Assembly: GCA_029204225.1 (NCBI GenBank)
Contig: CM055114.1
Location: 14,126,684-14,190,683 of the forward strand
Origin: Diphasiastrum complanatum
Taxonomy: Eukaryota; Streptophyta; Lycopodiopsida; Lycopodiales; Lycopodiaceae
Direction of reading: 5' to 3'
Length of the DNA: 64,000 bases
The position numbers and the translations under genes were made by a program. The notes below the pieces were generated by a model. That model saw only the letters and a list, made by a program, of their open reading frames with translations. It was not told where the DNA came from and did not search any database. Each line of letters starts with the position of its first letter. Positions within the stretch are counted from its first letter, which is position 1. Positions 1 through 64,000 of this stretch are shown here, piece after piece.

Positions 1-376
1 TTACATCCTTTTATAGCAGATCCAAACCCTATTTGGCCACTTTCATGGTGAAGACATATTAATACAGGACAAAGATGGAGGAGACATGCAAGCAATGGTT
101 GATTACTCACAATTGCTGTTATTTTCTAGAGATTTCAAAGTTGGAAGCATGGAGGAATCACTACATTTACATTCTATTTGGTTCTTCATGTTCTATTTAC
201 AACTTGATGTATAAAATTGATGTAAGAAATAGTGAAGCATCCAATATGGACACTATTCAATTATGAAAGTTACTATAAAACCATAGAAAGGAGGTCTATA
301 CTTAGGATGGAGATCATACTTAAGATGGATCAAAGTAGTGTGGTTAAATCTATGCTAATATTAGTTGATGAGGGAG

Positions 377-1480
377 TGTAAAAAACTGTCAACTAATTTG
401 TTTTTTTGGCATTTCTTGTGGCCAAAATGAAATCTCAACTTAGAGATAGCTTCATATTTGTCAATAAGGGCCTAAATAGTGTTTGTACTATTTTTGGCAA
501 GTAGATAAGTGGATGAGGTCAAGTTTGGACCCATTCTAATTGGCTAAACTACTGTATTTTCATGTTCATAATCATATCTTATTGATTTATGCAATTCTAG
601 CATGTTAATCTTGATAAATTTGTGAAAAATAGCCTATTTTGGCAAATCTAGCCATGTAGAACTTTGTAAATATTGTGTATAATTGGGTTCCACACAACCT
701 CCGACGTCGACTTATCAGACTTCTTCAAAAGTCGATGTGATGTGCCAACTCCAATATCATCAAATTGGCGGCTCAACCGTACTTCACCATGATCAGACAC
801 AATCTCCAGATATTGTCTGAAGGCAACTACCAATAGCGCGTAGTGCTCTAATTCTAATTGTAAAGATTACTATTTTTTTAATCAATTAGTCATGTGTATA
901 TATACAACAACTTATAAGTTGCTTCGGTTAAGCTCCTAGAACAAGTTACTACAACAAGCTCAATAATCTATCTGTCATTCAGAGCACAATTGTATTGCTC
1001 TTTCTCTCTGTTATTACAGAGTATTGACTTAGAGAGAACATGACTCTATTCTACATTCACACTGTATTTTCTACATGATTAATCAATCAATGTTCCAATA
1101 ATCTAGGTTTTGTATGTTGAATGTTTATTTCTTTTCATGTTTAGATAGATCTATCTTCACAAATAAATTTATTCGTAGATTAAACTGTTCTGTATGAGTA
1201 ATAGCGTTGTCAATTTACCACTTTAAAATACCTCACCTAAAATGCTTCCGCAAAGCTAAATCTGTAATCAAGGTATATGTTCATGGCTAGGGAATCGGCT
1301 TAGGCGATCCAACGACTTCAAGCTGTGATCAAGTAGGACAGACTTCGAGACATCGAAGTCAGTCTAATCTCTAAACCGATAGACTTAGTTGCATGCACCG
1401 AGGATTTCTTGTTGCTGCTCTTTTGCCACTACAGGCATTGTCGGTTGGTCCATCATTCGGATCCCAACAATTAGTTCATT
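377..1480 (+). repeat. Candidate LTR and leader of a retrotransposon
   Basis: A purine-rich tract (GATGAGGGAG) is followed directly by TGTAAAAAAC, the usual polypurine-tract/LTR-start arrangement. A TATA-like GTATATATAC lies near 896, followed by T-rich sequence of the kind found in LTR R/U5 regions. The LTR end and primer-binding site were not located, so the right border is a guess. Confidence 0.3.
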
Positions 1481-1499
1481 TTGTTAGGGACAGTAGATA

Positions 1500-2040
1500 A
1501 GCCATATATTAAAATTTACGGTAGCATATGATCATTAGTTGTTAATGGTAATTTAGGACTATAAATTTAGAAGAATAGATGATCATTAGGACAAGAAAAT
1601 TAGGCTAGATTAGATTGCCTTGTTAGGATTAGCCATAAGCTAGATAGATATATCCAGATAGTTAGCCGATAGCCTTAGTTCAGATAAATTAACCAGATAG
1701 TTAATTAGGATCTCGTTAGATAGACTAAATTCTAAGTAGATCAATAACATTCAATTAGATGACCCAGACCCTAGAAGACAGATTGGTTTAAACTAGTTAG
1801 TTTAGATCTAGGCAATTAGTCAGATAGATCTTAATGTAGCTAGACCAATAAGATCAGCTAGGACAGACTTAGGGTTAGTTTAGCCTTAGGATAATCGATC
1901 GTGATTCGTAGAGTAGCGTATCCAAGATTATAATATTTTTTAGGAATAGATCGTTTGGACAATTAAAAAAATTGATCCGATTAGATTAAAGCCCATAGCG
2001 TTGCCTAGCCTTAGTTTCTTTTAGGTCAACCCTTGTTAAT
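1500..2040. repeat. Low-complexity TTAGATAG-rich stretch
   Basis: Irregular repeats of TAGATAG, TTAGTTAG and GATTAG fill this stretch and no long reading frame is present. It could be the untranslated leader of the retroelement whose LTR may lie to the left. 2041-2781 also has no recognisable gene. Confidence 0.35.
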
Positions 2041-2781
2041 CCAAGCAGGGACTAGGTTAGATCTAGTTCAGTAGGTTAGATGTGTGGCATCAGACCCATG
2101 TATCTAAAATCCCACTTGTACAACTACCCTTACCTGATGTACAAAGCCCCAACTTGCTCTACCCATGTACAATGCCCCCAACCTGCCCTACCCATTTTCC
2201 CCCTTTTTCCTTTGTAAAAATGTCTTCAAAACACCCTGAGCGGCCCATAAAGAGTACTACTATTATTTTTGGTACTCCTATCCCTGTCAATATTGTCCTC
2301 TTTGCAGATGCACACATGGTCAATATGTCCAAAAAAACTCCAGTCTGGCTAAGAGTTGGGCTCAATTTTTTTATAAAACTACCATTTTTAATAAACAACG
2401 GGAGCTTTTGATTAGGAAATCTCTCAAATCTGGCAATGAATCGAGAAACGGACTGTGCACAGTGTAAACATTGATCTGGCATTAATAGGACCAACTTCTA
2501 AAAATAGCAGTAGGTGAGTAATTGCCACCCCTATATAAAGACGGGAGGGATCGAAGTTATTACTCGCATATTTTTCATGCATTTCTCGCCATTACTTGCC
2601 AATAGCCATCATTACTCGCCGATTCGATTTCTCACCATCAGACTCCCGACATTACTCGTCGACCTACCAACACACTCCAGACACCATTTTCTGCCATCTG
2701 TCATTACTACAAGAAATCACGTCCTTCCGCACTCATGGTTGCCCTGTGGTTTTGACAGTTGTCAGCCTAGCCAACATATAG

Positions 2782-3669
2782 GTACTCCTCAGCCATGGCC
2801 TTTATGTAGTCCATAAGGCCTTCGCCACTTTCGATACTGACCATTTCTCGGTCACCCATAAAGGACAAGACTATGTTGTCTCCCTTGACCCAACATTGGT
2901 CTCCCTGACGCTCAACCTTCCTCATACCACCCACCTACCGCAAACTCGAGCCCTTGCCAAATATGATGTTTCTATCTTTTTCCTCCCAGATCAGGGTGAC
3001 ATCAAGACTAAAACCAATGATGGATATCTGATTTCTCAAATCTGGAATCCTAATCTCCGAGAGGTGATAGATTTCCTATCTGTCACCATACTCGTGAGTT
3101 TCCATCGGCCACTCTGCGCACCCAAGATAATCGTGGCTATGATAGCCCACTCCGCATACCCAAGTAATCGTGGTTATGATAGCCCAAACACCATTTATAA
3201 TTGGGCTTCAGTTCTAATCAAGAAGCTACAAGCAGCTTTCAAATGCCCTACCAGGATAACCTACGGTGATCTTTTTACCACCCTAGCCATCGACCACCTA
3301 GAGAATCTAGATATCCAAACACCTCCCCATACTACCCAAGCAACTAGCCCATCTCAACCTTCCCCCAAAGACACAATTGCACAACTGGAGGCTGGCCAAA
3401 AGTCATCAGTCTTCACAACATCCCCCACACCATTCCTCGTTCATGCGCATACGAGCCTCGCACGCACCAGCCTTACTCACTCTTCCTCGTTTTTCAATAT
3501 CACATCTACAACCCCTAGCCCCATTTGTCCAGCTGCCACTTTGCCCATCCCATCAACAGTTTTGACAACCTCATCTTCCCCCATCACAACTCTAGCCATC
3601 ACCATGTCACCCCCATTACCGTCGCTCTTTCACTCACCTCATCTCCTATTCGCCCAATCATCATTCTGA
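2782..3669 (+). CDS. Unrecognised gag-like reading frame with Pro/Ser/Thr-rich tail
   Basis: One frame is open from just after a TAG at 2779 to a TGA at 3669, about 296 codons with no clear ATG at the left end, so it is probably the 3' part of something longer. The first 180 residues look globular and include a segment around the word YNWASVLIKKLQ that resembles the coat/gag-like helical domains of plant retroelements. The last 110 residues are a low-complexity tail of Pro, Ser, Thr and His built on TCACCAxxA-type DNA repeats that run on to about 3810. No zinc knuckle or protease is seen. The position after a candidate LTR and leader fits a gag gene, but the family is not recognised. It could instead be a broken host exon. 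Confidence 0.3.
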   Translation, partial: VLLSHGLYVVHKAFATFDTDHFSVTHKGQDYVVSLDPTLVSLTLNLPHTTHLPQTRALAKYDVSIFFLPDQGDIKTKTNDGYLISQIWNPNLREVIDFLSVTILVSFHRPLCAPKIIVAMIAHSAYPSNRGYDSPNTIYNWASVLIKKLQAAFKCPTRITYGDLFTTLAIDHLENLDIQTPPHTTQATSPSQPSPKDTIAQLEAGQKSSVFTTSPTPFLVHAHTSLARTSLTHSSSFFNITSTTPSPICPAATLPIPSTVLTTSSSPITTLAITMSPPLPSLFHSPHLLFAQSSF

Positions 3670-3925
3670 CCATAACCGCCATCACCACCCCTATCTTCAC
3701 TGCCATAACCACCCTTGTCATCACGACCATCGCTACCACCACCATTTCACCCATAACCACCATTTCCATAACTACACCTCTTCCTTCACCCATCTTAACC
3801 ATGCCACCTTCGGCCAGTTGGGACGCTCAGACAATGGGTTGCTGGACAGCCTTAACGGGCCTCCAACAACAATTTCACCAACTGCTCACTGAACAAAAGA
3901 TCCTTCAAGGATATTACTCTCTATA

Positions 3926-4266
3926 TAAATCTAGCTGGTTCACTCATCCATCTAACCATTACTAGATCTGATCTAAGCTATTGTGTTGGAAGATTGACTC
4001 AATTCATGCAAGATCCTAGTGAGGAGCATTGGAAACTAGGAAAGCGAGTTTTGAGGTACATCATTGGAACTCGGGATTTTGGCATATTTTATGAGGGATC
4101 ATCATCTAATCATTTTGGATTTTCAAATTCGAACTATGCTGGAGATGTAATGGATAGTAAATCCATTAGTACTTTGAATCTAACAAAGATGGAGTTTGCA
4201 TTGGACCACATATATCTAAATGAACAACGTCTAACAAATCTTTTATTGCATGCCTATGACTCGATT
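3926..4266 (+). pseudogene. Ty1/copia RT/RNase H fragment
   Basis: The frame reads TRSDLSYCVGRLTQFMQDP, then HWKLGKRVLRYI, then SNSNYAGD. These are the conserved blocks that join reverse transcriptase to RNase H in copia polyproteins (TRPDI...LSQFM; HW.A.KRVLRYLKGT; D.D.AGD). Only about 110 residues remain, the downstream RNase H core is lost, and the next copia piece is on the other strand, so this is a relic. Confidence 0.75.
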
Positions 4267-4411
4267 TAAAGGGAATCCTAATCTGCTATCCAAGGATGCA
4301 ACTATAATAGACAGGGAGGTTGACTTTGTCGGATGGATAGTTGAGATCAAGTGTTTGAGGTCGTTTAGACATGTACGAAACAAATGTATGACAGTTTCCT
4401 AATCGATGATG

Positions 4412-4636
4412 TCATAGTAATGTTTTATTGACAAGAACAAAGGTTTTCAAGGCTTGATTAGTATTAGAATAAAAATGCGCCAATCTATATAAGTTTTCAT
4501 GCCTCTTGCCAAGTGCAAGGATCTTACTTGTCCTATCAATAATTCGACATTGATCAGACTCGAACTGTACCTTATGACCTAAATCAATGATTCTACTTAG
4601 TGATAGCATATTTCTAGAGAGTTTAGAAACATACAA
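4412..4636 (-). pseudogene. Ty1/copia GAG-pre-integrase fragment
   Basis: A 74-residue frame reads VSKLSRNMLSLSRIIDLGHK, QFESDQCRIID and ALGKRHENLYRL. This is the segment between protease and integrase in copia elements (VP.L..NLLSVS.L...G, then G....LY.L). It has no partner domains and lies beside an RNase H relic on the opposite strand, which indicates nested or rearranged insertions. Confidence 0.7.
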
Positions 4637-5429
4637 AACATTTTATAGTAGTTCAATGCATTGCATGAATGAATTAAATAATAGACGTATGATCAACTAT
4701 TTATACTAAGCAAAAATGGGCATCTAGTAGGACAATTGATTAGGTCATGGATTATAATGGCTAGTTGGCCGTAGTGAGCTAGCATCCGTCCAGTTAGTAC
4801 TTTTTGGAAAGTCATTTGTGAAAGCCACATGTGAGCAATTTCCGTGTACTTCTGCAGACTGTGTAGAAACATGCATAAAACTATACAGCTGGGTAATAAG
4901 AAGATGAAGATTAAAAGATGGATTAGTCAATAATCAGGAGAATAATGCAACATTCGCCTCACATCCAGGTACGAAGCGATATATTTAACACCAATATGAA
5001 TGGTATTCTCACCCAATAGTACAATACAGTTCATGCACACATGAGAGACTTCAACATATACTAAAAATGATTGTTTTCAAGGATATGTTCTTGAAGAGCT
5101 TACGTTTCATGCTTTGATTTGATGGGAATGGTCTTACAACACTTAAAACAAGGTAAGGATTTATGAAACTTGAAGTGCCTACTATAGGTGGGCTATTTAC
5201 TTGTCTAGGGTTTGACTTTGGCAAGCTTGTATGGCATGGATTTGCCCAAGCTATAACCTGCTTGGACTCCTAACGGTTTTCGTGGGGGTGGGGCTAGTAT
5301 GGCACGGGGGATCTACCCTAATACCTAGCACTGATGCAAGAGTCAAGTCTCTTTGTATTCTTGTGTATTGCAAGATAGCTTGTTATGTTGTTGTCCCTTA
5401 TGTTAGCCCAACATAGGAATTTATTGTGG
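4637..5429. other. No gene recognised
   Basis: Short frames only, no conserved motif, AT-rich. Probably old repeat sequence. Confidence 0.4.
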
Positions 5430-6337
5430 CATGTGTTTTGTAAGTCCACAAATAAATTCAAATACAGGTGGCTGTGTTGTGAAAAATGCAAAAATAAGCT
5501 TGGTAGAGGCCAAAAATCTTGTATATAGATGATTACACATGTGTGGAGCTTGTTCCCACGTGTGAAAATAATGTACTTGTCATGTACCATAATCATATAG
5601 GTTGTACATATGACTTAATTCAAAATCTAGTGGCTAAAAAGGCCAAAAACTAGTTTTCCAGACATATGACACATGGCATCAATCTATTGATTGCATGAGC
5701 CACATCCTTTGGTTAGGTGTCATATCACATGTGTAGAGGACAGCTCACATGTGTGGAATAAGCTGAAGTAGGCGAATTTTGACTTCTAGAAGATTTCCAA
5801 GTAGATCTCAATATAGAAGGAAAATACACCAAAAGTGCTCAAAATAGAAGGTTTTGTCCAAGTGTCAGTTTTGCATGATGAATCATCATATGACAAAGCA
5901 CCTTCACACATGTGGGATCATAGGGATGATCAGTACCATGAGCTCCCACTTATTGTATATATAGAGCCACATTTGGCCATAATCAATGTGAGACACCAAT
6001 CTTGGTTTTGGAAGCAATTTTGAGTGATTCTCTCCATTTGTCTACATTTGTTTTGATTGTTTTGAGGTGCTATCAATGTGTACTTGATTTTCAGGTTGGA
6101 GTCCATACTCAGACAGGGTTTCACACGTGGGAAACCAGAAAGTACACCTACCTTCAATTAATGATTGTTCTTGTTAGGATTTTGTGTCTAGAATTGATCT
6201 AGATTGATCTTAATCTCAAGTAGATTGATAGATCAAGTAATTTGACAACCAATCCCTCTTGAGAATCAGATTAAGATCCACTCTTGGTCCTTTTTGTACC
6301 TTTTTGCACATGTGTTTTGTAAGCCCACAAGCAAATT
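5430..6337. repeat. LTR-like repeat bounded by a 29-bp direct repeat
   Basis: The word CATGTGTTTTGTAAG followed by (T/C)CCACAA occurs at 5430 and again at 6309. Between them are several CACATGTG/CACGTGTG palindromes and the start TGTGAAAAATGCAAAAA at about 5479, which matches the first bases of the copia LTR at 43554. This looks like remnants of that LTR family; exact borders are unclear. Confidence 0.4.
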
Positions 6338-6339
6338 AA

Positions 6340-7048
6340 GATTAGAAAAACCTTATACTTAGACCTTTTACTATTTAAGTTTAATTATTACAAACAATCA
6401 TTTGTAATGGTTCAAGTTAGAAAGTCTAAGTTTAAGATTTAGTTCCTAAGCTAAGTTAATTCCTAAGTTCAAGTTAAGTTTAATTCAAAGTTATTGTAAA
6501 TGCACTTCATTTGTTTAGAGAAGGCACTTTACAAGTTAATTAGCATTAAGCTTAGACTTAGTCCCATAAGCATATTAGAGCATAGGCCCACCACTCTTGC
6601 TATATACGGAAGTGGATGAGTGCCTTCAACAACACTTGTACAAGCTTTTGAATTAATAGAAATACCTTTGTGTCATCTTTCTATGCTTACTTGTGTTTCC
6701 ATTAATGATTGAATACCTTGTGGTAGGTGCTCGAGCCCCACCAGGCCTTTGCCTTTGGATTGTATAATTACTTATGGATACTTAGTTCATCTTCATCCCT
6801 TGTGGATTTAACTAGGTTTGTTTATGTTTGTTATGCTTTTTCACTATATGGGGGGCAGCCATAGTGATGTTTTCTATTCGAGTCGATACACTATCAAAAA
6901 ATTCTGAAAAATGCGAGTCAAGTTTTTGCTAAAGTAATTTTTCAAGCCTTCTTTCTTTTTGTGAATTTTTTCAAAGATAGATATAAATAAGGTGTTTTTC
7001 AAGATGTTCATTACCTTAATGGAATGGGCTTGAGCATGAATTCCAACA
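6340..7048 (-). repeat. Probable LTR of the copia element to the right (minus strand)
   Basis: Read on the minus strand, the copia pol relic ends, a short purine tract (TTGAGGAG) follows, and then TGTTGGAATTC, a typical copia LTR start, at 7048. The far end of the LTR was not identified. The 6340-6640 part is a plain AT-rich sequence. Confidence 0.45.
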
Positions 7049-9480
7049 CTCCTCAATGTGGATCTTGAAAAATTTTGATCTTCAGATTTAGTAGGTTGTT
7101 AAATCTGAGATGATGCTCTTTAGTTAGAGCCTTGGTGAAGTAATCTGCTGCCTATATTTTTGTCCTACGATAAATCAACAAAAATTTCTTTGCTTTGCAC
7201 TTTTTCTCTGAGATAGTGAATTTTGATATGTTTACTTCAGGAGTGGAATCTCGAATTCAGAAATAGTGCAATGGCACTTTGATTGTCACAGTAGAGGGTC
7301 GTTGGATGTGACTAGATAATTTTGATATTTGCAAGCAGATTCTTCAGCCAGATTGCCTCCTCGGTAGCATTTGTGGCAGCTATGTATTCCGATTCTGTGG
7401 AGGATAGTGCTACTGAGGTATGCTTCCAGCTGTTCCATGAAATCGAGTCTTGATTGAGCAAGAATACAAACCCAGATTTCGACTTTCTGGTATCAATATC
7501 TCCTACCTAATCTACATCTGTGTAGCCCTCTGGAATGTTGGCAGATTGATTGTCTTCTTAGGTGCCTTGTAGCTTGGATATACTTCATGACTTTCATGAG
7601 TGCCTTCCAATGGACTGGACCTGAATTTGAAAGAAATTGGCTGAGGGAGTTGATTGAATAGGCAAGGTTGGGTTGAGTACAAAGCATGGCATACATGAGT
7701 GACCTGATTATGGAGTGAAATGGATACTTCTTCATTTCCTTCTTCTCTGACTTGAATTTTGGAAATTGCTCCTTTGACAGCTTCAAACCAAAGTCGAGGG
7801 GGAAGTGACTCTGCTTGTACTCGGACATTCCATATTTCTTCAACACCTTGGTGAAGTATCTCTGCTGGCTGATGAAAATCTGCCTGCTGAGTCGAATTCA
7901 AAAAAATTTGAATTCCGAGACAGTAGCGTGCAGGACCCATATTTGTCATCTTGTATTCCTGTGCTAACATGCATTTGGTATCCATCAACAAATTCAGATT
8001 ATTGTTGAACAATAGAGTATCATCAACATACAGAGTAATGATGATGAAGAAATTCGATACAGACTTGAAATAAACATTCGAGTCTATTGAGTTTGGGATG
8101 AAACCATTTTCGATCAAGAAAGTATTAATTTTCTGAAACTAGACTCTTGGAGACTGTTTCAAACCATACAAAGCTTTATGAATTTTGCACACTAGGTGCT
8201 CTTGACCCTTCAGCTCAGATCCTTCAGGCTGAGACATGTAGATCTCCTCTTCAATGGTACCATTGAGGAATGCAGTTTGAACGTCCATTTGGTGAACTTC
8301 AAGATCGTGCATATGAAAAAAGTAAACGAATTGAAGCATGTTTTGCCATTAAGCTGAAGGTTTCTAAATAATCCAAATCTGGGATCTGGGAGAAGCCTTT
8401 GGCTACCAATCTAGCCTTGTATCGATTTATTTTCCCTTCAACATCATACTTCACCTTGAACAACCACTTGCATGGGATCAGTTTTGATCCTTTGGTAGTT
8501 TCGTTACAGTCCATATTTGATTCGCAATTAAAGAATCGAATTATACATCCATGGCCACTTTCACTGGTTAGGATCGAGGGTTGACATTGCCTCATGAACC
8601 GTATTTAGTTCATGCACAAACTAATAGGCCGGATCATCCATGAATTAAGATGGAGGCTGTCTGGATCGACTCGATCTTTTGGGTTGCAGTTCGATCCTTT
8701 GATGTTCTTCGATATGTTGAGATTCTAACTCACTTTCCAAATCGGTATCAATTTTTTGATTTTCGATCCCTGAGCTGTTTTTGATACTTGGATCAAAATT
8801 TAATTTTTTGATCCTAGGATCGAATTTTGACTGTTCGATCTTTGGGTCGGATTTGGCTGGAGCTTTTCTCTTATGGTCGAAAAATTGGTCTTCCATGAAT
8901 ATGATATCCCTGCTAGTGAAAGTCTCCTGATTTTCCAGATTGTAGAGTTTGTTTGTCTTGTGATCTGGGGAGTAGCCAATGAAAATCGATTTCCTACTCT
9001 TGTCATCCAACTTCTTTCTCAGATCTTCAGGGATCTGAGCGTAGGCAATGCAACCAACAACTCGAATATATTTTCAGTGATGGTTTCAGTCCAGTCCACA
9101 CCTCATAAGATATCTTGCCATTCAGGGCCTTAGTGATGGATCGATTCTACAATTGGTAGTCATGGAGACAGCTTCCGTCCAAAACTTCTTTGGAAGAAAA
9201 GCATGGGCCATCATGCTTTTGGCACTTTCAATAAGTGTCCGATTCATCATTTCTGCTACTCCATTGGAAGGAGGGGAGTAGCTCGTGGTGTATTGTTAAT
9301 GTATTCCACAGGCCCTGCAAAACTCCTTGAACTTGGTGGAGATGTATTCTCCCCCTCCATCAAAACGTATTGCTTTGATTGTTCTTTGGGTCTGATTTTC
9401 TGTAGATGCCTTGAACTGCTTGAAAAATCTGAAAGTATCAGATTTATTCTTCAAAAAGTAAGTAGCAGTTCTCATTTTTA
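7049..9480 (-). pseudogene. Degenerate Ty1/copia pol: integrase, RT and RNase H
   Basis: Read from 9480 to 7049 the copia order is clear although the frame is broken many times. The integrase end comes first (RFDGGGEYIS, second catalytic Asp), then the integrase C-terminal block (KSIFIGYSPDHK, about 9000). RT follows with CKWLFKVKYD and RYKARLVAKGF (about 8480), VQTAFLNG and ALYGLKQSP (about 8150-8290) and the catalytic YVDD (about 8020). RNase H follows with DTRKSKSGFVF, SWNSWKHTSVALSSTESEY and DNQSAIAL, ending at the polypurine tract near 7050. Several stops interrupt it (for example TAG in the RNase H part). It is truncated in the integrase core at 9480, where T-rich sequence begins, so gag and the 5' LTR are missing. 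Confidence 0.85.
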
Positions 9481-10140
9481 GTTTTTTTTGGGATTTTTTA
9501 CACAAAATTACTGTTTTGATTTGTGTGGGAATTTTTATGATATTTTGATTTTTTTTTAGTTTTTTTTTTTTCATAGCTTATTTTTGGTTTTTTGGGGATT
9601 TTTTTACGTAAAACTATTGCTTTGATTTTTTTGAAAATTTTTAGACTATTTTGATTTTTTAAGATTTTGTTCATTTTTCTAAGCTTATTTTTGGTTCTAT
9701 TTAGATTTTTTACATACATCAACACTTTTCAAGCTATCATATAGACTCTTCAACTAGTTGATTTTGCAATAATTGGGGACGTGAATTTCCATTTTACTAA
9801 AATGGACCCCCAAAAAATACTTTTTATTCTCAATTAACCTTTATTATGGAGTTATTATGTCTTCTTGACACGTGGCATAGCATTTGTCCCATAAGCATTT
9901 ATGGAATTTGACTATGAAAAAAAAACATAAATAAATCTCCCCACAATGCTTATTTACATTGTTTTCTAAAAATTTTAAGCTTTCTGATCCCAAAGTGAAT
10001 TGCAACTTGTATCAAATTTTCTTGCTCTTAAAATATGGTAAATTTTTTTAATCAATTTTTTTTTCAAGTTTTCTAGTTCTTTCAAGATAGTTTATATATC
10101 TCTCTCTCTCTCTTAAGATAATTATTTATATATCTCTCTC
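9481..10140. other. AT-rich stretch without a gene
   Basis: Long T runs with repeated GATTTTTT/TTTGGTTTT words to 9720, then AT-rich sequence. No coding signal. Confidence 0.4.
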
Positions 10141-10147
10141 TCTTGAA

Positions 10148-10332
10148 ATAATTATAAGGAAGAGAGAGCTCACCCGCCGCGGCGTATATATAATAATTAC
10201 AAGGAAGAGAGAGCCCACCCGCCGCGGCGGCTCTCTCCATTTTTTCTAGTAATAATATATATATATATATATAGATAGATAGATACTAATATTAAAGAGC
10301 CCACCGGTTGCGGCGGGTGGACTCTCTCCATT
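10148..10332. repeat. MITE-like inverted repeat with GC-rich arms
   Basis: The arm GAGAGAGCCCACCCGCCGCG (10209-10228) has its inverse GCGGCGGGTGGACTCTCTCC at 10313-10332, around an AT-rich centre of TA and GATA repeats. A partial extra copy of the left arm lies at 10151-10173. GC-rich ends around an AT-rich centre suit a small inverted-repeat element, here sitting inside LTR-like sequence. No target duplication was found. Confidence 0.5.
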
Positions 10333-10339
10333 GTTTATC

Positions 10340-10733
10340 ATTCAAGAAGATGAGTCAATCAAATTAGGAGGAGGAAAAGAAGGGGTCCAATCATGTCTCA
10401 CTCCTCTCCACCTCGAGTTGATATGAGTGATAGATCAATTCTATGTTAGTTTTTTGGAGATTGTGAGTGTTTCTACATTTTGAGTCTTTGAGAGCTCATG
10501 CATGTATTCTCTCTCTACCCGAGAGCAACCCACATTCTAAATTAGTTGTTTTCATCATGAGTTGCCTTTACATGTGAATGTATGATGGTGAATGATTTAT
10601 GCATGTTCTATGTGCCCTTGCCTTAGAATTTTCAAGATAGATCAATCAAGTGCAAGATCTTTGTGCAGTCACACACATCTTAGGAGATCATTCACACACT
10701 TTTGGAGTGTCCCACACGTGTGAAAATTTAACA
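10340..10733 (+). repeat. 3' part of a copia-type LTR
   Basis: This segment is similar to 43860-44290: GGTCCAATCATGT, then TTCTCTCTCTACCCGAGAGC, then CTTAGGAGATCAT, then CACACGTGTGAAAATT and a final ACA. It is therefore a second, diverged copy of the LTR family described at 43554-44290, with its left part lost or interrupted by the inverted-repeat element. Confidence 0.55.
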
Positions 10734-12968
10734 ACTCTTTCATCTGTAAGCCTTCTACTCTTTCACCATGTACTTTGTATAAAGTCTTTAATCTACGATT
10801 AGCATTTCAAGAGAAAAGAAGCTCAAAGTTTAAAAGATGGAAAGTGTTTTTTGTTGTGATTCACTTATGCATACTACGCCTACAATCTCATTTAGATGAG
10901 AGTGGATAAGAGAAAAGTCAAGTTCTTTAAATGTTTGCTTTCTTTCGTATTTCTTAAGGAATTTTTTGGCTCTAGAAAATTTGAGGTCAATGTTGTCCTT
11001 AAGGATGTCAAAGACATCATGTCTATAGTCCATTTTCCATAGTCATTTGTTTAGTTTCTAGGTGGGAAAAGTTAACACTTTACATTAGGTGGGATGATAG
11101 AGGGAGACCTATACAAAGGTGTCAAAACATTTGACGTCAATCCAATTGCCAAGGGGCCAAAGGCCAAAGTAGTAAAAATCTATCAAATCTAAAACAAAAA
11201 CCATTCAAGTACCATTGTTACAAATATGTTGTTTAGCAAGCGGAACAATGATTGACAAAGCCCACCAAATCAATTTTTTTTATCATGGAGTTCTGAGCTC
11301 TTGTCTCAACAAACATGTATCTATTGGGATCCTCCTTTCTCTTAAGGTACATGTTGAAGTCACCTGCTATGATGGATGGGTGAGAGTTGATAGAGTTGAT
11401 AAGCTCTCTGGAGTCAATATAGATGGTGTTATTTGGTTTCTTGTATAATGTTTGTGTTCATTAAAGAGAAAGAATGCCAAATATTTGGTGAAAAGGAATC
11501 TTCTATTGGGGGGGTGCGTTCCAAGTAACTACATCACAGAAGAAAACATTGTAACACAAAAATAAATTCTAATGTAGCATGAACTATTGTCTAGAAACCA
11601 ATAAATTTGGTCATTCAAAATGCACATGTCAGTGAAAGATCCAAAATGCACATGTCAGTAAAAGAAATCAAAACAAAAATTAACCTGAAATGTTTATGAA
11701 AGGAAAGGCATGGGCTTAGTGAGCTTTTCAAGCTTTCAACCCATGCCCAAGAGTGCCACGTTAAGCCCAAAAATCCTAGGCCAATACCTTCAACCTAAGC
11801 TTACTTGCAAGGGGGAGGAAAGGCGGGGTGGGGGGGGCAACACCAAACCATGAAGTCATTTTAGATTTTTCTTTTTCTTTTTGCTAGTTTTATTCCTAAC
11901 CTTACATTATAGCATAAACAAGTGCTAGTTCAGCGTTTAGGGTGCGATAATAGCTCTGTAGAGTGCAGACGATAGTCAATCGATTAACACACCATATAAC
12001 CTAATTTTTACTTCTAAGACTCCTTACGATTAATTTGAATTAAAATATGCTCAATGTTGAATGCTTAGTCCCCATTGGCTTCAATGCAGTTATACCTTAT
12101 AAATTAAAGATTTGAGAAGATTGAAATCGATAAAGCTCGATGAAAATACTCAGTAGTAGGTCTAAGGATACAAGCTTACTAATGATTGATCGATGATAGT
12201 AGACATTACACTTTAGCTTTAAGCAAGCTTCAAACAAGTTATTGGTCACATCATATATACATCAACTATAGAGTTGAATTCTATTTTCTTACCATTGATT
12301 CCTATATAGCAAATGCTAAGCATTTGGTGGCTTTAATGCTCATCCTTATAAGTCATAAATCAAGAAGAAACATGAGGAGCACTTGGAAATATCACATTCA
12401 TGCTCAATTTGTTGATCTAGTTAAAGTTTGAAGATTGCATCTGCACCTTATTAGCTTAAGGATAAATCAAATTTTCTATGCATGCGGCTGCTGTGCTCTT
12501 TAAACTGTAATTGTTTGTTGTATAGGGATCCAGTTAGTCATTTACAGGCTTCACTGGCCTGCTGACATATAATCTCATCTGCAACATCTTGAACTGTCCT
12601 GATATTCAATCAGAATATGTATGATCATGTGAATTTTAAGTGGGCTTTACCAATTTCTTAAGACAAGTTAATGATCCATAGGAACTGCAAATCATGTAAA
12701 GGAATGTGTACATGAGCATGCTGTGACTGGCAAGCTCTTTGTACCATCTTGCAACAATATCAGTAGTCAATCGTAACAAGAATGCAGCAGAGTTACCCAA
12801 AAGAAATTTATGCATGCAAAGATTGCTGAGCCTATTACAGATATACACTAAGTCAGTATGTCATCCATCATACAAGAAACTCCAAGAAATATTGTAAGCT
12901 TGCAAAAAAGTAGAAAAGTAGAAAATATACTTATTTTAAAGGGCAGGCACAGTTAAGTATCAAAAAAC
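10734..12968. other. Intergenic sequence and 3' flank of XRCC4
   Basis: No conserved coding block is visible on either strand. The right end, about 12600-12968, is the 3' flank and untranslated region of the minus-strand XRCC4 gene; no perfect AATAAA signal was found. Confidence 0.4.
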
Positions 12969-13460
12969 TCATACAAGGCGCCTTTTTCTAGGTGCACTTG
13001 AACGAGTTGGCGCACGTAGCATGTCTGCAGCTAAATCATCAAGAACTTCAGTTTTAACTTTTACCCCACTTGTTGCTGTGTCATCATTTGGCCTCTCAGT
13101 GCTAGCCAGATCTTCCAAAGGCTGAGTAGCATCCGAATCCACATCATGTTTGTCATGAACACCGTCCTTGCTCAAATGGTGATCGTGCTTCTTTTCAGTA
13201 GCTTTGACATGGCCACATTTCTCAGGTGAATCCTTTCCTCTGACAACTGCATTGTTCCTATCAAAATCACCTAAAGGCTTGTCACTTTCTCTCAGGGAAT
13301 CTTTTTCTTCACCTGTCTCCACCATATTATCCTCATCATCAGTGTCATCACCTAAATCATCTTCATCTTCTGGCTCCTTTTTAACCACTGGAGCACTCCG
13401 TGCAAGTGCATCCCGCAGTTCACGAATCTTGGCCTTCTTTGAGTTAAGCACAGCAACAAA
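12969..13460 (-). CDS. XRCC4: XRCC4 exon 5 with stop codon
   Basis: Begins FVAVLNSKKAKIRELRDALA after TCAATGCAG and ends RKRRLV plus TGA (12971-12969). It holds the end of the coiled coil and a 140-residue acidic, phosphorylation-prone tail. The frame is also open for 26 codons into intron 4, which is not coding. Confidence 0.92.
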   Translation of the reverse strand, partial: FVAVLNSKKAKIRELRDALARSAPVVKKEPEDEDDLGDDTDDEDNMVETGEEKDSLRESDKPLGDFDRNNAVVRGKDSPEKCGHVKATEKKHDHHLSKDGVHDKHDVDSDATQPLEDLASTERPNDDTATSGVKVKTEVLDDLAADMLRAPTRSSAPRKRRLV

Positions 13461-15884
13461 CTGCATTGACAAAATATACTTCTCAGAAAATAAGGTGCAA
13501 GGGCACAGGCACTGTACTGGAAACAGCAGTATGAACAAAATGATATTTGATAATATTTGTGAAAAAAGTCAAATAATCACGACCCTCCAACTGATTCTAG
13601 ATCTACGAATTGGACAAGCTTAAACACCACACTTAAAGCCTGATGGTGGATCGCTTCTAAAACTTTACACACTGCAACGTCCATAATAAAATTTTAAGCT
13701 TGTGAGGCTTCTGGGAAAATTTGAATTCACATTAGAAGTATCAAGTCGCATTTTCTGACAGAATCAACTTTGTGTCTTAACATCACAACGAACAAATTGA
13801 CATACTAAATGATGATGAATGAAAGGATCCTGTAGTTCTCAAGCTGTTTTGATATCACAGTGCTTAAAGAATTATAGCAATCTACGTGAGAAAAACTCAT
13901 CCATGAACTTTCACGAGAAATTAGTTCATCTGTGAATTTTTGAAAGCCCAAAAGGCCAAGCTTGTGAGGCTAATTCTGGGAAATTTGAATCCACATTGGA
14001 AGTATGAAGTGCCAGAACCTATCCAGGATTGCATTTTCTGAGAGAATCAACTTTGTGCTTAACATCACATTAAAGTATGTAAGCATAAAATGTTCTCAGA
14101 TTATTTAACTTATATGTCAACAATTAGCTGTGATTGTACATCACCATACTCTAAGAATTAGAGTGGACTTCCAATCTGTTGTCAAACTCGGTGTTCACTA
14201 TATATCATTGCAACATAAATGAGAGATTAGCCAAGAAATTCAACAAGTCACAGAGCTGAAGAGCAAAAGTCAAAGAGACCAAGTGAACTTCGGAACCTTA
14301 CTTTTCGATAAACATCCTCTTCAAAACGAGTCTTTTCATCCACAAATCTTTGACTCTGTTCCAGACAATTTTTTGCTTCTGATGTCATTTTGTCAAACGC
14401 ATAACACTTTTGTACAACTTCTTCCTGCAATGAAGACTCGTTAGGTTTAAAAAATGGGAAGAATGGAAACAAACCAGTCATATCACTTTCCACATGCTAC
14501 ACTCCAAATTGTGACAATGCTTCAAATAGTGTTCCTATTGACATGAAATGTCTAGAATTAATTTAGAGTTTTTCTGTATTTGAGACAAGTAAGACATTTT
14601 AGACTTTATAGATTGTAAAATATGCATTCACAATAAAATCTATAATAGCAACATTGACAGTAAATCCTATAGAGCTTTAAAAATAATGGTCTATACATGA
14701 TACTTAAGCCTAAAATCATAAACCTTGTAGTGGTAGATTCTTTGAATGTTAACACAAGTTTTTGAAGCCTAAAGCGATGAATTGTTAGAAGCACACACAT
14801 ATACATAAAGACATTACCAAACCCTAAGCCCTAGGCACCTGTGTCAATATAGCATAAGTTCAAAATGCTAAGCCCTAGGCACCTGTGTCAATATAGTGTA
14901 AGTTCAAAACGCGCCTACAGATTCAGCATGAAAAATGGTGAGCAGTATTCATAAAAGCAGCAAAATAATCATTCAAAAGCATTCTAACCAAGAAGATTAA
15001 TGAAATCAATGGCTGCCGATAGCTCAAGCATATCTCCAATACAAAGATGGAAGCCTCCAAACTCATGACTACAAATGAATAGCCTTAGTGGTTATTTATA
15101 ATAAGCAAAAGCCACCTCCCTTCAATTGACATGAACGAAGATACGAAAATTCAAATATTAGGGCCATGTAAAATAGTGATTTGGGCCTGCCAAATGTAAT
15201 AAAAAGTGTGGCAAGAGATAGAGAAGTATGGACTATGTGTGTCCATAACACTCCCCAGCTTTTTAAAAGAATGCCGTCAATATTGGGCTGTGGTAATAGG
15301 CAAATATAAACAAATGTGAAAATAGAACTATCACAAGATGTATCGAACAGTGGACATATTGAAGGAGAGGACATAAGTCATCACTAATGTAATGATCATC
15401 ATGATACTATTGTAGAAGACTCAATAATAAAATAATAAGTCGATGTAGAGACATAAAGGATCATAACAATGTTGTTAGTCGCTCAAGACACTCTAATGGA
15501 CCAAGAATGCGATAAGTGTTGTCATGCAAGATCCCAACATGTGAGATATCCGTAGCCAGAGGCCCAGGAATACCACAAAAAAATGCAAACACAGCAACTC
15601 GGCAACATCATCGGAGACCAAGCAATGGGTAGCAATTAGGAATGCCAAGGAACCTGAAGTATAAATAGGTCATCCTAACAAACATAAATGAGCACTTGTG
15701 CAACAACCCCAGGTATCTATAATGCCCAAGAATGTATAGTGGTATCCATAAAAATAAGATAAACATTCCAAGGAATCCACAAAACCCAACAGTGTATAAC
15801 ATCAGCATCGACTGGAGCAAATCCATTCATGAAAAGACAAAGATATAGCATTGCATCCAAATAAGCAACACAAGCACGCAAATC

Positions 15885-15934
<50 letters not shown>

Positions 15935-16061
15935 CTAAACCCCCAACCCAAGCATGCAGACCCTAAACCCTAAACTCACACACACACCATGTCTCGTACA
16001 CACACACACACACACACAAATCACCACACACACACATACAGATGCATACAAAAATCAACTA

Positions 16062-16096
<35 letters not shown>

Positions 16097-19000
16097 ATAA
16101 CCCACCCAAATGCACACACTCTCTCTCTCTCTCACTCACTCACCATAGCTCTCTCTCCCGCCCTCTTTCTCTCCTCTCTCATTGTCTCTCGGGCTTCTGC
16201 AGACTGTTCTGCTGCCCACGTGCGCCCTTCTGGTCTTTTTTTTTTTTTTAATTAAATAACGCGTCCGGGGCCCTGATGCGTTTTGGGCCCCGGACGCGTC
16301 CGCGTCCGGGACGCTGGACGCGTCCTTTGGACGGGTCCAGAAATTTTTTTTGAAAAAACAAATAGGACGCGTCCGGGGGTCGGATGCATCCGGGTCCGGG
16401 CGTCGGACGCGGACGCCAAAAGGCTGCGTCCGCCCTGAACCCTCATGTCTGGTCCCAATATATCAACGACGACAACAAATGTCTAGCCCAAGCTATAACC
16501 ATGTGGTGGTGATCAACAATTCAAGAAACAGATAAAAAGTGGTAAGCAGAAACAGCAACATCGATATATTCACACCATAGATCCAGCAGTACCAGGATCC
16601 GCGGATCCCGGTACCGCGGATCCAGTGTGGTACCGCGGATCCATACTGATCCGCGGTACCACAATATATATTATTTTTTAGTATATAATATTTTTTAATA
16701 TTTAATATATTACTGTATTTTTTTTTAACCTAATCCCCCCCCCCGCTTCATCTCTCTCCCTGCCCGTCGCCCTACTGTCCGCGCCCTCCCTGCTGTCCAT
16801 CGCCCTACTGTCTGCGCCCTCCCGGCTGTCTTCGCATTGCACTGATCGCGTCCTCCTCTGCTATTGCTATTTCGGCCTTTATTGTGGTTTTTTCAAGCCT
16901 TCCGACTCCTATCGCACCCATAGAGATCTCTGCCTTCTTTCCCCAGTCCTTTCTACAGAGATGGTGCATTCCAACCTTGCCGATCTGTGGGACGAGGTGG
17001 ACATTGTCAGGCGGGTTCCCGACAAGTCTAACAAGTCCGGTGCAAGGATAGTGCGCTGTCGATATTGCCTGACAGAGTTCGTTGCCACCCTCACTCGCCT
17101 TAAAGGTCACCTACTCGGCGCACGCGCGAGAGATGGTGGCACACTGAATGCTGCCCCCTGTGCCAGCATGTCCGTTCCCGTCAGGCAGCGACTTTTGGAT
17201 ACCTACGGGCCACGTCTTGTGGCGGGGGAGAACACCATTTCGGAGGGTGTTCTTCGGTTTTGCACCGCTCCTTACGTGGTTGACCCCGAGTTGCTGCCTG
17301 CTTGGCTGGCACGCACGAGGAGAGGGAGTGCATCCTCGTCCAGTCCCTTTGCCCCTCGTCCCTCTCAGACAGTTCCGCCTCACGCACCCCCATCTGCACC
17401 CATTCCGGTGGATCCTGTCCCACTGCGTCCGGCAGTTGCCACTGTGGTTCCACCACCACCTACTGTTGCTCGCACTCCCCCAGTTTACGACTTTCTCATG
17501 GACTCTCCGCCTCCCGAGCAGGAGCAAGCCCAGGATGCCAGTGACGAGGCCTTCCAGGATGTTGAGGAGATCCCTTCCTCCCTCCCTTCACATCCGGATG
17601 ACCACCCTACCCAACAGTTTTCGTATCCCATGCCAGATGTCCACCCTCCACCAATGTACCCCACTTACGCTGCTGCACCCATCTCGGCCAGTGCATCCCA
17701 CTCTCCCCATTCCACGTCTACAGCTGAAGCATCCACTATTGCCCAGGCTGTCGCGTCATCATCCATTCCCGTCATGTTTGGTGCACCGTGCTGGAGGTCC
17801 GCTACCCGTCGCCCAGCTGGGAGAGTTCTTAGGCAGCAGAGCATTCGCGGCGCGCATCAGCCGCACATGGATAGAGAGGCCACACAGGCCGTGGCCAGCC
17901 TGATTTATGAGTTGAACCTTCCATTTGCCATCACCGACTCCGAGCCCTTCAGAAGGGCCTTCCGCCTTGCACAGTCTGTCAGCCCTAGCTGGAGAGTCCC
18001 TAGTTCAGAGGTTGTCCGCACACACATGCTGAGGGATAGGGTTGAGTCCTTGTCTAGAGAGATGGAGCCTCTGCGTCGGCACTGGGCCACTTACGGTTGC
18101 AGCATCATGTCCGATGGCTGGACTGATGTCAGGAGGAGGCCGATCCTCAACATACTGGTCTCCAGCTGCATGGGCACACAGTTTTTGAGGGCACTGGATT
18201 GCAGCAGGGGGGGGAGAGTCATATCTGCAGAGTTCATGTTTGATGTCATCAGGTCTTCCATCCTAGCCATAGGCCCACAACATGTCGTCACGGTGGTGAC
18301 GGACAATGCCACGAACTGCATTCAGATGGGTGTACTGCTAGAGGCCGAGTTCCCTCATACTGTTCATACCCCCTGTGCAGCCCACGGCATAGACCTTCTG
18401 ATGGGGGACATTGGAGCACTTCCCTGGGTTACAGCCATCGTCCGGGAGGCCCTCTTCCTGGTGACTTTTGTCACCAGAAAGAGGCGTGTTCTTGCCATGT
18501 TTCGGGTGTTCAGCCATCTAGACCTCCGTAAGCCAGCCCCCACACGCTTTGCATTCGACTTGGTGGTCATCGACCGTCTGATCAGGTGCAGGGCGCAGCT
18601 TCTACAAATGGTTGCCAGTGATCTTTGGTGTGCCAGTACATTTCCGCGCACTGAGGATGGGGAGCACTTTTCTTCCACGGTGAGGGGAGACCAGTTTTGG
18701 AGGGATGCACAGACATTGTCAGGACTGCTTCGACCACTCTACATTGTGCTCCGCATGGCTGACAGCAAGGGGTCGACACTTGGACTGGTGTATGAGCTTA
18801 TGGACCGGATTGGACAGTTCCTGCAGCTGCCCATCTTGCAGCCAAAGAGGTAAGCGGTACAGTGTTGTAATTGTTCTTTATCTTTTCAATGGTTGCTAGT
18901 TTGTTTTTCTGTCAGTGTTACGTTTTTTCGTAATGCCCTAAACCACATGCCTCTCACCTGCAGGATGACAGAGCTGAAGTTCATCTGGGAGACGCGGTGG

Positions 19001-22000
19001 AACTACTTCCACAGGAGTATCCACAGTGTTGCACACATGCTGCATCCCCTCTTCCTCTCTCCGACACAAATCGCAGACAGGGAGCTCGAGGCCGATTGGC
19101 TTCAGTACATTCACAGGGTGGGTCCACACATAGGTTTGGATCCTATCAGGCTCATGGAGGAGCTCGCTGCATTTCGTTTTGGCATGGGCACATTCGGCCA
19201 CCCGGCTGCTCAGGATCCAGAGAGGAGGCAGCTACCCATTACTTGGTGGACCATGTTCGGTAGCACATACCCATCTATACAGCGTCTTGCACTGCGTGTC
19301 CTTTCTCAGGTATGCATCTCATTTTATCCTCCATTGTTGTGTTTCGTTGAAGACAATGTGCTGAAGTAGTTCAATGCACGCACCACAGGATTGTGCTGCC
19401 TCCGTGTGTGAGCGTAATTGGAGCACATGGGCACTCATTCACACGAGGAGAAGAAACCGGTTGTCAGTGAGTCAGTTGGAGCGGTTGGTGTTCTATAGCA
19501 CCAACGCACGTCGACCATTACGAGCGCATTGCAGGTGATAAGCTATTCTCCCATAGCATGTTGGTTGACTCTTGGTACGTTGGTTTCATTTCTTGATAAA
19601 GTTGTCTCTTTGACATGCAAATTTTAAACCTTGCAGACGAAGATATCTGATTTGGAGCGCCAGGTTGACTTGCCTACGGACAGCACCCATCCCATGCCTG
19701 CAGATGACCTGGGCACACAGTTGATGGCAGAGAGAGAGAGGGAGCTTGCCGAGATGAGAGAGAGAGAGCTTGGGCTTGAGCACAGAGAGCCCCATTGTAC
19801 GAGGCAGATGAGCCAGTGTCAGAGGATGGTCAGGATGAGGATGAGCCTATTCGGGTTGTGTTCGCCAGATCAGAGCGGGATGAGGCATATGATACAGGTG
19901 TTGGGCACACGCCTAGAGCAGGGGTCATAGGTGCATCACGTGGTAGAGGTGGGACACATGCCACAAATTATACCGGGAGACGGGCAGGGCACACAGGGGG
20001 GGGCAGTGGCATACCTTCTTATGTTGATATGATGGAGGAGGCTCTTGATAGGGGGCAGACTGATTTGGGTTTACCTTCCGCAGCTGCTTGGATGCGTGCA
20101 TCACAGAGCCATAGGCATTTCTATGACAGCACACCAGAGGAGTCACCAGATGACTTTGATTGTACCGGTTGGGAGGCCATGCCGGGTCCGCATGGTGCAC
20201 AGGATAAGGCACATGATGTTCCCGAGGATGGTGCTCATGATGAGTCCCAGAGCCCAGACCATTTGTATTCGGATGCCCAGCTGGACGACTTGATTGCAGA
20301 CTTGGATTCAGAGGCCCAGCAGATGCCGAGCGTCAGGGCACCCCCATCCTCTCTAGCCAGCATGCCCTACACAGAGTCTCAGCCAGAGCAGCTACACGAG
20401 GTGCCTGCAGTTCCTCCAGTTCCTCAGAGGCTGTATGTGCGCCGCACAGCACCTCCAGTGCCACCGATACCGTTGAGGCCTGCAGCCCCTTCATCGCCAT
20501 CCACTTTTGCAGCAGCAGGTCTCCATGGCAGGTCACCATCTGTGCCTAGATCTTCTCTTGCAGCACCCACATCTACAGACGCTCCTCCAATGGCAGCACC
20601 CACGACACATCCTCCTCCATTGGCAGCACCCACGACACCGACTCCTCCTTTGGCAGCACCCACAGCACATCCTCCTCCTTTGGCAGCACCCAGGATGTAC
20701 CAGTACCGTCCACCACAGCGCCCCTTTTAGTACTTATCGCCGCTGTACTTGCCTCCTACAAGGACGGCCCCTCCACATCTAGTTCCTCCACCAGCAGCAG
20801 GCCCACGGGCACACACTCCCCGGACCTATCCTCCACTATCCGCTGCACAGGGACACCCATCTTTGGCTACTCTATCCTAGCCGGCTGCAGCTTGGGCTCA
20901 GCCTAGTCAGCCAGGTGATCTGCATGGGGGTGATGAGGCATTGACGGCTCCCCTCGTCCGCAAGAGGCCAGGAAGGCCCAAGGGTGCACCGAACAAAAAA
21001 GGCAGGGCACAGAAACTGCCAGGGAAGAGAGGACGACCTCGTAGGGCTCCAGTTGCTAGTAGAGGTGCTGTATTACAGCCAGTTGCAGCAGGTGTTGTTG
21101 GTTTAGCCTGCTTGGGGGCTGATGCGGAGGCAGATTGGGAGGATGAGGATGACGACTCTTCTCCCTCAGACACACAGCCCATGCCAGTACCAGACAGACA
21201 TAGATATCAGTTGCGAGAGTCAGCTCGGGGCCCTGAGTTATCTCCGGAGCATTCATCTGAGTTTGAGACAGAGCATTGATTGTAGCTCCGTCATTTTATT
21301 TTTAGCAGTTTGATATCATGTTCCATGTTTGGCGACCAGATGGTCAAACACTGTATTCAGACCATTTTTCATATTATATTTAGTGTTGGACGTATTCTAT
21401 TCACTACACAATGTGTATTTGTCAATTTGTAATTGTGATGTTCTACTTGTAGTTTTACTTCAAATGGTGTGTGCGTGTTTTCAATTAGTTTTCAGTACAG
21501 AGTTTGAGAGCATATGCAGAACACAGAAATACAACCCCCCTGATAGCATTTCATAATCACATACATCAGATTGCAATACACAAGCCACGCATTGCACAAA
21601 AAACACACCGTACATTAATTCAACAGATGTATCAAAACTACAATACGTATTCCCGCCGCATACGGCTGGGGCTGTTCTTTACACCATGCCAAACACTAAA
21701 TACTGCCTCATCTACTGATGAACATTAAATAACAACAGTCAGCCACATACGGCTAGACCCCATCTATGCTAAACATTTCTACGGATCCTCCACAAACTCC
21801 TCGCCCTCATCAGGTGCATTGTTCTGTCGCTCTCGCTCTGCCTCCCGGTTAGCCCGAGCTGCCTCCTAGTCAGCCCGACGGCGGGCAGCCCTTTCCCTGA
21901 CCATGATGAGCTGCCGTCGTGTGAAGTTCATTCCGATCTGCTCATCCAAATCCAGCTCGACAGCGGGGGCGGGGATTTGCAGCTATGGGTGTCTCTGCCG

Positions 22001-25000
22001 AGTCTCTTGCAGCATCTCTGCAATGTTTGCTTCTTGCTTCCGATGCCTTTCGTTGTGCCTTCGGACATCTTCCTCGAGCTTCCTCCTGACTTCGCCCTCC
22101 GCCATCTCACGACACCCTGTTGCTTGAAATGACCCTCACAGCCTCTCAATGGCTCTCACTAGCTCTCTCACAGCCCCCCTCTCACAGCCTCTCACTCGGT
22201 CTGTCACACAGCCTCTCACAATGCCTCTCTCTCACAGCCTCCCACTGGCTCTCCCTCACAGCTTCTCACAATGCCTCTCAACCCCTCTCACTGGCTCTCT
22301 CACTGTCTCGTGAGTGCCTATTTAACCCCACAGCCTGTTTCCCAATTTGCTTTTGTTGATGATCCCATGTGCTACTGTACCTGCCCCATGTGCTGATCCC
22401 CCACATGCTGCACTACGATTGGGTCCATGGTCTGCTCCTCCACAGTGCCCATGTGACGGTGTACCTGTCCGGATGTATTGCTCCCCCACATGCTGCACTC
22501 CGATTGGGTCCATGGTCTGCTCCTCCACAGTGCCCATGTGCTACTGTACCTGCCCCATGTATTGCTCCCCGACATGCCGCACTCCGATTGGGTCCGCTCT
22601 CCCACAGTGCCCCCAGTACAGTCCCCCTGTACAGTAACATCTTAGTTTTTACCTAGTTTTAGCCTGTTAAAAGGGTTTTTTTTTTAAAAAAAAATTAATA
22701 AAAAATATTATTTTTGTGGTGCCACCCTGGTACCGCTGGTCTGAGGGCGGCACCATAACCGCGGTACCACCATTATGGTACCCGCGGTATCACGTGCCAC
22801 TATGATTCACACCAAGGAAAGATAGTGTTACGTACCCATAAGGGAACGTAACAGCTACCTAAGGTGACAGTCTCGTTATATGGGACAGGACACTAGTCTG
22901 GAGCTATAGATCGTTTGGGTGCCACATGTGAAAATTCTATTGGCATAGGATATAGTTGCACTGCGTTTCTAGAAACCCATCCAAAAACGCGTTCCAGAAC
23001 GAGTGTCTGAAATGCGTTTCTGGTTTGGGACAGCGTTTCTCAGAAACGTTTTTTTTTTTTTTTTTTTAATTTATTTTTGTGGACAATATGGGTATCAAAT
23101 TAAAGCATTAATTAAGGGTAGTACATTTATGTAGGTTGTTGAATGTTTTGAGTACAATGTGGTCCAGTTTAGATGCATAAAGTCTACTGGATTCTGTCAA
23201 ACCGATGGAAGATTCGAAATCACTGATTTGAGCCCAGTACACTACCTACACGGCATGGAGATCATGAGAGAAAAAACAAGCAGAAGTAACCCATTTAAAT
23301 TATCTGCTAATGCAATCCCATAAGAAGCATCATGAATATCTGCAAGAACTGAAGCATCAGGAAAAGTGGAAGCCCATACCAATCTCAAAGATACCTCAAC
23401 GACCATGGAACCAATATCGAGAATAATAGCATTAATTATCACTTAAATAAGCAAAGTAATCAAAGCCCTGAAAGCAAGAATAGTATATGAACAATGCTCA
23501 AGATATGCAGATGTAGTACGACGGGAATGAAAAAAGTCCTCAAAATCAATGACAAGGTGCTTAGAAGCAACACCAAGGCACTGCACATTAATGTCAAAGC
23601 ATTCAAGATCATCCATCATCAAGTGTCATATCAACATCGACCTGTATTTCCTGATCAACTACTAGATTTGGAACATCTTGAGAATCATCCATCTATTAAA
23701 AAAGATCTTGCTGACTGGTACACCAATAGGATCCATCATTGCTTAATAAGGAGCAACGGTAAAGGTATTTCAAGTAACATCAGTGGACAGGTTAAAATTC
23801 TGCGTTCGCAAAGGATGTAAGGCTGCAAGTTGATGTTGCTAAGCATAAATGTGCGGTGTCAAAATTCCCAAATCCTATACCCAGAAAAAACTATGCAAAA
23901 GAGCCTCATGAACATCAACCACATGAATGCTCAGTCTAACCACCTATGCCAAAAAAATGTCTCTTCCTAGCAACCCTACAGCCAAAATCCTAGCAATAAG
24001 ATTCACTCAAAATGATGTATTGTAGCCTCTAAAGAAAGCAAAGAAAAAAAAATGAAAAAAAATCTCATAAAGGTCTTTTGCTTATCTTGATTTCATGTCC
24101 TTTGGGAACTATAGTTCTCAAGGTGTGGATACTTCCCAAGCTAGTGATGTTGAAGAGTTCATTTATGAGCATATACATGCAATAGTCATCAAGGTGGGGG
24201 TGCAACATGTACTACAGGTGGTACAATGCCAACAAGTGTGTGGCCATGGGTGAGCTTTTGAAGAGAGACTACCCTACCATTGTGTGGACCCTGTGTGAAA
24301 CACGTTGCAATCATCTTTTAACGCCTACCGTAGGAGGCCTCCACTGGCTCTCTACCATCACATCTAGTGATATCTTCTAGGTCACATTTGTGACCAAGAA
24401 GAAGAGGGCCTTTGCCATGTTCAAAACATACAGATCACTAGATTTGAAAAAGCCAACACCCACACACTTTGCCAACCACTTTGTCATGTTGGAGCAGTTG
24501 CTTTGGATTTGACCCTCATTGCACCAACGGCAGCCAGCCCAAAGTTCACACACTGCCATCATAGCAACGAGCCAATTGGACTTGGGCTCCAGAGGATTAT
24601 ATTTGGAGATGAGCCCATTGAGAAAGGCACCCTTGACATCCCTTTGATGGACATCCCAATCAAATATGAGGCTACGGCCCATATGCCCCTAATAGATGTC
24701 ATCTTAGCGACAAGTGCCAAGGTTCTCTCATAGTCTAGCCCCTCTTGTTGGGCATAGCCTTTTGCCACCAACCTTGTCTTGCATTTGTCCATAGTTCCAT
24801 AAGCAAGGAATTTGGTCTAATAGACCCATTCCCATTAGCAATTGATTGGCTGCTTTTTTTTGGTATGCAACAAGCTCCCATATATCATAATTTTCCATGG
24901 CTTTCTGCCATAACTTTTTTTTCACGACATCGTGAAAGAACTGTGGCTCATCTAATTCTAGAATTGTGGACATAAGGGCAAGTTAGTCTCTTGTCTCTCA

Positions 25001-28000
25001 TGAGATCTTTTGGCACCTTATTCACTGCTCTCTCCTTCCTCCAAAATGTTTTCCCTCTTTGATTGTTTCCCAATAACACCCTCTTGTAGCTGGCCACATT
25101 GAGATCTGAAACTATCATGTTCAAGTTGTTGCTCTCACACTTGCTCTTGAGGCTCACAGAACTCTTGACTAGGTTCCTCATCCTTGAAATCAATCAAAGG
25201 TAGCAACTCATTGGTTCCATCTCTCCCTCGCTTCTACACTTTGAGAGGGGCCCAAAAATACAACATCACCTTAAACGAAAAAATTCAAACAAGTTATAAG
25301 CAAATAGTCTGTACAAGTGGTGAGCAGGAAAGTGCTATGCTACCAATTTAATAACACATTCAATGATATCACATCAATGGCAGTACACAACAAATAGCAT
25401 TCAAAAGATTTCTCCAACAAAGAAACTTAATGAATATCAATGGTCGTCGATGGCTCAAGCAAATTTCCAACAAAGATCTTCAAACAGAAAAACAATTCCC
25501 CTACAAAGTGCTCAGGACATCATACTTGTAATTGAGAAATGATAGATCCTTGACCCTTATTTATACCGATTTGCCAATGATCTAGGAGGTTCCAGATTAC
25601 TTTGCCCAATTCAAGGCATTTAGCCTTCTACACTAAAATAGTCTTATTTATAACAAAAGGGAATCTTTATAAAATAAGCATGTAAAATGATTGTGAGACC
25701 CCAATTAGTTGTGGTTACTCATATTGTATGTCCATAACATAGCTGGACATTGTAGTCAAACTAACAATTGGTTGCAACTTGCTCTGTAAATTTGTTATTG
25801 CATTCTCTATGATTATGTCATGATTGGTGTTGGCATCAACTTGCCGCTCGTGTTACCAGTCACTAATAAAATAGCACATTGAACAGAAAAGAGACACAAG
25901 AACTACAAACAAAACTGCAAATCCTGAGAATCTCCATAAGAACTAAGATACTAACATTTTAATCTACAGTTGAATATACTGAAGGCCAAGCTAGACTTTC
26001 ATGGTGCTAAGCTAAGAGCTACTCTCAAGCAATCCAAACATCGAATGAGGAGGCCTAAGACCTATTTATGATTAGCAATAGGCCTAGTAAGAATGACTAG
26101 GACCCTAATAAGACTAACCAAGCTTATTCAAGTGCCAAGTGACCACTAATAAGACTGAGTATCCTACTGTTAATAAAGCCTAATAGACTCAACTAATCAC
26201 GTGGCATACTTGATAATAGTTATAAATGTAGTGTCAATGACCAAGTGTCATGCTAGAGACCAAGTGATGTGTCTAAAATGCCAATACCTATACCATATGG
26301 AACTAAATAATGATGGACCAATGAATGTAGCAATGAAAACATGACTCACCAAACATTTGATAACTAACCATGCTCAAGTTTTCAGCAGATATGCTTTACA
26401 AACCATAAGTGGAGATTGTACAAGAGCCCCATACACGAAGTCTGACATTTGCATCCATTAAAAAGTCCAAGATTTCACAAATGACATGCGCTTCATCTTT
26501 TGCGTTCTCAAGCCTCCACCTTCCCTCAAGCTTTGTGCCATTTCGCTCCAATGTCCAAGATAACTTCAATACCAAAATGGCAAATCAAGTTTAGTCCATC
26601 ATAGATGTGACCAAAGTTTATGTACCAAAATTAGACAACAATACTTCATGTACTAACTGAACCATTTCAGTGGATTATTCAACAAAAAAAACCTTCAAAT
26701 GCCAATTTTGCATTGTTTCATGTGCTTATGAAATATGTTGTAAATTGTGATTTGAATGTAATTAATAGTGACATGAACATAATTCCTTTTAAATTGTCAT
26801 GTAATAAAAAGCAGACTTTAGAGAAGTTGAAACAAGAATGCAGTGATTTGTTTTGAATGAACTACCTCATGGATTATCTCTTGTTTGGATAGTAGACCAT
26901 AAGATACATCTATGCCAAGACCTCAGCCAATCTTTCAACCACCATATAAGTCCAGTCCAAAAGAGAAATATGAGATTATCGAACAAATTGATAACTGTAT
27001 GAAAATGGGACATATCAAACTTAGTAGGTCAAATGGGTGCTCATGTTCTTCTTAAGGATAAGATGGATGGCAGTTTTTGGATGTGCGTGGATAATAACGG
27101 GTTGAATGAATCTACCATTAAGAACAAGTACTCGAAGCCAAGAATGGATAACTTGGCAGATAGCTTGTGTGGGGCTGAACATCCCACCAAGATAGATCTT
27201 CGGACACCATAAAATGGGTCTCCATTTCGATGACATTCAAATGACTGTTTTTAAAACTTGACTTGGTATAGTGACTAATGCTTCTGCCACTTTCCAACAA
27301 ATGATGAATGATCTAATTCATTCAAATCTAGAAATAGCTACCTTTATTCCTGTGAAAACTACTATAAAAGCTTTTGATTTGGCCCAGATCTTTGTGGAAC
27401 CTTTGTTCAGGTTTTATGGTTTGCCTTCAGATATTGTTAGTAAACATGATTGAAGATTCTAAATCCACTTGACATTTCTGGTCAGCTGAATTCAATAAAC
27501 TTGAGATTTCCCTTGCTTTCAATTCTTTAGATCATACGGTTTTGACAGTCAAATGGAGACAACCAATTAGGCGATGGACGATGTGTTAAAGACATATGTC
27601 TCTTGCTTATAATAGTAATAAGAATTCAGCGACTGGGTACAGTACATTTATGCTTACGTATGGAATCCAACCACATTCACCTATTAATGTTGAATTAGGA
27701 TATGTTCCTGTTCTAAAAGCAACCAAATTTTTGCATGATATTATGCAAGAAGTTGCAATTAGCACATGAAAATGTTCCAAGTGCTTAGGAATCAGCCAAA
27801 TAATGTGCTGACTTGAAATGAACTCCTCGAGAATTCGATTTTGGACATTGGGTGTATTTGAGGAGGATTCCAAAGAATTTTAATGCCTTGCATCCAGGAA
27901 AACATTATATATTATCAACACGTTTTAATGGACCAAATAAGATTCTTAAGAGAATTGGATCTTTTTGAGGGTGTTAGAGTACAACTAATATTCCATGTAA

Positions 28001-30127
28001 ATCAAAACTCAATTTTCATGAAGGAGAAACTTTAGCATCGGAAGATAATCTCCTTAAATATTTCTCTTAGAGAACTCCTTATCTCAAACGAAAAAGTTAA
28101 AAAAACTTGATCTTAGTGATATCTCATAGGTTGGTCGAGGTAGTATCAATCCATGTGAGGAGCTTTACATCGATTGAATCGAATAAGTTTTGAATTCCAC
28201 GAAACATTTGCTTGTCAAAGATTAAAGAGCAACTAAAAACTTGAATATGTAAACAAAATTTTGTTTGATGGTTATTTTCTTGAAACATTGGAGTACTCAT
28301 AAAAGATTAAAAAATCGTAGAAAATACAAAAAATTTTACGGTAAATTTTTTTTCTTGGTTAGTTGGGCTGAATATTTGATGTATCTTTGTACCATAGTTG
28401 CACTGCGTTTCTGAAACGCGTTTCGGAAATATGGATTTTTTTTTCAGAAACGTTTTTAATATATATATATATATATCATAGTACCCTCTGGTACCGCTGG
28501 TATGGTACCGCCGGTACCATATCAGTGGTACCGCCGGTACGGTACCGCCCTGGGATCCGCGGTACCAGGGCGGTACCATTTTTAATATTTTTTTTATTTT
28601 TTAATATATTTTTAGTAATTTTTTTTTGCATATTAACTACCAAAAAAGGACAAAAAAAAGTAAAAAGAGGGGGTTCTGGGTGTAAAAAAAGAGGGTACAG
28701 TACATGATGCAGGGGACCGTTGCAATGGCACATGGGCACTGCGAGTGAGCAGACCGAGGGGCCAATGGGAGACCAACACAGGGGGGTAGCATCACATGGG
28801 GGCAAGTACAGAGGCACATGGGCATTGTGGGTGAGCAGACCATGGGCCCAATGGGAGACCAACACAGGGGGGAGCATCACATGGGGGCGGGTACGGAGGC
28901 ACATGGAGGGATGATGGGGATCCACATGGCCGATCAGGCTGTGGGGATAAATAGGCACTCACAATGCCATTGTGGTCGGCATTTTCAGAGGCTGTGAGAG
29001 GGCTAGTGATAGACAGTGAGAGAGCAAGCGAGAGCCGGTGACAGGCTGTGAGAGGCTGTTTGAGAGCCAGGGTGCTGTGAGAGGGTGTTCAAGGATCAGG
29101 GTGCTGTGAGGAGAAGGTCGATCGAGATGGCTGAGCGAATACCACCGAAGCCCGAGGGCGAAGCCAGGAGAAAGCTTGAGGAAGATATCCGAAGGCACAA
29201 CGAGAGGCATCGGAAGCAAGAGGCAGATATCCGAGAGATGCTGCGACAGACTCGACAGAGAAATCCGGAACCGGAGCCACCCGCCCCCGCTGTGGATCCT
29301 GTCCCCGCTGTGAAATATATATTTTTGGCTTTTTTTTGTGCAATATGGGTATCAAGTGAAAGCTCTAATTAAGAGCATAATTACTGTGTAATTTACCGAC
29401 TGTTTCGGGTGCAGGATGGTCCAGTTCAGGTGCATTAATCATGTTGGGTTCTGTCAAGGATAAAAATTCAAAACTAACCTCTAGCCTGTCTGTTACGATC
29501 ACAGATGGTCCCAGTAAGTGTGTTTTTGCTCAGGGAGTTGGAAGGCCAAATCATGAAGAGGCCTTACCGTCGGGTAGCCCCCGGACCCTGCCGTTGGGGG
29601 GCGTTGCCCCCCAAACCCCCCACCGGACCCCCTGTTTCTCGGGGGGCTACCGCCCCCCGAACCCCCTGAGCATTTATTGAAACCAGAGCAAATAACAACC
29701 AAATAGCTATTGAACATAAGATCTGTTTGTGACCCATCTACTACACTTCTGAGAGGCAAAACGCTCGTTTGACCATTGATCCCCTAAAAAAATTTCAGCC
29801 ATAAGCTATTTTTCCAAAAAAAGAAAAAAAAAATTTGTTTTTGCGATTCTGGGAGGAGAAACGCGTTTCTCAGAAACGCGGTTTCTGAAACGTCTCCTCC
29901 CAAAAACGTGATTCTGTGCAACTATGCTTTGTACATAATGGCTAAGTCACCGACCTGTGAAGAATCCAAGCTGAAACGTTGGCAAACAGTGTAAAAAAAT
30001 TCATGAACCGCAAAAAAAATTGCAATGTCTATATTTATATTTGAAACTGGCGGAGGACGGTATGCACGAACATAGGAATGGGAGCAGCCTCTGAGTGCGA
30101 AACAGGGAGCAAAGGAGAGAAATAGGG

Positions 30128-30171
<44 letters not shown>

Positions 30172-32695
30172 ATATATGAATGGCAGGGACAAGGGCACCA
30201 TGTGGAAAGGGAGGGGGTGGCGAGTGTTTCCAAAGGGGGGGGGAGGGTTTTTTTCTTTTTAAAGGCGCACACATGTGAGCATTCGCATGTGGGCGAATAA
30301 TTTTTGTTTTAATGCAAAAAATATTAAAATATTAAAATATTAAAATAATTAAAAAAAAAAGGTCTGGCTGGCGCCGCCAAAATGGTGAGCCATTTGGGTG
30401 GCGAGTGTTTTTTTTTTAAACGGAAACTTCAAAAAGAAGAGAGTGAAATTTTTTTGCAAAGAAACAAACTTCAAAATTGAGAGGCTAAAGTGCTTCTCTC
30501 TCAATAATCCTACCAAAACTAGAATTAAACCTCTTTCACAAGAACTTGCATATCTATCTTTGTCGATATTTTACCAAATTGGCTGGAAATTGGTTCAGAT
30601 GCAAGGTAAAACATAGATCTACTAATCTATAAATTTACAGTCAATTAAAAATTTTGGCCAAAAGTACAGGCAAAAATGGAGACAAACAGACCGCAAAAAC
30701 CAAAGGTAACTAAAATTGGAATGATTTCACTAAAATGGCCATAACTTGGTCATTATGCTCCAAACAAAACAAAATAAGTACCTCCCATAAGCTAAGAGAG
30801 AGGGCCACTGATCTAAAAGAACAAATCATATGAAAAAACAAAAGTTAATGGGTCAAAAATTGAATCAAAATATTCTGGAAATTGAAAAACAAAGAGACTA
30901 GTAGAAAGAACTCCACCAAACTTAAAGAAAACCACCAAATCTGATGGGGAAAGGATCTAATGCTCTAATACCAAAATTATCATGTGCCAATCTTAGCATT
31001 AAAACATCTAATCCATTCTTGAACATCAAATTAGCATGGAAAAACAAGAAATCAATAAAACTAGTCAAAAATCAAGAAAATAGACAAAATAGAAAATTCT
31101 TCACCAAATATGGCAAAGATAGGCAAGATTCATCATCATCAATGATCATTCAATACATAGGGCCTGACCGTAGAGAATGATCAAAGCTCTCATGTGATTT
31201 TCGGCACATGAACCATAAAACACCCCAAGAAAGCTCTCCAAGAGAAGCTTCAAGAACACATAGAATCCAAATTAAACAAAAGAAGAATAGCCTCTAGATT
31301 TAGCACGACCTCGGCTATTTATAGTGGTCCTTTGTGATCACGTTGATCAATGACTAGATACAAACATATAAGGTTGTAATGATGTGCACACTTAAGTTCT
31401 TAAGAAATAATTTAGTCTTGTGCTTCATATTCATACCTTTATGTGACAATCATAGTCCATGAGTCAAGGCTTGTCTCGATATTTATTTGTGTGCAACTAA
31501 ATTCTTCTAATATCTTACAATCACCTTGTTCATATTAATGTCTCTACTTTGCATTTCTAGACCATTCACATCACATAATTTCCAAAGATCAAGTATTCAA
31601 ATATTTTTCCATTTTTTCGTCCAGAACTTCAGCCTAAATTTTTTGGCAGGTTTCTTTTCAGCATATGCATTTTGTGCTCTTGCATTGATGTTGCAAGCTG
31701 AGCATCTTCTATATATTAACAATGGAGCAGTGTCTTTTATTCTATAGATAAGAATCCACATCTTTATCATGCACAATAGAGCTTAGCAATTAGAGCACAA
31801 AATTAAAGAGGATTTACCCGCATTTGAGATTCTCCGACTAAAGTAAATGAGTACATTGAACCAGGCCGTTGGTGACTCAAATAAAATTTGGCATCTTTGA
31901 TGTACTTTTGTACAGATACGTCCCACTGACTTGCTCGATCAGCTACAATTTCTTTTGAAGCTGCTTTGCATAAGAAAAGAAAATCAATTTGCTGAGTGTC
32001 GTATGAAACAGAGTCCAAAATATCTGAACAAGGGACGTGAAAATCCTTCTAGTAATAATCTGACTGCTATGTCCGAAAAAACCAAAAAAGCTCCCTGAAG
32101 TCTGTGGCAAGTCAAACTGAGCACTTCAAAAATTTTCACAAACATAAAAACAAGAGTAGAAAGACAATGTGCACACTCGATGATCGTTCAAATCCTAGCA
32201 GATTCAATGAATCATTAAATTATTCAAAACAAGTAGCTATTTCCTCACAGAAAGATAAGAAATAATTACATTTCATCACTTTAGGTTGCTCACAACCTAA
32301 CTGAAATGATTAACTGGTAAGCAAAATGCACCACTAGATACAAAGACGAGTAGTCAGCATTCATGTATTCTTCTTTCAACGGCCCATTCACATCAGCAAC
32401 TTCCAGCTGCTTATCCTGAGACAACTTACAGAAACATGTGAGAAATTTGGAAGAGAAAATCCAAAGAGGCAGTTGGGCCAAGGCATAGACATTGAATGCT
32501 TGGAGAAAGTCCATTTTGTCAGACAAGAAGGTTAAACTAACCCAAGGATGTCCAGGAATGCAGCCCATCTGACACAGAGAGTGTGAAATGGTCAGAAAAC
32601 CAGATGCCCATCACGTAAATGACTTGCTTTTCCAATGATTTGCCCTCCCCTTCCAACACCATCCGTGCACACGTTTTGGCTCCCTCTGAATCCAT
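12969..32695 (-). CDS. XRCC4: DNA double-strand-break repair protein XRCC4 (five exons, 347 codons)
   Basis: XRCC4 is the scaffold of DNA ligase IV in non-homologous end joining in the nucleus. The coding exons on the minus strand are 32695-32542, 31963-31818, 26563-26435, 14424-14302 and 13460-12969. Every junction has GT..AG borders and the phases agree (1, 0, 0, 0), giving 1044 nt including the stop. Residues 1-143 form the head domain (TCARMVLEGEG; GIWFSDHFTLSVSDG; ADRASQWDVSVQKYI; LSWTLERNGTKLEGRWRL; EILDFLMDANVRL). These match plant XRCC4 block by block. Residues 144-205 are the coiled coil that binds ligase IV (FVAVLNSKKAKIRELRDAL). The rest is an acidic disordered tail with two psi-K-x-E SUMO-type motifs (VKKE, VKTE) and a basic end (PRKRRLV). 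The ATG at 32695 has an in-frame TGA 15 bases upstream. Introns are 578, 5254, 12010 and 841 bp; the two large ones are packed with transposons. No stop or frameshift was seen, so the gene is probably functional. Confidence 0.93.
13697..14067. repeat. Direct repeat inside XRCC4 intron 4
   Basis: About 100 bases from 13697 (GCTTGTGAGGCTTCTGGGAA ... AGAATCAACTTTGTG) recur from about 13960 with small insertions. This is a local duplication within the 841-bp intron. Confidence 0.7.
14302..14424 (-). CDS. XRCC4: XRCC4 exon 4
   Basis: 41 codons between TTCATTGCAG and GTAAGG: EEVVQKCYAFDKMTSEAKN, then FVDEKTRFEEDVYRK. This is the first half of the coiled coil; the Cys-Leu-Glu-Gln-(Ser/Gly) word is shared with other plant XRCC4 proteins. 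Confidence 0.92.
14821..14911. repeat. Two-copy tandem repeat of about 47 bp
   Basis: TAAGCCCTAGGCACCTGTGT followed by CAATATAG and (C/T)(A/G)TAAGTTCAAAA occurs twice in succession in XRCC4 intron 3. Confidence 0.75.
14937..15250 (-). repeat. LTR fragment starting TGTTATGGAC (minus strand)
   Basis: On the minus strand a purine tract (GCTGGGGAG) is followed by TGTTATGGACAC, a polypurine-tract/LTR junction. The sequence to the left matches 25319-25480 (ATCATTCAAAAG..., CGATAGCTCAAGCA...TCCAA). It is one of two copies of this LTR inside XRCC4 intron 3. Confidence 0.5.
15889..16095. repeat. CT and CA microsatellites
   Basis: An uninterrupted CT tract runs from 15889 to 15931. From 15976 to 16095 there are several CA runs broken by short words. 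CTCT/CTCA repeats continue to 16180. Confidence 0.9.
16236..16447 (-). mobile_element. GC-rich retroposon-like insertion
   Basis: A 212-bp segment rich in GGACGCGTCC-type palindromes is flanked by the same 7 bases, TCTGGTC, at 16229-16235 and 16448-16454. One end is a run of T, that is, a poly(A) tail read on the minus strand. A 15-bp perfect inverted repeat lies at 16259-16273/16285-16299. This could be a SINE-like retroposon or a small DNA element; no terminal inverted repeat was found. Confidence 0.4.
16568..16575. repeat. Left target-site duplication of the hAT element
   Basis: ATTCACAC, identical to 22805-22812. Confidence 0.88.
16592..16663. repeat. Left subterminal palindromic repeats of the hAT element
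   Basis: Four copies of (GGTACC or GGATCC)GCGG(ATCC or TACC) lie within 72 bases. Related GGTACCGC words occur at the right end, 22728-22795. Likely transposase-binding sites. Confidence 0.7.
16961..19534 (+). CDS. hAT transposase (BED zinc finger, DUF659, dimerisation domain)
   Basis: Cut-and-paste transposase. Exons with GT..AG borders are 16961-18849, 18964-19309 and 19389-19534. The first junction splits an Arg codon (AG|G) and the second is phase 0. The N-terminal BED finger has Cys33, Cys36 and His50 (VRCRYCLTEF; RLKGHLLG). A 200-residue Pro/Ser-rich linker follows. The catalytic core (DUF659) has SDGWTD (Asp385) and VVTDNATN (Asp448) followed by the CAAHGIDLL block. The third acid is the Glu of CERNWSTWALIHTRRRNRL in exon 3, inside the C-terminal dimerisation domain with FYSTNARRP. 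So the DDE triad and the CxxH motif are intact. An in-frame TGA follows exon 3 if its last intron is not removed. Length and order fit plant hAT proteins except for the unusually long linker. Confidence 0.88.
19637..21279 (+). pseudogene. C-terminal extension with AT-hooks, frameshifted
   Basis: After a good acceptor (CCTTGCAG at 19636) a frame starts TKISDLERQVDLPTDSTHPM and runs into a GAGAGA tract. Near 19790 the coding frame shifts by one base and then continues to 21279. This part is Pro/Ala-rich with tandem PPLAAPT(T/A)HP repeats (about 20580-20690). It ends in two AT-hook-like motifs (KRPGRPKG, KRGRPRR) and an acidic segment. Two in-frame TAGs (20728, 20878) interrupt it, and the phase from exon 3 does not fit exactly. 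It is most likely a decayed DNA-binding tail of the transposase; it could also have been a separate gene. Confidence 0.6.
21779..22105 (-). pseudogene. Second gene of the hAT element: small helical protein, two TAG stops
   Basis: A 109-codon frame on the strand opposite the transposase starts MAEGEVRRKLEEDVRRHNE, continues ERHRKQEANIAEMLQETRQR, and ends DEGEEFVEDP plus TAG. It is predicted to be mostly charged alpha helix, with no known domain. Codons 41 and about 79 are TAG. It is not a shadow of another gene. The related element at 28393-29926 carries the same reading frame with conservative changes, and in both elements a TATA-type sequence beginning AAATAGGCACTCAC lies upstream. It lies tail to tail with the transposase, as mudrA/mudrB do in MuDR elements. 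Its function is unknown; an accessory role in transposition is an inference. Confidence 0.6.
22106..22330 (-). promoter_or_regulatory. Promoter and leader of the second hAT gene
   Basis: On the minus strand, TTAAATAGGCACTCAC (TATA at 22319-22325) stands about 214 bases before the ATG at 22105. The leader is made of degenerate CTGTGAGAGGC repeats. The same TATA word (ATAAATAGGCACTCAC, 28947) and the same repeats precede the matching ATG in the smaller element. Confidence 0.5.
22368..22620. repeat. Tandem repeats of 80-90 bp in the hAT element
   Basis: Three units share ACATGCTGCACTCCGATTGG, then GTCCATGGTCTGCTCCTCCA, then CAGTGCCCATGTG; the third is shorter. Inverted counterparts lie at 28725-28910 in the smaller element. 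Their position upstream of the second gene suggests a promoter or transposase-binding array. Confidence 0.75.
22722..22800. repeat. Right subterminal repeats of the hAT element
   Basis: CTGGTACCGCTGG, AACCGCGGTACCACC and GGTACCCGCGGTATC mirror the left-end repeats, just inside the CATAG terminus. Confidence 0.65.
22805..22812. repeat. Right target-site duplication of the hAT element
   Basis: ATTCACAC, identical to 16568-16575. Confidence 0.88.
22951..23225. mobile_element. Fragment of a hAT-related non-autonomous element
   Basis: Starts ATAGTTGCACTGCGTTTC, the same end as the element at 28393, and contains GCGTTTCTCAGAAACG. From about 23075 it matches 29330-29475 (CAATATGGGTATCAA... to TTCTGTCAA). 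The other end and target duplication were not found, so it is a truncated derivative. Confidence 0.6.
23226..24216. other. Intron 3 sequence without recognised feature
   Basis: A 108-codon frame at 23494-23820 shows no known domain. The rest has short frames only. It lies within XRCC4 intron 3. Confidence 0.35.
24217..24512 (+). pseudogene. hAT transposase (DUF659) fragment
   Basis: The frame NKCVAMGELLKRDYPTIVW, then GGLHWLSTI, VTFVTKKKRAFAMFKTYRSL and DLKKPTPTHFA parallels residues 450-540 of the transposase at 16961 (VTFVTRKRRVLAMFRVFSHL, DLRKPAPTRFA). One TAG interrupts it. It is a relic of a different hAT copy. Confidence 0.75.
24555..25240 (-). pseudogene. Ty1/copia reverse transcriptase fragment
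   Basis: Minus-strand blocks EPQFFHDVVKKKLWQKAMEN, KTRLVAKGYAQQEGLDYERT and VHQRDVKGAFLNG are the N-terminal half of copia RT. They are preceded by a polar linker (about 25000-25240). Frames are broken and the catalytic YVDD is missing. Confidence 0.75.
25310..25739 (-). repeat. LTR fragment starting TGTTATGGAC (minus strand)
   Basis: TGTTATGGACATAC on the minus strand at 25739 and similarity of 25319-25480 to 14937-15050 mark the second copy of this LTR in intron 3. A TATA-like TTATTTATA lies near 25557. 25740-26434 holds no recognised feature. Confidence 0.45.
26435..26563 (-). CDS. XRCC4: XRCC4 exon 3
   Basis: 43 codons between TATTGAAG and GTATGG: LSWTLERNGTKLEGRW, then EILDFLMDANVRLR. 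These are the last strands of the head domain and the start of the long helix. It stands alone between a 5.3-kb and a 12-kb intron, and both phases are 0. Confidence 0.92.
26887..28085 (+). pseudogene. Rearranged Ty3/gypsy pol relic in XRCC4 intron 2
   Basis: RT blocks come first: VLLKDKMDGSFWMCVDNNGL, NESTIKNKYSKPRMD and ATFQQMMNDLI. The integrase word FIPVKTTIKAFDLAQIFVEP and RFYGLPSDIVSKHD follow directly, so the RT end, RNase H and first half of integrase are deleted. The integrase C-terminus with TYGIQPHSPINVELGY follows. Many stops; inactive. It ends where plain intron sequence resumes before the hAT derivative at 28393. Confidence 0.75.
28385..28392. repeat. Left target-site duplication of the small hAT element
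   Basis: CTTTGTAC, identical to 29927-29934. Confidence 0.88.
29127..29372 (+). CDS. Truncated copy of the second hAT gene
   Basis: 81 codons starting MAERIPPKPEGEARRKLEED, then IRRHNERHRKQEADIREMLR. It matches the first 45 codons of the minus-strand gene at 22105 with mostly conservative changes (V/I, N/D, Q/R) and no stop. After PAPAVDPVPAV the sequence diverges at an internal deletion joint and the frame closes in unrelated sequence, so the C-terminal half is lost. A TATA word lies at 28947-28953 upstream. It is also open for 14 codons before this ATG. Confidence 0.5.
   Translation: MAERIPPKPEGEARRKLEEDIRRHNERHRKQEADIREMLRQTRQRNPEPEPPAPAVDPVPAVKYIFLAFFCAIWVSSESSN
29560..29662. repeat. 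GC-rich palindromic block
   Basis: About 100 bases of C and G runs with GGGGGGCGTTGCCCCCC and CGGGGGGCTACCGCCCCCCG palindromes, very unlike the AT-rich surroundings, inside the small hAT element. Confidence 0.7.
29927..29934. repeat. Right target-site duplication of the small hAT element
   Basis: CTTTGTAC, identical to 28385-28392. Confidence 0.88.
30131..30169. repeat. GA microsatellite
   Basis: About 19 uninterrupted GA units within XRCC4 intron 2. Confidence 0.9.
30170..31817. other. Remainder of XRCC4 intron 2
   Basis: A-rich sequence with short frames and no conserved motif. Nothing supported beyond intron. Confidence 0.4.
31818..31963 (-). CDS. XRCC4: XRCC4 exon 2
   Basis: Begins after TGCAAAG at 31964 and ends before GTAAAT at 31817. 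Encodes AASKEIVADRASQWDVSVQ... to SQMR, the conserved helix and FxxP.SxYSF block of the head domain. Phase 0 at its end. Confidence 0.92.
32542..32695 (-). CDS. XRCC4: XRCC4 exon 1
   Basis: Encodes residues 1-51 plus one base, the start of the beta-sandwich head (MDSEGAKTCARMVLEGEG...). The donor is GG|GTTAGT at 32541, and the single leftover G joins CA of exon 2 to make Ala. Confidence 0.9.
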
Positions 32696-33278
32696 ACTCC
32701 TTCTCCAGCATCACCTGATCTTCAATTGATCCGACTTATCTTTCCACATCACTCGACTGACATCTATCAGTTTGGATTGTGCCACTAAAAGTTGAATTTT
32801 CGTTGAGCAAAACCAACCCACTTCGATTTTTTTCTGTTTTTGCAGACAAATTTAAACGCTTACCAGCAGATGGTCAAGCAAATCACTTTTTTCTGATTTT
32901 TTTCTCTGGGAAAAAATTGGGTTTTGTGAAGATTTTGAAAGAGAGCATAGACAGGCTACAAATAGCAATCCCATAGATAAAATAAATTTATGCAATGGTT
33001 GAGATTGGGGGTACAGAATTCCCATTTGGAAGTTGGCCACGTGTTAGCCTGCTGTCACTTGGACGTTTTTAGATGGCTAATCATGAGGAGGTGGATAAAA
33101 TTCAAATGATCTCGTTTTTTCCCTCCACTCCAAAAGAGTGCTTTTGCATGTCAAACCCCTCACCTAGGCTATGTGATGTCAAGCAACACCACGAGTTGCT
33201 CAACACCACCGGTTGCCCAATGGGTGAAGGGGTTTACAGATTTTCCAGAAATGAGCAGTTGGAGCCGTTCTCTTAGCT

Positions 33279-33351
33279 GGGTGATGTCAGTTGACGCACA
33301 GAACGGGTCATCTGAAAGGGTGATGTCAGCTGACGCACAGAACGGGTCACC
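33279..33351 (-). promoter_or_regulatory. Tandem TGACG-containing repeat upstream of XRCC4
   Basis: A 34-bp unit, GGGTGATGTCAG(T/C)TGACGCAC plus AGAACGGGTCA, occurs twice, at 33279-33312 and 33318-33351, with 32 of 34 bases equal. It lies 580-660 bases before the XRCC4 start codon. Each unit has TGACG and TGACATCA-like bZIP-type half sites. A promoter role is an inference. 33352-34490 shows no gene. Confidence 0.4.
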
Positions 33352-34493
33352 GGGTGGACATGGAAAGAATCCCTTAGCCTTCACATGTACCCATTACTCA
33401 TTCTTAATGCCATCTCTTCCTCAAAGCACAGTGCTCGTTCTCACATATTCACTTCGCATATTATCACCAGTTCGCATATCACCACCCAGGTTCCATGCAT
33501 TTCGCCCATGGTGGACGTTCATTCTCTCTCGTCTATCTTATAACAACTAATTATATGATGTTCTCATGCCTAAAAAATTAAATTTGTGTGTCTCCCAAAA
33601 AATAGGGGCCCTGCTATAGTAAAGATATCGGGGTAGGCATGGCATTACCCCAAGTCATCATTTTTTATGTTAAGTCAGTTGGCCACATGATGTCCTTACT
33701 TTCCTATGTAGAAGGGGATATGGCCTTCCTATTTTTCCTTTGCAACGAGTGTTCAATTTTTTGACAAATAGACATGCCTTACTGGTGTGTGTGAAAATAT
33801 CCTAATCATAAAAGAAATTGATCTGCGTGTGTTTAGTGCTTTACTTTTAAAATTTTATTTATTATAATATGTTAAAATTTATGAATATACTATTTCAATG
33901 ACATGTCTTAGAATGTGTTTAAAATCCTTTTGAGTCGTTTTGAGAAGAAGACCCAACATATCAAGAAAATGTAGATGTTTCGCAACTTTGGTTATTTGGT
34001 GGTTCATGTGTAAGAGTGCAACGTGCCAAAAGATGTTGTTTTGGTCATGAGCTTATCAAATCAATGACTAAATGAATCCTTTTTTTGTGCTCCATGTTTT
34101 TTATATTGTTTTGATACCAAGATGGGGACGACTATTGACATACTTAGCACAACCAATATCCTCACCAAAACTCACAAAATGCCCTACATTTTCTCTCATC
34201 TACTCCATCTAGAAGTATGCTTGAATTTAAGAATTGGTTACCTCTTGTGGTAGAAATGTTTAAAACATGATGTGAAGATAATCACCAATATGTAGAGTTT
34301 TTCCCTATGTTGACTCTTCATCATCTCCATGATGAAGATCTTTGCCTCCAACACATGAACTTTGACTATGGATTGCCATTCCAAAATGAACTTGCAGGAT
34401 CGTGACACAGTGAAGAACCTTGTGGAGATCCATCATTTCCGTCGTGCAACCATATGGGAGATTATCTCTATCTAACATGAATAAACATTTCAA

Positions 34494-34783
34494 AAGATGA
34501 AATATAAGGAAAAACATCCCACACATTGACCATTTCTTGATACATCGAGACCTTCTTTGCTTGCATTTTCTGTTGTGCTTTTTTTGGTCCTACTAAATGA
34601 ATCATTCCAACTTGGATCTAAAAGTTCAATACAAAATTCAAGACTAGACATGTTACCTCCATGGCTAAGCATGTCTCCATCAAAGCAAACCAGATCGTCA
34701 CCATTCTTGGGAGTGTTATCAATAACATCATTAGTGTCATTTGTTTGCTTATCACAGCCATTAGTTGTCTCACTATGCCTCAT
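34494..34783 (-). CDS. Unrecognised acidic Ser/Asn-rich frame (possible exon fragment)
   Basis: 97 codons, hydrophilic (DNDVIDNTPKNGDDLVCFDG-type composition), without a known domain. It is cut on its upstream side by the LTR copy at 34808. It could be a fragment of a host exon; the evidence is composition only. Confidence 0.2.
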
Positions 34784-34807
34784 AAAGCATTCACTTGCAG
34801 AACAACT

Positions 34808-35884
34808 CTCCCATTACAATCAGCTGCTAGATGCAAAAACAGTCTAATAGAAAGCTTATGCTAAATATAATCACAGCTTTAAGTGTTCTAATTGCCCAAC
34901 ATGATCTTAAAAATTAGTTCATACTCACAAAAATGAGAGTACAGTCCACTGAAGAGATTGGAAATGGTTTGTGTGTGGTATTACTGAAAAATGAATTCAA
35001 TGTGAAGTTTGGTTCTGATATAGATGGAAAGAGCAGTATGATATTGCGAGTTCCTCAGGCGTCAAAGACAGCCATCGTCTGATTAGAAGCGAAGGAGTCG
35101 TAGACGTCCGTGTTCTGATCAAAGTGAGTAAACAAGTGCAATCAAACAATGATAAAGTGCATTCAATCACAACAAGCATTCATCTACGTTATACACAGAT
35201 AGAAAAGCATGGTGCTGCTATATTATACTGAAGCACAATAAAATAACAATTACAACCAGAATGGCGGCGTAACTGGGAGGCTCAAAATCATTCATCTCAT
35301 GGATGGAGCGTCTCAAGTAATCTGTGCTGGGATGATCTATTTATAGATTGTATCCATGTATTAACTACATTAAATGTTTGTCACCTAATTAGGTAAGCAG
35401 TTGTAATTAGAAGTATATGGCTTTTGTGACAACTGTACATAGTGTATACTGTCAACGAATTAGGAATGCTGACGTGTGGACAAGGACGTCGAAAATTCTC
35501 TCACTTCGCATTTCACGTGAAGTGGTTTTCTTTCACTTCACAAATTTCTAAAAATGGCTGGGGGCGTCCTTCGTTAAAAAATAGCCGACCTTTGCTTTTT
35601 CTCTCTCTTCGGGTTTTTTGCGAAAAAGTCAAAGATGCCCTTAAGCAGTTCAAGTCTTGAAGTAGATGACCTTCGGGAATTTTCTCTCTCTTCGCGAACA
35701 TTTTGCGAATAAGCCGAAGATGCCCTAAAATGGTTGAACTTTGAACTGTGCCTAAGTGTCACATTTCGGGAAAATGAGACGAAATTGTTGCAAAATAGTT
35801 TAAACTGTTGAACTATGCTAGTTTCGCATTTCGGGAAAATGCGAAAAAGCCAACACTATGGCGAACATAGTTCATTTCTGCAGT
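34808..35884 (-). repeat. LTR plus 5' leader, copy 1
   Basis: This 1077-bp segment is repeated at 58735-59800 over its whole length, in the same orientation. On the minus strand it has CTATAAATAG (about 35336-35345), T-rich R/U5-like sequence, and then a leader containing GATCAGAACACGGACGTCTA. Its U3-like part has internal repeats of TTTTCTCTCTCTTCG and CGAAAAAGCC(A/G)AAG. It looks like an LTR and leader of an otherwise missing retroelement. Confidence 0.6.
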
Positions 35885-36027
35885 GATATTGCGTGTACTT
35901 CTTCCATCTCCCTACTTGGTGATTGTTTATGGTGAATGCTTGATGTTGCATTTCTGATTGTTGACAGAACGATTCGCGAAACTTTTCGCAAAACTCGAAT
36001 TATTTTTGTTTGAGAATAATTTGTGTT

Positions 36028-36350
36028 GGAACAATCAAGCTCTGAAACACAATGAAACGAAACGAGACGAAATCTAGATGAAAACGAAACGAAATGAAGC
36101 GAAGCGAAGCTTAAATGAGCTCTAACATTGATTCATGCTGAAAGCATAGAGATCGCAAAACGACACGAAACGAAACGAAGCACAAGCATTCGTGAAATGA
36201 TCAATCAGGCTCTGTAATGAGAGGAGACAAGACGAAACGAAACAAGACGAAATGAAATAAAAGTTAGGTGAGCTCTGTAATTGATTTACCCTTATGGCCA
36301 AGTGATCGCAAAGTGAAGCGAAGCACGAAGCGAAAGGATTCGCGAACAAG
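36028..36350. repeat. Two-copy repeat rich in GAAACGAAACGA
   Basis: Two units of about 150 bp both start CAATCA(A/G)GCTCTG, contain GAAACGAAAC(G/A)AGACGAAAT and GTGAGCTCT-like words, and end GATTCGCGAA or ATTCGTGAA. 36351-37396 holds no recognised feature. Confidence 0.6.
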
Positions 36351-37396
36351 ATCAGTTCATCAGGAATTCAGATATGATCGATGGTCACTATTGGCTATAT
36401 CATTCTTACAATCCTTTAGAGTGTAGACAGACACTACTGATCTATGTTAACACATTAATATAGCATTCAACAAGATCAAACCAAAGTGCGGAATTAAATG
36501 AGCAAGTGAATCAAACACACAAATAGTAGCAGACAAATTACATTCAAGATCATACAATCATTTAGAATAATAATGTGCACAACAGCTACAATATCATCTA
36601 TTGACTTTCTGATTCTTCAAGCATTGCATGACAGATACACTACATTTCTCTTCTTTTTTGTGCCTTCACGAAAGACGTTGCCTTAGAAACCATTTTTAAG
36701 GCACCTTTGCCTTTTTAATTTGTGGAGAATTTAATTTATCTAGTGGATGTTATTTTACTATAGTTTATGGTCTGCAGATGCTTGAGTACAGTCCTTCATT
36801 TAATTGGATCTCCAGTTATCATAGGAGACAGACAAGTCTATTAAGATGAATGAATGTTATTTTCTTGCATTCGGTGCCAGAAATAGAAGCATTTAACTCA
36901 AAAGAGTATCTGGGATACTCAGAGTTGAGTTTTAATCATTCTATATCTTAATGATTCTCCTAGGGATTCTAATTGAATGAATTATCATATCTTAGAATTT
37001 GGATTCTAAGGATATTTGTACTTGAAAGCTTATGAATTATCTGTCAGAGTTGTGGATAATTTCATACTGTAATTATGATTATTTTATTATTTCTTTAGCT
37101 TTAATCTCTTAAGTTAGGTTATTTCACCCAGTGTTTCATGTAAGTGCTTTACGTGAAGGTGATGTTATTAACTTGTGGTGAATGTAACCCAGATGGAAAA
37201 GTTATCGCTTAGTGTACTTTTCAAACCTGACTTGTACTCCAGTGCAGAAATTATCTCTGAGTACTTGTTTGTTGTGAAAGTTAGACTAAGGATAATGATT
37301 TTCTAGGTGGACATTGAGAAGTTAAAAGAACTATTTCTGTTATTCTTTCCTGTTTAGAGAGCTTCTAAGGATAGAAGCAGTTTAAGGAGGGAAGAA

Positions 37397-37640
37397 TGTT
37401 ATGTCCATGGCCACTAAGTAGGATTCAGTATACTCCTAGCCTTAGATACAAGGTACTCCTATGAACCAATTTGTTAGTTATGCCACGTCATATTGGATGT
37501 GACCCAAAAAAAACTAATATCCTTGTGAGGCCCAGAACACACTAAATGGAGTGTAGACAAGGTATGAGACAGTGTATGCATGTGTAGAGTTATACTTTTA
37601 TCTCGAAAGCTGCCGAGTCACTTGGGAAGCTTACAGTCTG
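37397..37640 (+). repeat. LTR start after a polypurine tract
   Basis: TTTAAGGAGGGAAGAA is followed by TGTTATGTCCATGGCC. This is the junction of a retroelement's 3' end with its LTR, related to the TGTTATGGAC LTRs in XRCC4 intron 3. The right end was not found. Confidence 0.4.
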
Positions 37641-37990
37641 AACAAGATGGACTTGTTTTTTATCTTTTTTATCTTTTTTAATGGACATTGTCTAACTGTG
37701 TGACCCTTGCCCATACACACAAAACACAAACATTCTTGTTTGGCTTTCTCAAAATCTTCTGGTTTTAAGGGCTGTATGAGTGATGGACGTTTCTGAGGAG
37801 CTTCATTCTTAACTTTATCTTCTTTCTTTCATTTTAAAAATTTCTATATAAATTGAAAATCATTCTGAGTAGGCTGCTCAGAAAAGGATTGTTGTTTCAC
37901 CTTCTTCCTACCCACTGAATCATCATAGATTTGAGCATATCTGAGAGCTTTCTCTAAGGTAGTAGGCGAGTTTCTCTAGAGCTCTACTTT
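37641..37990 (-). pseudogene. Retrotransposon gag fragment with CCHC zinc knuckle
   Basis: Minus-strand translation near 37740-37690 gives CFVCMGKGHTVRQC, a perfect Cx2Cx4Hx4C nucleocapsid knuckle. It is preceded by a Lys/Glu-rich region (LKPEDFEKAKQE). The rest of gag is decayed. It is on the strand opposite the pol relic that follows. Confidence 0.65.
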
Positions 37991-38184
37991 ATAGACTGGC
38001 AAAATTTGAATATGCCAGGACTTCAGGAAGCTGAATGCTACCACAAGGAAAGATCACCATTTACCCTTCATTAATTCTATCTTAGATCAGTTGTTGGTCA
38101 AGAATGATATAGTTTCTGTGATGGTTTCTCTAGTTACAATCAGGTTGGAGTAAGGAAGGAGGATCGTTCAAAGACCACGTTTAC

Positions 38185-40315
38185 TACAGACTGAGGCTCT
38201 TATGCCTACAACAAAATTCCCTTTGGTCCTTGCAACGCATTAACAACCTTTCAAAGAATCATGATATCCATTTTTGCTGCCTTCCTAAGAACTTTTCTTG
38301 AAATTTTCATTGATGATTTCTGTGTTTACAGTGATGTAAAAACACATATACAGAAACTGAAACTTATATTGCAACGAGCTTATAAAAAACCTCCTGATAC
38401 CAACAAATCTACGTGAACTAAGAGCCTTCTTAGGACATGTCGGTTACTATCAAATATTCATCGAGAATCATGCCTCTAATGTTGCTGCTCTTACAAGAAA
38501 CAATTGGAATACTTGTGGACGAAAGAACAGTAGAATGCGTTCGAAGAACTTAAGCAGAAGTTGATCAATGCTCCTATTCTGAGACCACCAAACTGGGCTA
38601 TTCTATTTCATAGCTATGTTGATGTTTCTACATTCGCTATTGGCATCTGTCTGAGCCAGAAGGACGATAAGAAGAAAGACCATCCCATATACTATGCAAG
38701 TCGACAACTAAGTGTCTCGGAGAAAAATTATTCGTCCATAGAAAGGGAAGCACTCGGAATGATTTTTACTGTTAAGAAATTTTGGCATTATTTGCTGGGA
38801 TATGCTTTCATTTTCCATGTTGATCACTATGCTCTAAAGTATCTGGTGAATAAACCAGATTTATCAAGAAGAATTGCTTGATGGATTCTACTTTTGCAAG
38901 AATTCACTTATCAAGCGGAACTTCGCCAAGGAAAATATCATACGAATGCTAATTATCTATCGCGACTCGGCATGGAAAAAGTTGAAAATCCAATTAATGA
39001 TGATTTTTCAGATGAAAATTTATTCGAAATCTCATCTACGACTTTTTTATATTTTGATATCATTACCTATTTTAAGGATCAGATATATCTTGATGGATAT
39101 GATTTGGAGAAGAAGACAGTTTTTCAATATAAGGTAGCACCTTATACTATTATTAACAATGTCCTATACAAGCTGGTGTTGATCATCAACTAAGAAGATG
39201 TCTCGAAACCGAAGATATTAAGAAGGTTGTACAAGCCTTACATTCGGAGGATGCTAGCAGACACTTTGCTTTAAAGAACATTGTTAGTAAAATATTGACT
39301 GTCAAGTATTGGTGGCCAACTATGTTCAAGGATGTACCGAATTATATATGATCATGTGATCCATGCCAGAGATCTGGAAAGCCAACAAAAACAATGAATT
39401 GGTCGTTGACACCAATCCTACCTCTTGCACCATTTGAAAAGCGGGGGATTGACTTTGTCGGTCCAATCAAGCCCGTGACTCGACACACTAAGTGTCGTTA
39501 TATTTTGGTTGCGACAGATTATGCCACAAAGAACGTAGAAGCAGACGCGACGAAATGAAACAATGCAAAAACTATCACATCATTCTTATTTAAATCTATA
39601 ATCACAAGATATGGTTGTCCTCTCGAATTGGTTAGTGACCATGGTACACATTTTTTAAATGACACAATACAGCTGCTGACAACGTATTTTCTGATTAAAC
39701 ACAAAAAGACAACCCCTTATAATCCAAAAGCAAATGGGTTAACTGAGAGAGCAAATGGAATACTTTGCAAGATCTTGAAAAAGATTACTATTGCACATGC
39801 GACTGATTGGGATAAAAAATTACCTTAGTTTTTCTGGGCTTATCAAAACACAAAGAAGATCACGACGAAGCAAACACCATATTTTCTTACTTATGGTATG
39901 CATCCTATCTTACCTATTGAATTTGAGGTGCCAACTTTTCATATACAAGCCCAACGAACAGATGCAGAAAATATTAATGAAAGGTTGACGAATATTGAAA
40001 AACTATTTGAAGCTCGTTCAAATTCACAAAAGCTTATGGAGCAAATCCAAGAACAATGAAAGAAAAAGTATGATAGTCGTATTAGGAAAAGTGATCTTAA
40101 AGCTGATGACTTTGCGCTAATCTATGATAGTCGACATCAGAAGTTCCCTGGAAAGCTTCATATGAGATGGCTCGGACCTTATAAAGTTATCGAGGTGTTC
40201 GTGAATGGTTCTATTCAACTCCAATCACTTGATTGCGACTATTACCGACTCGAATTAACGGGTCCAAGCTCAAGAAATATTATCTTTGATTAAAACATTC
40301 TAGTCAATAAGAATC
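38185..40315 (+). pseudogene. Ty3/gypsy pol (RT, RNase H, integrase), decayed
   Basis: RT begins with IPFGPCNALTTFQRIMISIF and the catalytic box FIDDF (about 38308). RNase H follows with YASRQLSVSEKNYSSIEREA and FHVDHYALKYLVN (38560-38880), then a tether with QGKYHTNANYLSRL. Integrase follows with CDPCQRSGKP (zinc finger), VATDYATK, LVSDHGTHFLNDT and TERANG, so the three catalytic acidic residues (D, D, E) are still present. The C-terminal KFPGKLHMRWLGPYKVIEVF ends the polyprotein near 40250. Stops and shifts occur at about ten places. It is one of the better preserved integrases in the window. Confidence 0.85.
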
Positions 40316-40379
40316 ATTTGATGTCTCATTTGCAAAACACAAAGGGTTATGCCTTCAGAAACCATTCTCATTCCCAAAA

Positions 40380-40645
40380 TCTTTCAAGAGTTCTTTCTAG
40401 GATCTTTCTAGTATCTTTCTAGGATCTTTCTAGTATCTTTCAAGAATCTTTCTAGGCCCATTCCAAAAACCTTTTGAAAATCTTTCTAGGATCTTTCTTG
40501 AATATTTCTAGTCTCATTCAAGAATATTTCTGGACTCAGTTGAGAATCTTTTCTAGGATCATTCGCGAATCTTTCTATGCATACCGTCGAGAATTTTCCT
40601 AGTATTTTTCTAGAATCTTTTCCAGCATTTTCTAGAATTTCCAGA
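40380..40645. repeat. Degenerate repeats of TTTCTAGGATC
   Basis: About fifteen variants of TCTTTCTAG(G/T)ATC and CAAGAATCTTTC lie directly after the gypsy pol. Confidence 0.7.
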
Positions 40646-40649
40646 CAAC

Positions 40650-41187
40650 AATTGATTCTTTAAAACAACAAGTGCTGAAAGCGAATAAGGTTAATGTCGC
40701 TATCCAAAAACTTCTACAGGAGGAGTGAGCAACACGAATAAAGGTCAAGACAACACTAGGTCTGTGCAGCAACGTAGGTACTATCATGGTAGACCTTTCG
40801 AAGCTGAACCAGCTCCAAAGCCAAATGCTAGACAATTTTCGAGCAGAATTTTTGCAGATGAGAAGGCATTAGTCGAAGAAGAGTTGGCAGAGCTGAATGA
40901 GCTATCTATCGAGACCAATCAGACATGCAATGGGCCGGATGCACATGAGGAACATTCATAGGCCCTGTTCAGAATTGACAATCTAACATAGCAACTCAAC
41001 ATCATTCCTGTTTTTTCGGGAGTTGCTGACCACCCCGAATATTTGGAGGCAGTAGCGAAGATTGACAAACTCAAACGAGAGGTGACCGATCTCAAACAGC
41101 AACTCGAAGATCTGAAGCTAGCTATAGAACTCCAATCACAAGACATGGCAATAGTAGATACCCACCAGGCTAAACGACCACGTTGAA
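40650..41187 (+). pseudogene. Extra coiled-coil reading frame downstream of gypsy pol
   Basis: From 40725 one frame runs to the TGA at 41187 with only two TAG interruptions (40959, about 41007). It encodes RRYYHGRPFEAEPAPKPNAR, then ADEKALVEEELAELNELSIE, then a clear heptad region KIDKLKREVTDLKQQLEDLK and a basic end AKRPR. An out-of-frame upstream piece (SLKQQVLKANKVNVAIQKLL) may belong to it. No known domain. It lies after pol, where some plant gypsy lineages carry additional ORFs. Confidence 0.45.
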
Positions 41188-41429
41188 ACCAGTCGAAGGT
41201 ATGTGTTGAAAGATTCAATGCATTTGTTGATCGATTTTGGAAGTAGTTGCTAGGAGAAAGAGAGACGAACACGAACGAAAAATGAAACACGAATAAGAAA
41301 CGAACTCGAACAGAAAATGTTCGTGCGCAACGAAACAAGCTCTCCCTAAGTATGACTACGCCTACCAGAACGAACAGAATGGTGGTGATGGAAATCAGGG
41401 TCATTCTTGATTACGTAGCCAAACTATAA

Positions 41430-42170
41430 TTGAACATAAGAAGAATAATCTATCATGAACAACAAGACAAATTGTTTGTCTCGAAAGATTTGTGAAGAGA
41501 GAGACTAGGCTCAACTGACAATCAATCACGAACGATTCGCAAAGACAAGACTAAGTATTAGTCACGTTAATTACCAAAATGAGCAACTAGAAAAATTAGA
41601 TAGAATGAATGATAATAAGCATAGCAACATTGGCACAGATCTGAATGCAGAAGAAAGAACTGTAATCAGATTAAGTACATCAGATATACATGTCAAAGAT
41701 GTAGTAGAGCACAAGACAATAGCGGGAGAAACCGCGTGCTCTACGAAACTTATTTCAATCTGTAAAAAGGAATGAAAAACTTAATACCAACAATAAAGAA
41801 TCAATGCATTAAGCATCTATTATTTTCTATATCTCTTTGATGAGCTTCTGATGATAACATACACACATGAGCTTATCGTCTCATGCTCTTCCTCATTGTC
41901 GTTGTCAATGAGTACTCAATTGGTATCCAATATATATATATACAGAAATGCTACAACTGTGTAGATGAAAAAAGTACAGAGTGTATGTGCTGTCAGTAAG
42001 AGATCGTGGGTGGCTGCTATCGCTGTTCAGTCAGTTAGCGCAGCTGCATGGGCGTGAAAGGAGTGACGTCAACCTTAGTGCAACTGCATGAGCATAAAGA
42101 GTAAATATGCAGCATGAATGGAGGCAGATTAAAAATGGGATTTAGGAGAGTGGAGGAAATAAATCCAACA
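41430..42170 (-). repeat. Candidate copia LTR (minus strand)
   Basis: Read on the minus strand, the copia RNase H at 42625-42185 ends, AAGGGAGGA follows, and the sequence TGTTGGATTTATTTCC begins at 42170. TATA-like repeats lie at about 41929-41942. The far end is not determined. Confidence 0.4.
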
Positions 42171-42625
42171 TCCTCCCTTAATCTAGATCTGTGAATACCT
42201 TGATCTTCAAACTAAGCAATGCACAAAATTTGTTGTGTGCATTAATATTGAGTGCTTTCGTAAATATGTCTGCAACCATGTTCTGCGTTCTACAGTACGT
42301 CAAGCTCACCTCTTTGTCAAGAACCTTGCCCCTGATATAGTGATATCTGATTTCAATGTGCTTACTCCTAGAGTGAAATCTTGGGTTGGCTGATAGGGGA
42401 ATAACACTCTGATTATCACAGAATAAAATTGTAGGGCTGTACTAATGCAGATTGACATCTGACAATAAATTTCTCAACCAAAACGCTTTCTTAATAGATT
42501 GAGAAGCAGCAATGTATTCTGCTTTTGTAGAAGAAAGTGTGATAGAGGTTTGCTTACGACTGTTCCACGAAATTGGACCGCCATTGAAGAATAATGTAAA
42601 GCTTGTTGATAGTAATATTGTCATT
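42171..42625 (-). pseudogene. Ty1/copia RNase H 3' end
   Basis: Minus-strand translation reads NGGPISWNSRKQTSITLSST, KAEYIAASQSIKKAFWLRNL, FCDNQSVIPLSANPRFHSRS and VADIFTKAL. These are the last blocks of a copia polyprotein, with one stop. It is joined head to head to a plus-strand copia piece at about 42610. Confidence 0.8.
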
Positions 42626-43553
42626 CTTCTAATCTATGTTGATGAAATTATTCTTTGTGGAAGTTGTATCAAGCTAGTTTAAGAAACTAAGCTAGCCCTT
42701 GGAAGTGAGTTTAAAATGCAAGATCTAGGAGAGATCCATTACATACTAGGCCTAGAGATTGAACTTCATGAAGATTATGTTTTTATATGTCAATCTAGAT
42801 ATGCTCTTTCTATGGTGAAAAAATTCCATATGGAAAATTCTAAGAGCATAGATACTCTAATGGAGAAAATTGTAAAAGATCCTAATAAAGGTGATGAAAG
42901 ATCCTTTGAGGACATCACACTTTTTAGGAGTCTTGTAGACTCCTTGATTTGGCTTACCAGTACTAGGCCCGATCTAAGTTTTTGTGTGCACAAATTAAGT
43001 CAATTTATGCAAGATCCTAAGATCCATCATTGGAAGATGGCCAAGAGGATTTTAAGATATATATCTTCATCTTGTGATTATGGTCTACTTTATAAAAGTG
43101 AAGATTTATCTATTGTTGCCTGCACGGATTCAGACTTTGCAAGTGATAAGATGGATCAAAAGTCTATTAGTGCATACACTATACATCTTGGAGGCAATCT
43201 AATACCTTGGCTTTCCAAAAAGCAAGATACTATATTTCTTTCTTCATGTGAGACTAAGTATAAAGCACTCACCACAACTACCAAAGAGGTGCTTTGGATC
43301 AAGAGATTATTATTGGAGCTAAAGTGCATCAAGGAGGATGATCTACCAATGATCAAGTGTGACAATATCTTGGCCCAAGCTCTTGCCAATAATCCCATAT
43401 TTCATGCTTTGGAGCATGTCAACACATCCTCTTAATATTGCCGATCTACTCACCAAGTCTTTGAGCAAAAGTGCCTTCATCAAGCATAGATCTAATCTTG
43501 GAGTTATATCAAGATCAATGCCTAATCTTCAATAGATAACTTTTTAGGAGGAG
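42626..43553 (+). pseudogene. Ty1/copia RT (C-terminal half) and RNase H
   Basis: IYVDEIILCG (a changed YVDD), then QDLGEIHYILGLEIELHEDY, TRPDLSFCVHKLSQFMQDP, KRILRYISSSCDYGLLYK, CTDSDFASDKMDQKSISAYT and SSCETKYKALTTTTKEVLWI. The frame is open for 239 codons, then degraded to the polypurine tract TTTTTAGGAGGAG at 43541. The 5' part of the element is missing. The second Asp of YVDD is Glu, which would abolish polymerase activity. Confidence 0.85.
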
Positions 43554-44290
43554 TGTGAAAAATGCAAAAAGGTTATCTATGTTAGTTATAGGGGTCTTAC
43601 ACTTTTTGCGTCAAGCATCTTAGTGTAGGATGTTGATAGGGCCAAAATTGGCATAGATGGCAAATTGACCAATTCCACATGTAATGCCTCTATTGAGCCA
43701 AAGTAGTGTAGGAGATGAAACTTGAGCTAAATAGAGAGTGTTGACAAGTGTAGTAATTTAGTTTGATGAAGTTCAAGAGGTCCAATAGGATTTAGAGGTG
43801 GAACCATCAATGGTCCCAATAGGATTTTAGATATGCTTGAGAATGGTCCAATAGAATCAAGAGGTGAATGAATCAATGGTCCAATATGATTAAGAGGCTA
43901 GTAAATGTGTGGTCCAATCATGTTTGAGCTTGGATTAGCTCGTGGATCTACTAGTGTCATTGTACTTTTCATTTTGAACTAAGTAATTTGGAGATCTCGT
44001 GTGATTTTGAGACTAAGTGTTTTCTAGCATTCTCTCTCTACTTGAGAGCTATTGGTTGCATTCTCTCTCTACCCGAGAGCAAGCTATTTTTTTACTTAGT
44101 TTTTTATTTGGAACACTTTCCACACGTGTGTATCTACTTTGGAAGTGAGTTAATGCATGTAGTAGTGTGGTTTTGCCATTGAGTTGAAGATAGATCTTGA
44201 ATCTCAATCTAATCTTGATCATTGTGCATCCACACACCTTAGGAGATCATAATCACATGTGGTGGGCACTCCACACATGTGAAATTCACA
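43554..44290 (+). repeat. 3' LTR of the copia element
   Basis: 737 bp from TGTGAAAAATGC, directly after the polypurine tract, to ...GAAATTCACA. It contains CACACGTGTG and CACATGTG palindromes. Related LTR pieces lie at 10340-10733 and near 5480. It abuts the ParB-methyltransferase pseudogene, into which the element inserted. Confidence 0.75.
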
Positions 44291-46632
44291 AGTGGTAGCA
44301 TCAATATTATTGGATCAAATAGAGTTTTTGGCTGCAGGTGTACTATTCACATGGACATGCATAGTTTACAAACCCAAAAACAATTGTCCCAAGAATATCC
44401 ACATATTGTTTCTTTCTGTAATATTAGCGCCATTGCATTTGCTGGCCTGACAGGAGAAGAATCTAAATTGCTTGCTTGGGATCATAATATTGATCAAGAT
44501 TACATGATGAAGATGACTGCCATACAAAAAAGAATCTGATTTTTTCACAAAGAATATTTAAGAGTCTCCAAAGCTAGTGATGTAAATCAGTTGGAGCTCA
44601 AGGCATTTTGTGCTCAAGAGACATGCTTGTCGTTTGATTCAAAGAATCCTACGCAGAGCCTTACGAAATATGACAATCTTTTTCAACTTGCTTTTCGTAG
44701 TGGCCAGGTAAATTTTTGTTGTTATGCTTGTCATGGAATGCTCTGGTCAACATTTATGGCATGCTCTTTATACATTGTTACATTGGACTGAAATATTGAA
44801 ATGTATTTTAATATTAATTAAATTGATTATCAATAATTTATTTTAGGTATGGGCCCTTGTTGACAAAATTTTTGGCAAGTGGGAAAGTTTCCGAATAAAA
44901 GTTCAACTTGCTCAAGGCGCCTCAAAATCAAAAAAGAAAATTGCCTCCACTCAAACTCTGAAGCCCATCCCTACAGAAATGGGAATATCAAGTGGAAGAA
45001 TATACAAGTAATTAGCTCTTCAAAATTAATTATAAGCGTTCTTTCTAGAGTTGTAGATGGTTAACTCTCTCTTGCAGAGATGAGGAAAGACTTATAGAGG
45101 TACTATTCATAATTCAAATATTTGTTTTCATTTCATTTTTTTTTCTAAAATGATTTTCACAATTTTGAAGGATTTGTAACCATTGCACTTTCTTAAATGC
45201 AAGCATAAATTGCTTATGAAAGTTCAAGAAGCCCTTGTGACAGGGTTAAATTGTCAGGATTTTGAAAAGTGTTAGAGGCTTTATCCTCCGAGTAGCTAAA
45301 ACGAGGCTTTGACTCCATTTTTTATATTGTTTAGAGATATGGTATTTAATTATGTTTTAGACTTTATATCTCCTATGCTAAGCATAGGTTCTTGTTTTTC
45401 AGTCCCCCAAAGATAAGAAAAATAAAGTCCCTCCAGAGCAATTCAAGAGATATATTCTGAAGGCGAAAGCAGAAAAAAGGGATAGACAGAGACTAGCACG
45501 GAATGAGACCATTCCGAAGGAGGATCCATTAGAGACCTACCTCCCCAAAAGTGTCGATGATCAAGCATGCTTCTACATAGTTGAGGAGGGTGATTGTAGA
45601 GAGATTTCTAAATTTTTAAAGAAAAGGCCCTACACACTCTGCATTGCCGATATACCATATGGATTTCAAATGAAGGAATCATTAAATGATGATTCTCCTT
45701 TCAAATTCACTAAAATCCATAGTTTCATGCAAGGTTTTCTTGAAGTCACAACGTCTCCTATTTGGAGAGTTGTTATTTTTCATTCTTCTTGGTAATCAGC
45801 TTCAGTCTAGAAAGATTCATTGAGTTTTTGTAATGCGGGAATAAGGAATGTTGTGTGGTAATTTTTTAACTTCACAAATTTTTAATTCGTACTTTAACTC
45901 AAAGTTATTATTTTGAATTTAGTATAAACAATCATTTTAACTTAAAACTTTTATTTATTTATTTCAATTTGAAGATTCCATGTCGGGTACAAGCCCAATG
46001 TCAGTCGGGTGGAGTGCGACTTTGCAGTGAAATAAAATACATAACCATTGGTTATTATTCTCTAGATGGCAAACACTCCATGCTTCACTACAACACCTCC
46101 GGGCTGACAAGTTTTGGAAATTTGTTCCAGTATCTAGCTATGACAAAAAAAACTCAAAAATTCAATGATGGGTTCCGTGGCTTGTCCCTACCAAAAGCCA
46201 CAACAATTAATCAATTATCTAATTGATATTTTTTCTCACCCAGCTGATTGGGTTTTAGATTTATTTAGTGGTAGTGGCACTACCAGCGCATGTGTTGTTC
46301 AGAAAAATAGATATGTTGCTGCAATAGATTTAGATTCTAATTTAGTTGAATTTGTAAAAATGAGAATGAAATCTCTTTTAGTTTTGCCAGATGAATTGGC
46401 TGAGGTAGAAAAGAATTTAGATAATGAAAACTCAATAATTCCCTTGTCTAAGAAACCACAACCTCTTGCTAATGGAAAAGTGGGTGATACAGGGGAGGTT
46501 GTTGATGTTCTAGTTCAAGACTACAATGTGATAATTGTCAATGGAGTTTTGGAAGAGGTGCCACTTGACTCTATTGTGGCTCCTCTAGAAAAAGAGAAGG
46601 ATGTAAATGACATGCATGATTTTTGGATGTAA
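44291..46632 (+). pseudogene. ParB-like domain plus beta-class amino DNA methyltransferase, intron-containing pseudogene
   Basis: Five reconstructed coding segments, 44291-44707, 44847-45007, 45078-45099 (22 nt), 45171-45270 and 45403-45860, are followed by 45975-46632; most have good GT..AG borders. The first part resembles ParB/sulfiredoxin-fold domains (SLQTQKQLSQEYPHIVSF, AGLTGEESKLLAWDHNIDQD). The methyltransferase has motif IV IADIPYGFQ at about 45643, then VVIFHSSW, then QKPQQLINYLIDIFSHPADW and motif I VLDLFSGSGTTSACVV with IDLD (46190-46335). This IV-then-I order is that of bacterial beta-class N6-adenine/N4-cytosine methyltransferases. In-frame stops (TGA 44537, TAA 45177, TAA 45793, TAG 45807 and others) and a one-base shift near 46168 show it is dead. 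The 5' end is cut by the copia LTR. Motif IV reads DIPY, so the target base cannot be assigned. Confidence 0.7.
46165..46632 (+). pseudogene. Last exon of the methyltransferase: SAM-binding motif I and C-terminal tail
   Basis: Open for 155 codons. The SAM-binding sequence LDLFSGSGTTSACVVQKNR and the acidic loop IDLDSN are intact. A 90-residue acidic tail without known domain follows and ends NDMHDFWM. It could be mistaken for a short intact gene, but its first residues continue the frame-shifted exon at 45975. Confidence 0.7.
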
Positions 46633-46717
46633 TGAATTCTCTCTTATTTTAAAGAAATATTGTGTTTATATTTCTTAAAACATTGTGTGGTTAAAGAGCA
46701 TGAATAATTTTAGAGTA

Positions 46718-47530
46718 TGTTAGAAACTTATGTTTGTTACAAACAAGAACACAGATCAATGACTCAATTCCTCAGATAGAGACTGCCATCTCGGATGTAT
46801 ACATACAATTCTATCAATGATCGTGAAAGACTATACCAAATGTAAACGTTATTCGAACAGAAAGTGTTTATGGCAGACGAATAAGATAGTTTTAAGACAG
46901 TTATTTAGAACATATTTACAATATACATCAAACGAATGTAATGCACTAAAGCGACTGTCTGACCAGAGAGTAATTTATGAAATGCAATAGAGATTGCTAG
47001 TAGACTCAAGATCACTCACACTTAACAGTGCGGAGAACAAAGATAAGAGAGAATAATTCTCAACACTCTACTCACTCTTCAATCTCTCACAACTACATAA
47101 ACTCTTTCTCTCTCGATGATTGAGACTGAAGCGTGTAGTCTATATATGTTCTACGAAGCGAACAAACACACCTCTAAAGACTATAGGTGCGTCACTCCCT
47201 CGGAAAGGTCTAGTTAATAATTAGGTTGAATGTATGTTCAATTATACTATGAGAGGTATATTTAACTAAGAGTTTAAATTACTCTAGTTTAATATGTCGA
47301 TTCATATTTAGTCGTTTCGCGTAGATGACCTCATAAAGGTTATCCAAGGCAGTGTTTCTCTTCTGGAGGTCTTGTCCTTAAATACAAGACAGATCTTTAG
47401 GAGTTATATTCTCGAATAATGATATAGGCCTCTTAATGATTTATATTTATGCAGCTCATATCTTCATATTCGAGTATATCATGCCATATTTAGGTTGATA
47501 TTTGTTATTTAGCAAATTCGTGGCATCACA
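46718..47530 (-). repeat. LTR of a minus-strand retrotransposon
   Basis: Starts TGTTAGAAAC and ends GGCATCACA on the plus strand. Directly to its right lies TATCCCCCTCCTC, a polypurine tract on the minus strand. A minus-strand TATA-like CATATATAG lies at about 47141-47149. About 813 bp. 47531-48206 would be the 3' internal end of that element; no gene is recognisable there. Confidence 0.6.
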
Positions 47531-48206
47531 TATCCCCCTCCTCAAATGTGAAACGTCCTCGTGAACATATAATCTTCATTTCGAGGATCATTCGCGATTC
47601 GTTCTGTTCTTCATATATTCGTTAAGGTCAAAAGATATTTCTTCATATGTTCCTTCCTTTAAATATTTCATTTGAGATTTTTCTTCTGTTTGGTTGAATA
47701 TATGACTTGCTGTTTCTTGAAGTGAGTAGATTGATTTGAGGTGATATTTGAAATATTTATTGGAACAGAAATCAAACTTCAAAACACCCTCAAAACTTCA
47801 AAGATTAGAATTCAGCATCACATAGAAACATCACCATTACATAGGCAAGAATGAATGTTTATGATGGATTCAATTATGCATGTAATCTTTGGACTAACTC
47901 CAAATTTTGTTGAGCCTCGAACAACATAAATGCTTCCTTTGATTGTGTATATCGGTCAACTAGTAGGTTGTCGAATTTTTTGAGCTTAACAGGGACAATG
48001 CTCCATCGAATAGCTCCGGAGTTAATTGCTCATCTTCGTCGAAATCACTTCAAATTGTGATTTCTTTACAAAAATGGGCTGAAAATTTTATAAAAGAACT
48101 TTTAACATATAGATTCTGTACAAAAAATAAAGTTTTTGCTGCAAAAGTGTCAAACTATCAGAAAGAATATGTACAATAGGGTTTGTAACAAATTGACTGT
48201 CTCGGA

Positions 48207-48545
48207 ATTCAGATCTACAGAGATAGAGCAAAGCGACTAATTTACATCACTCAACAAAGGTATCTTCACAATGTTCTTAATAGATACAATTTAATGAATT
48301 GTAAATTAGCTCACTCACCAATGGATCCAGGCCTGCACTTGTCAAAGGATCAAATTCCCCAGACTAAGCAGGAAGAGGAGCAGATGAGAGAGTATCTTTA
48401 TCGATCGATACTTGGATCTCTCATGTACACAATGGTCTGTACAAGACCAGATATCTCTTTTGCAGTAAGCTCACTAAACCAATATATGGCCAATCCTGGT
48501 ATTACCCATTGGAAGGCTCTCATAAGAGTCATGAGATATATTTGA
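48207..48545 (+). pseudogene. Ty1/copia RT/RNase H junction fragment
   Basis: ITQQRYLHNVLNRYNLMNCK, then AHSPMDPGLHLSKDQ and YRSILGSLMYTMVCTRPDIS, then FAVSSLNQYM and THWKALIRVMRYI. About 110 residues of the copia segment after YVDD, with no flanking domains on the same strand. Confidence 0.8.
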
Positions 48546-48559
48546 GCTACCATGGACCA

Positions 48560-51480
48560 GTGCATCTGCTATGTCACTAAGAAAAAGATCCTAGTGAGAC
48601 AAGAAAAGAGTTGAGTCTTGAATACCATGAGCTTGGTGCTTGGTTTAGTCCATAAAGACTTTTGAAGAGCATGGCACACTTTGGACTCATCCTTGATGAA
48701 TCCTTGAGATCGTTCCATATAAATATCCTCCTCAATATAACCATTTAAAAAAGCATTGGATACATCTAATTGGAACACCTTCCATTTGAAAAAACAATCA
48801 AGAGAAACAAGAATTCTTATTGTCACCATCTTTGCAACAGGTGCAAAGGTCTCCTCATAGTCAAGGCCATGGATTTGAGCAAATCCTTTGGCACATAATC
48901 TTGCCTAGAACTTGTTGATGATGCCATCATGATTGTATTTGATTCGAAAAACCCACTTGCAACCAATCACATGCTTTTTGGATGGTGGATCCACAAGCTC
49001 CCAAGTATTTTTGGTGATCAATGCATCATACTCTTGCTTCATGGCATCATACCACTTCTTGGTATTGAGTGCCTCTTGTACATTCTTTGCTCTTCATGAG
49101 AAACAAAAAAAGCATAATTAGTGGAATCAAGATCCACTTGCTTGCCTTTATCAACATATGAGAGCCTCTTAGGCTCGGATCTATCTCTCATAGATCTTCT
49201 TGGTGAAAAAATTCGAGGAGACTCCTCTTCAATTCTTGACCCCATCACATCATAATTGTCTTCAATAGCAATAGTTGGTGATGGATCTATAGATGGCTTA
49301 TCTCGGCCCCTTCAAATGATGAATGTTGATAAAAATAACATCTCTACTTTAAATCACTTGAGAAGTAGAGAGAACAAAGACTCTAGAAGCCTTTTTGGTG
49401 GATGAGTATCCAACCACGATCCCTTTGCATGAAGTGGGATCATCCTTCTTCCTTGTTTCCAAGGGAATATGAGCAAAGCATATGCATCCAAAAACTCTAA
49501 GGTGATCAACATTAGGCTTCTTCAAATATAAGATCTCATATGGTGACTTTCACCCAAGAGCTATATGTGGGAGTCTATTGCAAAGATAACTTGCACAACT
49601 TATGGCTTCTCTCCAAAAGTATTTTGGCAAAGATGCCTTAATCTTCATGGCTTTTGCACATTCACATAAGGATCTATTATTTCTCTCGGCCACTCCATTT
49701 TGAGATGGAGAGTAGGCACAAGAGAACTCCCTTTTGATGCCTTCAAGCTCACAACAGCCATGGAATTTACTGGAGATATACTCTCCACCTCTATCACATA
49801 TAAAAGCTTTCATCTTGAATGAGAATTTCTTCTCAACATAAGCTTTGAAAATAAGGAAATGATCAAACACCATAGATTTAGAAGCAAGAAGGTATATCCA
49901 AGTGAATCTTGTGAAATCATCAATAAAAGTAACAAAACAAGTGGCTTCTCCCTTGTTTATAGATGTTGAGAAATGAACATCCGAGTGGATCAAATCCAAA
50001 AGATGCTTGCTCTTGATAGAAGATCTTGTAAATGGCTTCTTTTGAGATTTAGAAATAGCACAAGCCTCACATGACTTGATCTCCTTGGAAAATGACTTTG
50101 ACAAGCCAATAGCTTTGTATTCTTTGATCATAGAGAGCATGGATTTGTAATTGGGATGTCCCAACCTCCTATGCCATAACTCCTCCATAGATAGCTTGTT
50201 CACAAGAGCAACATTACAAGCATTTATACATTCTCTTGGATCTAGTTTATAGATACCTCCAAATCTAGATCCTAGTGCAAGTATCTCATCATTATTTTTG
50301 ATAGTACAAGTATCAACATTGAATTTCACATCAAGGTCATTATCAAGCAATTGGCCAACACTAATAAGATTAAGTTGTAAGCTTAGGTACAAAAAAAACT
50401 TTTGTAAGAGAAAGAACTTTAGAAGATGCAAGCTTTGAGGGAATATTTCCAATTCCCTCAACTGGACATTCATAATCATTTGTAGTGTATATTGATTTCT
50501 TGGTTCCATCATAAGGTGCAATAGAAGAGAAAGAGTCCTTGGAGCTACACATATGTGAAGAAGCTCCACTATCAATATACCATAAACCATCCTTTTTGAA
50601 AGGAGAGGATGAGAAGCTAGAGACCATAAGAGATCCCTCTCCCATCACTTGCAATAGTGTCTTCCTTCTCATTGGTGATGTTGGCTTGCTTGAGTTGATT
50701 CTTCTTCTTGAAGCAATTGGTGGCATAATGGCCTTTCTTGTCACAATAAAAGCACTTGATCTTCTTCTTCTTGAGCTTAGATATAGAAGAACTCGCGGAG
50801 TCATCCTCCTCCTCATCTTTGTCTTTGGCTTTGTCCTTGCTTGAGGATTGTTGATATTGGCTCTTGCTTCTCCCTTTGTGCTTGTCCTTGACAAATAAAG
50901 CTTTGCCATCATTAGGATTGAGAGAAAGCATGTCCATCCTCAAGAGTTTGTACTCTTGTCTTGATTCTTCATAAATAAGCACACTTTGAAGGGCCTCCAA
51001 GCTTGGTAGCTCCTCCTTAATGGCATAGGATTGGACAAGGTTGACAAATTCGTTTATCAAGCCATTGAGAATGACTTGAACTAGCTCACTTTGATTGGTT
51101 GAATTACCAATGCATGTAAGCTCCCTATGAATATCCTTAACTCTATGCACTCTATGCTCCCTATGCACTCTCATCACTCTTTTGACTACTTTGAAAGATT
51201 TGATTTCTAAAAGTGAGAAGCCTAGAGGTGTTCTTAGCCTCATAGATATTCTTGAGACAATCCCAAGCTTCTTTGGCTGTAGTGCAAGTGCCTATCTCCC
51301 TCAATATCTCATTAGAGACATTCATCTTGATGTAGTGGAGAGTCATCCTAGCTCTCTTCTTGTATTTTTGTACCTCTTGAAGAACTTGTGGCTCTTCTTC
51401 AAGGCCACGAACAATGTCCATCACATCTTGAAGTATCAAGATGGACTCCATCCTCAGCTTTCATATTGAATAATTGGAAG
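48560..51480 (-). pseudogene. Ty1/copia gag-protease-integrase-RT, largely legible
   Basis: Read from 51480 leftward. Gag (UBN2-type helices, TAKEAWDCLKNIYEAKNTSR) comes first, then the knuckle CFYCDKKGHYATNC (about 50750). The protease has WYIDSGASSHMC (about 50560). GAG-pre-integrase and integrase follow (LWHRRLGHPN, CEAC, FIDDFTRFTWIYL, FICDRGGEYIS, VAERNNRSLCECAKAM); the H-H-C-C finger and D-D-E residues are kept, and the integrase frame is open for 346 codons. After a gap at about 49550 the RT follows (SRQDYVPKD region, then FQLDVSNAFLNGYIEEDIYM). RT breaks off near 48560 before YVDD, so no RNase H or 3' LTR remains. A few frame breaks separate gag, protease and integrase. Confidence 0.88.
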
Positions 51481-51978
51481 TGGACAATCTCTCACTTGGT
51501 TCCAACAAGAATGAACCCATTGAAGCCATCCAAAGTGAAATGATCTCAAATGATGAACAAAAAATGATGCTACACACTCACAATAGGATCCAAAAATGAT
51601 GTGCTATCACCTCCTATGCAAGGTCTTGGAACAAACTGTGAGATGATTCTCACTAGCTATACCAATCTCTCCAAAACTAGATCTACTTCATATCAAATGA
51701 TGGAGTATAGGCAAAGTTAGGATCAAACACTCGTATCACGCGTGAAATACACTAAGAAACCAAGTTTGACTCAAATACAATGACATTGCATGAAACAAAA
51801 TGGCTAAGATCTCAAAACAGTGCCTAGATCTCAAATAGATAAGATTGAATAGCATTCAACTGTGATTTGGGATCAAACAGGCAATCTCTTGACCAAACCA
51901 AATGTGTCCACCCACACTAATGTCCGCTTTCCAAAAATCTGTGGTTTGACATGCCACGAGTGTCATTGTATATTTTGA

Positions 51979-52037
51979 AGTGTTGATTCCGACATAGATC
52001 TTAGCTAAAATCTAAGATCTATGTCGGAATCAACACT
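51979..52037. repeat. Perfect 26-bp stem-loop
   Basis: Arms 51979-52004 and 52012-52037 (starting AGTGTTGATTCCGACATAG) are exact reverse complements around a 7-base loop, CTAAAAT. The function is unknown. The rest of 51481-52440 shows no gene. Confidence 0.85.
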
Positions 52038-52438
52038 AATACTAAAATCTAACATTGAGTGAAGGTAGAAGAGGCGATGACAAATAGACAAGAGGATTAG
52101 TGTCTCAAACTCCCTTCCAATGGTTTGCTCTTACTACCTATGAAGGCCCTTGGAATATGAAAATAGTGAGTTTGGTAACCTACAAAGGCACATTGAAGCA
52201 TGATTGCATGTATGAAATACAAAAAAAGGAGCATGTTTAAGAAAATATTCTTACTTGGTAAAATACCATATTAATAGTGTTCAAAGCAAAAGAGATAAAT
52301 AGTATCCCACTTGCACACTACCAAGCATAATCAAAACACAAGCAAGGTGAAAGAGCAATTGCCAAAAGAAAGACCATTCACCTTAAAAAAAACAAAAATC
52401 TTGAAAATCAATATTCAATTAAGCTAAATTTTTTTAGC

Positions 52439-53836
<1,398 letters not shown>

Positions 53837-54319
53837 AAACGTCCTTGGATTGAAGCAAATTTGTGAGAATGTAAGTGGAACAAATGTTTCCATTTAATAA
53901 AAACAATAATCAGAATTTAGTTTCATGCACAATAAGAGAAGTGTGGTCAAAACGGTCATATCCCAGACTCCAGTCTGGAATTATATTGTTATTCTGAAAA
54001 AGACCCAATTAACTCTTAAAATTTTCACTCATATACATACAGGCTTTCTACTTATACAAATCAACAAGCTGTTATATAGTTGTGTGAATAATGAAAGTTT
54101 CTGGCAAATTCTAACTACGGAAAGCATTGTTCTCTGAGGTGGCTGTGAGTCAGAAAAACTGCTTCTTAAAAACATTCAATGTTGGAATATACCATCGGTT
54201 TTTTATAATCGACTAGCTAGGAATCATACTTGCTCCGCATTTCAGGAGCTTGCAATGCAATGTAGCAGAAACTCTTTTGATGTTTTGAATAGCAGAAACT
54301 CTTTTGATGTTTTGAATTT

Positions 54320-54592
54320 TTGTTCACTCTAGTTCAAGGTATACAAAATTTGAAATATTCCCATGCCATGCGGTCATTGCGCACAAAATGTGCATATAGG
54401 AAAAGAATTCTAAAGCTATTTGTCTCTCAAGCAGAAAGAGAAGCAATTCGTTTTACTTGTATCGTACAGTCCGTAAAAGAAGACATCAAGATTAGAAATA
54501 TTGCTTATGTAGGCACACTAGGGGCAGTACGTTCTGATCGTTTGATAAAACTACAGAAAACAAGATACTCAGCCCACGGTCTTCCTAATTAG
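54320..54592 (+). CDS. Unrecognised basic reading frame
   Basis: 90 codons rich in Lys and Arg (SLRTKCAYRKRILKLFVSQA), with no known domain and only a late ATG at 54368. It ends three bases before the tail-to-tail gene on the other strand. It could be chance; the evidence is only an open frame. Confidence 0.15.
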   Translation: MFTLVQGIQNLKYSHAMRSLRTKCAYRKRILKLFVSQAEREAIRFTCIVQSVKEDIKIRNIAYVGTLGAVRSDRLIKLQKTRYSAHGLPN

Positions 54593-54594
54593 GA

Positions 54595-56070
54595 TCACAA
54601 AATCAGCCAATCATCTAGCAGCTCACCTTTAGCTTTTGATTTCATTACTGCTCGGTTGCCAGAGAATTCATCGTGAATGGTTTCTTCCACCTCGACTCCG
54701 CTCTCTGTGTTTAAGCTCCAGTCACGGCTTGTGATCTCATGAAACTTTTCCACTTCATTCTCAAAATCCTCATTCTCAGATCGCTGACAGCAAATTTTCA
54801 CATTTCTCCCTCTTGAATTAGAATCTTTGCCGACAACAACAAAAAAGTCTTCAATGACTACCAGCTCCTCTCCTTCACCAGGCAGCAAATATGTGGGCGC
54901 AAAGTCTACGTTTCGCAGCTCTACTCCACTTGCCTGCTGCGACAGATCAGCACAGCTGGATATTGCTTCACTGCATTTCATTGTGCTCTCTTTAGTAACC
55001 TTTGTGAATTTTTCGTTCCACCGCTCAGAGACTGATAATTCCTTCGCGTGCCGGCTTGAAGCCGAATCTTCCTTAGAACTGTTGCAGCCTGGAATTTCCT
55101 TAAGTAACAGGCGTGATAAGAGTAAAAAGGGATCATTGCTTGCACAAATCTCTTCCGGGTACAGACTTGAAGGGGAATCTTCCTGAGAACTATTGCAGCC
55201 TGGACTTCCCTCTTGTAACAGGTCTGATAAGAGTAAAGAGGGATCATTGCTTGCACAAAGCTCTTTCGCGTATAGATTTGAAGCGGAATCTTCCTTCGAA
55301 CTGTTGCAGGAAGGACTTTTCTCATGTAACAGGCCGGATAAGAGTAAAGATGGATTATTGGTTGCACAAAGCTCCCTTGCGTACTGGGTTGAAGCTGAAT
55401 CTTCCTTGAAACTGTTGCAGGCAGGACTTTCCTCGTGTAACAAGCGTGATAAGAGTAAAGATGGATCATTGGTTGCACAAATCTCTCTTCCGTACTGGGT
55501 TGAAATTGAATTTTCTTTGAAAGTACTGTTTCCCCTAGGAATTTCCTCATGTAACAAGCGTGATAATAGTAAAGAGGGATCATTGCTTGGACGAATCTCT
55601 TTGATCGCGTACTGGCTTGAGGATGACTCTTCCTTGGAACTGTTGTCCGCAGGACTTTTCTCATGTAACGAACATGATACGAGTGAATATGGATCATTGC
55701 TTGCAGAAATCTCTCTCATATACTGGCCAGAACCTGAATTTCGTTTAGAATCGTTGCAGCCAGGACTCTCATCCATATGTAACAGGCGCGATAAGAGCAA
55801 AGAATCTTTCGAAGCTCCTTGATCTACTTCCGATAAGGTTTTCCCTGGAAAAACTGATTGCTGCCATCTACATTCATCAAGCTTGAAAAGAGGTGACGAA
55901 TACGTCACTGCCATGGGCAGATGTTCAAGTCTGCATGAACCAACTTGATTTTGCTCTTCAACTGCATGCTTCGCAATAAATGGCCCATACCAACATGCAT
56001 CCCAAGCAGCTGTAACTCTCATGTAATGATCCTCTGACGCAACATAGCTTGTATTATCTGACGACATCAT
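54595..56070 (-). CDS. Unrecognised 491-residue protein with seven tandem 37-38-residue repeats
   Basis: A single uninterrupted frame from ATG 56070 to the stop at 54595, no intron. Residues 1-89 form a unique N-terminus (DHYMRVTAAWDACWYGPFIA). Residues 90-350 are seven repeats with the consensus SLLLSRLLHEESPGCNSS, then KEDSASxxYAxELCASNDP. Each is a short leucine-rich helix followed by a Ser/acidic, Cys-containing linker. Residues 350-491 are unique and acidic and include EELVVIEDFFVVVGKD and the C-terminus GELLDDWLIL. Both ends of the unique tail contain an acidic-then-aromatic-x-x-aliphatic pattern (EDFFVV, DDWLIL) of the kind that binds ATG8; this is an inference. No signal peptide or membrane helix. 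A TATA box and pyrimidine-rich leader precede it. Not matched to a known family. Repeat units differ at many sites yet all keep the frame, which argues for selection. Confidence 0.75.
   Translation of the reverse strand: MMSSDNTSYVASEDHYMRVTAAWDACWYGPFIAKHAVEEQNQVGSCRLEHLPMAVTYSSPLFKLDECRWQQSVFPGKTLSEVDQGASKDSLLLSRLLHMDESPGCNDSKRNSGSGQYMREISASNDPYSLVSCSLHEKSPADNSSKEESSSSQYAIKEIRPSNDPSLLLSRLLHEEIPRGNSTFKENSISTQYGREICATNDPSLLLSRLLHEESPACNSFKEDSASTQYARELCATNNPSLLLSGLLHEKSPSCNSSKEDSASNLYAKELCASNDPSLLLSDLLQEGSPGCNSSQEDSPSSLYPEEICASNDPFLLLSRLLLKEIPGCNSSKEDSASSRHAKELSVSERWNEKFTKVTKESTMKCSEAISSCADLSQQASGVELRNVDFAPTYLLPGEGEELVVIEDFFVVVGKDSNSRGRNVKICCQRSENEDFENEVEKFHEITSRDWSLNTESGVEVEETIHDEFSGNRAVMKSKAKGELLDDWLIL
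55023..55803 (-). repeat. In-frame tandem repeats of 111-114 bp within the gene
   Basis: Seven units; the first three encode 38 residues and the next three 37, and the last is partial and diverged. The central units (R3-R6) are the most alike. Because the unit length is a multiple of three, two other frames are also open here. Confidence 0.85.
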
Positions 56071-56400
56071 TCTGAAATTGATCCGCAGTCTGCTCAGACG
56101 CTTCCAGCAACCAGCAGCTTATTAAGTAGCGATCGATTAGTTGACGAAGCAAAGTAGGTCGATGCTCAGTTGCTTTTGAAAACTGGCCTGCGATTGAATA
56201 CGGAAGATGGAAGCATTCAGCGATTGTAAAGGCCAACCTGCAAGAATTGACAGAGAGAAGCTGCGGACGGACACACAAAGAAGAAGAAGAAGCTGAAGAA
56301 TGAGAAGAATAAAAAACAGGAAGCTGGACGCCTTCAAGTGCCGAGCATGGATGTAGTAAAAGCTTATACATATACCTTCCTAATTAATATATATATAGGG
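56071..56400 (-). promoter_or_regulatory. Promoter and 5' leader of the tandem-repeat gene
   Basis: TATATATATA at 56388-56397, read on the minus strand, lies about 320 bases before the ATG. The leader is rich in TTCTTCTTC and CTCTCTGTC. An ATG at 56371 opens a 105-codon upstream frame that overlaps the main start and ends at 56054; if included in the mRNA it would reduce translation. The part 56224-56520 is duplicated at 63717-64000. Confidence 0.55.
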
Positions 56401-57198
56401 TAGTTGGGGGACGTTTACAGTTTGAGCATTGCAGCTCTCTAAAAGTTGATGCCCTATTATGCCACAAAGGCCTTCTTGAGATGATGGCATTACACATGAT
56501 CACTTTGGGCCAAGTTTGGGCCATGGCCCATGTGCTAGTCATAGAAGGCCTCTATGACTATTTAGTAAAACAACTTTTTTGGCCAGGCCAGTCCTATGAC
56601 TATTTAGTAAGACAACTTTTTTGGCCAGTATGGCAGGGTTAAGGGCCGTTCTAGTGTTTGTTGATGTGGCAGCACAAGGGTTCTTTGGGAACAAAACATG
56701 CTTTGCCCATCAAATCAATAAAACATAGAATGATTTAAAAAAAATATTGGGCATTTATTGGGTTTTCGCTTTCTTGTTTTCTTCAAAGAGGCGAGTTCTT
56801 CCAGAGATGGTCGTGCATGCATGGCAAGATAGGTGCCTAGGTTTTCTCGCTTTCTCATTTCGTTGAGAGAGGTAAGTGGTTTTAAACAAGTCCTAGATAT
56901 GTGGCTTCTACTTGTTGGGGTGGACAGTTGTTGTGCTATTTTGTATGTCGTGTGTTGGGTGCATGATGCTGCATGTTGTGGTATTCTCAACGTGGAGCAT
57001 GAGGTGGACGGAAGGCCGTAGATGTCTGGCAAGCATGCATGGGATTCAAATTTTTGTTGTCTTGCGGTTGCTTTCTGATTTTCAGCATGGAAATCAATGT
57101 TTCATTTTCTTTTGCTTTCATTCGGTTGTGGCCAGTTTGTGGATTGTTGAAAGATTTTTGGTTTTTGGCAATTCAAGGTATGAGCAGTTCCACTTTGA

Positions 57199-57471
57199 TT
57201 GACAACAAAGGAGCATAGACATCTTGAAGACATAAAAGAAATGTACCTATTCACATTATTGAGGAAAAACAAATGTATCGCTTTGATCCGTCCAAAGCTT
57301 CGTGGAGTCAATGGCGAAATAACCACTCTCATCTTTCTTGACAGTTGCATTGGGACCATTACAAACAAATTTGAACCATTTGACATCAAATATGAAAAAG
57401 TTGAATTCCCTAAATCAAACCTCGAGGATGTCATTGATGGTCCCACAATAATCAAGTTTAGAAGAGAGTAA
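57199..57471 (+). CDS. Unrecognised 90-codon frame
   Basis: HRHLEDIKEMYLFTLLRKNK, then IALIRPKLRGVNGEITTLIF, ending FPKSNLEDVIDGPTIIKFRR. The composition is protein-like, but no family is recognised and no intact ATG context is clear. It lies beside a CACTA relic and could be part of it or of a captured gene. Confidence 0.3.
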   Translation: MTTKEHRHLEDIKEMYLFTLLRKNKCIALIRPKLRGVNGEITTLIFLDSCIGTITNKFEPFDIKYEKVEFPKSNLEDVIDGPTIIKFRRE

Positions 57472-57547
57472 ATTGGTGTCAGCTGTGCTTGCTTGACTCT
57501 CTTGGATAAATTGGTGTCAGTTGTGCTTGCTCGACTCTCTTGGGTAA
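57471..57547. repeat. Two-copy tandem repeat of about 39 bp
   Basis: TAAATTGGTGTCAG(C/T)TGTGC, then TTGCT(T/C)GACTCTCTTGG, twice in a row. Confidence 0.8.
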
Positions 57548-57859
57548 AATTTGCCATGACTCGACAATTATATGTGTTTATGTTTTTGTCAATGTGCTCG
57601 TCGTACAAAAGTATCGTCCATGCGTCCACAATGCATTGTATTTTTTTGTACTGAACGAGAAAGAAAGAACAAAATTTGTTAGGGATATAACAAACATGTA
57701 GAAAATTACACGTACAGATTAAATAGCTTAAAATGTGAATGATGTACATAGCTTACATGAAAATTGCACCCCGCTTGCGAAGTCCCGCTCTCTGATCTCC
57801 GTTACTTCCTCGTTTTTGTTGAGGCTTCTCTAAGGGCATCGCGTAGCCAAATCAAGCAT

Positions 57860-58690
57860 CACGTCCTTGGGTAGAAGGGTGAGGTCAAGTGGGTATGGTT
57901 GTCTTCTATGCCCTCTCCTGAAAGTGGCTCGAGCATTTTGTATACGAGCCTTATGCAAAATTTATTCACCTTCTCCCTAAAGGACTCACTCATTCTGATG
58001 ATCGCTCTTTTCCCCTGAGGAACCTCCCCAACAACACGCTCATCGTTTTGGCAAGTATGTTGTTTCCTTGTAAATGTCTTACCACTTTGGCGGGTATGGT
58101 GTCTCCTTGTAAATCTTGCCTGTAGCGGTGTTCCCCATATCGTGGACACGTGCTTGCCTCCTCAAACTCATCTCGACATAAAATGAAATCATTGGGACAT
58201 GCATGAATACTCTTGTAATCCATGCCAACTGCTGATAGCATTTTCTTGGCCTCTTGTCGAGACGCCGCCATGGTGTTATTTGGAGGCAATATTTCTCTAA
58301 GCAAACTACGACAACATATTCTTATAGCTAGTTATAGTTTATCACAACACATGAAATACAAAATGAGATTTGAGTTTAGCTATAGTACACCTAAAGGCAA
58401 GCTCACCTAAACAACTCTGTGACATTTGCATCCAACTACCCGTACTTGATTTGCAAGTTCAAAAGTACTAAACAAACTCGCAACTTTGACATTTGTCCAC
58501 CCTCGTACAAAGGAGTGGATGCCAAGCCACACATCATCTCTTCTTCCCTCATCAATGTGGGTTCGGGTGGGTTCATGAAGAATGCATCCATTATGTCGTC
58601 CATGTCGCCCTCATGATCATGCATTGTGAATGCCACATCCTCGTCTATTGTGTCTCCTTGAGACACATCTTTGATGGGGCAAGGGAGATA
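57860..58690 (-). pseudogene. CACTA (En/Spm) TNP2 transposase fragment
   Basis: On the minus strand: DDIMDAFFMNPPE and STPLYEGGQMSKLRVCLVLL (58660-58440), then MLREILPPNNTMAASRQEAK, AVGMDYKSIHACPNDFILCR and CPRYGEHRYRQD (58304-58130). This is the N-terminal region of TNP2 transposases (LP.SYYEAKK, LGL.Y..IH.C.NDC.LY, CP.C...RY). The second Cys of the CPxC pair is Tyr. About 58310-58430 lies between the two parts and may be an intron. No termini found. Confidence 0.8.
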
Positions 58691-58734
58691 GAAGAATGTG
58701 AACAGAAAAGAGAGCAGGAATATTGTGGAATAGC

Positions 58735-59800
58735 TCTCCCATTACAATCAGCTGCTAGATGCAAAAACAGTCTAATAGAAAGCTTATGCTAAATATAATC
58801 ACACCTTTAAGTGTTCTAATTGCCCAATAGGATCTTCTAAGTTAATTCATACTCACAAAAATGAGAGTACAGTCCATCGAAGAGATTAGAAATGGTTTGT
58901 GTGTGTTATTACTGGAAATTAGATTCAATATGAAGTTTAGTTTTGAAATACATGGAAAGAGCAGTATGATATCACAAGTTCCCCCATGAGTATGCTTTTT
59001 CACGTAAAAATAGAATGGCAATCGCAATTTGGGAGCTGTCTGACAGATTGTGCATGGAAAAGACAGCCATTGTCTGATCAGAAGCCAAGGAGTCGTAGAC
59101 GTCCATGTTCTGATCAAAGTGAGTAAACAAGCGTGATTAAACAACGATCAAGTGCATTCAATCACAACAAGCATTCATCTACATTATACACAGATAGAAA
59201 AGCATGCTGCTGCTATATTACATTGAAGCATAGTAAAATAGCAGTTACAACCAAAATGGCGGCGTAACTGGGAGGCTCAAAATCATTCGTCTCATGGACG
59301 GAGCATCTCAAATAATCTATGCTTGGATGATCTATTTATAGATTTCTTCCATGTCTAACTACATTGACTGTTTGTCACCTAATTAGATAAGCCGTTGTAC
59401 TTGGAAGTATATGGCTTTTGTAACAACTATACATAGTATATACTGTCAATGTTGACGTGGACAAGGACATCGTAAATTCAGATCTCACTTTGCATTTTAC
59501 GTGAAGTGATTTTCTCTCACTTCGCAAATTTTGGGAACTGGCTAGGAATGTTCCTCGTTGAAAAATAGACGACCTTCGGCATTTTCTCTCTCTTCCAGAT
59601 TTTGCGAAAAAGCCAAAGGTGCCCTAAAATAGTTCAACTCTTGAAAGTAGATGACCTTTGGGAATTTTCTCTCTCTTTGCCTTTTTGTGAAAAAGCCGAA
59701 GGTGTTAAAAAATAGCTGAACTTTGACCTGTGCCCAAGTGTCGCATTTCGGAAAAATGCAAAAAAGTCGACATTGTGAAAACCTTAGTTCATTTCTGCAG
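58735..59800 (-). repeat. LTR plus 5' leader, copy 2
   Basis: Collinear with 34808-35884, from CTCTCCCATTACAATCAGCT to AGTTCATTTCTGCAG, with small gaps. The minus-strand TATA is at about 59332-59341. 59801-60407 shows no gene. Confidence 0.6.
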
Positions 59801-60407
59801 ATTGTCGTGACACTTGAGTATTTTCACAGACTGTCAGGATACTTAGTCTAATTTTGCAGACCCATTCTAAATGTCAATTCGTGGAAGTCCTTTAAGATGG
59901 CCAAGTCTTCAATGACTTCAAATTATTGAACTTAACATCTGAACTTGAAATTATGATAACATTGGTTACCCTTTGCTGGAGACCAGTCGGAAGCCCGTTG
60001 TAGACGTTCTTCAAATAAATTGGTTGTCTGAGTTGTAATTCCAAGGAGACAACTATGGGCTTAATTTCCAACAATCTTTGTGCAGGTTCGCATATGCATG
60101 AGGGAAAAGTGATGGCTCTGCACGTCTGAATCTTGCCGATTGCATGGCAATGTCTGGTTGAATTCTTCGATGGTCATGTGAATGCGAGTCATCATCCTAC
60201 ACAAAAGAAGTGCAACAACAGTCAATTAGAACAACGTAATATACTCTCGAATCATGAAGACCGCCAAATACATACAAGATAAATGTGCATGCAATCTCAT
60301 CATCTAAAGAAGAAAAATGTGAACTCGCCATTTGCATCGGTCCACCTTGTCAAGTAACAATGGATCACAAACAAAATTAGAGAGCAACATGTAATAAAAA
60401 AATTGAA

Positions 60408-60705
60408 ACTAGAGCTTAGAGCTTAGGGTTTAGGATTTAGGGTATAAGGTTAGAAATTAGAGCTTAGGGTTTAAGGTCTAGGGGTATAGGGTTCACGATT
60501 TAGGATTTAGAGATAAGAGTTTAGAGTTTAGGGTCTAGGGTTTAGGGTTTAGAGTCTAGGATTTAAGATTTTGGGTCTAGGATTGAGGGTTTACGGTGTA
60601 GGATTTATGGTTTATGGTTTAGGGTTCAAAGTTTTGAATTTTAGATTTTGGGTTAGGTTTTAGGGTTTAGGGTCTAGGCTTTAGGGTTTAGGATTTGGGG
60701 TACAT
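60408..60705 (+). repeat. Degenerate telomere-type (TTTAGGG) array
   Basis: About forty imperfect TTTAGGG-related heptamers (TTTAGGG, TCTAGGG, TTTAGGA, TTTAGAG) in one orientation. Confidence 0.85.
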
Positions 60706-60897
60706 TTCATTCAATGCACTATTCTTTAACAATGCTAGAGAATATAAATACTGGCAATCTTTGATTATTGTGCGATTTTAGAATGCAACATTTTTTAGAT
60801 GAAAATGTTTAGATGGCATGATTTTTCAAAAGCCAACATCCATTAAATGAATATGTGGGATATCAAACAAAAACTGATGGATATGTGGGATTTTAGT

Positions 60898-60992
60898 ATT
60901 TAGTTAGGGTTTAGGGTTTAGAATTTAGGGTTTAGAGTTTAGGGCTTAGGGTCTAGAGTTTAGGGTTTGGGGGTTAGGGTTTAGAATTTAAA
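60898..60992 (+). repeat. Short TTTAGGG-type array
   Basis: About thirteen variant heptamers in the same orientation as the neighbouring arrays. Confidence 0.8.
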
Positions 60993-61966
60993 GAGAACTG
61001 GAAGAATAATTTGCAAAACTGTCGTGATGACGAAACTTTCGTGAAGGCGAACAGTCATGACTCTCTTACAAGACTCGGATGGAGTTCAGATACAATCGCT
61101 GATTCAGATTGAACAAGAAAACTCAAACAAAATACATATCAACATAAGCATTCAACATTTGAGATTATGCACACAAGAAAGTAATCTATATTGATTCTCT
61201 TTGATTTCTTCAAGGGTGCATTGCATGTGAATTCACGTAGTGCGTTGGCGTGAGAGAAAACACGGTTCTCTCACGAATGGCAGTCTCGCTTCACTAGCGG
61301 ACAATGGATCTTCTGATCCTAGATAGAATATCTTCTTGCACGTAGGTGGAGCTTCTGTTTGTATTCATCTTGATTGCTTACTTGCATCAGACTTCTTCAC
61401 TTCTATTACTTGGTGACACTCTATGTATCCTATACTGATATATGTCAAGTATTATTCAGTAAGTATAGTCTCTCTATGCAGATCTAAGATTAGAGTGATT
61501 AACCATCTACAACTAACTAGAGAATTACAAGAGTGGCAGTTTAGCCACGACCTAAGGAGTATCTGCTGACGTCATGCCATCAGCTCAGATCTCTGTATTT
61601 CTGGGTACTTGAGTGCTCTCTGGTGGTACTCTTTGGAGCGTTAGGTCAGAATGGCTTTCGCAACATTTTTCGTGGCGTGTCGTTGGTTTCGTTTCCACTG
61701 TTGGTTTCATTTAGTTCGTCCGCCTTTCTCTCGTGTTGTACCGACCGCAAGGGAGTCTCAATCATGGATTGTTCGTGTTTGTGAACCATTCGTGTTCGCA
61801 AACCGTTGGTCTTCGTCTTCGTTGACTTTTGTGTTCGCAAAACTTTTCGTGTTTTGTGTCTTCAGATGTTCTTGTTTGCGAACATATTCGTCAGGCGAGG
61901 GGCTGAAAGTTAGCAAAGCTTTGTAATCATGAACATTTTGTTCCTTCGGGATTATAGATTTTGTGT
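60993..61966. other. LTR-like sequence between telomere-type arrays
   Basis: No coding motif. GTTCGCAAAC/GTTCGTGTT words near 61760-61890 resemble the LTR-derived GAAACGAA/TTCGCGAA repeats at 36 and 41 kb. Confidence 0.3.
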
Positions 61967-62540
61967 TCACGGTCTAGGATTTAGAGTTTAGGGTCTAGGA
62001 TTTAGGGTTTAGGGTTTATGGTTTAGAGTTAAGAATTATAGATTTTGTGTTCAGGGTCTAGGGTTTGGGGTTTAGAATTTAGGGCTTAGGGTCTAGAGTT
62101 TAGAGTTTGGGGGTGATGGTTTAAGGTTTGAGATTATAGATTTTGTGTTCACGGTCTAGGATTTAGAGTTTACGGCTAGGATTCAAGGATTAGGATTGTT
62201 TAGGATTATAAATTTTGTGTACAGGGTCTAGGGTTTAGGATATATAGGATTTAGGGCCTAGGATTTAAGGCTTAGGGCTTAGGATTTAGAATTATTGATT
62301 TTGTGTTCTAAAATTTAGGGTCTATGGCTCCGGATTTTGGGTTTTGGGTCTAGAGTTTAGGGTTCAGGGTTTATGGTTTAAGATTATAGATTTTGTGTTC
62401 ATGGTCTAGGATTTAGAGTTTAGGGTCTAGGATTCATGGTCGGGGGTTTAGAATTTAGGGTTTAGTATCTAGGGTTTAGGATTATAAATTTTGTGTTCAA
62501 GGTCTAGGATTTAGGGTCTAGGGTCTAGGGTTCAGATTTT
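61967..62540 (+). repeat. TTTAGGG-type array with higher-order units
   Basis: Variant heptamers are interrupted seven times by GATTATAGATTTTGTGTTCA, then (C/G)GGTCTAGG (about 61953, 62034, 62131, 62203, 62290, 62380, 62480). This gives units of 72-100 bp: telomere-like repeats organised as a satellite. Confidence 0.85.
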
Positions 62541-62629
62541 AGCCCTCAAAAATTGGTGACTATGGGATCCCACTATCTTTGAAAGGTAGCAACATTTTTA
62601 TAAATTTATGGGGATCTTATACAACTACA

Positions 62630-63115
62630 TACATTGGCAATTTGCCACGCATATTGCCACACACATAAGACGGAGGTCAATTTGGAGCTCGTCTGGTTCG
62701 CGTGGCAATTCGCGTGGCAACTGACGCGTGGTAGAGCCACGCCAGCAAATTTTTTTGGCAAACAACAACCCGTCTGGCAAAGAAATGGCAAAAATTTTGA
62801 AAAATTTGAATTTCGTGGTTCTACCACGCGTGGTGGCTTTATCACGCGTGGCACAACCACGCAATTTGCTTCACGTGGCAATATTTTTCAGAGAGCAACC
62901 CAAAAATTTGATTTGCCACGCCGTGGCAAATCAAATTTTTGGGTTGCTCTCTGAAAAATATTGCTATGCGTGGCAAAGTTTTTTGCATTTTCTCTGGAAA
63001 TTTGCCACGGCGTGCAAATTTCCAGGATCAAGGTTTTGGAAAATATCATTGGCATGGTTCTACCACGCGTGGATGTACCATGCATAATTTTTTGCGCAAA
63101 AAAAAAGCGCGCGAA
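62630..63115. mobile_element. Fold-back region with CCACGCGTGG motifs
   Basis: Many CCACGCGTGG, GCCACGC and GCGTGGC words in both orientations, around a long perfect palindrome, resemble a MITE or fold-back element. No target duplication was recognised. Frames seen here on both strands are products of the palindrome. Confidence 0.4.
62878..62964. repeat. Perfect 87-bp palindrome
   Basis: Arms 62878-62920 and 62922-62964 are exact reverse complements (43 bp) with a single central C. The left arm starts GCAATATTTTTCAGAGAGC. Confidence 0.92.
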
Positions 63116-63152
63116 ATGAGATTTGTGTTTTTCAATGCGTCAATTGTATTGT

Positions 63153-63362
<210 letters not shown>

Positions 63363-63716
63363 GCGGTTACACAATGTAGGTTAGCATTCAATTGATAGTA
63401 TTTGTGGTTGATAGTTATGTTATGAGTCTTTGAATGTTAATTTTGTGAGATTAAGTGATGCATTCACATGCCATTTTATTAACTGGTTTGTTAAATTGTG
63501 TGGTGACTGAATCAATTTAATTTTTGTACAAAATGTTTGATCTTAAGACTAGATTAGATAAACTTACACATCAAGAGAAAAAAGATAGTTATTGCTAATC
63601 TTTAATGGTTTGTCTTTGATTGATTGATTTGTAGAATCAAAAGGATGATGGCTTTTGAAAAGAAAGGGCTTTTGATGAAGACAAGCAAATGAGGTATGTC
63701 ACACGTCTCCTTGTTG

Positions 63717-64000
63717 TAAAGGCCAACCTGCAAGAATTGACAGAGAGAAGCTGCGGACAGACACACAAAGAAGAAGAAGAAGCTGAAGAATGAGAAGAAT
63801 AAAAAACAAGAAGCTGCACGCCTTCAAGTGCCGAACATGGATGTAGTAAAAGCTTATCATATACCTTCCTAATTAATATATATATAGGGTAGTTGAGGGA
63901 CGTTTAGAGTTTGAGCATTGCAGCTCTCTAAAAGTTGATGCCCTATTATGCCACAAAGGCCTTCTTGAGATGATGGCGTTACACATGCTCACTTTGGGCC
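63717..64000 (-). promoter_or_regulatory. Duplicate of the tandem-repeat gene's promoter and leader
   Basis: From GTAAAGGCCAACCTGCAAG to the window end this matches 56225-56515 with only a few differences, in the same orientation. It includes the TATA repeat, the leader with TTCTTCTTC and the sequence farther upstream. The copy stops at 63717, so the coding region is not attached here. It continues beyond the window. Confidence 0.8.

Follow-up and report, generated by a model that had tools for sequence, protein, structure and literature searches.

What is a bacterial-type amino DNA methyltransferase, split into exons and interrupted by stops, doing in the genome of a lycopod? The question is raised by one 64,000-nucleotide stretch of Diphasiastrum complanatum DNA (hereafter the window), in which the original prediction saw a dead plant gene joining a ParB-like domain to such an enzyme, and inferred a family acquired by horizontal transfer. 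Here, we follow this gene from its fragment in the window to the fuller copies elsewhere in the genome, and ask what kind of unit it belongs to.

A decayed methyltransferase gene

The enzymatic half of the gene is readily recognized. Exon 7 matches the Pfam family PF01555 (N6_N4_Mtase) at 48.4 bits, against a cut-off of 26.7 (E=1.5e-12), and resembles the solved beta-class enzymes RsrI (1.4e-6) and CcrM (2.9e-5). In translation, IADIPYGFQ lies at about 45643-45669 and VLDLFSGSGTTSACVV at about 46252-46299; VLDLFSGSGTT begins at 46252 and is immediately preceded by a CPYQKPQQ block that resembles HPTQKP. These blocks are motifs IV, I and X, and their order is that of the beta class, with DIPYGF (IV) ahead of VLDLFSGSGTT (I). 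The reading of a bacterial-type amino DNA methyltransferase with motif IV before motif I is thus upheld. The catalytic (D/N/S)-P-P-(Y/F/W) position reads DIPY instead of DPPY, and motif IV is altered in 5 of the 15 copies that cover it. Four of seven phage methyltransferases that we read carry DLPYG at this position and the other three DPPY, which places DIPYG within natural variation.

Comparison with other family copies places homology at window positions 44353-46688 on the plus strand. The interval first proposed (44291..46632) therefore does contain the gene, but its first 62 bases lie outside it. Homology begins with a remnant of exon 3 (44353..44707), which holds the latter half of the region called ParB-like (an unproven label), with its translated DHNIDQDY block and a TGA stop at 44537-44539. 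Intron 3 (44708..44846), whose GT and AG were compared across aligned copies, separates it from exon 4 (VWALVDK...; 44847..45105, right boundary approximate), which was placed by tblastn and tblastx to other copies and is disrupted in frame. Exon 5 (HKLFMKVQEALVT...; 45204..45347, both boundaries approximate) was located by tblastx of the L017 copy against the window. Exon 6 (45403..45857) carries the start of the methyltransferase domain, the catalytic motif IV (DIPYGF, 45649-45666) and the VVIFHSS strand, and is interrupted by a TAA stop at 45793-45795. The PF01555 exon, exon 7 (45987..46632, left boundary approximate), adds motifs X and I and a C-terminal tail closed by a TAA stop; in the window its frame is disrupted near 46143 and its acceptor AG is lost. 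Finally, 46633..46688 is the beginning of the element 3′ region described below, and the remaining ∼0.7 kb of that tail beyond 46688 was not found in the window. All of these features lie on the plus strand.

The TGA and TAA stops, the frame disruptions in exons 4 and 7 and the lost exon 7 acceptor make the window copy a pseudogene. As judged from its sequence, what the window preserves is the decayed remnant of a plant gene with multiple exons that encoded a predicted beta-class amino DNA methyltransferase. The copy had been described as dead and as cut by a copia long terminal repeat (LTR). The stops and the frame disruption agree with the first point; the cut is plausible, but a search of window 32000-52000 gave no pair of direct repeats (LTRs). 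To the left of the fragment lies a copia-type reading frame (42683-43435; RVT_2 at 29.4 bits, just under the cut-off of 31.6), followed by repeat DNA, and a second copia-like reverse transcriptase frame was called by eye to its right (48189-48545). Elsewhere, GC content is 52-55% in window 16000-22000 versus 34-46% in the remaining 2-kb bins, and Rfam gave no match anywhere in the window. CpG depletion was considered as a sign of 5mC silencing and set aside, as ratios of 0.36-0.63 in window bins and 0.60 in the element are not distinctive.

A high-copy family with common introns

The window gene has many relatives in the same genome. A PF01555 search of the 1.745-Gb genome, in which the window occupies C23:14126684-14190683, returned 1605 first-look candidates, and all 150 scored places matched above the cut-off; the same search with the ParB-like exon returned 2270 candidates, again with 150/150 scored places matching. 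The codon pattern of DIPYGFQ occurs at 317 genome places (150 forward, 167 reverse), compared with one for a reversed control pattern. Duplicate contigs cause some loci to appear more than once, and the totals should not be read as numbers of independent insertions. The methyltransferase gene belongs to a family of many copies and does not stand alone as an acquired gene, and the suspicion that the family is repeat-associated was well founded. Four same-strand PF01555 matches about 4.5 kb apart at C22:12333634-12347569 are probably an element-derived tandem array, and a looser PF01555 cluster lies at C24:5.14-5.57 Mb.

Twenty copies of 10 kb each were picked by hand, mostly for open frames, and are not a random sample. 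Together with the window they form 21 rows, of which seven are stop-free in the covered part of exons 6-7; among those seven, only L019 covers nearly all of it. The splice sites are widely retained. At intron 3 the donor GT is present in 9/10 aligned copies and the acceptor AG in 7/9, the acceptor before exon 6 is kept in 11/12 copies, and intron 6 retains its donor in 12/12 and its acceptor in 10/12 rows with letters; the window is among the two rows that lost it. These common GT/AG sites indicate that the gene is spliced and that the copies do not derive from its processed RNA. At the sites compared, they also bear out the predicted arrangement of several exons with plant-type splice sites. 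The whole-genome search for paralogues yielded numerous related plant copies with common introns; the outcome that would have refuted the prediction, intron-less contaminant hits and no plant relatives, did not arise. Bacterial contamination was rejected on these common introns and on the presence in the genome of SBP-box genes (62 matches among 92 scored candidates), a family known only from green plants.

Two divergent genes between inverted ends

The copies have defined limits. Self-comparison revealed a shared right end, and extending four copies upstream revealed a shared left end as well; beyond these ends the flanking sequences are unrelated. The element starts with AACACGATGAC and finishes with GTCATCATGTT, the reverse complement of AACATGATGAC; these imperfect inverted repeats agree at 10/11 bases over the two 11-bp ends. 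The left sequence AACACGATGAC is found in six of the seven elements read and the reverse complement of AACATGATGAC at the right in five of seven. When the right terminal 192 bases were searched against the genome, all of the best 40 of 929 first-look candidates reached the last query base. With the left terminal 260 bases, 38 of the best 40 of 1199 candidates reached base 1 and the other two base 2. The terminal searches establish repeated ends; the evidence that homology goes no further comes from the copies read directly.

Insertion left a target-site duplication of 4 bp, which is exact in five of the seven elements with both junctions read (TTAA, ATAT, GATG, TTCC and GTAG). The two inexact cases are C17, with 3/4 bases, and C1, with no match, which sits in a TC repeat. 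AcademX elements make duplications of 3-4 bp and PHIS elements of at most 4 bp (PMC10045372), so 4 bp alone names no superfamily. Five copies measure 8259, 8122, 8744, 8824 and 8545 bp; L017 spans 8796 bp by its alignment ends and L018 about 8.5 kb.

The left half of the element, on the minus strand, carries a second gene with the domain DUF7869 (PF25273; 93 bits, E=2.4e-26 in an L010 reading frame). A genome search for this domain gave 2954 first-look candidates, with 150/150 scored places matching, and no match was seen in 14 control genomes. The two genes lie together far more often than expected. In the best-scored lists, each of 150 listed places (one search had 154 matches), methyltransferase and DUF7869 form three pairs within 15 kb against 0.39 expected, two of them divergent. 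Methyltransferase and the element's putative transposase form 11 pairs within 25 kb against 0.64 expected, 11/11 divergent. The ParB-like exon and the transposase form 26 pairs within 12 kb against 0.31 expected (22 divergent, four otherwise), although duplicate contigs were kept in the lists and the 26 pairs are fewer independent events. At C15:37775253 and 37779438, and in four more pairs, DUF7869 and methyltransferase parts lie on the same strand, either as rearranged copies or as a second arrangement. The fuller copies are DNA elements of 8.1-8.8 kb with inverted ends, target duplications in most cases and two divergent genes.

This organization bears directly on whether we are dealing with a plain host gene family that came from bacteria or phages, expanded and then decayed, and is near transposons by chance. 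Such an origin would suit the prokaryotic-type PF01555 domain and has precedents in acquired 4mC enzymes, namely rotifer N4CMT (PMC8885841) and the enzyme of Marchantia (PMC12344493). It is already contradicted, however, by the common ends, the 4-bp duplications, lengths close to one another (8.1-8.8 kb) and the preferred association with a divergent partner gene, and we consider it very improbable. The methyltransferase is instead very likely an accessory gene of a transposon. The original prediction was right about the methyltransferase, the introns, the dead copy and the repeat family, but it missed that the gene is transposon cargo, with a divergent DUF7869 partner, inverted ends and target-site duplications.

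The DUF7869 protein is a probable DDE-like, cut-and-paste transposase of the element. This putative role follows from its position, the element ends and the duplications. Six DUF7869 rows, three of them pieced together, have D, DN..RENKN and GH blocks in common; a comparison with the PDB gave no meaningful link to any solved transposase. Many DUF7869 places were left without a link to a methyltransferase, so DUF7869 elements that lack the enzyme are likely to exist. The divergent subfamily represented by L009 (C2:41147000-41156999) keeps blocks of the transposase along with portions of exon 6 and exon 7; its DNA identity in the element's left half is about 68%, and no match to the ParB region occurs within its 10 kb.

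Selection on the enzyme

Purifying selection was assessed on 21 copies, including the window, aligned to the L017 exons, with 208 of 210 pairs binned by dS. Median dN/dS falls with age, from 0.632 (dS<0.15, 9 pairs) through 0.432 (41), 0.242 (27), 0.201 (14) and 0.166 (54) to 0.118 (dS>1.2, 63). A between-subfamily comparison of 13 copies with four, which left out L009, L020, L026 and L027 and in which exon coverage varies by copy, gave the lowest dN/dS, 0.068, in the exon with motif IV (39 pairs), 0.09 in the ParB-like exon (20), 0.149 in exon 7 (52), and 0.116 and 0.111 in the other two of five exons (14 pairs each). Out-of-frame controls on the same alignments gave 0.66-2.8. These ratios cover five exons and are only approximate, since dS saturates above 1 and the pairs share ancestry; the contrast with the out-of-frame controls is nonetheless clear. 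L017 and L009 could also be compared over five in-frame transposase blocks, with dN of 0.09-0.18. Saturation of dS affects three of these; the other two gave dN/dS of 0.046 and 0.189, versus 0.35-3.1 out of frame where computable.

These values allow us to weigh the idea that the methyltransferase is a captured passenger, copied without use. Most listed matches to the ParB-region exon contain stops, many copies are broken and young pairs have dN/dS of about 0.6, all as a passenger would. Between subfamilies, however, the five tested exons stand at 0.07-0.15 and in the right frame only, which indicates that the enzyme was maintained during element multiplication, and the splice sites are kept. 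A passenger is therefore improbable. Rather, copies decay once inserted, and the propagating lineage retains its methyltransferase and transposase genes.

The upstream ParB-like region

The region ahead of the methyltransferase is harder to name. On visual inspection, IVTPFVVLVD...FFVLGGIHNLQAxKQL...LTVEEAKLLAWDHN... can be aligned with the ParB boxes, and the DHNIDQDY block is present in the window's first exon. The claim that this exon is ParB nonetheless gained nothing from profile searches. In Pfam, 0/7 members matched PF02195 (ParB_N) at E<=10, where HMMER filters discard most weak matches, and a search of PDB profiles with the region found nothing. Two phage fusions, Javan316 and NatCom_20922, do match PF02195 and have true ParB_N domains. 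In hhalign comparisons with nine phage ParB domains, E-values of 0.32-0.37 were no better than those of controls (0.22-0.69); GGIHNLQAxK fell in register with GHTRYKAAK of phage ParB, at the GxxRxxAa box, likewise at control level. Of 50 shuffled local alignments one stood out, L023 versus L060 (z 3.7, reached by 0/200 shuffles), and a fold model of the window half-domain was uninformative (pLDDT 51). The ParB identity of the upstream exon is unproven, although the exon itself is under selection.

Origin and specificity of the enzyme

Relatives outside the genome are distant. An alignment of seven copies against viral_contigs and genome_contigs, and the window exon against viral_contigs, led to no confirmed relative; because such scans rely on short stretches of back-translated sequence, remote homologues can escape them. 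A tblastn search of phages matched 379 records, and among the 20 listed identity did not exceed 33%. Judged by gene length, five loci with phage methyltransferases are not ParB fusions: the genes of the four annotated ones (L051 is unannotated) have 241-308 codons including the stop. The domain type fits the proposed horizontal acquisition, but a donor lineage was not found in the viral and prokaryotic scans or the phage tblastn. The acquisition, if there was one, looks old.

The enzyme is likely to have DNA-methylating activity, as predicted from its domain and motifs. Its product is a separate matter. D-x-P-Y is the usual adenine form of the catalytic motif and favours adenine-N6 over cytosine-N4 in the plant enzyme. 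The rotifer N4CMT has SPPY (PMC8885841). Among the 20 listed phage matches, four are annotated as adenine enzymes and none as cytosine enzymes; the others are called methylases only or are unannotated. Within the same transposon, the enzyme might instead be an N4-cytosine (or even RNA) methyltransferase. PF01555 includes both 6mA and 4mC enzymes and specificity is unreadable from the domain (PMC8885841); set against the motif and the phage annotations, this alternative seems rather unlikely. Overall, 6mA is the reasonably likely product in preference to 4mC.

A transposon that may write its own marks

We judge it highly likely that the fragment in the window is a dead copy, truncated at its ends, of a plant DNA transposon with two genes, one of which encodes a DNA-methylating cargo enzyme that serves the element. 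The DUF7869 protein would cut and paste the element as a DDE-like transposase. The methyltransferase would methylate DNA, with adenine-N6 favoured, and aid transposition or escape from silencing; the upstream domain would perhaps aim it. Two uses of the methyl mark are the most likely. A mark on element DNA may regulate transposase binding and timing. In bacteria, Dam methylation times transposase action for Tn10. Alternatively, the mark may counter host cytosine methylation or silencing, comparable to the proposal for TET/JBP genes of fungal DNA transposons (PMC12730594).

On this evidence, the element may be a plant transposon able to set DNA marks of its own. Functional 6mA and 4mC in plant nuclear DNA are disputed. 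An amino-methyltransferase preserved by a transposon is a candidate 6mA/4mC writer, and predicts such marks in and around copies that still express the enzyme. For DUF7869, an unknown Pfam domain named in no paper of the openly licensed literature searched, the analysis provides a likely role as a transposase. More speculatively, DUF7869 might define a new eukaryotic cut-and-paste superfamily with 4-bp duplications, in one lineage of which, in this plant, a captured 6mA/4mC writer became essential to the life cycle; we hold this only tentatively and lean slightly against it. If true, the plant would house a second DNA-methylation system, borne by a transposon, that works against host 5mC or independently of it.

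Comparison with known systems

Several mobile elements encode epigenetic tools: retrotransposons with C5 DNA methyltransferases, DIRS elements with a methylase domain, and the VANC and TnpA anti-silencing proteins. They differ from the plant element in having another enzyme class or none, and in belonging to other element classes. No DNA transposon with an amino-methyltransferase is named in the titles and abstract openings listed by searches of openly licensed literature.

Enzymes of the same type are known from other settings. Fusions of ParB-CTPase domains to N6_N4 methyltransferases are described in phages (PMC12704722). Like the plant gene, such fusions (including L055 and L057) place an upstream domain before PF01555 and travel on mobile elements. 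Unlike them, the plant gene has an upstream domain that is not recognized as ParB, contains spliceosomal introns and is borne by a transposon; its enzyme shares 33% identity at best with the listed phage matches. The bdelloid rotifer N4CMT is likewise a bacterial-type N6_N4 methyltransferase in a eukaryotic genome. That enzyme combines an SPPY motif with a chromodomain and places 4mC on transposons (PMC8885841), whereas here the transposon itself bears a DIPY enzyme.

A parallel in logic comes from fungi, where DNA transposons encode TET/JBP dioxygenases that are proposed to counter host silencing (Kojima 2025, PMC12730594). In both cases a DNA-modification enzyme sits beside a transposase and is apparently kept for the fitness of the element. 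The fungal enzyme is a 5mC oxidase carried by several known superfamilies; the plant counterpart would be a writer of amino-group methylation in a DUF7869 element. With the plant element, the chromatin tools of DNA transposons would come to include a methyl writer beside the fungal TET/JBP oxidases.
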